Positions 1 through 64,000 of a stretch of 64,000 nucleotides of DNA are shown piece by piece. The DNA comes from Tubiluchus corallicola. Lineage: Eukaryota; Priapulida; Priapulimorpha; Priapulimorphida; Tubiluchidae. A program made the translations under genes and the position numbers. The notes under the pieces are model-generated. The model was not told where the DNA came from. It worked only from the letters and a program-made list of their open reading frames with translations, and ran no database searches. The stretch lies in the NCBI GenBank assembly GCA_030141605.1, contig JAQGDQ010000024.1:699501-763500 (forward strand), given 5' to 3'. Each line of letters starts with the position of its first letter. The first letter of the stretch is position 1.

Positions 1-1235
1 ATATAGGTATTAAGTCAGTAAGCTACTTATTATATGATTACGTATAAAATCTGGGCGCCTATTACCTAGGTGTTTTTAGCCTATGGTGTTACTGGTACTT
101 TAGTTGTACTTGGTAATCATCTCTAAATGTCAGGGCACTATCAAGGGCGATGATGGCGTCACATCCATAATTGCTTCAGTAGTAGAAAAGGAAGGCGGCT
201 GCACCATGGTAACCTCTAGAGTTGAATTACGCATTGATTTTATTCTTGCAGCTGCTGCCGGCAGATTGTGGAGCTGCAAAGCAAGAGAGAACAGAGGCTG
301 AGGCGCAGATCGCTTGCTTACAGAGGGTTTGCTAGTAAGTCATGCAGCTGACTCTGCTTCAGGGTTATCTCATTATGCCCACTAGTCGCTACCATGTAGT
401 AGCTACTCACTCGCACACTCGACGCGGAGGTTTATAATACGCAGGAGCGGCTGCGGATGAACTGGTTAAAAGCCTGTGTGGGTTTAGAAAATAACTTACA
501 TCATTCGGTTCAGCTTCGGCTAGTTTCCTTCCTGGAAAGTTTATATTTCTGGCATGTACGCATATGAAACACTCCTTCGTAACAGACTGTATTGTAGCAG
601 AACCTTGCGATACGTACAAAACTTATTTCAAAATCATCCGTTTTGATCATTCGGTCATTCATTCCTGCATAATGAATGTATAATTTAACAAAAGTGTTTG
701 GATAATGTTAGAAATGTCGTTGCAATTAGGCACGGTTGTGACCACTGAACTATTTCCTTTTCTCAATTTGTTATGGAAACTTCGTGTTATGAGCCGGTAC
801 AAGCTTTCTCAATGCAGCACAAAACCAGTAACATTATATTTTTTTTCTTCGTAGTGACACATCTGACGCACCTAACTGTGCTAACTTTTATCACGCTCCG
901 TATTTGGATGTAGGCTGAGCCTAATGGCTTGTTCAACTTGAACCACGGTCCTAATTTTCCTTGAATCAAATGAACATCCCTGTCCAAATGTCACATCATA
1001 CAAAATTTGGTCAAAATAAAATCTCAAGAGTCAGAATGCCATAAATGATCTCACCCTGAGACACTTCCTAGTAAAATGCTGTCCAAAATATGTTTTCTCG
1101 AAGCGTTTATAAAAACTCAAATTTGATTTAAATTGCGCTCATTGTGAAATCAGAATTAACCAGAGACTGACCCCGATAATGGCCGGTTTTTTAACTTGCA
1201 GCTTATTTTGTGTATTACAGTAGTATGCCTCACGT

Positions 1236-1345
1236 ACAGAAGCTCAGTATTGAACAGCAGCTCAGCAACAGGCACGTGCACAGGGGGAGGGCTAGTGGGG
1301 CTTGGGGCCCTGCCCTTTTTTATTTTCATTATCAAAAGTACCCTT
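1236..1345. repeat. Possible G/C-run interspersed repeat
   Basis: A locally GC-rich block in AT-rich surroundings contains the run CAGGGGGAGGGCTAGTGGGG followed by CTTGGGGCCCTGCCC, which is partly self-complementary. Dispersed repeats of this GGGGC-CTTG-GCCCC style are common in marine invertebrate genomes, as far as I recall. Only one copy is seen here, so the call rests on composition and similarity of style. Confidence 0.25.
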
Positions 1346-1965
1346 CAGCCAAAATAAAAATGGATTTTGACAACAGAAAATCTTTATTCAAAAAGTTCAA
1401 ATGATAGGAACCTACTGGCTTCTTTGCAGTGCGCCCGAAAGTCATGAATGTGGGTAAAAACAGCAAAAGTAAATATATTACAGGAATTTTTTCTGTTCTT
1501 TCATTTTTGCTCTTTTCCTGTGGACTGTTTGTGCATTGTTTACAACGTCATTATTAACTGTGATTTTCACCTTGCTGTTTCAGTGTCCAACAAAGTATGT
1601 ACACTAGTTGTACCTTCCAAAATACAGTTATACAAATCGCTTCTGAAAACTGTTGTTTTATGTTAACCTCGGCTTACTGTTATTTTCTCACGAATGTCAG
1701 TTCTTGCGTAGTGTACCTTTTTCACGTGGGATATTCGCCTTTTTTTATTATTTCGAGTGTTCCTGTTTTAATTAACCCTTATTGGTATATGTATAAAACA
1801 GTTTTAGGATAGCATGGGGCATAAGGTCTGTTTGACAAAATCCCTCGGGGTTTTTTACAAAAATGCCAAGAGAGTATACTATATAATGTGGTTTACTGAA
1901 AGTTCATAAGCGGATAGAAACAGATAATAATTTTATGCGAAGAGACATAGGATGAAAGATATCCC

Positions 1966-1990
1966 GGGGAGGGGAGGGGGAGGTTGGGGG
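1966..1990 (+). other. G-quadruplex-type G-run tract
   Basis: Four runs of four or five G (GGGG-A-GGGG-A-GGGGG-AGGTT-GGGGG) are separated by loops of 1, 1 and 5 nt. This satisfies the usual four-run rule for a parallel G-quadruplex with short loops. No gene is recognised next to it, so any role is unknown. Confidence 0.6.
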
Positions 1991-3120
1991 TTAGTCGTGT
2001 CTCATTTTTGTTATCTAATTTGTAACGTACCAGTAATCATTTTGTATGTAGGCGAGTACAGGTAGCACATTTGGTCCGAATTAAAACAGAAACACGGAGA
2101 AAACGTCTGTTCTTTTGACTGTGAAAGTTAGGCATATTTTGATGGTAGATTAATTTTGCTCGTTCCGAAAACCAAGATGCCAAAATTTTTGTAACAAAAA
2201 GTTTTTTGCCATGGTAAGTAAGATATTTGTAACTGAATTAAGTGTTTTGTCTTTGTGTTTGTACGCACAAAATGACACTGTAGGGCAAATGGCCTCGGGT
2301 TATAGAGTCCCTTTGCCATATTTTACAAATTTCCATTCTACATAGAAATGAAGTAGTTAGTAAATACAATATTTTGCAGGCTGAAAGTATATTATGTGAA
2401 CAACACTTTGCAGAAATTACAAATCTATGTATTAAATAATGTGGAGACTGTAAGCTCTGAAATTTAGGGGGGGGGGTCTGCTACACTACTGCACTAGAAG
2501 GTACTGACACTAAAAGATTTAAGAATATTTACCACATATTATTTTAAGTTTTTGTGTGTATAGCTGATATGACACATCAGTAAATATAGCTGATATGGCA
2601 CGAGACTTTTAAGGGAGTGCCCTTTTCTAGTTGATAGCCTGCCCTTTCTGATTCAGAAACAGCTTACTTCTGAGACTAAACACCTACGTATGTAGGAAAA
2701 ACTAGGTACGTTGTACCTAAAATACATTTGGCTTGCGCTACAGCAACTAGAAAGATTCAAGAAGCCTCTAATTCGTTCATTATCATGATTAAACCACAGA
2801 CTATTGCAGTAAAACTGCGTACAAAATGTTACAAAAAGCCTTCTCTTCATATCAACAGAACAGTTTTTAAACTTCCTAATAATACAATTGGCTCTTGCAC
2901 ATAATAAACACGTTGAAATTTAATATCAAGATCATCATGTAATGTGCTGGTCAAGATATGACCAAAATATTTCTGGTCGTTAACAATCTTGACATCAGAA
3001 TCATAGAATCACGATAGAGCACGACAGATCAGCATAACTTTTGTGTATGCACTATAAGCATTTGCTTTTATCAGAACCGTAATAAATATTTTCTAAAGCA
3101 AAATTTTCACATACATTGAG

Positions 3121-3222
3121 CAGTGTCTATCTACGTATATGTCTATGTCTATTTCCATGTTTATGTCTATGCCTACGTTCATGTCTATGTCTGTGTCTAT
3201 GTTTATGTCTTTATCTGTGTGT
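3121..3222 (+). repeat. Degenerate TATGTC hexamer repeat
   Basis: About 100 bp are built from variants of TATGTC (TATGTC, CATGTC, TGTGTC, TTTATG). The array opens an artificial reading frame rich in Leu and Cys that should not be read as a gene. The copies have diverged, so the array is not a young microsatellite. Confidence 0.75.
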
Positions 3223-4867
3223 AAGATTATATCTAGTCATATCAATGTTGTCCGAGTTTTTTAGTAACATGGACTCGAACACGGCACCTCCTTCTGCAAC
3301 ATCAATAACATGCACGCCGTGGTTATACAAGAAAGCCAAAAGAAGAGCTGACAAAATTTTCGTTCAAACCATATGTGACATGTTCAACTCTACGCAAGGA
3401 TTAAAGACAAACTACCAAAGCTTTTGCCTATTATTGTAACACCTAAACACGCAAGCAACCTACGCAACTGTTTCTGCTTTTACTCCTAACTCGAGAATCT
3501 GACCTACATACGCCTCTAGAGTCTAATCTGTCTTTCTCTCTGCTCAGTGCTCAATAAATACAAAATCTAGTTCTCCTACAGCACGAGGATGGCCTTGAAA
3601 GACACGCAGTAAATGTTCGCCAATGGCGGCTTAGATCGAAACTACTGCATGGTTACTGCTCGGCAAGTAATGGCAACTAGACAAGAGCCAATGCCCTCAA
3701 TACAACACTTGTCTGACGAGAGCGTGCTTACCGTGCAAAGGAAATGCTAGAAACATGGCTGGCGGGGCCATGTATTTTGCAACGCCGTTAACCTGTTCAG
3801 TGTAGGACATCGATTTCCTGTTTTTCTCCTAGTTATCTATTCCATCGCCAAATTGGAATCCATAATGTCGCAATAGACCCCAATAAATACTGATGATCAT
3901 GGCGACGACGACGACGCTGATTATAGCGATGACATCTTGACGATGATGTAGGTGAACAATAAATCAAGCTCAGTTCGTTTAAAACTGTTGCAAGTTATAA
4001 AGGAACATCTACCATGATAATTCATCTAAAATTGTTTTACAAGAGAATGAAAATATATATATCTCATAATTCAAACTGAGGCTTTTACATAGGCCTGCAC
4101 ACGTAACTAGGCAAGCTGAAGATTATGAATTGTATTTGTTGTATGGTCAAGCCATTTGTATGCTTGCAAATCTTTGAACATTTTCCATCAGCACCTGTCA
4201 AATGCATAAACCGATTCAATAACGTTAAAATCAATGTTACCTAGAGTTGCTGGGTTGTTTCCACTGCAGAATTGAGTTGGCATACTGCGTGCAATCACTG
4301 CATACCCGTAATTTGCTTTTCAAATTAACAGTTTAAACAGAGAAATTATTATTAGATTTAGATATTGCAGTTACCACACGATGCATCTGCATACGGTTGG
4401 ATTGCACATAAGACTATATTCAATATAAATCTAAATTTGCATGTAGAGCCTTTAGGTAAAAGAACGTTACATACGTGAATTTTAGAAATTTCAGGTTGAA
4501 CTCGATTTATTCCAGATCGTGAGTTCAATTCTGGTTCGACTGATTCGTGAAGGGACGTTCTTGTTCAAAATTACTTACGGACTATCCTGTACTGCGGTTA
4601 CAAGAGTCACCTTCATGCTAAGGCCTAAAGAGCCTCTGTTGAAAAACTGCGTGATCGATTACCGTAGTTTGTTTGTTTTGTTAGATAGAGTTCGTGATTG
4701 TGTATTTTATTTTGTTAAAAGTTTGCAGTTTTGTTAATGGCAGCCACTATGAAAACGTCAAAATATTGAATGTCTGTAGGTTATATTAAAATATTGCACT
4801 TTATTTGGGAAACAAAAATGCTCTTTTAGGGTCTTAATGTAAGCCTAACTTTTTGACGGTACGTGGT

Positions 4868-4980
4868 AAAAACGGCACAGGGAAAATGGCACAGAAAAAT
4901 GGCACAAATGGAAAAGTGGGTAAAAGAAGCAAAGGAATAAAAGGCACAAATGGAAAATTAGGGAAAAATGGCACACTCAG
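4868..4980 (+). repeat. Short degenerate minisatellite
   Basis: Variants of GGCACAAATGGAAAA recur: GGCACAGGGAAAAT, GGCACAGAAAAAT, GGCACAAATGGAAAAGT, GGCACAAATGGAAAATT and GGCACAC. Spacing is irregular. The repeat keeps both strands open for a short distance, which explains two overlapping spurious reading frames. Confidence 0.6.
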
Positions 4981-5150
4981 TAAAATACGTTTAGGGTTAC
5001 GGTTACAGTGGAGAATTCGCCTTTTTTGTGAGAGACCTGCTTTCTGGCCCGTATTTTGCAACGCCCAATTTTACATCAGAAGAACAGCCGTATTTATTTA
5101 TTATTGTCTGCGCCTGTTGTAGTGCGAAGTAGTTGCAAAGTTCACCTAAC

Positions 5151-5160
5151 AGATGGCGCC
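5151..5160 (+). promoter_or_regulatory. CTCF-like motif AGATGGCGCC
   Basis: AGATGGCGCC matches the core recognised by bilaterian CTCF (the fly core is close to AGATGGCGC or AGGTGGCGCC). It sits about 1 kb past the stop of the minus-strand zinc-finger gene, between that gene and the left window edge. The wider context TAACAGATGGCGC recurs at 52684-52696. Binding is inferred from the motif only. Confidence 0.35.
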
Positions 5161-5675
5161 AAACTACAGTGAGCAATGGATAGTTCACTCATTGCCACTC
5201 GACCGTTGTAACAAATAACCAATAATCTATTGTCCATTAAGTGACACTTTTTTAATATTGACGCTTGTTGGCACAAGTCCTGAAACAAACAATAATGATT
5301 ATACTACTAATATGCCTATATTCTGCCAGTTCTAGCTACAGAATTTTTTCGATCTAAACAAAAAAAGATACAGACGGAAAAAGTAATAATTATGAATATA
5401 AAGACTAATTTATCTTGTGTCATCATGATTAGTAATCATATGTCTATTGATTTAAAACATTAATACTTGATTTTCACACCAGTAATAACTAAATTGCTTC
5501 AATATCTAGGCTACAATTAATTAAATTAAATTAACAAGAATGAATGTCAGTTATTCCTCTGCTTAAATTAAATTACAAAATCCGAAAGCTAACACAAGAA
5601 TTTTGCTTCTAAATTCTCATAAACTTTCAGACATTCAAATAAGTTGATTATAGTGACTCTGTAAATAGTACATTT

Positions 5676-5681
5676 TTTATT
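5676..5681 (-). terminator. Candidate poly(A) signal of the C2H2 gene
   Basis: TTTATT on the plus strand reads AATAAA on the minus strand, about 435 nt past the stop of the zinc-finger gene. It is the first canonical hexamer I found downstream of that stop. No clear GU-rich element follows, and AT-rich sequence produces such hexamers by chance. Confidence 0.35.
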
Positions 5682-6114
5682 AAAATATTGCAAAAGCGTT
5701 TGACGGATTTTAACATTGTAAAAAATTAAAGTAAAAAATTGAAACCAAAACACCACTTGATTTTGCGCTGCTGAACTAGAAAAAGTTGTCGGCAGAAATG
5801 ATTTTAAACTTTATATCACTTTAAGTCATGTGTAGAAAAGTTAATGCAAATGACATATATAAATCTCTATGAAAAAAAATTATCTAGTCTAAAATACTTT
5901 GTATATTAAAAATCACTGCACGATTTTGCAAAATCAATATGAAACATTTTGGACAATTTCCAAATTTCAAAGAAGAATTTGGCCCAATAATTAAATATTT
6001 TGGAATCATGAAAATCATTGCAACATGGTTATTTAACTTGTCTTACAAATATTCAACCATCAATGTATAAACTAAGTTCTTCATCTATATTACAAGTGCA
6101 TTTTTGCCACATTT

Positions 6115-8691
6115 TTACTGTTTTCGTTGCTTTGTGATTTTATGCAACATGATATGCCTATTAATCGTTTCGGGGTAATATGAGTAAAATTCGCACTTTG
6201 AGCAGCAATATTTGTTCCGAAACCTTTTCTTCTCTTTCTGTGGCTCCTTACTGAAATCCGTAGAAGCAGATTTTGTTTCTGCCTTTTTCACACTCCTATT
6301 TTCAATAGAGTGTTTTTTGTTAGCGGAGTTGCTCGTGAAGATGGAGTTTTTCGAGAATTTACTGGTTTTAAGAACTGCAGGCTTTTTCTTGTCACCCATA
6401 AGTCCTGATAATAAACTGAGTCTTGGATGCTTAACTGGATTGTATATGGGCTTTTTGTTAAAAATGTTTTGTTTGTGATGTCTGAGCATGTGCACACGCG
6501 TACTGCGTTCAGAGGGGGCAGCAAAGTCACAAAGATGGCATTTAAAATCAGCAAAGCTGCCATGACTCTTGGAGTGCCTATCTATGTTCCACTTGTACGT
6601 GGTCTTGAAGTCACAGATATGACAGGAGAACGTCTTACTGCTATGCACAGCTTTTCTGTGTTTCCGGAAGTGACTGTGCACAAGCGTAGTAAATGCGCAG
6701 TCCGGGCACTCGTACGCCCCTTTTGAGCTTTTGCAGCGCAATGCCAAAGAGTCGAAGTCTTCGTCGCCGTTGTCATCGCTAACATCGTTGCCGTAATTAC
6801 TGAAAGCCGACGGCTTAATTTTATCCCATCCTAGAAACTTGGAGGAGCTGTTGACCTCATTACAATGTGCAAAATCCTCATCATTATTAGTTTCAGTACC
6901 ATCAACGACAATTTCTGCAAGATCCTCCCAACCATCTACTTTCAGCCAGCTACCATCTTGAACATCGTCTACTGGTTTCATTTCTTTCACAGTAGCGTAG
7001 AAAAGAACATTTCTGCTGTGGTTTGCATTTTTATGACGATTCACCTTTGTCTTGCAAGATGAGGCATAGTCACACTCATTACATCTATATATGGGCAAAG
7101 GGCTTTGATGAATGTCTCTCATGTGTTGCAAATATACAAGCGGTTTAGTGGTGTGCATATTAGGGCATGTGGTGCAAGAGTAAAGCCTTGTGTAACCTCT
7201 GGAGCTGTGAAGCTTACCATGCTCAATCATGACAAACTGAGACGGAGTGGTGAAGTTGCACGTGCGACACTTATAAAAAGAATTCATGAGATTACCACCT
7301 CTTTCTTTCGTGGTTTGACAGTGTTTGTTATCGCACACATGTCTTTCAGGTGACGCACTTGATTCTCTTACGTTTTCCTTTACATCTTCATCGTCTTGTT
7401 TACTGTTTACTTCAATGTCAGTTGATGTTGCTGTTGATGGCGGTTTCTTTACTTGGTCATCGTCAACTTTACCCAGAGTGGCAGATGTCAAAGGAGCAGT
7501 ATCTAAGTATTTCTGGGATACCAGGGAAACTTGTTCAGAAACTTGTGCAACAACCACGTTAGAGGACGCCAAATCGCTTTTATCATTTAATTTAGGTGGG
7601 TCCATGGTTTGTGCAGCAGTTTTAGCAAGTGCTGGCAACACTACATTTAGAGGTTCCTGAGGTACAGAATCAATCTTAGGTGCAAGTCTGACATACATTT
7701 GTGGCTTTACTACCTGGTTCTGCACCAATGGCAGCACTTGATGGGAAGTTCTGGGGAGCGGTTGTACCAATCGCAAAACTTTCGGGTTGACACTTGGTGT
7801 AATGTTTCGTATTATTTTGTTTGAAGCATTCAGAAACTGCTTTTGAGTCACAAGCCTAACACCCTCAGGTCTAATTGCAGTAGGCAAATTTGGTTTTGAA
7901 TGAAGAGAGCTTGGTGCCAGAACGACACTTCTCAGACCTGTTTCAGGCGAAATAGTAATGTACGGCTTCACGCTCACTGGGCCAACATCTCCTGCATTTG
8001 CAAAAACCAACGACCCTTTAGACACCGAGCCAAAGACCGGTTTTGAATGCGGTGTAGGCGAAGCCAGTTGTGCAACCTGAATGTTACCATCTTGAGTAAT
8101 GTTTGTGCTACTCTGGACCACCTGTTGTACTCTACACGGAGTCTGTTGTCCATGCATTATAATGCTGCGTTTGTTCACTGGAAACTTTGGGTCCGTGAAT
8201 GTATTTGCGGTGACAACGGGAGTTATGTGACTCGTTGAACATAGAACGAATTTAACGTAATTCTCATCGCTACCATCGCTGGTTTGCTGAGTCACTGCAT
8301 TGAAATCATTAAACGTAGTTAAAGACTGCGCACCTGAAATAGACCCACTAGATTGCTGAGCATTTTGAAGTGTGAGACTCGATGTGATAGCACTTGACGA
8401 ATGACTTGTTTCATCAACCACAACAGCATTGGAAATCTCCCATAGAGATTCCATGTCCACAGTGCTGGTGGAAACTGTTTCCACTCTAGTGGATAAATCT
8501 TCTACAAGATTAACATCATTTTCAGCACGGGTGCCCTGAGCATTCTGATAAAGCGCTTCTTCGTTCGTTATTAGCCGATCTGTGGTAGGTTCAACGTGTT
8601 CTTCTGAGGCGGGAACTGCTGATAAAAAAGACTCCAAAGCTGCAACGTCATTAACTATAGTGCTGACATCTACATCATTCAACTGATCCAT
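6115..8691 (-). CDS. C2H2 zinc-finger protein, 7 fingers, 858 aa
   Basis: A probable nuclear DNA-binding regulator. The reading frame is open for 858 codons with no intron. Residues 1-450 are a Ser/Thr/Val/Gln-rich, probably disordered region with an acidic N-terminus. C2H2 fingers follow at about 475-496, 506-528, 537-558, 662-683, 690-710 and 718-739, and a lone one at 829-850. Most are of the CxxCDF/CEF/CNF type, with non-TGEKP linkers. An acidic linker (about 570-650) separates the two triplets, and a Lys/Ser-rich stretch precedes the last finger. The start is firm: an in-frame TAA lies directly before the ATG, and a minus-strand acceptor (TTTTTTGTAG) lies 14 nt upstream. CDF-type finger blocks plus a lone C-terminal finger recall REST, but finger number and spacing differ, so I give no orthology. 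It is divergently oriented to SLC22 gene A, about 8 kb away. Confidence 0.9.
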   Translation of the reverse strand: MDQLNDVDVSTIVNDVAALESFLSAVPASEEHVEPTTDRLITNEEALYQNAQGTRAENDVNLVEDLSTRVETVSTSTVDMESLWEISNAVVVDETSHSSSAITSSLTLQNAQQSSGSISGAQSLTTFNDFNAVTQQTSDGSDENYVKFVLCSTSHITPVVTANTFTDPKFPVNKRSIIMHGQQTPCRVQQVVQSSTNITQDGNIQVAQLASPTPHSKPVFGSVSKGSLVFANAGDVGPVSVKPYITISPETGLRSVVLAPSSLHSKPNLPTAIRPEGVRLVTQKQFLNASNKIIRNITPSVNPKVLRLVQPLPRTSHQVLPLVQNQVVKPQMYVRLAPKIDSVPQEPLNVVLPALAKTAAQTMDPPKLNDKSDLASSNVVVAQVSEQVSLVSQKYLDTAPLTSATLGKVDDDQVKKPPSTATSTDIEVNSKQDDEDVKENVRESSASPERHVCDNKHCQTTKERGGNLMNSFYKCRTCNFTTPSQFVMIEHGKLHSSRGYTRLYSCTTCPNMHTTKPLVYLQHMRDIHQSPLPIYRCNECDYASSCKTKVNRHKNANHSRNVLFYATVKEMKPVDDVQDGSWLKVDGWEDLAEIVVDGTETNNDEDFAHCNEVNSSSKFLGWDKIKPSAFSNYGNDVSDDNGDEDFDSLALRCKSSKGAYECPDCAFTTLVHSHFRKHRKAVHSSKTFSCHICDFKTTYKWNIDRHSKSHGSFADFKCHLCDFAAPSERSTRVHMLRHHKQNIFNKKPIYNPVKHPRLSLLSGLMGDKKKPAVLKTSKFSKNSIFTSNSANKKHSIENRSVKKAETKSASTDFSKEPQKEKKRFRNKYCCSKCEFYSYYPETINRHIMLHKITKQRKQ

Positions 8692-8715
8692 TTAGAAAGA
8701 TATTCCTACAAAAAA
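8692..8715 (-). promoter_or_regulatory. Splice acceptor 14 nt upstream of the C2H2 start codon
   Basis: On the minus strand CTATTTTTTGTAG ends at 8706 and is followed by a 14-nt leader ending in TAA, which abuts the ATG at 8691. The uridine-rich run followed by TAG is a good 3' splice site. It implies an upstream non-coding exon or a trans-splice acceptor. No matching donor was identified. Confidence 0.55.
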
Positions 8716-9220
8716 TAGGGACTCTTTCAATTAATTGTGCTAAACTTGACAAAGTGAGAATATAAAGTCATGAACTCGTTACATTTTAGGAATCTAAATT
8801 CTTAAACCAGCACCGGACCCAATTTTAAACTGTAAGTCAAAACAATCTACTCTTTAAAATATTGAAAAGAAACATACTATTTTTTTTCAAAAATGACTTG
8901 CATGAAAGAATTTTTACCACACAAACACAATTTCACATTCGCGCCACTAGTTCTTTGCTGTTACATTTTAGAAAATGCATTGCACAAAAAAACAGGTGCT
9001 GTAATTCTCAGTTCAGATATGTTAAGTTTGTGGCGAACTACACACATTCGACAGCTCATGCGTGAGCACTGTGGTAAATTTGAAATTTGAATTTTTATCT
9101 TAAAACTTGCCTAGTTTTAATACAAAACACTGAATATCTTACACTGTACTTCAAATTTCGCTTCCGCAAACATGTGCAATATGTTCGCGGAATATTTTTG
9201 CTGTTGAAAATTATGTTAGT

Positions 9221-9336
9221 TTGTGATGTCATCAATAGTCGGGCTCGCCTGCAGTTAATTAAGTTTTTAATCTATAATTTGTGATGTCATCAATAGTCGG
9301 GCTTGCCTGCCGTTAATTAAGTTTTTAATCTATAAT
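9221..9336. repeat. 58-bp tandem duplication (two copies)
   Basis: Copy 1 is 9221-9278 and copy 2 is 9279-9336. They differ at two positions (GGGCTCGCC versus GGGCTTGCC, and CTGCAGTT versus CTGCCGTT). Each copy contains TGATGTCATCA, whose arms TGATG and CATCA are complementary and resemble a bZIP/CRE-type site, and an AT-rich tail with TTAATTAAG. It lies about 530 bp upstream of the zinc-finger gene start. Confidence 0.9.
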
Positions 9337-12300
9337 TTAGTTATCAGAAATGCAGTATTAATTGTGTTAAAATGTATAGTTTTTATCAGATTTGAAAATG
9401 TGGTAATATATGAAAAATCATCCTGTCTTCCTGTAAGCAACAATGAATGATACGTATAACAAACAAAAAATTCACAAAATAAAAACTGCGAGTTTCAAGT
9501 TCTGTCTCACAAAGGAATTTAGAAACATTAGCAACCATGTGTAAGCAAACACTCTCTTTTGCAATGTGAAAATAATGAAGCATTTATGGTTTGTTATTCC
9601 ATTTAACCAGCTCTGAGTAAAGCAAACATAGAAGTGCGGCATACTGTGCGAATAGTTGAGTACGCCTGTGCAGTGTACAAGGCTTTTGATTCATTGGTAT
9701 AAAATCACTTGAGCATGACGGACAATACTCAAAAGTACTCAAAATATATTAGTATTTTACACATAAAAAATATATTATTTATATAATATAAATGATACAT
9801 ACCACAGGAAACCAATAACCAGAAAACATACAAAATTCTACTTCGCATTCTACATCCTAAAAATCATGTAATTTCTTACTGCATGTTCGCACTAAGATAC
9901 CATCTGGACTATCCCAATGTTTTTACATCATTATACTTTGACTTACAATCTTTGCTTATGTTCCTGATTTTTTTAACTATAGCTCCAATGACATTTCTCC
10001 AAAAATCCTCACTTAATAAATCAAATTTGTAATAACCTCTCTCTCCCTTGTTCTTTATTACTGCCAAAAACTACAGATAAGCAAAAAACACTCATTGCTA
10101 TGTGAGACACTATAGTTAGTAGTTTGTGTCTCTTTACTTTTTTATTTAAAATTAATTTTACTTCTGATAGGATCATTCAACAGATCATATAAAACGAAAT
10201 AAATAAACAAACTGAAATTGGCACAACAATTTCTTTTTCATCACATTTCATTTACACTGTAATTATTTTTCCCCCATACACCAAATTTGAAAATTATTGT
10301 TTTATTTCCTCATTTACCGAATCATATGGGAAAGACAAGAACAAATTCATGCAAATGCGACTAGATCCTATCTAAATAAAACTATTTGGTAAAAAAAGCC
10401 AGAAAAGAAACTTTAAACACACTCAAATAAGTACACAAAGCAACTTATGTCAGATGTCAAAGATAATGCCTCAAGCAAAATTGAACCAAATCAACTAAAA
10501 CTGTCCACTACCATTCAAACTCAGCACCCACAATAACGTATTTACAAATTGCCAATAGATAGGTGCATATAGTCCACTTTAGTTTTTGCCTGCTGTAACA
10601 TATACATGACAAATGACTTCAGTTCATAATGCTAGGACACGTTAAAATCACCGCTTTGTATGCTTTTACTTGCATTGGAGTATTAGCCCACATATTCATT
10701 ACATCTTTCCAAATTTTTGCAGCTACTTTTGGTTAACTGTTAATGTATTATTGTCATGTACATGCTGTTAGCATGATTTCACTGAAAAACTCATGTTAAT
10801 AATGGCGGAACTCACTAAACAGCACATGGTAGAAGCTACAAGTCTCAAAGTCACGAAAATCAAAGTGGTAAACTGTGATATCAGTAAATAGTTTAGAAAA
10901 AAGCTGCGACACTCCCCGATCAAGGTATGTATGTATATATACATCTGAATCACTCGTACTGATGAGCTTAATGATAAAGTTTCTTCTCTGCCCCTGGAAT
11001 TATTTTAAAGTGGTGCTTGTAGCTGCTCGACATTAGAGAATGAATTGTGTTGGAGTAACATAACTCTATTTTTTCTGTCATTTCGCTTTGTATCACCCGA
11101 TCTCTAAGTTTATAATTTACAATTTGTCTTGTTTGCTTCTCACAATGTTGACTTTTGTAATTTTTACACACTGTATTTTTATTTAAGTGGATTGTTGCAT
11201 GAACATGACCATAACTGGTCGAAATGTTGCAGACATTTGTGTCGAATTTGAATAAAAGCCTTGTCTTTGCTTAAGCAGGTGCGGGCTGTTGTTTTCATTT
11301 TAAGAGTTCGTTCTCCCCATTATCAATCATATATAGAAATCTATCGATTTGCTACAAGTACATAAAAAATTAGTTAGTTTAACTGTCTAATGGGAAGACA
11401 ACAATTGGAATTTAGAAGTAACCAGAAATCAAGTAAACATCAGTAAGTTCTACAATTTGTGTATTAATGTATTACATCACGATCAACACTTAACCTGCAA
11501 GGTAACTTGGTAGATTATATGCATCTTGAAATTTTATATTGAAACCCTCAATTCCCCCAACCCATAATACTGAAAGTAATTTGTCTATATCACCAAAGCA
11601 ACAAGTGACGATGCCAAACCATAAGATTAATTTTGTGTTACCCCAAAACTGTAGGTTATTATTTTACGAAATCTGCGCCACATATAATACGTATTAGACG
11701 AGAGACCTTGACAACGCAATTAAAACTACAGAACACCTTACAGCGATTTTGACAATTCGTTACACAGTTGAAGCAATTGGTAAAATAACTTTCATTAGAA
11801 GCTGTCGCTTTGCTCGACATATACGTGAAAGTATTAAATTTGGCTCATACCTAAAAATTTCAACACGTTTTAATTTCTCTTGTGCTTCTGCTGAAAACCA
11901 TGACAGAAGATGAGAGGATTTGTGGAGAATGGTCTTGTTTTCACCTTCAGCGTCGTCTGTCGGACAATATAGAAACTATATGAAAAAAGTTGAAAAAGTG
12001 TACAGTTAACGACCAGGTCCGCAGCTGCGGTCCCGACCTAATTCTACAATGAATTTAGCTAATTTACATTTTCATAGTAATTTTCACAGTGTGTACATCC
12101 CACTATATTGCAAATAACCACGGCAACAAAATAAGAAAATTTCCATGTTACACACAGTAGAAAAGCTTATGAATTTTTCACTTTCTCTAACAAATAGTAA
12201 CCACCAAAAAATTTTTAACTTGCATCTCCATCTAGAAATAAAAAAAGAAAAACTCACACTCTGGTTAATCGTTTTTAGCAGGAAATATTTCAAGGGAATT

Positions 12301-12439
12301 CCAAATCTACATAGGGTTTTAACGAATTCAGTATTACTGCACATCTAGTCTAAAGCCAACCAATACTAAAATTTGATTCCTGATTTCATTGTTGTTCCTA
12401 ATTTTTTCTTCTTTTGTTCTACACGTCTATTGTAAACAC

Positions 12440-13000
12440 TGATCGAACCTTTATCCCTTATTAGAGTACTTCACTGTTTACTGTCAGTAGCTAAATTTTT
12501 CATCTCCTGTGATGCTATTGTTATGTCTCGTTTCAATTGCTTTAAATTTTTGTTAATTCTTGATATCTAAGTTGGTTTTATTTGCTTGGAGGTCTAGCTG
12601 GTTTTGATGCTTTAATGTTGATTTTGCTGGTATTGTTTTTGGCAATCTCATTAAATTAACTATCCGTTGTAGCTTTCTGATTCTAACTTTAGTGCTCCAA
12701 AGTTCTCATTGGTTCTGTTATATGCAGCTGCGCCTTTGAAATATAATTATAGTCATCTTATTTTCTGGTTAAACTTCATTGGAACACTTCTTCTTTTGTT
12801 TCATGTGTTGCAGTCAAACCCCACATTCCACTATAGTACATGAAGATGCTTGTTACATATGCTTCGAAGAGTTGCAGTCTTGTTTTGGGGGACAGTTTCT
12901 TGATGGCTAAAATTGACTTATTTTAGTTAAAACTATATATTCCAATTCTTGATATCATATGGTGTAGTGATTCCATATATTTGTGATGCTTCCAGGATTA
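12440..13000 (-). mobile_element. LINE reverse-transcriptase C-terminal remnant
   Basis: Minus-strand translation gives two coherent but mutually shifted blocks typical of the C-terminal part of APE-type LINE ORF2. At about 12780-12905 the peptide KLSPKTRLQLFEAYVTSIF is followed by a Tyr-Tyr-Ser-Gly-Met-Trp run, the usual thumb motif (L-x-T-K-x-R-L-x-x-A-Y-V-x-S-I-x-x-Y-x-x-E/G-x-W). At about 12570-12690 WSTKVRIRKLQRIVNLMRLP then PAKSTLKH matches the conserved W-S-x-x-I-R-x-R-R-L-x-W-x-G-H-x-M-R-x-P-x-x-T-P-A segment. Stops and frameshifts show it is dead. The foldback element at 13090 lies immediately beside it. Confidence 0.75.
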
Positions 13001-13084
13001 ATCTTCATTCCTTGATTATTGTATTACAGATATGGAATAGCAGAACGTATAATAACAATGATATTAAAATTTAACAGGCCTAAT

Positions 13085-13799
13085 TACTAGGGGTGAGCAC
13101 CGAACATTCAAATTCGATTCAAACGAGTTCTTTTAGTTCGAATTCGACTCGAACCTAAAACTGTAGACTAGAAAAATTCAGCACTTTATTCACATAATGT
13201 TCTTTATCATTGAAACGATTGAAACATCATGCAATTAGCATAATTTTGTTGTGATTTCTGAGCACAATTTTAAACAAATTACTAGTAGTTTCATTGCAGA
13301 ACAAAATCGAGTGTAAGACTAATTTTTACTGGTGGTTCGAAAACTTGTTCGAAAACTTTCAATCTCAATTTGAAATCGGTTCGAATTCGAAAGTCACAAA
13401 TTCGGTTCGATTCGAATTCGCTTTCTGGTAGAGAATGCTCACTTTCAGTATTTCGAATCTGAATCGAATTCGAATTGAGTTTGAAAGATTTTCGAACCAG
13501 TTTTCGAACCACTAGTAAAAAGTGGTCTTGCAAAGATCATGTATATTACATGATTTTGTTCTGCAGTAAAACCGCCATTAGTTTGTCAAAGTTTTGCACA
13601 GAAACTGCAGCTAAATTGTGCTAAGTGCATGATGTTTAAAAACGTTTTAATTATAAAGAACGTATGTGGCTGAAGTGCTGAATTGTTCGAATCCATAATT
13701 TTAGATTCGAATCGAATTCGAACTTAAAAAACTCGTTCGAATCGCATTCGAATTCGATTCGAACGTTCGAACTCGAACGCTCGATGCTCACCCTTACTA
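13085..13799. mobile_element. 705-bp foldback (inverted-repeat) element with TACTA target duplication
   Basis: The element body is 13090-13794. It starts GGGGTGAGCA and ends TGCTCACCCT, so the ends are inverted copies with one mismatch, and TACTA flanks both sides (13085-13089 and 13795-13799). The two halves align as inverted repeats along almost their whole length. For example, AATTCAGCACTTTATTCACA in the left arm corresponds to AATTCAGCACTTCAGCCACA in the reverse complement of the right arm, and TTGCAGAACAAAATC pairs with CTGCAGAACAAAATC. Many TTCGAATTCGAA-type blocks occur throughout. There is no transposase. It is a non-autonomous foldback or MITE-like element, and its transcript would form a very long hairpin. 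Confidence 0.85.
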
Positions 13800-14289
13800 A
13801 TAGGCTTTCGATTGCATTGATGAATGTGGCGCTGCCGATTTTTTTATGTCACTAAAATGCCCTGAAATAAATCTAGGCACAAGCAACAGTTGCTTTTTCA
13901 GCAGAAATCGTTCTGCATGTTAAGGTCATCGGCGAGAAACCACTAGGCTACAGAATAAGCTGCTCGTAACTGATGTCTGAGTTGCAGAAATAGACTGCTA
14001 AACGTAGAGATTTCTGTTCTTCCGACGTCTCTACAAGACAGCAGGAGGTTTTTAAGTAATAGGTATCAAATGGCCTGATAAATTATTCGATAATACTTTG
14101 AATGATGTGATGAAGAAAGATCCTACCAAACAATTTAGTACAGGAACCTTTACTGGTTCTGTGGCTGAACAAGACACTGAGCAACAGTTTTAAGGTAGAT
14201 ATCGAATATTTTTAGGCCTGTTTTAAAGACCCACCTGGTTTTGTTGCTCAACTGTTACTGGCGTTATATCCAAAATCAGACATTTTGTT

Positions 14290-14580
14290 GATAAAGGTCA
14301 CTCAAATTTTTTTAGCGTGTACTGGTTTATTCTCAGCTTGCAGTATTGTATTTTAACATCTGCTTTTACTTCATCATCCATATGCCAAACAGTCGTAACT
14401 GCACAAAATAGAATTATCAAGATAATGAACTTTTCACAAATCAGGGACATTGCAACACCTGCCCATAGGAACTTCTACCTCGTAAAACTTCATGCTATTT
14501 ACATATCTAACGCCAACCCTAACCCTAATCCAGTTCATGAACTATTTTCTTGTGTTAGGGGAATTGTAGGCGCTAGCCGT
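14290..14580 (+). mobile_element. Second LINE-like reverse-transcriptase remnant
   Basis: The plus-strand frame includes TAQNRIIKIMNF followed by SQIRDIATPAHRNFYLVKLH. This resembles the C-terminal LQNR-x-I-K-I-M and ...TPLY...LLKL...I segment of CR1/Jockey-type LINEs. The upstream LQYCILTSAF is in the position of the usual LSYG-I-x-V-W block. The frame ends soon after, and the expected HNYNTR motif is not clear. It is of the opposite orientation to, and probably a different family from, the remnant at 12.4-13.0 kb. Confidence 0.5.
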
Positions 14581-14757
14581 ATATATAATGCATGAAACTT
14601 ATTTTGTTTTTGCAATGGAACTGTATAATACGTGTACTAATCTCTTCTGTTATATTACTGTATTCATTTATGTTTTTTTGTTAGTATTTCTAGTTCGCTG
14701 ATTTACGATTTGCAGATTTTGTAACATGATTTTGATTAGCATGACAATATTCCAGAG

Positions 14758-15500
14758 ATAGGTGTATAGCAGATTTGCGGTCATGCGATTGCGGAATCTG
14801 CACAACTTTTTGCAGGTTGCTGATAGTGATTCATTCGCGGATATGCGGACTGCAAATTTTTAATGCCTAAAATTGCTGATTTTACGCGAAATTGCAGCAT
14901 ACAAAAGCCACGTATGTAAGGTAAATTTTCAATTGTTTGCACAAAAGTTTACTCGAATTCAGTACATTTTTTGTTTTTTAAGCACTCGTCCCTTGCGCAT
15001 TAAAAGGCTTGTTGCCACATTAAATGCTTTTTATCACTACTTTAATTTAAGATGTCTTCATTACCTCTTGCTTTTTTGCTGCTGCTCGTTCTTTTACCTG
15101 GAAATTCCTAGATGCAAAACATTGCTTATGATTACAAACATTTTAGTTTTTTGTTCAAGCCTATTATGGTTTGTGGTGCGGTGTCATGGCATGGTTGAGT
15201 GATGTATGTGTACATCATGCAGTGTGAGTTATTGTTGAGGGTTTACGAGCAGAATTGGAGTCTAGCTACTAGTTTATTATTGATTAGTGATTATAATACC
15301 TTGGTTCATGCAAAAAAAACGGTTTTGGTTTTTAACAATAGGGCACACATAGCAAGCCCCGTTTTTGCCTGCATTTTTGCAAATCTTGCGGATACGCAGA
15401 TATTGAAATATCTCTCAATCCATGGATTTTGCGGATGCGGATATGTTGGGTTGTGGATTTTGCAGTTACGGGTAACCGCCCCCCCCCCAACTGCAATATC
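14758..15500. mobile_element. Possible DNA-transposon relic with GCGGAT-rich ends
   Basis: The left part (14758-14865) repeats TTGCGG and GCGGATATGCGGACTGC. The right part (15378-15490) repeats TTGCGGATACGCAGAT and GCGGATGCGGATATG and ends GGGTAACCGCCCC. Such nested GCGGAT blocks bordered by a GGGTAACCGC palindrome are typical in style of non-autonomous hAT-like elements. I could not define target duplications, and no transposase motif is present between the ends. Confidence 0.3.
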
Positions 15501-16432
15501 CTTCAGTTTTCTAATTTTTAATGTAATAATTGCCTTAATAATATTGTACTATAATTTTAGTTATGATTTTGCATGTATTTTTGATTTACGTAATTTTAAT
15601 ATGTTCATAAAATGCATGATTTTTTTCTTTTTTTAAGTTTTTTGAGTTCCAGTAAGTCCTCGCTTAGAATCGTTTAATAAAATTTGCAAGGAGGAGGAAG
15701 TTGGCTACAAGATAGGGCAAGATAAAAATATCTCTGTCAGGACGAATGACTATGAGTTAATTCCATGTTCCATGATGAGGAAGTTTTGTTTGGAAAAGTC
15801 TGTAATGCTGTCTATAACCTTTGGTTACGTACATAGCCTTATAAACTAAACTTCAGTACATAAATACGGTACATAAATATTTATCAGTCTATTTTATCAT
15901 TGTTAAAAGGGTCAAAGAATCGTAGACAAACACCAAGTAGGATTTTCGTGTTCTGCAGGTTATAGTGTTTTATGAACAAAATATTTTGTATTTTCACTAG
16001 TCTGTATAAAATTTATCTATTTATAGGTATATTTTTGTATGTTTGTCTATTTATCTTTATTTTTTGTTTTTTCCTATAAAAAAATCAGATCAACATGTCT
16101 AGGATTGTTCTACTTTGGCGGAGGTTTGCTTACTTCCTACTGAGCGCATTTTAGCTTTAAATATGTGCTACTTTTTCTACTTTTCTATTTGTGCCCTTTT
16201 TTCCTGTGCCATCTTTACCTGTACCGTTTTGCCTACATTTACATCTGTTATTAATTTGTTGTTTAATTTACTTTGTGCGATTAAACTGTCAAAGCACTCA
16301 AAGGAAACTTAATATTCAAAGATACTTAATTCATGTGGTCTCTTAAGAACATTTTCGTACAAGAAACTTAAGATGTAGCGTATTCAGTAAGTTGTATATG
16401 TACTTATATATATACAATTAATGTGGGTGACA

Positions 16433-16494
16433 AAAATATATATTCAACATATGTACACGTATATATACGTGTACATATGTTGAATATATATTTT
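16433..16494. repeat. 62-bp perfect palindrome upstream of SLC22 gene A
   Basis: Each arm is 31 bp (16433-16463 and 16464-16494) with no spacer and no mismatch. The arms contain TTCAACATATGTACACGTAT and the centre is CGTATATATACG. It ends 95 bp before the splice acceptor at 16588-16589 and 135 bp before the gene A start codon, inside its presumed promoter or 5' intron. The sequence could extrude as a cruciform. It may be a folded MITE or a dyad regulatory element. Confidence 0.95.
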
Positions 16495-16574
16495 ACTGCC
16501 AAATCAGTGCGGTATTCGCAATTTTGCTAAGTAGTACAGAGTACTTTTCAAGTTTATTACTAACGCTAATCAAT

Positions 16575-16629
16575 TATATTTTGTTTCAGAATGATGCTGT
16601 TTTTATAAGATTGTAGTCTATTAGTTAGA
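16575..16629 (+). promoter_or_regulatory. Acceptor and short leader of SLC22 gene A with an in-frame stop
   Basis: TATATTTTGTTTCAG ends at 16589 and is a strong 3' splice site. The 40-nt leader after it contains a five-codon upstream open frame (ATG ATG CTG TTT TTA TAA, 16591-16608) in the same frame as the main start. Its stop locks the main start to 16630. The upstream exon is not identified; the leader may be a second exon or a trans-splice product. Confidence 0.55.
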
Positions 16630-19600
16630 ATGGCTCATATTTTGGTGGATGAGATTTGGCTAGCATTAGGTAAATGGGGTCGCTACCAATGGACTATTGT
16701 GGTACTTCTGCTGCTGTTGAACATAGCTTGGGCTTTTCAAATGATGTCCACTCCTTTTCTTGCTGCCATGCCATCTAGCTATCACTGCACTGTTTACGGT
16801 AATTACAGTCTCAATGAAACTGTACCTTGGGTTTTTGATGATGGTCAAGCGGACCATTCACAGTGTAAAATGTATGTAGAACCTTTTGGCAACGAGACAA
16901 TGAAATGCGACAATGGCTGGAATTATCCTAAAGGCTTTCCAGGCAGCATTGTTACCCAGGTAAGACATCAGACAGATCTAAAAAGGAATTCAACATTGAA
17001 ATGCAGTAACTTAAATGTTGTGTTTCAAGATTTATAATTGTGCTTGTAAAATTTATTAAATGTATTGATTTTAAGTGATACATTTACAAGTCTGATATAT
17101 ATTAAGCGGATCTGCCAACTCTCATGCATTAGGGGTGTGTCACACATATTTTAACTCTTTCACACTTGCACACGCATCAAATTTTCATGCATTGCACAAC
17201 TTCACCCAAGTTTGCAAATCAACTGGATCCCTTTGCCGTCAGTACCATTCGTAATACTATTAGTAACACCACTATCAATAATACAATAGTGTTCATGACT
17301 CTCACAATGTATGTTAAACTAATTACAATCATTGAAAATTAAGCACTTTTTGATGCTAGTGTGTATTTTTCGTGTCCACAAAAGAACGTATTTATGTATA
17401 AAGCATGGTAATCTGCTATGACAGCATAAGAGAGCTCAGTAGTACACAAAAATTAGCTTAATTTTTTGCCTCAATTTTCTGATAATTTGATTTTGATACC
17501 CAAAAATGCAAGAATTTCTGGGGCTTAATTTGCACTCTGGGCCTTTCCCAAGGGCAAGGTGATTGTCAGGCTCTCTACTTTTCACACTCGTTTTTACATC
17601 AAATGCATGGTAGGTCTGAATAAGTTACAACAGTCACTATGTAATTGTGACATTGGTAATTTAAGCATTCTTTGAATTGTTTAACCTATTTTACATCATT
17701 TACAAGCTGTGCTGTAATAGCAGCCATAATATAAATTAGTGATTAAATCCAATATAGCAGCAGTGTAGTATCTCCATTGAGTGAAATACCTGTAATGTTT
17801 TTTACCTTATTTTCTAAAAGAATTATTTACAAAATTGCATGAACTGAATTCAGTTTAAGGTTTTAGTTATGTTCACAACTTGTCAACTTTTGTTTTAGTT
17901 TAGCCATTCCATATCATCATTTATTACTAATGTTAGTTAAGTTGGATCATATTTTTTCTTTATTTAGTGGGACTTGGTTTGTGACAATCATTATCTGGTC
18001 AGTCTCAGTACGTCAGTAATGATGATTGGTGTCATGGTGGGCAATTGGAAAATATCAGAACTATCAGATCATTTCGGTCGCAAAAAGGTAGTTGTCATTA
18101 TCCTATTAGTTACTTGAAAAATGCGATGTCTGTGATTGGTTGATAGACCATTTGTTGGTTTTCCATTATATGTAAGGCTTTTGCAATATTTTAAACTTGT
18201 GACGAGTCTAGCATAATTTATAAAGTATCTATATTAATAGTTAGATGTCAAGTCAAATGTTCTAATTAGGAAATTAAGCATTAGACATAAATGCAGGTTC
18301 TTCCAATAAGCCTTTTCACATTTCCAGCCATTAATGAAAAGGTCAAAGGTTAGGTATACCAGACACTGTATTTGTGTATGCTTGACAGTGCCTCGCAGCC
18401 CAAGCTACTGCAATAGTAACAGTTTTAACGGCTAGCTAGAACCTCACTTACTTCATTTTTTTGTTCCCAAGCACGATCCTGCTAGTAAATCACTCTACGC
18501 ACAGATTTGTGGATAATTAATTAAATGCCACGTAAAACAACTGAAGTTACCGAAATGATGCTGTAGAAGGCTTTGTTTTACACACATGTCACGTGACGGT
18601 TGTAGCTAAGATGCATTCCTATTGTACACTTAACCTTTGACCTACAGCAACTGTGCATGTGCACAATGAAACTGTGAAAATGTGTGGTAATAGGATAAAT
18701 GGTTACAGCATAGTTCTATTAAGGTAGCCTTGGCACACAAAGAGGACAGGTAGCTAGCCAGTCACTCAGTTGCCTTTCTTCTTTTAGTAAGTGGTCATAT
18801 ACTCAATTAAGGTTGAGTAGGTTGAGTAGTTCTAGAAGCGTGGCAAGAAAGTTCTAATCAAGCAGTATGTGACTAGCAAACTCTTGACATAACTGGGTTT
18901 TGAACCTTCACACCCAGATTTCTTGAATTGTCACTCAAACATTATAAGCATTCAGTCACCATGCCTTTCAATGTATTCAGCTAAAAGCTAACAGTTTTGA
19001 TAAATGAAATCAAGGTTGTATAAATTCATGTGAAGTATTTAGAAATAATCTTCTACTAGATTGTGATTTCTCTCAAATTTAATGTTTCGTTGATCAAATT
19101 ACAGCTAATTAAGCTACACAGTTGAAGATTTGAAAGTTGCGGTTGTTGTGCAGGTGTTGATCACATCGTTTGCTCTGCACATTGTCGTCGGTGTCGTCAT
19201 GGCTGTCAGCTGGAACTACTGGGTTTTCTTCAGTTTACGTTTCCTAATGGGTATCTGCATGAGTGTAAGTACATTTTCTGATTTATGTTCATTTTTGTTA
19301 ATTAACACCATTTGCTACTATTTGTTTAATACACTCACTTTGGGATAACAGTGTTTTATCCTGTCAAACATGAAGAAGCTGTTTTGTGTAATTGTCATGC
19401 TGATAAAATGTTGAAAATCTGTTGCTGTATACTGCACATATTCACGGAAGACACCTAATACTTGACATCCTTGAACTGCAACTGGTGATGCCTATATTAT
19501 GTAGTTTGTGGTGCCTCTGTGAAAAGCAGCGGGAGCTTCAAAAGCAAACCGCTAGGCAAATGATTAAGTTTAGTTTCCAGAAACAGTGAGGTTAATTGCA

Positions 19601-22600
19601 GCACATGAGTGGTTGACAACCTGCTGAGCTAGCATCATAGCACGTGTAAATGTACTTGCTTACAAACAAAATGCTACTTAACATGATTGTTTATACGTAA
19701 ATTATAGTGCCCAAAAGTGAAGTGAAGATGACATAAACACGGTTAAAGCTCTTTTGTCACAGACATAAATAATTTTGTCTTATTTTAAGCACATGGAGCA
19801 AAAATATTGAGTTAATTTCGTGAAGTTATTAGAGTCAATGTCGACACTTTTTACATACATTTGAATAGGAGCAGCTCGTACCAAGTGTTTTTGAGTCAGC
19901 TAAGTGACTGATTCAATCAATCTGAGTCTAATAAACAGCACCTACTGTATCTTGAGAATCTGATTAATCAACTCGCTGGAAATATGTGTTTATATTTGAC
20001 ATTTCCACAGAAAAGAGTTTGTGATTTCATTAAGAATTGTTACAGCATTTCTCAAACATTTCAGGGTTTTGGCATCACCGGATACGTGATGCGCAGTGAA
20101 CTTCTTCCGAAATCCGAACGCATTTATGGAACATTCACGTTTGGTGGTGCCACCTGGAATATTGGAATAGCAATACTGGCATTGTTTGCCTGGCTGGTAC
20201 CAAACTGGAGAGAGTTGCAGCTTACCCTTACCATACCTACAGTTGTTCTCCTTTCATACTGGTGGTAATTGTCATTTTGATCAGTAATTCATTACTACAT
20301 AGATAGTAAGATCAAAAAATGAGTTTTGGATGGAATAATGATAACTAAAACGGGAATTCATCCTTTCTTTTTCTCGAGTGTTTTTAGTGTAGTTTTATTG
20401 TTTTATATCTATGTAGAATGTATTTTATAATGATGTGTGCAAATTTTATGTGTAATATGTAATAAATAAATCAATTGTAAAAAAGATTGTAATTATATCT
20501 TGCCAATTATCGAAAATATATAGCCTCAGTCATTCCAATTAGATATCAGTAAAGTGTTTTACTCATCTTGTTTGCTTAACAGTTTCTTATGAAGATATTT
20601 GCAATGGTCTCCCATGAAAATATTTCTTAGTTCGATGTTTTAAGCAAGTTATTGTCTTTAGTTTTTGTATAGTTTGCACTCTGTAAGCTAGAATCCAACT
20701 GTTAATGACAAGGCTTATTTAATGTACAAGAGTAGAACCCAAACTCTTTGTCAAGAAAAATGCTTTCAGGTAAAATGTTGAACCAGGAGGGGTACTATAG
20801 TCTTTTTAACACATTCTGAAAAGTGCACATACAAGGTTTTCAGTCAAACTAATTTGTACATTGTGTCTCAAAAGTCACTATACACTTTACATTTTCTGTA
20901 TTTTTTAAGTTTGTAAGTTAGTACAGACGAACTAAAACCTTGGGCAATTCTTTTAGTCAAATTTTGGCGAAAATCTGAAAGGAGCTGTTGCACTAGTAGG
21001 CTTTGCTATTCTTTCTAGCTTGCTTTTTCAATGACTTAAGATCTTTAGCAACCAATCCAAATGGCAAGTCAGACATCTTACATTGAGAAAGTCTCTCACA
21101 GCTCATGAGTGGCCAAGAAAGGATACCCTTGTTGAAAAACTACATTGTCAATAGTGAGAGAATAGTGTGGTCTATATGATGCTTTGAATTTCCACAGAGC
21201 TTTGGCTGGTGATTGAAAGTTTATGGCAGACTTATTTTGCACTTGATTTCTAACATTACTGTCGTTACCATAGCAATAAGGTTCCATTCATAAAGTAAAC
21301 AAAATTGCAACAGGCTCCATTCATTCCTGTAAGAACTTACTGAAAATGAAGTAAAATTTAAAAAGAAAATTATAAATCAAAGTGTGTTTTTGAGACACCT
21401 GTATGTAGACAAAAAATCTAGTTCTCACATTAGACAACAAACAGCATTGAATAACATACAGTGTGGATACTTTGAAAAACATTCGTCTGTTTGTTGGTTG
21501 TTTTAGCTCTCATAACAGAGTGTCTTGTTTGCTTTGCTCGTTTATGAAGTCAATGGAAATTCCAATTCTGTATGATCTGATGGGAATGTGATTAATAGTT
21601 GTTCTTCATGCTAAGGCTTGTTTACACATATTTTAGGCTTATACCAGAGTCTCTGCATTGGCTTATGACACACGGACATGATGCTGATGCGAAGAATATA
21701 ATAGAAAAAGCAGCAAAGACAAATAAAGTGCAACTAAGTGATCAAGACATCCATAGATTGATGTACAGGACGGATTCCGTGTATAGTAATGATATGGAGC
21801 AAAAGCTTGGTGTATCTATTAATTCTGCAAAACCTGTGGAAAGTGTGGCCAACATTACTGAGGAAAAGCTGACTTTGTTAGCCGTATTTCGACATCCATA
21901 TTTACGGTGCTATTCAATTGTTCTAGGGTATTCATGGTAAGTTGAATATGCTTAATTATATATATATATATATATAATGTGTGTGTGTATGTTATTTGTG
22001 CATAATTATGTAGTAAGAGGTCATGGGAAAAACAGGATTTATGAACAAGTGCTTTCATGTGGGAATCTCAAGGTTAACAACCATAGAAGTGACAGTAAAA
22101 CACTACATTTAGCAAATTGTCAGCATTTAGTTACTGGGTGAAATGAACAAAAAAACACTAACCTTAGGCTTTGATAGAAGCCCTAAATGTTTTGTGTGAT
22201 GAATGTGATAGTGCGAATACTTTCAAAAAGTAAAAAAGTAATAATAAAAAATATTTTCTGTTGTTTGTATCATTTAATTATTAAAACTGTGATGTATATT
22301 TTGACTGTAAGATTAGATTATGTTAATCATTTACAATAGTTTTAATTAAATTTATTTGGGGGTAAGCAAAGTATTGTTATTGTACCATTTATTTTAATGT
22401 ACCAGAGTGCTACTTGCTTTGTCATTGCATAGGCTTGTGTTATTTCTTCATGCTTTGTAGTTTTTGAAATTCTGAAGTTTTACTTCATTTTTCGTTAATG
22501 TCTTGCATTTATTTTGGCAATTTTAAATATAATTACTTTAGTTAAATTAGGGGTTCTTTGCCTAATTCGACACTTCTTTTTCAAGGTTTGTCCTCTCTCT

Positions 22601-25600
22601 TGTTTACTATGGCTTAGCATTAACTATCGGGCAGCTACCTGGCAACAGCTTTCTTATCTTTGCCATGTTTGGCTTGTGCCAAATACCTGTTGATGTGGCT
22701 GCTACTTTCTTAATTAACAAGTAGGTGATATAAGGGCATAGGTTCTTGCTTATTGTGGCTTATATGGATTTTATATAAAAACCGTGCACAGTGAAACTGG
22801 CTACTAAATGATTAATGGGTAACAAGAGCGGTGTTTGTCCACCGCTAAGTAGCTCTTGCAGCGGCTGAGAACACTGCTGAGCTGTTGCATTATGTACTGG
22901 GGGTGATCATCAGGCACGCAGTAGACAATAATGCAGAATATTTTTGCATTACTAACTAAGTTTAACTTAAATTAAATAAATCACGATCCACGTCATATAA
23001 GAATAATTCATCATTTAATCCCAGTACGATTTATAAGATCATACTAACACCACATTCGTTAAAAAGCAATCTAGTTAAAAAACAGAATGCAATTAAAACC
23101 ACAATGCTTAGTTAAAATTACTTTAAAATAGAATGTAAGTTAAAGCCACGGTATCAAAATCACACCGATGTAGAATTAAAACAGTATTAAATTAAGTATA
23201 AGTGCAATCACGTTGAAGCAAAATTATTATTGCCAGACTGACCTAATGAATATTTCATTTGTCTAACACAATATGAAGCTAACTTGTTTAATACCCGGTC
23301 TGAATAGGGCAAGCCTGTTCTGAAGTCGCTTTGTAGCAAACAATAGGGCTTGCAAGCGGTTTTACGTAAAACGGTTTTCATGTAAAACCCATATTAGTGC
23401 TGTATTGGCGTCTAGTCCTATGTGCATTTCATATTTATTTTTATTTTCAAGTAATTTTGTTACTCCAGTCAAAATAGATTCATAATTGTTAATTGACCAT
23501 TTTGCTGGTAACATGAAATAATGAAGTGCAACCTGTTAAAACTGCTTGTTAATTAATTTCAAGTAATACCTGTGTCCTTTTACACTTTCTTCTCTATTGA
23601 ATTGTAATTGTATCTGTGTTATAGGTTTGTAGCTTAAGCTATAATATCGCTGCAGTTGCTAAAGTGTCTGCATTAGACACTTGTCTTGCATTATTAAGTT
23701 GGCTTGTCACCATTAATCATTATTGTCATTTATCATGTAGATAGTGTCATTGATAATTTTTAGTGAACATTTTGACCAATAGATGTCAGTCTATCACTGT
23801 TGTAGTCTAGATCTTCTTATTTACTGACACACTGATGACATTTTTAATTACAAATATTCTACTTTAGATTGGGCCGAAGAGTACCACTCTGCTTTACCAT
23901 GTGTCTTGGAGGTGTGTTACTTATGACTGCAGTTCTAATGCCAAAACTGCCTCGTAAGTATTGTTATGATTACTGGTGTAGTGTAAATGGTATTTCATTT
24001 CATTTTTTGTTTCCAGAGCACATTTCATGTTCTTTTGCACATGTGTAACAGAAAAACTTTTTTAAGGAAAATGATTTTTGATTAATTAATCATTTTAGAA
24101 AAGGAAGCAGATTTATCGTGGTTTATTACAACAATAGCGATGCTCGGGAAGATAAGCATTTCTGTTGCTTTCAACATTGTATACCTCTACACAGTAGAAG
24201 TCTTTCCAACTGTTGTAAGGTGAGTTTGCTGAAGTTTTTTTAAATGCTATAGAAATGGTGACATAGTGTGACAGTTTGAGACTGTCATGATTACTAATTA
24301 CTTCGGAAAAGTTGTAATCACATTACTCATTTTTTATTTATTTTAGCTAACCCTTTACTGATTACTGATTACTTTCGTATACTTCTGCAATACACTTAAA
24401 TCTGTCAGGTTAATTCACTCTACAGTTTTCTAGCAAGATTCAATGAAACATGGAGTTTTTAGATGTAAATAACAGTTTTTTTCCTTAGATACATGGTGCA
24501 GTGTATTATTATATTTAGTTTTTCTCCATTTACAAAATTAAAATAATGGCCATATTGCCATTAATTTTGTTAAAAGCGCCTGCTTGCTGAGCTGACAAAA
24601 AACCTGATCTTTGTCACCTGTATCGATTACAGACAACTGAATACACACAATAGCTTAACTGGATCGGGGTATTTTAGAAGTCCCTGACCTGGCCTGACTT
24701 TACTGAGCTACATTGTCCTACAGTATGTGCACTGTGCACATGACCAAGCATAAGATGCATAAAACAATCAGCTACTGTAACAGTTGTAGAAGTTCTTATC
24801 AGGCAGTCAGCCTGAATGTCAAATGAGGTCGTTATTTGAGCAAAGTAACAACCCCCCCCTGAGGAATTTGCATACAGGTGTTGCATGGCAGAGATGGACA
24901 AAAGCAAGGCCGCTAAATGATCAAAATGGCCTAAATTTAAAATGTTATTCTTGGATAGATAAATAGTGCCGATTTAGTAGTGCTACTGCCAAAGTAACGA
25001 GTAATATGTTTACAAGATTAAGCAGAGTAGTTGAGTTACATTACTCGTTACTGTAAAAAGTAATTTGATTACAGTAACCCGTTACTACCCAACACTTAGT
25101 AACAAATATTTACCTGAATACTAATATAGTTTACTGTTTGTTTCAGAAATATTGGCATAGGTTTCATGTCTCTGTGTACAAGAATTGGTGGAATACTGGC
25201 ACCTTTTGTCATTTACATGGTATGTACATTTTTGTTTTCTTTTAGTTTCTTAAAGCTAAGATGGTTTCACGTCAAATTGAAACAGATTTTCCTTGGTGTC
25301 CCTAAGAAATGTCTGAAAAACACGAGCACATTTAGGAAGTAGATTTATCAAATAAGCACTTAGCTACAATCACCCGGACCTGTTGTCTTTCCCTAAAATG
25401 CCTTATAGATGTACAATTTCAGGTAAGTTTACCAGAACACAATCTCATATAGATCATGTTGGCAGAATGTAATACAACCATTATTTTTGCCTTAACAGTC
25501 CATTGCTGGTCATGCCAGGTGTGCCTGCATGTCTGCATGTTTCAGGGTAATGCTGTCACCCCAAATTTATTACTCGCTTGCTGTGTTATTTTTTGTTTTT

Positions 25601-26564
25601 AACTGGTATCAGTTCCTAAATACTGAACAGCTGCAGAATTTTCAAGAGTGAAATAAGTAGTAAAACTAATATTTAGGTGAATTCAAATAGTCGTGAAATA
25701 TAATGGTAATATTTTGATTGTCTGTATTTTTGAGTTTGGCCCGACTATCTCAGGCAGGTTTTAAGATATGCCTTTTTTAAATAGGAGCATATTTGCACTA
25801 CGCTATTTATGCAATATATACGAAAGTAGGTTGAAATTTGAATGTGTTTTTTCACATACGTTTAATTTACTTTTTGCTCAACCGTTTTTGCTTGAATACT
25901 TTTTTAGCTTGCATTTTTGCTCAATTTTTTGATTTTGATGTTTGTTGCAAGATATAAGAAAATTGATTGATTGATTAATATTTATTCTAGCATAAAAGCC
26001 ATAAAAAGACTAAAAGCGGATTGTTTATGTTGCTGTTTGTTTATGACATCTACTTGTGTCCTGTGTATTTTTATTTATGATTTATTAACATTATATTATT
26101 TAAGAATTAAGAATTAATAGTATTTATTTATTAGTACAATATAATTTTCGTTGTGCTGAGATGTAAACAAACTCGTGTATTTTGCAGTAATCTCTAGCAG
26201 TAATTTTGCAGCAGATTATATCTCAGAATGAAAATGCACACAAGATCGTAAGTAAACAAGGTAGTGTAGAAATATATGAAAACAAACTAATAGCTTTACC
26301 ATAGAGAAGACTGTCTGTTCTTTCCTGTATGGTAATACTTTTTTTTTATTTCAGGATATTTTTGGTCGTTCTACACCTTACCTCATCTTTGGCGTTTTGA
26401 GTATAACGGCAGGCTGCCTCTGTATTGTTCTTCCAGAAACTTCTGGTGTTCATCTTAGCGATACTCTTGAACAAGTATTAAAACCTCGTGTTGATCTCAT
26501 AGGTTGCATTTGTAGAAATATAGGCAATAAAGTAAATAGAAAGATTGAGAGAAATGATTTATAA
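16630..26564 (+). CDS. SLC22-like: SLC22-type organic ion transporter, gene A (10 exons, 561 aa)
   Basis: Predicted plasma-membrane, 12-helix MFS carrier for organic ions. Coding exons: 16630-16959, 17968-18087, 19154-19264, 20065-20264, 21637-21936, 22586-22720, 23868-23953, 24099-24219, 25147-25219, 26355-26564; all introns GT-AG, lengths joining in frame to 561 residues. Residues 1-20 have the family's D-E-I-x-x-x-L-G-K-W-G-R-Y-Q start, then TM1. The extracellular loop (about 44-118) has sequons at N58, N62 and N88 and Cys 53, 79, 93 and 115, ending in TQWDLVCD. GNWKISELSDHFGRKK is MFS motif A. YWWLIPESLHWL precedes the central cytoplasmic loop. KLGRRVPL and LPETSG (about 518-523) are further family signatures. 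Arg480, in CTRIGG, matches the OAT/OCTN-type residue. Substrate is unknown; OAT- or OCTN-like use is inference. Confidence 0.9.
21957..21990. repeat. (TA)n-(TG)n microsatellite in gene A intron 5
   Basis: A compound TA then TG dinucleotide run begins about 20 bp after the exon 5 donor at 21937. It is the usual polymorphic type, with no sign of function. Confidence 0.8.
24264..25098. mobile_element. Possible hAT-like non-autonomous element in gene A intron 8
   Basis: The right end (about 24995-25098) carries repeated AGTAATTTGATTACAGTAAC and CGTTACT blocks and ends CCCAACACTT, a terminus style seen in hAT-type MITEs (AGTGTTGGG-GTAAC). The left side (24264-24370) starts TAGTGTGACAG and has ATTACTTCGG, GTAATCACATTACTCA and GATTACTGATTAC blocks in the inverse arrangement. 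There is no transposase frame. Termini and target duplication are not sharply defined. It lies wholly within the intron and should not affect the coding sequence. Confidence 0.4.
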
Positions 26565-26725
26565 TTTATTTATAGGTAATGAATAAATTTTTGATATTTT
26601 TATACTTGTACTATTAATCAATTGTTTCTGTTTTTTTTTGCTTGATTGCACTTTCATAATTAATTTTTATTTCTAAATTCCTTGAATTGATTTGACCTAA
26701 TTTTTGTGAATAGCTTATATTTTAC

Positions 26726-26731
26726 AATAAA
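26726..26731 (+). terminator. Poly(A) signal of SLC22 gene A
   Basis: AATAAA lies 162 nt after the gene A stop and is followed about 10 nt later by the GT-rich run TTAGTGTGTGTAGT, a good downstream element. A second AATAAA at 26582-26587 is only 18 nt after the stop and lacks such a run. Confidence 0.6.
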
Positions 26732-26764
26732 ATTGGAGTTAGTGTGTGTAGTATTTGCCTACTT

Positions 26765-27863
26765 ATTCGTTTATGATTACAATGTAAGTAGATTTAAGCT
26801 ATCATGCATATTATACAAAAATGCATAGTTGCAACATATACATGTTTTGAAGACTGTGTGTGTACATCCAGTACTTGCATTTTGTAATTAAAATTTGGTT
26901 TTAAAAATCTACTATACATGACTTTAAATATTAACTACATTAAATTATTAGGTTCATTTATGAAAAGAAAAACATCAGAGATAATTCTACATAAGACAGC
27001 AAAATAATTAGTTTTTCTATAGACAGTACACCTCCTGGGCTTGCTTTACATCAACGTTTTCGGTTTAAATCAGACTCAGTTCCGAATTTTCATTTTTCCT
27101 TTCTTTTCGTCAAGTTTAGTTTAGAAAATTCAATAAATCTGGCTTTCCAATGTTAACAGTGAAGAAGATACTGTCTTGGTGTTAGCTGCTTAAAAACTAA
27201 TGTAAATTAAAGAATTCAAATATTGTTAACACAGCAATATAAAACAGTCACTGTAGTTATATAGTGAATTTAATTATAAATGGCCTGGTGTCATTAATAA
27301 TGCAGTATGATGCACTGTAACTTTTTTCTCTCATAAATGTAAGTGAAAGTTTACACTAATTATGGTGAGGTTTTAGCAGCTTGAAAATTACTCTACCAAT
27401 TACAACAGATTTAGTTGTACTAAAATATTGTTATGTGGGCATCAATTGGTCCTAGAAAACGCAGACTTTGTCTTAACTACTATCTGAATCAATATTTACA
27501 GTTACCTACATTACACAGTGTATCAGATAAACCGTTTTTAGTCATTTGTGTGCTGATTTGTGCAAGCAGACATGCTTATGACCAGGATGTAAATGTCAAC
27601 AGTTTTTGGTAAGATACTTTTGCTTTATTTGTTGTGTTTTGACTAAATATTAAAATTTTTGGTCTATCATGTTCTTTAAGATTTTAACGATTTTGTATAC
27701 TCATATATGTAGTTCTTGGAACTGCCAGCTATTGACAAACTGTGAATAAAAAAGAATAAAAAAGCTAGTGCTCCAAAGTTTATATACACCTGTCATTTAA
27801 AGCTAAACTTTATCTCTGGATATCGATTAAATTTTTGGATTTTTGTTTACTTTAAAATGTACT
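26765..27863. other. Intergenic spacer between the SLC22 paralogs
   Basis: About 1.1 kb of AT-rich sequence lies between the gene A poly(A) signal and the gene B acceptor. I see no exon, repeat family or conserved promoter motif. Any gene B promoter must lie here or in gene A, unless B has a distant 5' exon. The spacing is too large for a typical trans-spliced operon. Confidence 0.6.
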
Positions 27864-27881
27864 TATTTCTATAGGTAAAAG
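27864..27881 (+). promoter_or_regulatory. Splice acceptor and 7-nt leader of SLC22 gene B
   Basis: TACTTATTTCTATAG ends at 27874, and GTAAAAG then leads directly into the ATG at 27882. The leader holds an in-frame TAA (27876-27878), so translation cannot start further upstream in frame. Acceptor position relative to the ATG differs from gene A (7 versus 40 nt), although the coding exons are the same size. Confidence 0.55.
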
Positions 27882-30800
27882 ATGTCTGAAGTTTTGGTTG
27901 ATGAGATTTGGTTGGCCCTAGGAAAATGGGGTCGCTACCAGTGGCGAGTCCTTGCACTTCTCTTGCCACTTGGCATAGTTTGGGCTTTTCAGCAAATGTC
28001 AACTCCTTTTCTTGCTGCTCTACCATCTAGTTACCATTGCACTGTTGAGGGTAACTACAGTCTAAATGAAACAATACCTTGGGTTGAAGGCAGTGATGGG
28101 TTGGCTTTAGCACAGTGTGAAATGTATGTAAATCTGTCAGCTAATGAGACAATGAAATGTGACAATGGGTGGAATTACCCAGACGATTTTGCTGGAAGCA
28201 TTATAACACAGGTAGGAAGAATATTTGTGAACATTTTTTAAAATTTTGAACAAAACCTAAAAGACAATCTTGCACATTATTTCTCCTTTTTTAAATCTTA
28301 TTTTGCCTTTACGTGTGTTTTTATTGACTACACTATATTTATTAGTATCTACTTTACGTACTGCTTATTAAATAAAAATCAAAGAGTTATGTTATTGTAT
28401 CACTATTTTATTGTGGTAGAATGAATCTATGGTAGTTAAAGTCTATTTTAGCTTTTTTGTATTGTTGCTGTTTTTACATCTATTCATTTTTTCTTTTGTT
28501 TTTCAGTGGGATCTGGTTTGCGACGATCAGTACAAGATCAGTCTCAGTGTTTCAATAATGATGGTTGGTATCATGGCTGGTAATTGGAAAGTTTCTGAAA
28601 TATCCGATCATTTCGGTCGCAAGAAGGCAAGTTTGTTTCAACATATCACATGTCGTGCACCAACAATTTGATTTTCTTCTTTAATTAGCTCTAGTTAAAC
28701 AAGTAAATTAGTTTATATTCTTCAGAAAGCTGTTACGTTTTTTGTTGTATTAATAAATTATTATTTTGATCAATATCACATGAAATTTATATCACATGCA
28801 AGTTATCGCACGAAATTGTGATTAACGAACTAAATTTTGTTTACTAAACAATCAAACCATTAAAATTTTTGTAATCGTTGTAATGTTAGTTAATAAGCAT
28901 TAATCAAATTGCAGCTAATTAAGCCCACACAGTTGAAGATTTGAAAGTTGCTGTTGTTGCGCAGGTGTTGATTGTATCTCTTGCCCTGCAAATCATCATT
29001 GGTGTCCTCATGGCTGTCAGTTGGAACTATTGGGTTTTCTTCAGTTTACGTTTTTTTATGGGAATTTGCATTAGCGTAAGTATTTTTGCACATTACAAGT
29101 TTTTCATTCAAATCATTGCAAACAGTATATGGGGATGAACCCTGCCCATTAAAAAGTAAACATATGTTGCAAATCACAAGGTGGTTTCCTTGTCACTATG
29201 TTACGACATGCAGTAAGGTCGTTTAGTTTCTACTTCTTGGCAATGAACTTAAGAAGATGAACTTGATAACAGAAAAGTAATAGATTGTTAACCACAAAGG
29301 ATTTTCAGTAACTTTTGTTACTGTTAACTGTAAAAATATAATCTGTTCTCTAATAATGCTTTAAAAAGAAACCACTTTCAGAACAAAGATGAGTATGGAG
29401 TTGATCTTGATAAGTCCTCCATTTTTTCTTAAGCATTAGCAGAATTCAGTAGTTTGTTCATTGATCAGCAATATTAGAATTAACATATATGTGTAATCTC
29501 TGTCTAACGCTGTATAGTGGACTTTCTAAACATCATGGTCTCGTAATTAATGTTATAGATCAAAAATGATTTATGAAATTATGCTTTTAGTTACTACTAC
29601 ATAATAGTACCTTAGTACTACAATAGTAACAGGGTTTAGTTTTTTGTAAGTATCAACATGATCTTAATATTTATTGGGAATGGAAGCACTCCGTAAAGTA
29701 AGGTATAAATTAATTCCCATTCACCATAGGTTAAAATGATTTATGAAATTATGCTTTTAGTTACTACTACATAATAGTACCTTAGTACTACAATAGTAAC
29801 AGGGTTTAGTTTTTTGTAGGTATTAACGTGATCTTAATATTTATTGGGAATGGAAGCACTCCGTAAAATAAGGTATAAATTAATTCCCATTCACCATAGG
29901 TTAAAATCGCTTACAAGTTAGCGTAGTCTGAAGCTTTTGCTTTACCAGGAGAAACAGTTAAATTCGTTGATTTTTGCTGCATAAGCAACCTGCTGTTGAC
30001 CATCTTGATTTTCATGTGGTATGATGTCACCTGTGTTAGACACCCGCAGCAAGTGTATTGCAAAATAAACAGCAGCTACAGTTATTACAAATGTACTAGG
30101 ATAGGTGTTCTCGCTTATCAAATTGTATATTTCGGTTACATGTTCCATTTTTACCTGTTTTTTTAGTCTAGTTATGGTGGCATATAGGTGCCACTGCTAT
30201 GTAGGTAGGGCTTATGTGCAGATATTCCAACCTGTGATGTCCCAAATAGGAAGCTTCAGCTACTGATCTGATTGAGGGAGCACTGTAAGTTCTCCCATTA
30301 GGTTTTTGCATTATAGAATTTTCAGACAGTTATAATACCAAATCTGGCAGTTGAAATTTCTTTTTCCATTAGCATTTTAGCTCTTTAAAAGGGTGCTCCC
30401 CTTTAGCAATATTTAGTCTCTAATGGTCACCCTACCGTACTGCTGTGCACAATGTAGATCTACATCAAAGTTGACTGTCTTGATTTATGACTTTATATCA
30501 TAATTATGTGGAGGTGTTGCCTTACACAGCTGTTAAAAGCAGATTCGAGTCTTCTCTGAATAATCATTATACACACTATGCAGTATTATACTTTTGCAAA
30601 ATTATTGAAATATTAAATTACAGTGCCGTAAATCATTTGTGTTCAAATGAAAACGTTTAAATTTTGCATAAATGAGATTTCATTTATTTTAATAGAAATT
30701 TTGACTCTTAGTTATGTTCAGTTGTACGAGCGGTACATGTTACCAAACAGTGTTATCAAGGCATGGTAGTGTCGAAGTTCTACACAACCCGTATTTGCAA

Positions 30801-33800
30801 AAAATAAGGGGTTTCAATAGACTGCTCATGAGATTAATACTTACCCTATAGCATGTACAATGCAGATATAAAGATAGTATTTTTTCTTGCTGATAACTTT
30901 CATAAGCTTTGCGAAGTAAATCCACATTCTGTGCAGCATTACTGATGATTCACACCAATGACGACACAATCAGCTGTGCGTACTTCAAAACTAAGATGGC
31001 GAAACACGATTTCCTTTACGATAAGTTATCTGTAGGATCAGTAGGTGGTGCTTACAATGCTTAATGAAGCTTTAAATTCAATGAAAATGGTATGCTCTTT
31101 TCACTTTCACTGTAAGAACTTTAATTTAAACCTTCCTTTCTGAAGTGCTTCTATCCCCCTTTAAAACACAACAGTTTGTTCATTAAGTGGTATGCTGTTA
31201 TGCTTGTCTATTTTAGGGTTTTGGCATATGTGGTTACATTATGCGCTGTGAACTCCTTTCCCATTCTGAGCGCATTTACGGGATATATATACTTGGTAGC
31301 ATAGTGTGGAACATTGGATTAGCTCTTTTAGCACTGCTGGCATGGCTGGTACCAAACTGGAGAAAACTGCAGCTTATACTTACTGTTCCTACAGTTGTTC
31401 TTCTTTCATATTGGTGGTAACGTAATGTTTGTTACTGACAGTAGTCCTCTCCTTTTATAAACAACTATCAAATGAATACTAGCACATATAATTAAAAAAC
31501 AAACATTTGTTGACTTGTCTTGCTGCAGTGTTATGCTTTGCTTACAAAAACACTGGTTAATATACTAAGTTTTTCACTAAGATTGTCACAAGTTGTGAAA
31601 AACTTTCACTGTTACTGCACATGAAATTATGTAGTACTTGTTTGTTTTTGCTTGTTTTTAGGCTTGTACCAGAATCTCTTCATTGGCTCATAACACATGG
31701 CTATTATACTGATGCTAAAGCTATCATTAAAAAAGCAGCAAAGGTGAATAAGGTTCAACTGAATGAGCACGATCAGGACAGATTGATGCATGGACTTGCT
31801 AGTGCTGATGGTGCTGATGGAAAGCAAAAGACTGAAACTAATAACAGTGCACTACATGTTGATCTAAGTGCCGATGCTGTAAACCCTGCAGAAAGTGTGG
31901 CCTATGCTACAGAGGAAAAGCTGACATTGCTAGATGTATTTAAACATCCTTATCTGCGATGCTACTCCCTTGTTCTAGGATATTTGTGGTAGGTTAGATA
32001 AGTGCACTATGATGCACGTGTTTGGCATTGGCTATCCTTTAAATTGCTTGTTTTAAGAAATTTTTTGTGTTATTTTTTCTGTCTGTTTCTATGGCCTCAT
32101 GTGCAGTTTTCCCTATTTTTAATTTACTATTTTCTCATTTTAGGTTTGTTGTCAATCTTGTTTACTATGGCTTGTCATTAACCATTGGGCAGCTACCTGG
32201 CAACAGCTTTCTCATCTTTGCTATGTTTGGCTTGTGCCAAATGCCTGTAGATGTGTTAACTGCTTTTCCAATTAACAGGTAGAACAACTTCTTAATGCTG
32301 CTAACAATTATTATTTGTTGAAATTTCTTATTTTCTATCTATCTCTCAAGTACTTCACCATTTTGTTGTTTAAGGAACTTGCTTCAATTGCAAACTTTGA
32401 CTTCCAACTACTAAAAGTTAACATTTTGCTGGAATTTTTTTCTTTGTGAGGTGACTTAAATGCTTTAATAGAAACTTTTTGTGTAGAGTCTTTATTTTTG
32501 TGTTGGTTTTAGAGTAGGACGACGAATTCCACTTTGTTTATCCACGTGTCTGGCTGGTGTATTGCTGCTCAGTGCTGTTCTAATACCGGAAAATACTCGT
32601 AAGTGTAGCTATCATGCATATTCTCAAGTTACTGTTTAACAGTTTTAGACAATTTAAAGCTGTCTTTTATGCAATGGATGGCTCAGTAATCTAGCAACTT
32701 TTTAGTACTTTTGTAACTTGTACTTTTTTACATTTTATATGTAATATTTATTACTTTAATTCAGTTTATTGATTTAGTAAAGTGCAAGATAATTTAACTT
32801 ATTTTACAACCTTTTTGCCATCCAGTTTAAAGTCACATGCATAAATAACATGATGTAATTGTATGTATGATTTTTACAAATCCTGATTAGTGAAACTTTT
32901 ATTTAAAAATCAAAATTTGAGAGGAAGGTGTGGCATAACATCCAACAGTGTCTTTTTTGGTTTCTGAATATTATGTTAATTTGATGCAACAAGTGCTGTT
33001 TTTAAACTTTTTTCAGAAAGTGGGATGGATATATCTTGGCTCATTACAACAGTAGTCATGCTGGGAAAAGTGAATGTATCTGTTGCCTTTAATGCCGTGT
33101 ATCTGTACACAGTAGAGGTTTTTCCTACTGTCGTAAGGTAAGTTTATAAGTCTGTAATATGAAATATTATTCATGCCTTATTTTGCTTTTCCTTAATGTC
33201 TCTCTCGTAAAGCTAAAACACTCAATGTTCTGGAATGCGAGTGCAGTGCAGTAGTCTTAGAACAGCTGAACGGAACTTTCGTACTCTAGAGATTACTCAG
33301 CAGACTTGCACACGTGATGACATGAGTGCAGTGGCCTACTCGACCATTCTCGACAAAGCTTTAGCTAACACATTTTTGCAGGAGGAATAGGTCTTAAGGT
33401 CTCTCGGAAAATTTATCATTTTTCTGAGCTTATGCAAATTGACAAAAAATTACTCCTTACTGGATGGTCTGTATAGGTTAGTGAGGCAGATAATAAGTTT
33501 CCAGCTTTTGTGACCTGGTGCATGTTATCTTAAAATGGGACTGAACGATGCAGTATAGTAATTTTAATATTTAATTTAATTTTTTACTGTATTGATAGTA
33601 TTTTGTCATCTGTATTCTTGCATTATGAAATGAAGTCAGTACAGATAATAATTTAATTTTTGTTAAAGGAAAATTTAGCTGCCTTTTGTAGAGAAAAAAT
33701 TAACGAAACGTTCTTGGCTCCTTTTTATTTCAGAAACATTGGCCTAGGATTCATGTCTTTCTGTACAGGGATTGGTGGAGTTTTAGCACCTTTCATCGTG

Positions 33801-34990
33801 TATAGGGTTTGTATGCTTTTCTTGTTTAAGATTTTTTGCTTGCTAAGGTTGTGTTAATTTTATTGTTATGAACTGCAGTTTGATTTTGTAATCATTGAAA
33901 ACTTACTTGGAAAATGTTCGTGTTTTTGCCATTGTATCAGAGATAATTTTTTATGTATACATTACCTGCTGTATTAATTCCAATATGCCTTAATATTAAT
34001 CTGTTTGACTAATACTCAATGGAAAGCATTTGTACTTAATACTAAACATTATGACAGAGCAAGAGAAGTCATGCATTTATTAACTGGCTTGACATTATGT
34101 CATTTATTTAATTACTGTTAAGGTTCCTTATGCAACAGAGCTTATATAACACTAATGCTGCATTGTGTAACTAATCACAAAAATTGTTGTAATGTTGCAA
34201 ATTTATCACCGTGTAACAAAAAATTATGCAGATTAACCTCTTTAGGGTTGCCTTCTGGCTGGGTCTTGCCACGGCCTGAATTTGCTCAAATTATTGGGCT
34301 GGTTCAGTTTTTTGTTGTTGTTGGCTAATATTTGTCTGATTGGACTACTGTATCTGTTCCCACTGTCAGTATGGTGTGCCCTATATTCACCCATGACATG
34401 TAGCAGATGAGACTAATGAAAAACCCTACATTGACTTCCTATATTAACTGACATTATTGTTACATAAGGCAGCATTTTTGTTGCTTAATGTTGTATGGCA
34501 ATATAATAACTATTTGTTACATAATGAGCCTTAACAGCTCTTCAGTAAGTGAACATTTTTTCATAATAAAAGAAAAAATACATAGCTTTACTGTTTATTG
34601 GCGTTGTTAATGTGCACACCAGTTAATAAACATACCCATCAATATGATAATGTACTTGCTTGTATACAAGTATCAGTATAATACTTGTATACAAGTATAG
34701 TAAACTGACACAAAAAAGAGTTAAGATTGCAAAGAATAGATCAATTAAAATTACACACTTACACAACCAAGGCTTAGTAGAACCTTCATTTGTTTTAGGA
34801 TGGGCAGTCTACACCATACATCATCTTTGCCTTCTTGGCTATCACCTCTGGTATATTCTGCATTATCCTTCCAGAAACGTCAGGTGTTAATCTTGGGGAT
34901 ACGCTTGATCAAGTCCTGAAACCTCATGTGGATATTACCTGTTGCAAATGCACACGTATAGGCAAACAAGGTAGAAAAGTAGAGAAATAG
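27882..34990 (+). CDS. SLC22-like: SLC22-type organic ion transporter, gene B (10 exons, 564 aa)
   Basis: Tandem paralog of gene A with the same predicted fold and membrane location. Coding exons: 27882-28211, 28507-28626, 28965-29075, 31217-31416, 31662-31988, 32144-32278, 32513-32598, 33017-33137, 33734-33806, 34799-34990. Eight of the ten exons equal gene A in length, and all intron phases match. Intron 2 has a GC donor (AAG|GCAAGT); the others are GT-AG. Motifs: LVDEIWLALGKWGRYQW start, sequons at N58, N62 and N88 plus one near N84, TQWDLVCDD, GNWKVSEISDHFGRKK, LVPESLHWL, RVGRRIPL and LPETSG. By my count exon 2 keeps 29 of 40 residues and exon 6 keeps 36 of 44 compared with A. The cytoplasmic loop has nine extra residues. 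Gly489 (CTGIGG) replaces gene A's Arg480. Substrate is unknown. Confidence 0.9.
29563..29902. repeat. 170-bp tandem duplication in gene B intron 3
   Basis: Copy 1 is 29563-29732 and copy 2 is 29733-29902. By eye they differ at four positions, all transitions. Each unit begins AAAATGATTTATGAAATTATG and ends CACCATAGGTT. The near-identity implies a recent local duplication. No transposon ends or target duplications are visible. Intron 3 of gene B (2.1 kb) is longer than that of gene A (0.8 kb), partly because of this. Confidence 0.9.
34659..34698. repeat. Repeated CTTGTATACAAG palindrome in gene B intron 9
   Basis: The 12-bp palindrome CTTGTATACAAG occurs at 34659-34670 and 34684-34695. The second copy sits in the 18-bp perfect palindrome ATACTTGTATACAAGTAT. 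They lie about 100 bp before the acceptor of the last gene B exon. The function is unknown; they may be a small inverted-repeat relic. Confidence 0.7.
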
Positions 34991-35273
34991 TGTTATTTAT
35001 TGAAATGATGTTATGTTACTTTTATTATTGTGAATCGAATGTGTGCGATGAGTTCAATCAACTGCAACTAAACGACATGCTGAATCCACTGAAAAAGATA
35101 CAGCTATTACATATTGTACCGAGTGTACTTTACCTGCTTCGTAAGTTAACCGAAACATTCATCTCAGATAAATTTCAAACTTACCTCAAAAAGATTCTCC
35201 ACATGTCAAACACTGCATAGTTCGTTCATTTGAACAACTTTATATTATAACTGAATTTTGTGAAAACTTCACA

Positions 35274-35279
35274 AATAAA
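35274..35279 (+). terminator. Poly(A) signal of SLC22 gene B
   Basis: AATAAA lies 284 nt past the gene B stop and is followed at once by a T/G-rich stretch (GGTTTTTGATATTTTGGTTT). It is the first good signal with a downstream element and gives a 3'UTR of about 0.3 kb. Confidence 0.65.
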
Positions 35280-35299
35280 AGGTTTTTGATATTTTGGTT

Positions 35300-38200
35300 T
35301 TCTGTCAACTCTCTGTATCTAATGTCACATAAGTGAATGTAAAGTGGGTGCAGAGTTTACCAAGTGGTAGCTGTATTGTAGTGACTCTAATTCCTGTGTG
35401 CTAGATAGTTTTTAAACCCACAAAGTTCGTTCAAATTGTTTTTCAGCTTCTCAAATTTGCAAATATCAGAGTAGTACCTCAACAACTAAGAGTGTTAATA
35501 TACTACTAAAATCGGTCAGCAACTTATGTTTGTGTTATATGTGATAATGACTGTACATATTAATAAATACTCATTGTAAATAAATTGCACTCTTCATTTG
35601 TAATTACTGGTGATTACAAGAAGATCAGAAAACAGCTTGACAAAAGTTAGTTTGACGTTTTCACTTGTGATTTTTGCCATATGACAAGAATTAGAAGACA
35701 AAGGCCTAGCAATGTGTCACTACCTTAAAAATCATCCCACATGCAATTTTAATTTATTTGCAAATAGAAATCAACTTTTCTATTTTCGGCACATGTGTGG
35801 CACAAAATGAAATGTATAGAGACAGCATTTGTTGATTCTGCATTTATTTGCACTGCGCCAAGCATACTATACACAAAAAATGTATTTACTGCTTTACAAG
35901 TAGTAAAATGCCTAATAACTAGACTTGAAGTCAAGTCAGATACGTAACTACATGAGCGTACAAAAAAATCGTCTGCACTCACACTGAGGTACAAAAGCAA
36001 CTTATGACTTGTATGTAAACAAATCTGCGCACACAGTTTATGTGTACCGAGTAATCTCAGTTAGACAAAATGATGTCATTTACATCGTTTTGGCGAACGA
36101 AGTTTAGAGTCAAATTGAGATTGCTTGGTACAGCAAGTGTTTGTATAGTACAATATACACTTAAAGACAAGACACAAAAATGTGCTCTATAATACGAGAC
36201 ACTTTGGAATAAGTCTAAATGAGGTACACGAGTTTACAAGATTTGAGGTAAAAGTATGACCTTCCCTGAACTACAATTACAACCTGATTTTACCTGATTT
36301 TTCACTATTCAGGTAAATGACCTACACATTATTATAATAATATTATAATTATGGTTTGAAACACCTATTTGTTTAAAAATTGTTTCAAGCAGATTTTAGT
36401 TATATATCCAGCAGACACACATACACACACCGGGTAACTTGCAACATGGCTAGACAATATAATACGATAATTATTTAAGTATTGCCAGCAGAGGATACAT
36501 TCCACAAAACATATTATACACAGTAAGATACATAGACCCATTTTATACAATTATGTATCTGTAATAAATGTTCAAAGTAAAATTGTCTAACAATACAGAG
36601 CAGGATTATTATATCATAGCTTCTATATCATAACCTGGATATTGAGCTCCCATAACGGCTATACTTACAGAAGACTATTTCTTCCATTAATAGTAAAACA
36701 GTTCCAAAATGATTATGCGATTTGGATCATTTCGATGTAAACTTTAAATAGATTATCACCAGGAAAATTACACACTTATAGATAGTATAAATTAACATGA
36801 ACAAAAAAATCAAATAAAATTTATCGTTAACAACTATATCAATAAACGCAACTTAAATAAATTCATGATTCAACGTCGTAAATTTAGAATAAACACGTAC
36901 AAAACAGCCATATCAAAATCTAATGAATATACAGTTAATTAACCTTGCTTACTATCACATGCCCCCACAGTGTTTTATAAGTTTGTAGGTTCTATAAACA
37001 GGAATGTGACTTTGTCAAAACCCAACAGGGTAATGAAGACATGCCAACTGATGCTGTTTTCTTACAACGGATATAACTGGGCATTTTAAAAGATAATTTT
37101 CGTATGTAAAAGTGAGAAACTTTCTAAAGGTAAAATACAACATAGTGTTACTTATTTTTCATTAACTGGTTTGTCTCACTACAAATTTACTATACAACAC
37201 TTATCTAGTGCACAAAAAGCTGGTAAAAGTTCACAAAGTAAAAAAAACTAGCATTTGATGATCATTCAGCCATAATTACATTAAATACGAACTTGACTTT
37301 TCTTAAACAATGAATTAGAGGTGCTCATAATAGTTTAGAAAATTATAATTCAAAACATAATTTAAGGAACTATTATTTATTTACCCGTACATTTATAGTA
37401 CTTCATATAGAGACGAAATTTATGAGATAGCAGTGAGGTTTTAGTTACACGAAGGTAGAGTTAACGCACTCCTTAAATTGGGTTCACTTTTTCTGACGTT
37501 AAAATATTGTACAAAAAACAAAGGATCCATCAAAGTAAGCAGCCTCATTGATGAATCACTAACATACGACTGACGTTGGGTTGCTGCAACAAGTTATTTC
37601 TATTCACTAGTTTTGCATTATTTATTATATTCATAATTTTATTAAACTACACACCGACACTACATGTACAAAAAGCTGATACGGTTATATAATTTACAAT
37701 GCAAATACTGTAATGTATGTTAGCATGTTTTTGATTAACTAACAGTCACCTTAAAACGCTGACTTTCAATGTATTGTGTACAGACGGCTTGTGAAAGGTT
37801 CATGAACAATAAGGATACAAACGACTTTCACCGCTTCACAACAGCAATCTACACAAAATACATTTAATACACAATACAATGCCCATTTATGCACTGGGAC
37901 AAAAAAGCGACCTGAATACAATACCCATTTTTATGAGGCCAAGTTTTCTTCTAACTGCACAAATCAACTCATAATATGATCAGAAATGTAGTAGGCCAAT
38001 AAAAAGACTTTGCACTTTTAGCATGACTAGTACAAAGGCTTTTTGTAATTCTTGCGAATGTTGATATTACTTGTACACTTATTTAGGTACCCATCCCGGT
38101 ACGTAAACAATAAAGCTTGCTTTCCCTGTAAACGGAAATGGAAGATTGAATGATTTTCACATTTTTAGTTAATCATGTAGATTAGAAAAATCAGGCAGCA

Positions 38201-38583
38201 CCGACAGCATCTTTTACAATTAGGCTTATTCTTTTCATTTCTACTAGCATTTGTAAAGCTGCAGAAACACCAGACGAATGCACCACCCATCTCATGACGA
38301 ATGCACCACCCATCTCAAGGTCTTTTTTCTTATCAACCAAAACTGTGCAGTCTGCAGACTAACAAGTGATGATAAACATGTAGCAAATTAATGAGAACTG
38401 TCTTCATTGCACCCCTTTGCGAAAACACAGGCAGTGTGCATGGTGTATATAACTACCAGCACTATCTCTTGAAGTAGCACAGATGATAAAGCACAAACAC
38501 AGTTCATATGTACAGGTGACAATCAGAATTGAGCTAGGAATTTTCTTTTCAACCAGTGTGCAAATCCAACTCCAACTTTCGGG
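35300..38583. other. Convergent intergenic region and ZFHX 3'UTR territory
   Basis: This lies between the end of gene B (plus) and the stop of the ZFHX-type exon (minus). No coding exon is seen. The right part should hold the ZFHX 3'UTR. Several TTTATT hexamers (AATAAA on the minus strand), for example at 37621-37626, are candidate poly(A) signals, but none stands out. A doubled TACCTGATTT occurs near 36290 and a CA-type run near 36418-36430. Confidence 0.5.
38273..38318. repeat. 23-bp tandem duplication in probable ZFHX 3'UTR
   Basis: GACGAATGCACCACCCATCT plus CAT (38273-38295) is followed directly by the same unit with one change in the last base (38296-38318). It lies about 270 bp past the ZFHX stop, so it is likely to be transcribed in the 3'UTR. 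Confidence 0.9.
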
Positions 38584-39146
38584 TTAACTGAGACCATTTG
38601 TTGCTGGAATGGGGTTGTTACCGGAACATGCTAGATTGTGTGACAGTGATGAGGTAGGGGTGTATTCTTTCACAAGCTTACTTTGCTTATTTTCCATTTC
38701 ACCATTTTGCACATTCCTCACGTGAGATTCCAGCTTACAGTGAAACTCGTACTCCTGCTGTGTTGAGTAGGTGTCATTACAAACCTCGCACTTGTAATGA
38801 CTTTGCACAAGTGTCAGAATGTTGCTCCTGTCATTCGGGGCTTGTCCCGGAAAGCAAACTGACATCTGGTGGTTGTTGCACAAATGTTCGGTAGGAAAAA
38901 CTAGGTGGCATTTTTTACACACGAAACCCACCTCTGTTTCATGATGAACGGTGACGTCACAATCGCGCTCCGGGATCACCCGACGCAGGTCAGAAATTGA
39001 ACGGCCGTCTTGAGTGAAGCGTGCTGTATGTGCTGTGCCCCCGGCCAATTTGTTGCCTATATCCTGAAGTGCAGAAGCAGGTATTTGCAGCATGTTTAAT
39101 GGCGTCCCATATGTCAACGGATCATAAGCTAACAGTCCCCCTGTAC
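38584..39146 (-). CDS. ZFHX: Last coding exon of a ZFHX3/ZFHX4/zfh2-type zinc-finger homeobox gene (partial)
   Basis: This is the 3' coding exon of a large nuclear transcription factor. The minus-strand acceptor TTGCTTTGTTTCAG ends at 39147. The exon opens in phase 1 and runs 186 full codons to a stop at 38584. The segment begins with LLAYDPLTYGTPLNMLQIPA, which I recall as characteristic of invertebrate zfh2-like C-termini. TQDGRSISDLRR follows. Then come two atypical fingers: VGFVCKKCHLVFPTEHLCNN-H...C (the counterpart of the human ZFHX3 C-terminal KLVCRKCQAGF finger, with CFPGQ matching CFFGQ) and HYKCEVCNDTYSTQQEYEFH-C-x3-SH (the counterpart of YHCLACESAL...LESALH). The Ser-rich tail is short. 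Homeodomain exons must lie at higher coordinates, and I did not find them in the window. It is convergent with SLC22 gene B. Confidence 0.8.
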
Positions 39147-42100
39147 CTGAAACAAAGCAACACATCATGAATTCCAACTGAATTACAAAGAAAATTTTTT
39201 GCAGAGTTTTCACACAGTTTGGTCAAAAAGACTCAATGAACTTTTATAATGGAAAACCAACGCGTATTTCTGATAACAAAGTACTGATACTTCTGTTGAA
39301 AAAAGATCCAGTTTTAGTGCAAAATCAGAAGAGAAAATGGTCCTATTTTGGGGAAATCTTCAAAAACCTGCAACTGACTGCATGATATCAGATGGATGCG
39401 ATCAATTTTTTTTTGAAAACCTTCAAAAACCAAGTTTTGTATTTTAAGCACTGATTACAGGATGCCTAATAGAATTATGTACTTATGTACTAGAGTAGCC
39501 TCAATAGACCTACAAAACAGCATCCAACAGGATAAATCATTGCTATTGCTATACTATTTAATAAATAACAAAAAATATTGTTTATGCTGCCTGTCGTTAA
39601 GCTCAAAGGCTTGGAACAACGTCGAAGCAGACCTAGCTTAGCACAGCCACACTACTTATACCTTGGAGGAACCCATATTCCACTGATGATCACAAAATTA
39701 TGAAGAAGAATTATGCATAGCCACCATAATTACTCATTATTTTTTATGCTTGCAATCTTTGGAAAACAACTTATTTATTGAGTATAGAAATTGCACAAAT
39801 TCTCAAAGTAGTGCATGGTAATGACGCAGAACAATCTTCTACTTTATCATGATTAGCAAACACAGTTCAACACATGGCAGTCTACACATAAAAGATTAGT
39901 AGTTAAGCATTTTCCTTTTCATTTCATACTCAAACTGTGGAATAAAAACCCATGTTGTGGAATAAAAGTGTATTACACTACATTTTAAAATACATTCACA
40001 TTAAAATCTTTAAGCAAAATTCAAACAAAATACTCTTTTGTAAGAAGAAACATTTCAGTGCTGCACTGCACATCAATATACACAACTATTCACTGACAGT
40101 TTGTCTGCAGAAGTATACTTTGCATAAGCAAATTTTCTTAACACATTATGCTGGCATTGAGACATCATTATGCAAAAGCTACCCATTACTTCCCACCTCT
40201 AATGGCTGCGGCTTCATGCCACTGTCCCACCGACTTTCAAACACTTCCACATTGCAGGCATTATGTATTACAAATTCTTATCAATAATCTATTATCATAC
40301 TGAGCTCCCGCCTTTAGGAACACCCAGTGTTACGTAACCATGACAATTGAACCATTTATCGCCTGCACACATTACTTGCTAGGCACATGCTGCCACCTTT
40401 CGGTTAGGAATAAAACTGCAACACTTGATTTTGTTTGCTTAAAATCTGCTGAATACATAACTTAACATGACATTACAGCCTTGTAAAGCTATAGGCTGAT
40501 TTACATGGGCTCATTTTACGTAATTACGGGCGGAAAGAGTTAACACAGTAAAATGGAGATGTTTGAATATGTGGTGGTGAATTTCATTTAAAAGGAAAAA
40601 ATCTGCATGCATATTAATAGACGATGTTTGGACGGCAAACGAACAGAGACGCCATTTTATCGCGTTGAATTATTTCAATTGACTGTCATTGAACGCATGA
40701 TCGCTTGACACTCAAGCAAATTTACACAACTCACAAAAGAAATTTATAATGCAGTTAAATGCACATACCATGCTGTCTTTGACTTGTGAGGTTCAATAAC
40801 TTTGAATTAAATCAGGTATACAAGCCTACCGAGTTCTAGGCCTAAAAGCCATTGGATAGAGAATTTAACTAAGCTTCATCAAAAACGCAAGGCTTCCCTA
40901 TTCTTAAGTGTTTAGAGAAGTTTATTCGAGAGAAGTTAAAAATAAGAGTGTAATAAAAAGAAGAACTAGAAAAAGTACAAATAGTCGATGGTGCCTCTAT
41001 TGCTTTATAATAATCTTTTATTTATGAAGAAAAGTACGAAATGTTATTCTGGATAGCCACAGTGTAATTAGCGGCAGCTGAATTTGTCCTTTAAAAACTC
41101 CTTGGTCAGATTGTTTAATTCAAATGTAGGTACGTGAAACACTCAACCAGAATGAAATACTGTGCGAGAATGAGCTAATGAAGCCAGGTAAATCAACTGA
41201 ATATCCATTTACCACAAGTATGTTGTGATTTAGTCGCTTGCAAACAAGTACCACGTGTTTTGTTTTGACCTTTCCAAGGCCGCGGTGCACGTGGATGCGA
41301 CTGGCGCGCGACGGAGGCCGGAAGGATCTTGAAATGACCCACGCTAAACTGCAAGTCATATACGGTGCGACAATCTTTTCCTGTAAATGCATGTATCTAT
41401 TATTCATGGAACGAGAAAGACACAGGATAATAAAATCCACAACGAATCATTGTTCTATGTATGCATTCTCAGCGTATTGATTTCAGACGGTGAATTTTTA
41501 CCCTGCAAATAAGGCATGGCACTAATGAAAAGCTCGACTAATAACAGCAGCAGCCAGTATACGCAATTCTGCTTAATCAGTTCTACGGCACTAATTGCAA
41601 TCTGTCGCATCCACTTGCAGCTGGGGGGTGGGCTGGGCAGTGGTGAGAGGAGAACACGGGACAGCGGTGCCAAAATACATGTATGCCAAATATAAAAAAA
41701 TATGCGCGCCTAAATACTGAGCAAAAATAATGCGTAATAACCATGACAGTTCTAAACTGATTCCTAGGAAGACGCAAGGCGCCACAACGTTTTGCTGTGC
41801 AGTATGTGGCATTGTAATCAGTATACAAACATAGAAGTGAACAAATAAAAAATCAACTGCTCTGTATATTAATATTGTTGTAAACACAAAGACAGTCAGA
41901 TTTCTTACAGATACATAACATTTGTCGGTCAAATTTTGTCATCCAACAAGAATCACAGTCGCTTGAAAAGGTTGCTCACAATTTTCTAAGCATTTCGATG
42001 ATGCCGACGCTAGATTGCAGGACGAATTTCAGTGCATCTGTGATTCTGCATCTTAATTCATTACGTTTGTAACAGCAAAAAAGACTCTAATTCTTTACTT

Positions 42101-42695
42101 CTTTTTTATATGTACATTGAATCGCTTTTATAAACAAGAAAAAGAACCAAGAAATAAGCATACAAAAAAGAAGGCTCCGTAAAAGGCCATAATTATCTCT
42201 ACTAGCTATAATAATATAATAACCACATAATATCAAAATTGTATCCAACTTGCATCATTTAATATGACAGTGTATGCACTCATTTCAGCTTGGAATTCAA
42301 TACCGGATTATAAGGCACAATGAATTCTGATATCACCAACGGAAAGCTCCAACAACTGGCAAAATGGTTTCCTATATGCACTTAATACAAATATAAACCA
42401 TTTAATTACCATACGCCCGTTTTAAAGATTTCTAGCATTTTCGGAAAAGAGACATATGACCTCTAGCAGAGGGAAACCCAAGGAAGGGATTCAGCCTGCG
42501 AGTCACAAACTTTCAATGGACACGTGCTGATACGCAGAAAAATCGGGCAGAGAACTAACTGTTCAAAGGCGCAAACATTAATTAAGTACTACGAGAATCT
42601 TTGCTAGCAAAAATCAAAACAAAAAGCGCTTTTTAATAAAAAGCTGCAAGTTCTTAAGCGGATCATGCGCGGTACTGCGCATCCGATATACCAGA

Positions 42696-42707
42696 CCGCC
42701 CCCTGGC
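42696..42707 (-). promoter_or_regulatory. CTCF-like motif (minus-strand GCCAGGGGGCGG)
   Basis: CCGCCCCCTGGC on the plus strand reads GCCAGGGGGCGG on the minus strand, close to the vertebrate CTCF core CCAGGGGGCGC. It sits in a locally GC-richer patch (GTACTGCGCATCCG just before it) in the ZFHX upstream territory. It is supported by the motif only. Confidence 0.3.
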
Positions 42708-44246
42708 AAAATGGCAGCGTTCCCTGCATCAGCTTCTATTAATTGCGATGCTGTATAAATTGGACAGCGATTAATTAGAGCCTGCGTCATCCACTATCAT
42801 GTTACTGACGCATTGTCGTAGAGACAGCTTCTTCTTGTACAGCAGAAGCTATAGAGATCATTAACAATGAGCTGTGTTTAATCTTATGCCGGCCTGTGCA
42901 ATAATTAATATTTGTGTTACTCAACATAATAACAGCGCTTTGGGGCGTCGCGTTTTGCCAACGCTTTCCCCACAGCAATGCTGGCACAGAAAAACTGCCA
43001 AATCTGAGAATTCCTCTGAAATGAGAAAGTGCAAAAAATGAGAAAAGACAAATTGCCTGGAAAAAACGTTTGCTATCTACTAGATTAACATTATTAACAC
43101 TTAGAATTAACGCGTCGTCCCTCCTACAATAACGGCAAATCAGGGCTAACTACCCTGACATGTATGTAATGAAGGTGTTTGCAAGCTGAATTATGAACAT
43201 TTTCTACTTTTAACCGCTTGAGAACCTACGTTGATAGTGGCACCTATGTTATAATGGCTCTATCTATACTGTTCTGCTGTAACTTAAACTATTCCTAAAT
43301 CTGGTTAAAATACAGCTATAACGATAGGAATTTCATTGAAAATCGGCACTTCCCTTAAGGGTACCTAAACTTTAATTTAAAATTGTAGGAACTTCTAAAA
43401 ACAATCTTACGCAGACATATTTATATCAATGTTTTAAAATGTTCTTTCACTGCAACTTGTACACATAATTCGAGTTGCCCACTCATTGTCAGCTAAAACT
43501 GAACACATCACCAATTATAATTGCTTTGGAAAATCAGCGCTCTAACTATTATGCGAAGAAATTTCTCTCGGCACCCCGTCAAACAGAATTAATCTGATGC
43601 TAATTTCGTCTTACAGCGCATTAGATAAAATCGATGCTTTAAACGCTCTTCCCACAGACTACATGATCAATTTGACAGTTTAATGTAAAAACTGCTCGCT
43701 AAAATAAACTACTTAATCAGTAGCAAATACTTCGCAAGAATGCCAGAAAAACCCACCTAAGTTACACAAGCATTTAAAGAGAAAACATACGAAACTGGCT
43801 TCAGCTCGAGTGTTCTTCGTATATTTTCCAATGAACAAAACTGGTACATAATCAAGAAACCATTTTGTTTAAAAAGAAGTTAAAAAGAAGAAGAACACAT
43901 GGAAAAGTGTTCACCAAAATATTAAAATCATATTGTAAATAACTTTCAGATATTACGGATCGTTACAATCTACATTCATCCTCAGCAAGTTTATTATTAA
44001 AATGTTCTGCTAACAGAAAAATATTTACATTCAAACGTCACCTGTCCATTTATTGAAACCCGCAAGTACATCAAACTAGAACCTGATTCGATTATACTGT
44101 GTGTTCTGTTGCGTATGTAGGTTCTACACAACAAGCATTATAATCACATGACTTACAAAATTACATTAACATTCTAATAATTACGCTAATAAGTAATAAT
44201 TACATCAACATTCTAATACTCAGTACTAATTCTCTAATTCTAATAC

Positions 44247-44290
44247 TCTATATATGCAGTGAAGTTACTTACATGCACTGCATATATAGA
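44247..44290. repeat. 15-bp inverted repeat hairpin
   Basis: TCTATATATGCAGTG (44247-44261) and CACTGCATATATAGA (44276-44290) are perfect inverse complements around a 14-nt loop. The stem is shorter than a usual animal pre-miRNA, so I make no miRNA call. Confidence 0.85.
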
Positions 44291-45059
44291 TATGAGTGCT
44301 ATGTTAAGAACAATCATAGGCATATTATTAAGTTGCTTTATTTTACCTGTAGCAATTTTTTCTGCGTACTATATATAATGAGTTCTTATAAACAACTTAA
44401 TACAATACCTGATTATAGACCTGATTACGTCAATACTGATAAAGTTATACAATGTAGTGTTTGAAGACTGCCGTGTATTTGTGGGATTATAATTGTTCTC
44501 ATCAGTTGCTCGCGTCATCTCTAAGGACAGTGAAGGAAATTATAGTTGGACAGAGGCAGGACAATGCGCACGACAAATTACCTATCATTAACGATGTTTC
44601 CACATCGCCTGGGAGCGCACTGATAGCAGGTGAGATCCAGTATTAACACAGGTGTAATTAGAAAGTACTCATTCACGATATTCAGGTAATATACGTATCA
44701 TTACGGCTTCTTATTATCTCAATAACTCAGATCTATGGTGAGCTGCTCGCGCTCTGTCCACTGACGCAGTGTAATTGTTATATGGCTTCATTTGTTCTTA
44801 ATAATAAACAATTCGTATCTAATCAACTTCAGAATGAGGTTGATACATGTCTGACATCAAATTAAGTTTTCAATGTTGATGCGTTTTCATCTAAACCTAA
44901 AAGTAAATTTAGTAATGCTAGGACTAGTGTAAACTTATTTTAATAGAACAAGCTGTTTAAATCTCAGCGGACCTAATTTACTATTATATAATAGCTCTCG
45001 CCACGATGGCCCATTACATCGTGACTTCAATTCAAGATCGCTGCTCGCCTTTGGGCTTC

Positions 45060-45400
45060 ATGAGCAACAGGTACTATAATGGCGAATGCAGAAGGTTTCA
45101 GAAAGGCAAGAATGGACAAGCAACAACTGTTACAATGGTGGATCCTCGAACAAGCTACAATAACTAGTAACATCTACTACAAAGATGGACTCAGCAACGA
45201 GGACTTTAGCAATGAACACGCGACAGGTAGAATGGTGGCGGATCCAGAGAACGGACTTCAGCGATATCATTTTATTGAGCAAGCAACAGGTACGACAATG
45301 GCAAGAAACAGAAAAGAAGGTGATGGCTTCACAAACATACAAGAAAAAGAGCAGTGCTGGATCAAAAGCGCAGACCTCAGCAACACAACAAAACCTGCAG
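45060..45400 (+). repeat. Degenerate 50-60-bp minisatellite
   Basis: Units begin near 45063, 45113, 45165, 45215 and 45277, with a partial one near 45350. Shared blocks are GCAACAGGTACTATAATGG, GCAACAACTGTTACAATGGT, GCGACAGGTAGAATGGTGG and GCAACAGGTACGACAATGG. Each is followed by GGATCC- or GGATCA-type sequence and then GACTTCAGC or GACCTCAGCAAC. Units have drifted, but the order of blocks is kept. The array holds a 174-codon frame at 45079-45603 and overlapping frames on both strands, which I regard as by-products. Repeated W-W-x-I/W-W-R-I peptides reflect the DNA repeat. Confidence 0.65.
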
Positions 45401-48400
45401 TAAATGCAAAAGCGAATTCACTTCAATTCAATTTTTTAATGATCCGACATACGTATAAGAAAGAGGATCTGAAACTGAATGAAAGCAATTTTGTTATGAT
45501 ACATAATCTATACAAATGCAAATTTAAAAGTCGTCACAATTCAAAAGGCCCTGAACACTGTAGACAGCCAAAACATCGAGTAAAAAAATTTGAACCGATG
45601 TAAACTTAAACCTTATGTCTGTCAATTTAATGAGTAAATATGCGATTATCATCATATTCTGGAATTCACATCACCTTGTACAAGAGTACTAGGAAGATAT
45701 TTGTAAATGCTATTCAACAGCAGTACCCTTCCGCGTAAGCCATTTACAACAAAGCATTAGAAACGCATCAGCCCCCGTTTTTTCCATTGCAGACACAAGC
45801 AAACAAACGCAGGAAAAATATTATAAGTGTTACCACTCCTCAGACGTAGTTATAGATTTTCCATGTATAATTCTGCCGTCCCGGAATCGATCATCGTGGT
45901 AACCGGGCGATCACCCAACAGGAATCCGGTACCCGGCGTAGAGGGTGTTTGAATTAGAAAAAACGAGGCGGCTTCAGCACGGGAGTGCTGTAAGGTTGTC
46001 AACGTGAAGTGAGAGAAATGTGGTATGGAATTACTTCGCGAATCAATTTCAGGCCGATCATTTCCAAGTTAGGAAACGCGGAGTCTGGAATGTACCTGGA
46101 TGAGGGGCTGTTAGGTTCAATGACTAATTCGCTGCTCTTTGTAATTCCAAAAAAGGAAACCAGGGAGGGGAAAACTAACTCAAGTCAAGGAGTAAGCTCA
46201 GCAAATTCCTATGAACTCATTTATTTAACTCAATGATCTTTAGAATAGAATAAAATAGCAGTTTTGCCAGTGTTACTTGGATCGTTTGAAACAACGTTAG
46301 TTGGAGAAATTAGTTATAACAGCGTTTAATTAGTAGACAACTGACTCAAACTATTTACGATTACAGTTTAAGTGTTCGGTAATTTCACTTAGAAATTTAA
46401 TACACAAACCGAATACAATGACTTTTATAAAATCGTGAAAGTAAACACGTGTGGGCAATTTTTTGCAAGGAAGCCAGTGTCGTTTCGATCCACCAATGAA
46501 ATCAGCGGAATGAGGACGATCAGCTTCCAACCAGGAATCATCCTAAATGAGATAATACCTCATCAGTGTCTCTCTCTATCCCCGCTGTTGTATAAGCAGA
46601 ATCATTAAGCTGACTAACGAACCAAACTCATTAGAACTTCTTACAAAAACGACCCACAGCAATGACTGAGTAGGCATCAGAGAAGGGCATCCCATTAATT
46701 TTAGTATCCTTTAAAACAGCTAGAATCCAAATTTTACGGCTTTCGGGAGTCTGTCGTGTTCTCTCCAATCTAATTTAGGACAACTTTGTTAGAACAGGGA
46801 GCTGCCCATGCAGTGCGGTAAGTTTTAAACTCAACCAACTAAATTTAACTTTAGTAAGTCAGTTTAGGGTAATTGGGATAATTATGGTAAACATCGGTAT
46901 TATTATGGCATACATGTCACAATCTCATAAATATCGTCTACTAGTTTGCTAACTTATTTTCAATGCGCATCAGTGTCATGGAGTTACTGATTTCCTCTTG
47001 CCGTTATCGTTCCCGTTGTTGTAGCCGTTGGCTGGCAATGGCACGTCTCAGTCTTCGATGTTGAGGCTATCAACCAATGAACTGGCACATTATCGAAGTA
47101 GTTGAAATAAACGTAGCACTATTAGTTTGTTTAAAAAACTCTACATGGCGCTACGGACCCTGTGGCAAAACATGTAGTGACTAATGGTAGAAATACACCA
47201 AATGTATTCCTGAATAAGGTCAGTTAGAGGTTATAATGGAGATTAACATGAGAGGGCACCAAGACGTCATCATAAAAAATGCGCACAAAAAAGTAAAATT
47301 AAAGCAGAAGACTGAAACAGTTAAAATGCAAACTTATCGTGTTGACTAACCGATGCCTTCAAACATAAAAAATATGCAAAGCGTCATAACATGTCAGTGG
47401 GCGTGTAAGATAAGATCACCCACTTAAAAATGTAACATATTTGCATCTGTATCTTAGTTAAGCTTTGTTTTGTTTCTGCATCTTTTAATGTATACTAAGT
47501 AAGCAATACTGGTGATCCCAGACCATAGCCAAGTTCAAACGTCTTCGAATGGTTATCATTCGACAAATTCATCCATAAAGCTCAAATTGCGGCTCACAAA
47601 ATGCATCGAATCGACAAGTTTTTCTCGCTAAAACTATAAGCGATAGGAAAAAATTCCCTTTTAAATTTTACTTCTCAGTTATTGGCGCAGACAAAGACCT
47701 TCATTGGCTTTTTACTTCGGTTTTACCAAAAACTTTTCAAAGTGTCACAGAAAAATAATAAATCGGGGCCCCATAAAACAACCAAAACGCAGAACAAGAA
47801 CCGCAATCATTAAAAAACTAACAAGATATCCAGAATGTTTTTTTAGTCTGGCTTTTTTACACGCCCGAGTTAATGAATAAGAAAATAACACGTGCATGGA
47901 AAATCAGGTATCTGTGACAGGTGAAAACCACAGCAGTTACTCTATACAACTATTTACTTTTCATCACACGGTGCTATTAATGAATAAGTAGACGCAATTA
48001 TCACCTGTTTTTCATACGGCTTTGTTTAAAAGCCAGCACACTTGTTTTTTGTTTTGATTAGCTTGTGACAACACACGAATCTATTTTTCAGCGTTGTGTC
48101 AACATTGGCTCAATATGTTCATGTTCATTATAGTTTCATCATGTCTTCCCGTAATTACGTGTCAATTACTATTATGACAACGTTTATTTTTACGTATACG
48201 TATAATCACAACCTGTCGAATAATTAAAAACCTTTGGTATTCACTGAATAAAAAAATCGTCGAGTTAGCGTTACTGGGACACCTGCACCCGTACCTTATT
48301 TGGGGTCTGGTGACACACAGTTTAGGTGCGGTCAAACGAAAACCCACTCTCTCAAAATTCGGTTTCTTATTACTGTTTTTATAATGTAAAAGAGAGAGAG

Positions 48401-48609
48401 AGATTATACAATTTGATAGACAGACTATAATCCTGAAACTACGATATAATAAATAAATATCCGCGGAAATTTCAGACTCAAAATTAATGAGTAAAAAAAT
48501 TAATCGAATTAGTTAAAATCATTCTAGTCTGAGCGATCTAACACTGGAAATGCTGAATTAAGTTGGCCAGCTTTAAGAGATAAACTTTAGACTGCATTGA
48601 CCATTGCGC

Positions 48610-48690
48610 AATACAGTGACCTAGTGTCTAAGTCGACTGCCTTGTAAACAGAAGATGCTGGTTGAAAACCAGACTGCATTCCAACTTTTT
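48610..48690 (+). mobile_element. tRNA-like SINE head
   Basis: AGTGACCTAGTGTCTAAG (box A-like; compare tRNA TGGCCNAGTGG) is followed about 27 nt later by CTTGTAAACAGAAGATGCTG and GGTTGAAAACC (box B-like; compare GGTTCGANTCC). This is the head style of tRNA-derived SINEs. Mutated box B and the lack of an acceptor stem argue against a functional tRNA gene. A related head is at 61638-61700. Confidence 0.5.
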
Positions 48691-50809
48691 CACACTTCCT
48701 GCCTTTCAGTCTTAGTATCAAAATTTAGTATGAACTGTTACTTTGTGCCATAATTACAATTATAATTTGAAAAAAAACTGCTAAAGGGGACGTCAGTGAA
48801 AGTGTATTAGCTAGTCCCATCACAAATTAAATTAACGGGAGCTCTCTTATGCAGAATGCAAGCGTTGTGAAAATGTCTATGTTATACGGAACCGACGAAG
48901 TTCAGTTTCCCAACGTTCATAAAGTATAATATAAAACTATTGGAAATTCTTTTTCCACGTGATACGTACCTACATAGGTACCACCCCTACCAGTACTTAA
49001 TCTACCTGAGCACCCACACATAAAACTGCGATGCCCGAAAGAGCAAGGAAAAGTGCAAGAGCTGAGCATTATCTACGCATAGATAAATCCACTATGAGGC
49101 CATTTTAATCACAAATGAAAATACGATCAAAAGAGTCTCATTGATGAATCACTTGATGGGTCCGGAGCTCGGATATTTTTCCAAACGACTTTATTTACTT
49201 TCACAAATCAATGAAATTCATTTCCAGATGGAATTCTGGAGAGCAAATTAAATTGATTTTCACTGATTCATTCTGCAAAATGAACAGGTTTTAATAACCA
49301 CGCGCCAGTCACACAACTTCGGAAGCGGATCTAGGCACAATTTAGATACATAATGCAGTACGAAAGATATAATATGTACCAATTTTGCTAAAAAGGTCAA
49401 CGGTTTTATAGCTCACGAGCTGGGGAGGGTGCTGGACTGCTGGTCAAGAACTCCTGACAAATGCAACGCCACATCACATTCGCAAAAAACGAGCTCACCT
49501 GAAAAAATTTATTCAAAACGAAAAATGATAATGCGAATAGATTAATAACCGATCTATCGACAGCAGGATAACAAAATGACTGTGAATTACCAGCCAAATA
49601 AGGATGTGTGACCTTGAGAGCCTCGCAAAGGTCTTGCAAAGTCCGTTGTCAAAGTCATGCCAATAAGCAGCAACGCTTCAGAGTCAAAATTATAACAAAT
49701 TTAACCTCAAAACGACAATTCGTTGAGAAAAGTGGGTAGTTAAACATACCTTCTTTCCGAACTTTAATTCCTTTTTTCACAAATGTATTTCTGACATTTC
49801 TTGACGACACTTTACTCAGCAACAGTCTTCAGAAGGAAAATTTTTGTTAATGAAATTAACAGTATTGGGTCTTACTTTACACCTAACCAGACAGGTAAGA
49901 GTTAAATGACCCTCAAACAAACGCCAGGTTTTAGACATGCACACAAGAAATATGCTAATGACTATACTTTTGCGAAGCTTTATGAATTTTAGCAAGACAT
50001 TCTTGAAGGTCAGCAAGCAACAGCGAGAAAATTTCAAATTCTGATGCAATGGTTGTTACGCACACGCAGCCTTTTAAGATCCATAAAATATTAAATATTT
50101 TACTGATTATTGCGCGATTTTGCCAAGAAAAATACAATAAGCTAACACAGACATACTCACTTTAATCATCTTTTATACTATTTACTATAATCATATTCAC
50201 CATTTATATAATGCCTTTGATAACTAATAATAGTATATTAATGAGAAGAAAAACGGGCGAAAATGAATGGAGGGAATTGATCAGCTCTCGCTTTTTTCGA
50301 TATTTTAGATATAAAAAAAAAATACATCGTTCATTATGTATACATGTGTGATGTTCGTGTCAAAACATTATCTAACATTGTTTAGTGTTAAGTGCAATTA
50401 CTCACGCACACAATTGACAATATACACTTAATTTACACCGACAAAAACTCATCAAATGCACCTGTTGATTGGTTATTTAATGGACAGGTATAGGGGGTTT
50501 GTGCAGTTGTACTGCATATGCAGAATTATGACTGAAAGGGCAATCAGCAGCATCACAAATTAAAGAAATTGCAGAAATGATTTGCATGATAAATAATGTT
50601 TTTTCATAGAGCAAAAAATCATTGAGACACAGACTGCCCAAGTGTAGAAATATCATCGAGCTTTGGCATAAATAAAAGTAACAAAAGTTATCTTCAGGTC
50701 CAATGTCAGTTTAAGCAAATGACCTTAATGTCAACAATAAGTTCACTAATAATTTTAAAAATATTAAAAGCCGATGGCTATGTATGTATGCATATATATT
50801 ATAGAGTTG

Positions 50810-50980
50810 AAAAAATGTTTACACACGTTGGATCGCTGCAGGGTGGCGTTTTCGAACCTACCCTATTTATGCAATATTTGAAAAATTTTGGTTTTAATCT
50901 GACTGGCAAGCAAACATCCAAGAATAGTCCGGTTATACTAATAAGTGGAACCACGATTTAACACCTGACGTATATGCGTA
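50810..50980 (+). mobile_element. Fossil of a pogo/Tigger-like DDE transposase
   Basis: The plus-strand frame reads GGVFEPTLFMQYLKNFGFNL and then NSPVILISG. This resembles the DDE_1 segment of pogo-superfamily transposases: S-G-W-M-x-x-x-L-F-x-x-Y-L-K-H-F, then N-P-V-L-L-I-L-D-N-H. One nucleotide after the frame drifts, the next frame gives an N-H-D-x-T-P match to the residues that normally follow. So the catalytic aspartate position is lost and a frameshift is likely. Only about 50 codons survive. The family call rests on one segment. Confidence 0.4.
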
Positions 50981-52627
50981 GTCTTCATTGCTTAAAGGGC
51001 TGATGTACAAGATGAACTCAATTCAATTCATGTGATGCATCAAACAACCGCTAGTTTTTGACATGTTTAGCCAAGGAGAAACGCACATAACGCTTATTTA
51101 CGCGCGCTCTTAAACGCACGACCTTTTACAGCAATTTGCATGTAATTTGTTTTCCGCTGTTTTCTTATTTTCATGTTCTTCGTGTTCGAAATTTTACCTC
51201 AAATCACGGATAAACTGGCTTTCACGAATTTGATTTGCATGGCCGCGTGCAGCACATACTAATGGCTTGTCAGCTTCCGACGTCAGCTCTATCATTTAAT
51301 TGCTTCATAAGCATAATATATTCCTTATTTCCATTTCTACAAATCCCGCGGCCAAGATTTCATTTGCGATAGAACTTTGCTTTAATTTTGTTTGCCTTGT
51401 AAAATCCGGGGATTTTGTTCATTTTGATTGCAAAATCTAATGCAAGAATTGTGATTTTTGATTAAAACGCCTGGAAACAATCGTCGGTCGAGATTAGCAT
51501 TCCTGTTCGGTCTGATTGCATCGGCCGCACACAATAACCGATGTAATTGCGTTTATGCTTGTCAAGACAACTGCATTTGAATGTGTGTCTGTGGTGTCTA
51601 ATTTCTTTTCAGTATAAATTCCAATATCATTATGCCAATATCCCTTAACTCTGTTACGTCTTAACGAGTTATGACGTTTAAACTAGACGGACGTAGCTGG
51701 GAGTTAAAGCGGTTACACAGCTCGAGTTTTACTGAAAATAGGCCTAGCAGTAAAGTGGCTACAGAAAATTTAATTAATTAAACTTTTTAATTATTTTTAA
51801 GCCTTTGGTGACAACGCTCCTAAACTTTAGATTTTTTTCTCTTCACGTTGCCCTAAAGTCTTAAAATTCGTATCAGTCTCGTCACACACATCCTGAAATC
51901 CTGGAATTCATTTCTCTACTTATGTTCAAAAGTCCTAATTTCATTTCTGCGTCTTATTCATGTTATGCCCTAAAGTTCTAAAGTTCATTTCTGTGTCTTC
52001 ACATACTCTTAAGTTTGTTTCTGTGCCTTTACAATGTTTTGAAGTCCTAAAGTTCGCTCTGCTCTAATATCTTTTATAATGTTTTATACTTCGCTGAAGA
52101 ACAGAAGACCATTTTCACTGTTATTCACGATCTGCAAGCCACTTGCCACTTTAAAGTAGCGATTTCCACAGCTTTTGACTTTTCCTGAAGTAGTTTCCTA
52201 GCTCTACAGTTTTACTGAAAATGTGTAGATGCGAAACTAAAGTTCCCGACCCGAAATTTGACAGAAATGGTATTTTAACCACTATAAAAAGTGCAGATGT
52301 GCCTGCTCTCCCCCATCCAAGACCTTTCAAGAGCAAGCGCTGCCTAGCTACGCTTACAATGGATCCACCACTGTGTTCTACCACAATCCAGGAGCCTATA
52401 TGTGAGACCAACAATAGCCTCCTGTCCAAGTATCAAGTTAGGAGAAGCCAGAACGATTTTGTTTTCAGCACGAAAGCAGTAATTAATCTGGATGTTTAGC
52501 TATAGACAAAAATGCGTGCGAGCAAATTAAATTGCTTATCTGAGTGTGTATGCTGGGAAGATGATTACGTTTGTCATCAACTGTCATTAACTGCGTTTAT
52601 TTAATTTGCTTCTGGTGTACAAGGCAA

Positions 52628-52696
52628 CCAGGGGGCAAAATGTATCCGCCTGCACGAGTGGGCGTCATATTATGAAAAGCAGCTAACAGATGGCGC
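52628..52696 (+). promoter_or_regulatory. Paired CTCF-like motifs
   Basis: CCAGGGGGCA (52628-52637) and AGATGGCGC (52688-52696) lie within 70 bp. The first matches the vertebrate-style CTCF core and the second the fly-style core. The second is preceded by CTAAC, as is the motif at 5151. Two good matches this close are unlikely in AT-rich sequence. Binding is inference. Confidence 0.4.
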
Positions 52697-53270
52697 GACA
52701 AGACTTCAGTGAATCCGCTCCGGTAACCAATGAGGCAAATATTTTAATTAGAAATGCAAGAATTTAAAGAACAGCGCGACTAACACTGTTCAGTTGGTTA
52801 AAACGCTCTGGCTTAGGTTTTTACAATAATTCTGAAGCCAAACTCGGTCAACATGACTATAAACCAGCGTCCGATTCGCTGACACCGAGCACATTCCAGG
52901 GCATATTAAGACCAGTGCAAGAATTCTCAGCAATAAAAACGGTTGCATGTTTTCTCAAATAGCTGTTCCCTTACAGGAAAATATCGATCTCCACAAATAC
53001 AAGTTTTATTAAATATTTGCGATAGTTAGAAACGCAAAGTTTGATTGCGCCTGTCCGCCATCACGGGAAACCCAACAGTCTGACTAAATCATTCATCACA
53101 AATTAATGGACGCCGTATTTGAAGAGCATTTTTTAACCTTAAGGATAAACTCTGTATGGATCGTGATTAACAATCATGAATTTTGCATTCCTGCAGAATG
53201 CACTTTCAGCAGTTGCATAGAAACAAATATGATAGGGGAGTGGAGACGAGCTACGAAAAAAAACATGAGC

Positions 53271-53480
53271 AAGACGAGAAACGAGGTGGAGAGAGGGTGG
53301 AAAGATCGAGAAAGAGAGAGACAGGGAGAGAAAGAGAGAGTGCGAGAGAAAGGACAAAGTGAAAAACAGGAAGGGGAGGAAGAAAGAGAGAGAGAAGGCG
53401 AGAGAGAGGAGAAAATTAGAAAAAGAGAAGGAGATGGAGAGAGAGGGGCAGAGGAGGGAGAGGGCAAAAGGGATGGAGGT
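53271..53480 (+). repeat. Polypurine (GA-rich) tract, about 210 bp
   Basis: Nearly uninterrupted A/G on the plus strand, made of GAGAGA, GGAGAG and GAAAGAGAG blocks with occasional C or T. The tract creates a charged Arg/Glu/Lys frame at 53106-53606 and Ser/Leu/Pro frames on the other strand. None of these has the composition of an ordinary protein. Such tracts can form H-DNA when mirror-symmetric. Confidence 0.9.
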
Positions 53481-54555
53481 GGAACTGAAGGGATACCGCA
53501 CGTAGATACTCGGTGGAAAATTACAAAAATTAATCGTTCACTTAAAAACTGTTCGAGGAGAATATCGAAGCCTGAGAAAAGTTGCAGCTACAATAACGGA
53601 AAATAAAACACTTTTTACGTGCCAACAGCATTTTCAAATTCGTGCAAGACTTACACACTTCCAACATCCCCAACTCCCCCGTCCTCAGCCTTGTGTCTGC
53701 ACGAAAGAATTTACATCATCCTTATAATTAATGGTCTCCACTTGAAATGGAAGAATTATGCTCAAGCGCACAAGAGTATTAATTCACCATTAGTCATTGC
53801 TGAAGTTGCAGCGAAACGGAAACTTTTTGTCTCTAGAAATAAACGATTAATAATAATGGCTTGCTGATCTTACATATCAAGCGTTAGATGAAACCTTGGA
53901 CGAGATATAACCACTAGAGCGTTGTAAAGCGCATAGAAAAGAAAAACAGGCATCTCTGAAATTTTCAAAAAAGTTCTATGAAAAAGCTGATGAAGTGAGT
54001 GGTTACAACAATGTATGCGACCTGCGACCTAAAACAATGTAACACGTAGACCTACACGAATCGAAGTGAAAATGGATCGAAAACGTATGGTTACACATAT
54101 GAGAAGAAAGGCTAGTTCATAAGAGAAAAATGCTTTTAGACTACACAGACAAACTACGAAAGCTTCATTGTCAAGAAAACAGGTATGCAGGCCCAAGACA
54201 AATTTAAGACTTTTCTAAGAACAATTTAATGAGAAATTAATTTAAGTACAATCACTGAGGGAATCTACCACAAAGAAAGATGATCTGCCAAACTATCTAA
54301 CTAGACAAGACATGATGATAAAGCAAAGACACTGAGCTATAATTAATGAAAATAAACGTCACACGAGGTTTTGAATTCATTCGCGCGTAATACTTGCGTA
54401 TCACTGCGTGGTCTACTTTCGAAGGATCAGTGACAGGAAGCTCTGGAGATATGTGCAACAACACTCCACTTATCTCCTCTTCCTCATTCTCAAACATCCC
54501 CTACAGGCGTATCAGGAACCCGCAGTTCGTTTATTCCACTCTGTTCCTTCATTAA

Positions 54556-54623
54556 TTGCCTGCAATTTAAACGCAAATGGGTTTTTACTGAGTAAAAACC
54601 GGCGCACTTGTTCGGGCAGGCAA
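54556..54623. repeat. Nested inverted repeat
   Basis: The outer arms are TTGCCTGC (54556-54563) and GCAGGCAA (54616-54623). Inside them GGTTTTTAC (54580-54588) and GTAAAAACC (54592-54600) form a 9-bp stem with a 3-nt loop. The flanks include ATTAATT and AAATTACA. It may be a structured element or a dyad enhancer core. Confidence 0.7.
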
Positions 54624-54785
54624 ATTACACATTAGATTAAACACGCGCGGAGCTAGCCCCCATTTCCTGTGCAATAATTGCTGCGCGTATGTAAACTCAA
54701 CCTTAAGTCGAATGAGTAAATAAATTGCAAACTTGGTCAGTAAGAAAATTAGCGAGGAGTTCACATTCAGAAGTCAATGACTAAT

Positions 54786-54811
54786 TAATCGGCAACCTTA
54801 CAGGCCGATTA
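54786..54811. repeat. Inverted TAATCGGC pair
   Basis: TAATCGGC (54786-54793) and GCCGATTA (54804-54811) are perfect inverse complements 10 nt apart. They are next to CTAATTAAT, giving three homeodomain-type TAAT cores in 30 bp. The placement in presumptive ZFHX regulatory territory suggests, but does not show, an enhancer role. Confidence 0.6.
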
Positions 54812-57800
54812 CTTAAACTCAGTTTTTTAAATTATTAGCAACTCTTGTATGGACAGCAACATTTTACTGTGATTATTTATGTGGTAATAAGTTAGCTCAA
54901 TTATTAATGGTTTCATTTTAATGAGTTCCGCAAATTTAAAGATGCTTTTCCTCAAAGTTGCATTTCATCCAGCTATCTCACCATTGTTATTTTTTCAGGC
55001 GTAGGCCTAAAGTAGGCCTGTAAGCCTCACTGCGTTACCTAAGTCCTAAACGACACGTTTCCTACTTTTATGCTACAATTCCGTTAAAGGAAAATTCTTT
55101 TCAAAGAAACTGTAATGTTGCAAATAACAAGAAATCTACTTATATGGACCCAAAAAGCCATTTTACAGATTTCTTTGTTAGAAGAAACAAAAACCTTTTA
55201 AGTTGCAAAAATTTTACTTTAAGACTACAACTCCTCAATGGGAACGCCCACGCTATAGCGTATAACTGCATTTATCATTAGCTATATACTGCGGACAGAA
55301 AAACATCCCCTGTAATCTTAGCTCGCTTATATACACTGGGGAACACTAGTAAATTACATACTAAAACCATGAGATGTTTCATCCTCCCAAATGATCTGAA
55401 TTCTAGATCCTAATTAATTAGCACACGGCTTCAGTTTCCCGGCTTCATCGCTAATCTGCTCTCAATATACTACACTATGAAATTAGCCGCAATGTGGCTT
55501 CTTGTATGTAAAATGCTATGATATACTGACCAGCGGGAAGAAGCCGGTTACTGTTTTCACTATTACTGACCTTGTAGACGAAGCTAGGCCTACACGACAT
55601 ACCAAACAGCTAATTATTTTGGGCAGGTGTAATACGTCTAACACTTGATGTTTGGCTGTTTTTCACTCACACGCAAGCTTCACAATCAAGGGTAAAGATT
55701 TAAGTCCTAACTAAACTGTAAGCTACAAACAAACAAACGAAAAATGCCAGCTAAGATATTAGCGGAGACAGATAGCAACAGACCAATATGAGGAATATGA
55801 GCCATCTATCATCATATTTTAGATAAGATAGCTCACGTTGTCTCTATCTCCACAGTTTGTAAACCTAAATGTTCTTCAGCTGAAAATAATTTTCCAAACA
55901 ATCCACTGTCAATTTTTGTTTCTATGGTGATAATAATTATTGCCGAAAAATCAAACAGGTCAAGTCAGTGATAATAAACTTGTCGCGGAACGTATCAACA
56001 AAGTACTGTTAATCATAGCCTCAATAAAGTCAACAAGAGCTTTGATGAGATACCTGTTTACTTTCACCTAAACAAACATACAAAGTAATCTAGGTAAATA
56101 AATGGTAAAATGACCCGACACAATGCAAGCATGGCTAGTTTTATACAAAAATTACGCAATTACCAACAGGCGTACGCACCCGACGCTAATAACGCCGTAG
56201 GCTTGCGCGCTCGGTTAGAGCGATCTGGTATTTAGCAGTTAAATTCTAGCCAACGATTAATTCCCTGAATGTTTGGTTAATTTCGCGAAAATGAGAACTA
56301 TTTACAGTGCCATCACTGCTCTGCATTCTGATGAAACCTTTAATATTTGCAAATTTAAGTAAACGCGCGTTTTTAATGACCGTAATATCCAGCCCTGCAG
56401 TTACGAATGTGATAAATTATCTTGATATCCGAGTTTTACTGCACATATAAGTGATTATTCGTCTAAAACAAACACTTAGTAACTCAAACTCATTTGCATA
56501 GATACATACTCGAATGTACGCTCGTTTAAAACTTGATTAGTTAAAGCAGCTCGCCGTTGTTAATATAAACGGGAAATTTGGCTATAAAGCGCAAAGTAAT
56601 GACCGAGTTTCTCATTTATTTCGGGCAGTTTCGCAGAATTCGGCCGTAAATTTTTTACTTAAGTTTAATTAGAAGATTTTACTGGTTTAATTCGCAATAA
56701 GAAGGAAGAAAATTAGGATTATTAGAACAATTCGAATTTAATGGGTTGGTGACGTTGTGCAACGGCGCTGCTTCGTGCAAAACAAACTGCGCCATTAACA
56801 AAGCACAGTAGATCATTGTCACAATCTATGGTGGACGTTTCAATAGAGTTAAATGACAATATGAAAAAAGTATCCAATCTATTTGATAAATTTGAATATG
56901 TGTACTGCAATACGAGTTCAGCATTCCTGCAAGCTTTCAACAGCAGGACCTACTCCCTACAGATTGTTGCGGTGGTACTGGCATGACTGTGTTGTGAGGC
57001 TGAATTTTGATTTGACATAAAGATTTTTATTCATTAACAAGAATAATGGCTTCCGAATGCTACACTGAAACGTGTTTATCGGCTGACTCTCACTAAAAAA
57101 ACTTGTTCTCACTTTCTTGCGACCTAATTTGACCAAGCTATCTAACAAGAATTAACGACTAGAGTTGAATAGGTGTCAGCCTTGTCATTACATGCCCATG
57201 ATCAGACAAAGTTCTTCAATATAACACATAGCTGGGTTGTTATTCCAGGCTGCAGGCATCGATGAACATTTTCAAAAATCACAAGCTCTTGAAAAAGTGC
57301 TTCAAATGTTCATTATGGAAGTTTGCAATTGCACATCACGGTCAAGAGAAACACCCAGGCAAGACACTCGTGCCTGTCAATGCGCCTGTTCAGTGTTCAT
57401 TTACAAATAATAATTTCGCCCAAAGCAAATTTACACTGCCGTACAACCCCCAGAACAGGAAGATTTACAACCTCAATAGCCTGCAGACTCGGCAGCTCTT
57501 AATAAACTGCGTTAATTAACTTTCTTTCATGGATTAAAAACAGTTAAGTTGAACAGACGAAACGCACAGCGAGAGCTTCGCCTTCGCCAGTGATTTAATT
57601 AAAAATAACGAGATTTATTAATGTGCAACACTCCACTCACATGTGGTTGCATAATTAATTCAAGACGCATACAAAGCCTTAATTAGTGTGATAATTCAAT
57701 GAAATTAAAACTAGTGTTTCCAGCTGATGCTGATGTTTTGTGCACATGACAGGCGATGTTACAATTGAAAAATATTAGAGAGTGTACGTGGCATTTCAAA

Positions 57801-59716
57801 CATGACGTCATGTTGATGTTATTGATGTGACTGTAGATCAGCCATCATTATATACCTGAAGTCTAATACTTCTCAATTATTACTACACAACAACAACGTC
57901 GTATACTTTCTCCTCTTACAATTTAAATTCTAGACAATATGTTGAATTAATATGAGTCCACTATGTAAGCTTTGAAAACAAACCTCTCTTGCAGCATGTT
58001 TTATCTCCGAAAGACGTTCAGCGAGGCGTTAAACATGTGCCTCCACCCCCAGTGATGGACTATGCTCAGACTACAGAACCGGATCTAAAATACCTTCAGT
58101 GTGCACAACTGACAATGTCCTCCCTCATCAACGTGTTTTTCATTTTTAGCAAGATAGACCTGCTACGTACATTTTTCAACTAAAGCATGCGTAGCCTATT
58201 CAAATTACACCCTTATGTCCGTCATTTGTACACAAAATAAAGGCACCCAGAAATTTAAATGTATCTTTTGCATCTCTCTGACCACGACCACAGTCTCGAC
58301 GTCATCAACTGAATGCCCCATGTCATGCATACATTTGAAAAAGGAAAAATTGTAAAACCTTTATTACTCGCTCAGATGTATGAGCCGCGAGGATAATTCT
58401 GGTAGGTAAGTCTATACTGTTATTAATGAATAAAAATAGAAAATAATAGCAAAAATTCACAATATGGAACGTACAAAAAATTTTGAAACTCCTATACAGA
58501 CAACCGAATTAATATCTACCAGATCATCTTGAAAGAAGAGATTCATATTTACGGCAAAGGGACGAAGCAAGCATTTAGTCAAGTTTATGACATAAGCGAC
58601 TATCTATGGTAAGCAAATAAGCAGAGCAATTTCTACATTGCTTTTGTTTTACGGCTCAAATTCTGGTTGTAAAAACGGTGACTGCAAAATTACATTTCTC
58701 CTTGCCGTATTCCCTTTGTTCATCTCGGACAGATATAAATTCAAAGCAAGCCAGCATTTTCATTATCTTCACAGTAAAACCTGCATGTCAATAGCTATTA
58801 AAGCCAAAAACCATTTGCATCTAAAACTCGTCTTCATCTGCGGAACGAGAAACTACCTTAGGGGTGGGAAGGTCCGTAAATGACGACGGTGACTGTTTGG
58901 ACAGACCATCTTGTATTGCACCTACTTTACAGAATTCATTTCATTAATTAAGCAGTGTTCCTTACCGATGCTGAAGTAAAGTACGTTCAAGTTAGATGAC
59001 ATTCGTTCCGGAACACCGTCGACAATCCCCCGTACATGGAGAATCCGGAATCAGTCCGCAATGAGAACATTTGTGGATTTGAGAGAAAAACACTAAAATG
59101 TGTATGTAACTAGGAATGAAAACTATGCGTCTTTACTTTGTGCCCATTAACCCATTATAATGCGCCAATATTGAAGATACGGGCTTTGATGCAACAGTAA
59201 TCTATATATATGAAACAGGATTTCTTTTTGCAGAAGATGTAATGATGTTGCGATCTGGGAAGAGAGTCAGGTTTCGCAATACCCATGAAACCGCGTGTTT
59301 TGGGGGAAAAATAATCAAAGTCGTATTTTGCGAACAATTTGGGAGGAAAATAATCAAGTATACTTAATTGTACTTCACGGCCACCATTGCTAGACAAATA
59401 TTCGATCAACTGTCGTCGCACTAAAGACAGACTTCGCCAGGAATAAATCTAAAATTTTCCGTCGTCTGTTTATCAGTCGCCATCTCTAAGTTAATAGATT
59501 TGAGAAAGTGTTAACAGGTTTTCGGTTAGTTTTACAAACACACGACAGTTCATTATAGGGCTTATCTGCCTGTGCAGCTGTGCTGCTTCATAAGCAGTAA
59601 GTCCCAGGATCTAGACAAACATGAGCAATAATTACACTTCTATCGAATAGTTGCATATTTATTAGATTTTTTTGTCGTCAGTGTAACGCAGAATAGCGGC
59701 AAAACTGTGAAGACAG

Positions 59717-59726
59717 AGATGGCGCC
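59717..59726 (+). promoter_or_regulatory. CTCF-like motif AGATGGCGCC
   Basis: AGATGGCGCC is identical to the 10-mer at 5151 and in the same orientation. It lies in the exon-free right part of the window. Evidence is the motif alone. Confidence 0.35.
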
Positions 59727-61147
59727 AAAAAACGGTGTTTAAAACTGATTACACAATGAAAGAAGAAAACACAAACGTTTAAAACTGAACCTGTCATGAA
59801 TTCAAGTTTAAGTTTGCAAGCTCATACAATGGCTGAACCAATCTAGTAGTCAAGACAGATCCTGTTAGTACGATCACGATAGACCGTGTCCTAATTCTTC
59901 CCCAACTGTCTTAATTCAGGCCTAGGAAGGCTAGGTGTGGTGTCTGGAAGTCAAGCAGCACTGAGCCTGGTTAATAAATGGATGCGTGACCGTCGAAAAA
60001 ACTGCTTCTGGGTGGTTTATTATCTCCTGCACTGCCTTCAGCTATTTCTTATATGAGGGAAATTGTATATACACAACCGAACAAGGTTAAGACGGATTTG
60101 CTCGTTTAATGCCTCGACTTAGAACCATGTCCTGAAAAATTCTGCCTTAAGCATTAAGAATTATTAGCAGGTTTCTCCCACCGTCAATTAGTATTGCGCC
60201 GAATTGAATAAAAAAACTTGATAGTCAACAAAACCAGCTGTCATTTCTGAGAGCTAGTTTACTCACCACTTAACTAAAGCTAACTATTAATAAGCTAGAT
60301 GGTTCCGGATACCATACATGTCCTTATAATATATAATAGGTTTCAGTACTGTGGTTTACGACGGTGGCCTACCGACTTTTCCCTTAAACTGAATTTCCAA
60401 TTTGATTCACATAAATTGTTCTTTTTTGAATTTTCAGTTTTATGTTCGATGACAGTATCGTTAGTGTCATTGACTGACATTGTAACATTGTCAACTAATT
60501 GAATTAAAAATGTTGTGATTACCAATCAGAGCACGAAAGTAACTCCAGTTAGGTTTTTTAACTCCATACCATTTTGGAGGTGTAATCGACTCTTCTATTG
60601 GTTTCTTAAAACATAAAATTTGCCATACTGATACTTTTATATGCTCTAAAATTTTTGCCCATTGGAATGAAATTTTAATGTTCTCTTAACGCATGTCATT
60701 TACGTAAATATTTAACTACTTTTTAATTTTATAAGTTGTAAGTTTAGGTCTTTTAATTAGTTTTATTATTTTCAGTAATTGCATTTTTATGGCCTAAGAC
60801 ATGTAACGTTTATGAGCTAAAATAAATAATAAAATACACACATAATAATAATAAATAATAAGACTGACCAACCACAAGAAATTTGGCCTTATTTGGCACA
60901 ATGCTATCTAAGTTTGGTTGCCTAGATCCTTATATTGTTGAGTAGTAGATGATCTTTGGCTTTGAACCAGCCACTTATAAAAACTATATTACAAATATCT
61001 ATTCCTCAGTTGGTGCTACCAGATGCAGTACCATCCTAGTTCAAGCTCGTTTCTTTACACTTTTTGAGTTGTAATCAGTTTTCGGCGCTTAAATTATCTA
61101 CTCAGGATACGGACTAGCCTGACAAGTCAGAACTTTATCGGAAGGGA

Positions 61148-61212
61148 CTGTGTGGTGTAGTGATTAGGGTACGACATTACTCAAAGCAGTTGTTAAGTTT
61201 CAACGACCACAT
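61148..61212 (+). mobile_element. tRNA-like SINE head (weak)
   Basis: TGTGGTGTAGTGATTAGGG resembles box A of Asp/Glu/Gly-type tRNA-derived SINEs (TGGTGTAGTGGTTAG). GTTTCAACGACC about 28 nt later sits where box B should be, but matches it poorly. A complete element cannot be delimited. Confidence 0.35.
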
Positions 61213-61635
61213 ACAATGGGAAAAGCAAACGAACTTGGAGTCTGAAGGTTAACAATAATTTGAATCTGTCTTTTCTAAAAAAAAATTCTAAACTTCTGAA
61301 ATTTAATCCCAACATGAACGTTTGCGTTTTTGACCTATTGGGAAGGCTGGGTTCAAACCCAAAGCCAGTTCTGACTACGTTTTCGTTTCGTTGTGGTTTC
61401 GTTAATGTGGGCACTATGGATTTATTACTTCTGTCGCTGGATGTACAAGATTATAAAACACATTTAGTGCATTTTAAAAACACTAAAGTTTTCACAGTTA
61501 ATTATCCGCTGACACAAGCAAATAGTCAACAACACCGTGAGTACACAAACACTTGTTTGTGTCGGTGGAAGAATTTTAAATACAAGAAGGACTGCTAAGC
61601 TATTAAGATTGAATAAGAAACGTTACTTGATCAAA

Positions 61636-61700
61636 AGGAAGTGACTAGTGTAAAACGACGACTTTGTAACTCAAACGTAACTGGTTCACGTCCATACTCG
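61636..61700 (+). mobile_element. tRNA-like SINE head related to 48610
   Basis: AAGTGACTAGTGTAAAACG, then ACTTTGTAACTC, then AACTGGTTCACGTCC follow the same order as AGTGACCTAGTGTCTAAG, CCTTGTAAAC and TGCTGGTTGAAAACC at 48.6 kb. Box B GGTTCACGTCC is closer to consensus here. These are two decayed copies of one family by eye. Confidence 0.45.
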
Positions 61701-64000
61701 GCTATGATTTTTTCACATCTATTTCTTTGGATCATAATTGGATTTGAAAAAAAAGGAACGAACTGTGGGTTTATTCTGCCGTCAACGCCGAGCTATACAA
61801 CGCTGTACTGTGGTAATAAGGCATCTACACCGCCCAATTCATCGCGAAAATTAATAACGTAATCGGACTCGTTAATCTGTAAAAAACGAGACGAAAAACG
61901 AGATTGAATCGAAACTAGCACTAATTTGCTGATTAAAGAACGTGACAACAGCGGCATGCGGCCAGTAATTAGTTGCATTAAATCTTAGATTTTTATCGAT
62001 TTCTTCATTAGCTGTCTTTAAATATCTCCTTCACACCTTAGAGCACCTGGGGCATTTATAGCTGTGCATGTGTATGATACGATGACGAAGTCACCTTCGC
62101 CACGGTCTGAGCAGGTGAGTTAGGTGCAATTGTACCGTATCCAGAATGTTTGCCAAGGATGCTTTGAAACTTGTAAAGTTTGCACGACAACTTTTCACTA
62201 TCAAAAATAATTGCGGGTGTCCACCATGTCAAACCAACTCTTTACTGGTGCCTACTTTTTTCTCTGACAGGGTCAAACCAGAACTCAACGCCAGTGTACT
62301 CGTTCAAAATTGATATAGTACGTGAAAACGGACGTTCACGATTACACAACCATAAGTATATCCTACCTACTTACCGACCTTCTACCCAATTACTTACTAC
62401 TTTGAAATACATGCACACCAAAACGTGAAAGCAGGTGGCACACATGCACCCTTCAACCTCTTGTTGGAATGGGGTCTAACGTTAAGCTACATGATCAGTT
62501 GTCAATACATGTGAAAAGAAATGATAAAAAAAGGTTAAAACACGTGAAGCAAAAGAAATGTGAACAATGTAAAAAGTAGTACGTCTGAACTTTTCAATTA
62601 ACTTTTTAATCCCTTTAGGCTTGGTTTGCCTCGTACAGCGGATATTTATTTAAATATTGATTAGAGCATTTCAAATCCCCCCAGTTGCCAAGCTGTAATT
62701 GATGCAATTAACTACGATCATCAGCCTTGGTCTAAGTCTATTCACACTGCTGCACACATTAATTTGCAACTAATCATCGCCGCCCGTTTGTTTCGATGCA
62801 AATTCCTTATCTTGATAAATTTGAAATTTGACTAATTGCCGGCCTGTTGTTAGCCGCACAAAAGCTCGCATGACTTGTAGATTAATGCCCCGCTATTAAG
62901 CCGGCTCTGCTGTAATTTTCATTACAACTTATTCTGCCAATCACGTAAAAGCTGGTGATTTATGAAAGAACTAATTACGATGCACACATGCAGACATTAG
63001 CGCTCTCTACAAAGAGCGATGTATTCTGGTTAAAGTCGAGTTAACTTCACTAATTTAATAAACGAGCAGCAATTCACTTTCATTCTCGAGCGGTTGAAAC
63101 AACACAGGAAAATATACATGTACAAGACTGGATCCGCTCTCCGGAAATCAAACAGTTCAATGTGTCAATCGCAAAGACAAAAATTAAAAAGAAAATAAAA
63201 AACCATTCTAAGTCACGTTACTGCTAGGCAATCAGAATAAAATTGACGAAAACGTGATGCAGGTAGCTTAAAAAACTGTTGCTGATCTTGTTGGGCAGTT
63301 CATCCCAGCCAACTGTTGCAGATAACTGTCTCTCCAGTGGCGTGGTTTCTCCAGAAAAATCCTAAACAACCACATCCCTCTGCTCTTATGCACACAGTAA
63401 AAATGGAAGGAAACAAAGCGAGGGAAAACGGCTAAGTTTTATCTGTTAATTTCGATTCAGTGAAGGGCAGGGTTGCCCTTTTTGCCAAGAAGTTCGCCAC
63501 ATATATATGTTGCATGCAGAGAACGGATTCTCCTAACACCTATAAAAAACAAAGGCAAACATACAAACAAATAAATAAACAAACACAAGACGAGGCGCAA
63601 ACACATAAATGTTAATGTTAGTCATTAACAAACTACGTAACCAAGCTTTTGACTGTTGCTGTGTGTAGCTAGTCTTTTGTTTCAAGATATCGTCATCTCG
63701 TCACAAAGCCGCAACCATAACAAACTGAAATGACTAAATATGGATGTTGTAATTTGGGAATAAATTTGAATACATATATTTTCGTTGTAACTAGATCTGG
63801 TCATATCAAGTAGTAGAACCTAAATGTTAGCTACGAAATTTTCAAAATGAGGAAGATACTTGCGAACCTTCTCACCACTTGGCCATAGAAAGTTAATCAG
63901 TATCGTTACGCTAAGGGTAATTCCGCCCCTTCTTCCTATATGCTTTGCTATTCCTATAGGAATTTGTGGTTTTCGAATAGATCGGGTCATTTGCATATTG

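What the first reader, a model, noticed from the sequence alone, without database searches (positions are those of the whole stretch)
25147..33806. SLC22 paralogs differ at the TM11 charge-selectivity residue (Arg480 in A, Gly489 in B)
Aligned by eye, gene A reads NIGIGFMSLCTRIGGILAPF and gene B NIGLGFMSFCTGIGGVLAPF. The human OCT1 counterpart, recalled from memory, has Asp at the twelfth position (Asp475 in rat OCT1); OATs and OCTNs have Arg there (for example OAT1 Arg466). Gene A is therefore OAT/OCTN-like at this site. Gene B has lost the charge through a codon change from AGA to GGG. This suggests altered substrate charge preference after duplication.
Basis: partly seen in the sequence, partly recalled or inferred. 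Interest (0 to 1): 0.6.

Follow-up and report, generated by a model that had tools for sequence, protein, structure and literature searches.

The report
Tandem SLC22 transporters differing at TM11
Two neighbouring copies of an animal drug/metabolite transporter gene differ at a residue that in human relatives contacts the substrate: one keeps the usual arginine and the other has a glycine, a real but modest difference whose effect on transport has not been tested.

Summary
The window holds two intact 10-exon SLC22 genes in tandem: A (16630-26564, 561 aa) and B (27882-34990, 564 aa). They share nine intron phases, are 70% identical, and have dN/dS about 0.23. Arg480 (AGA, 25181-25183) and Gly489 (GGG, 33768-33770) fall in a gap-free column with OCTN2 Arg471, OAT1 Arg466 and OCT Asp474/475. 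B's Gly is derived: Arg occurs in 28 of 37 TM11 exons found in this genome, and in 18 of the 19 genes sharing A/B's TM10/TM11 intron. Asp was found in none.

Arg is the family default, so it does not mark A as an anion transporter. A, B and one close paralog also carry unusual TM8 residues: Gln where OCT Glu386/OAT Asp378 sits, and Asp where OAT1 Lys382 sits. Counting five literature-named pocket positions, A resembles OCTN2 and B resembles OCTs in net charge, so a shift away from carboxylates is plausible. Neutral substitutions at this Arg abolish or impair OAT1, URAT1 and OCTN2, so loss of transport is a real rival. Other TM11 exons here have lost the Arg too. An ordinary duplicate pair with one testable substitution; no model or uptake test could be run.

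The parts
16630..26564 (+). Gene A, SLC22-type transporter, 10 exons (16630-16959, 17968-18087, 19154-19264, 20065-20264, 21637-21936, 22586-22720, 23868-23953, 24099-24219, 25147-25219, 26355-26564), 561 aa
   Evidence: exons re-found by spliced DP with B as query; PDB hit OCTN2 E=1e-71; Pfam MFS_1 / Sugar_tr
27882..34990 (+). Gene B, tandem paralog, 10 exons (27882-28211, 28507-28626, 28965-29075, 31217-31416, 31662-31988, 32144-32278, 32513-32598, 33017-33137, 33734-33806, 34799-34990), 564 aa; intron 2 has a GC donor
   Evidence: PDB hits OCT3 2.7e-70 and OCTN2 1.1e-69
25147..25219 (+). Gene A exon 9 (TM11), NIGIGFMSLCTRIGGILAPFVIYM
25181..25183 (+). Arg480 codon AGA of gene A; column of OCTN2 R471, OAT1 R466, OCT D474/475
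33734..33806 (+). Gene B exon 9 (TM11), NIGLGFMSFCTGIGGVLAPFIVYR
33768..33770 (+). Gly489 codon GGG of gene B, same column
22586..22720 (+). Gene A exon 6 (TM7-TM8), with Gln386 and Asp390 at the OCT Glu386/OAT1 Asp378 and OAT1 Lys382 columns
32144..32278 (+). Gene B exon 6 (TM7-TM8), with Gln395 and Asp399 at the same columns

Best explanation
A and B are an old tandem duplicate pair of an animal SLC22 transporter (12-TM MFS fold, large first extracellular loop). Arg at the middle of TM11 is ancestral, and B replaced it with Gly after the duplication while staying under purifying selection. Shown by sequence: the gene anatomy, the column homology, the derived state of Gly, and the shared TM8 Gln/Asp pair. 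Inferred: in A, Arg480 does what OCTN2 Arg471, OAT1 Arg466 and URAT1 Arg477 do, namely coordinate an anionic group and staple TM11 during occlusion. In B that contact is gone while the TM8 Asp399 remains, so the pocket is about one charge more negative. B therefore most likely handles neutral or cationic solutes, or has weak polyspecific uptake, and not carboxylates or zwitterions.
For: Arg480/Gly489 align with R471/R466/D474-475 in gap-free TM11 blocks. Arg is the default in the genome: of 37 TM11 exons, 28 have Arg, 4 Ser, 2 Ala, 2 Asn and 1 Gly (B) (plus A and B). Among the 19 genes whose TM10/TM11 junction is split by an intron, B is the only one without Arg. In the tree, {A,B,C2144} and its starred sister group all have Arg except B. 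dN/dS is 0.23 with dS about 0.88, with no stop or frameshift in 564 codons. Five pocket positions (OCT1 K214, E386, OAT1 K382, K431, R466 columns) sum to OAT1 +2, OCTN2 +1, A +1, B 0 and OCTs 0 (residues; the sum is mine). R471 bonds the carnitine carboxylate (PMC12780140), and R477 the negatively charged oxygen of urate (PMC11811179).
Against: Neutral substitutions at this Arg (OAT1 R466A; URAT1 R477S/H; OCTN2 R471A/C/H/P) mostly cause loss of function, not a switch. Other pocket positions differ between A and B too. In OCT1 the Asp474 is paired with Lys214 and did not touch bound substrates in the inward-open structures (PMC10567722), so this column alone does not set charge preference.
Confidence: 0.5

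Rival explanations
1. B has lost ordinary transport: without the TM11 Arg the substrate-driven occlusion fails, and B is kept for another role (binding, inhibition, partner protein) or is weakly active.
For: OAT1 R466A and R466K non-functional (PMC10643130); OCTN2 R471A gave no measurable current and R471C about 15% activity (PMC12780140); URAT1 R477S/H occur in renal hypouricaemia (PMC11811179).
Against: Pairwise dN/dS 0.23 and intact exon structure across all 12 TM regions. TM10 Phe/Tyr, the TM7 Tyr pair, TM10 Lys, the gating Glu/Arg and the TM11 Gly/Pro hinge are all kept in B. OCTs transport well without this Arg. The mutants named are single changes in proteins adapted to the Arg.
Confidence: 0.25
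2. The residue matters little for charge preference in this clade: substrate selectivity of A and B is set elsewhere (TM8 Gln/Asp, TM4 Arg197, aromatic cage), and R480G is near-neutral divergence.
For: A, B and C2144 share TM8 Q...D and a TM4 Arg not seen in the other rows, including the OCT, OCTN2 and OAT1 references. The column has changed to Ser, Ala or Asn in other genes of this genome. A/B differ at 30% of aligned codons.
Against: The column is Arg in all 18 other genes of the intron-sharing set, and R480G is one of only three near-invariant columns lost in B alone.
Confidence: 0.22
3. The Gly codon is an assembly or sequencing error, or B is a decaying pseudogene.
For: No reads or transcripts were available to check; B intron 2 uses a GC donor.
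Against: Two bases differ (AGA/GGG); only one locus matches each exon 9; all exons are intact with standard junctions (GC-AG with AAG|GCAAGT is a known functional class); dN/dS 0.23 at dS 0.88.
Confidence: 0.03

Closest known systems
OCTN2 (SLC22A5), PDB 9pdq
   Same: Best structural hit of A (1e-71). Arg in the TM11 column; TM10 Phe443/Tyr447 and TM7 Tyr358 equivalents kept; TM11 Ser467, Gly473 and Pro478 equivalents kept
   Different: Na+-site residues S28/N32/N210 are Leu/Trp/Phe in A and B, and Q207/Y211 are not kept; TM8 Glu is Gln; B lacks the Arg
OCT1-3 (SLC22A1-3), PDB 7zh0, 8et9, 8sc1
   Same: OCT3 is B's best hit (2.7e-70). B resembles OCTs in having no positive charge at the TM11 site and in having Arg 12 residues further on (the OCT1 R486 column, by the peptides shown)
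   Different: OCTs have Asp at the site and Lys214 in TM4; B has Gly and Ser187. OCT Glu386 is Gln in A and B
OAT1/OAT3/URAT1 (SLC22A6/A8/A12), PDB 8bvr
   Same: A has the TM11 Arg and TM10 Lys431 of OAT1
   Different: OAT1 Lys382 in TM8 is Asp in A and B, Asp378 is Gln, and Tyr230 is Trp

Membership tests
SLC22 family (MFS) | Full-length homology to solved SLC22 transporters, large Cys-containing first extracellular loop, motif A, PES central motif, C-terminal PET motif | tested here: met
   D...GRK motif, PESLHWL and LPETSG in both proteins
OAT subgroup | Lys in TM8 (OAT1 K382) together with Arg in TM11 (R466) | tested here: not met
   A has Asp390 + Arg480, B has Asp399 + Gly489; the Lys/Arg pair is from PMC10643130 and the Feng 2001 title cited in PMC5054527
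OCT subgroup | Asp in TM11 (D474/475), Lys214 in TM4, Glu386 in TM8 | tested here: not met
   A: Arg480, Ser187, Gln386; B: Gly489, Ser187, Gln395
OCTN subgroup | PNGFxG in TM1 and Na+-site residues S28/N32/N210, TM11 Arg | tested here: not met
   Na+-site residues differ in both; A keeps the TM11 Arg only
OAT / OCT / OCTN subgroup | Phylogenetic placement within a vertebrate subgroup | tested here: not met
   A and B group with paralogs of their own genome, apart from OCTN2, OCT2/3 and OAT1; only four reference proteins, midpoint root, OAT1 branch long
Any SLC22 subgroup | Measured substrate charge preference | not testable with these tools
   needs uptake assays

The most novel reading that the evidence does not exclude
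B is a naturally evolved charge-switched SLC22 whose acidic pocket residue sits on TM8 (Asp399) and not on TM11 as in OCTs, giving an independent route to cation transport. The pair would be a one-residue natural experiment on charge selectivity.
Probability: 0.2. Interest if true: 0.5.

Novelty: new member of a known kind. Interest (0 to 1): 0.25.

Why it matters
The TM11 Arg/Asp column is a recognised determinant in SLC22 drug and metabolite transporters, and in human OCTN2 and URAT1 its loss causes disease. A natural paralog that has tolerated an Arg-to-Gly change under purifying selection shows that the position can be vacated, and it offers a simple test of what compensates. Otherwise the pair is ordinary duplicate divergence in a large SLC22 family.

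Tried and rejected
Faster evolution of B was suggested by tree branch lengths (0.30 versus 0.097), but pairwise relative-rate counts against 16 outgroups were not consistent (one nominal p=0.049, in the opposite direction), so I do not claim it. The Pfam Sugar_tr genome search returned only long uninterrupted frames, mostly on one contig that looks bacterial, and missed the SLC22 genes; protein queries worked. Searches for sponge/invertebrate SLC22 papers gave only PMC4633038 as relevant, which covers fly, worm, sea urchin and Ciona; a text search of it found no mention of TM11. The host species was not identified.

Full report
WHAT IS THERE. Gene A (16630-26564) and gene B (27882-34990) are two complete tandem genes of ten exons each, on the + strand, with identical intron phases (0,0,0,2,2,2,1,2,0) but unrelated intron lengths. 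All junctions are GT-AG except B intron 2, which is GC-AG with the consensus AAG|GCAAGT. The proteins are 561 and 564 aa and 70% identical over 555 aligned codons. Using B as query, a spliced dynamic-programming alignment recovered the ten exons of A without manual input. Both match solved SLC22 transporters over their length: OCTN2, OCT3, OCT2, OAT1 and URAT1. Both also match Pfam MFS_1 and Sugar_tr.

THE RESIDUE. A has Arg480 (AGA, 25181-25183) and B has Gly489 (GGG, 33768-33770), exactly as reported. HMMER alignments to OCTN2, OCT3, OCT2 and OAT1 have no gap in TM11. The reference numbering checks out: the residues I expected at OCTN2 28, 32, 207, 211, 358, 443, 447, 467, 471 and at OAT1 35, 230, 353, 354, 378, 382, 431, 438, 462, 466 are all present. 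The column is OCTN2 R471, OAT1 R466 and OCT D474/475. Published work ties it to function. R471 salt-bridges carnitine's carboxylate, and R471A gives no measurable current (PMC12780140). R466 binds the regulatory chloride, and neither Ala nor Lys works (PMC10643130). R477 of URAT1 contacts urate, and R477S/H occur in renal hypouricaemia (PMC11811179). In OCT1, D474 pairs with K214, is conserved only in OCTs, and is Arg in most OATs and OCTNs (PMC10567722).

DERIVED STATE. Searches of the window's own genome (343.5 Mb) with B, and with the TM10-TM12 part of A, found a large SLC22-like family. I fetched these loci and read the column with a profile. One search tallied 34 TM11 exons: Arg 26, Ser 4, Ala 2, Asn 2. 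Adding C2144 (Arg, read), A (Arg) and B (Gly) gives 28 Arg in 37; no Asp and no Lys was seen. In A, B and 17 other genes an intron splits TM10 from TM11 right after the ...PTVVR motif; 18 of these 19 have Arg and only B does not. The other non-Arg exons carry TM10 and TM11 together, so B's loss looks independent. Two of the loci (C1247 and C1570) are near-identical in this exon and may be one gene counted twice. Counts are lower bounds and lean towards A-like sequences. A tree of 18 rows places C2144 as sister to A+B, and five further paralogs (C1389, C1839, C1247b, C796a, C2137) as the next group, all with Arg.

THE REST OF THE POCKET. In both A and B the acidic TM8 residue (OCT E386, OAT1 D378; acidic in all other rows except C2144) is Gln, and the OAT1 K382 position is Asp. 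C2144 shares both, so this is a clade feature older than the duplication. TM10 Lys, Phe and Tyr, TM7 Tyr-Tyr, the intracellular gate Glu/Arg pair, and the TM11 Ser, Gly and Pro are kept in both. A/B differences at or next to pocket positions, besides R480G, are M38Q, G215S, S358N, I222L, A393T and L477F. B also has Arg501 where A has Met492, at the OCT1 R486 position by the aligned peptides; this depends on the exon 9 donor placed by homology to A. Summing formal charge over the K214, E386, K382, K431 and R466 columns gives OAT1 +2, OCTN2 +1, A +1, B 0, OCT2/OCT3 0. This is a hand count over five chosen positions, not an electrostatic calculation, and it leaves out the TM4 Arg197 shared by A and B.

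SELECTION. Nei-Gojobori dN/dS between A and B is 0.227 (dN 0.20, dS 0.88), so at least over most of their history both were constrained. Relative-rate counts against 16 outgroups do not show that B evolves faster. Of 76 columns at least 80% uniform in the other rows, B alone departs at three (V108I, R480G, G505A by A numbering), A alone at one (D336A), and both together at nine, including the TM8 Glu to Gln change. R480G is thus unusual but not isolated.

JUDGEMENT. The most likely reading is a pocket in B that has lost carboxylate recognition and leans to neutral or cationic solutes. Loss of transport and near-neutral drift are live rivals. No structure model could be made.

Noticed in passing
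L005 + L040 (G000:C1024:583000-594200, minus strand): One SLC22-like gene region has three TM10-TM11 exons in a row (C1024:588947-589126, 587600-587788, 585962-586138) between a single TM9 exon and a single TM12 exon, with matching splice phases. They look like mutually exclusive exons that would swap TM10-TM11, and carry Ser, Ala and Ser at the OAT1 R466 column.
   Followed up: partly
window 29563-29902: Tandem 170-bp duplication, 98% identical, inside intron 3 of gene B.
   Followed up: no
window 22586-22720 and 32144-32278; L001: A, B and C2144 share Gln at the otherwise acidic TM8 position, Asp at the OAT1 K382 position, and an Arg in TM4 (A197/B197); arguably a more unusual pocket feature than the TM11 difference.
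   Followed up: partly
L023, L024, L026 (C1743, C757, C2286:117600-120000): Three genes without the TM11 Arg have a Lys further along, directly after the TM11 Pro (TPK/APK), a possible displaced positive charge.
   Followed up: no
window 6115-8691 (-) and 38584-39222 (-): Long frames with C2H2 zinc-finger-like spacing, only weak sub-threshold Pfam matches.
   Followed up: partly
G000 contig C1761: Uninterrupted sugar-transporter frames on this contig look bacterial, suggesting symbiont or contaminant DNA in the assembly.
   Followed up: no
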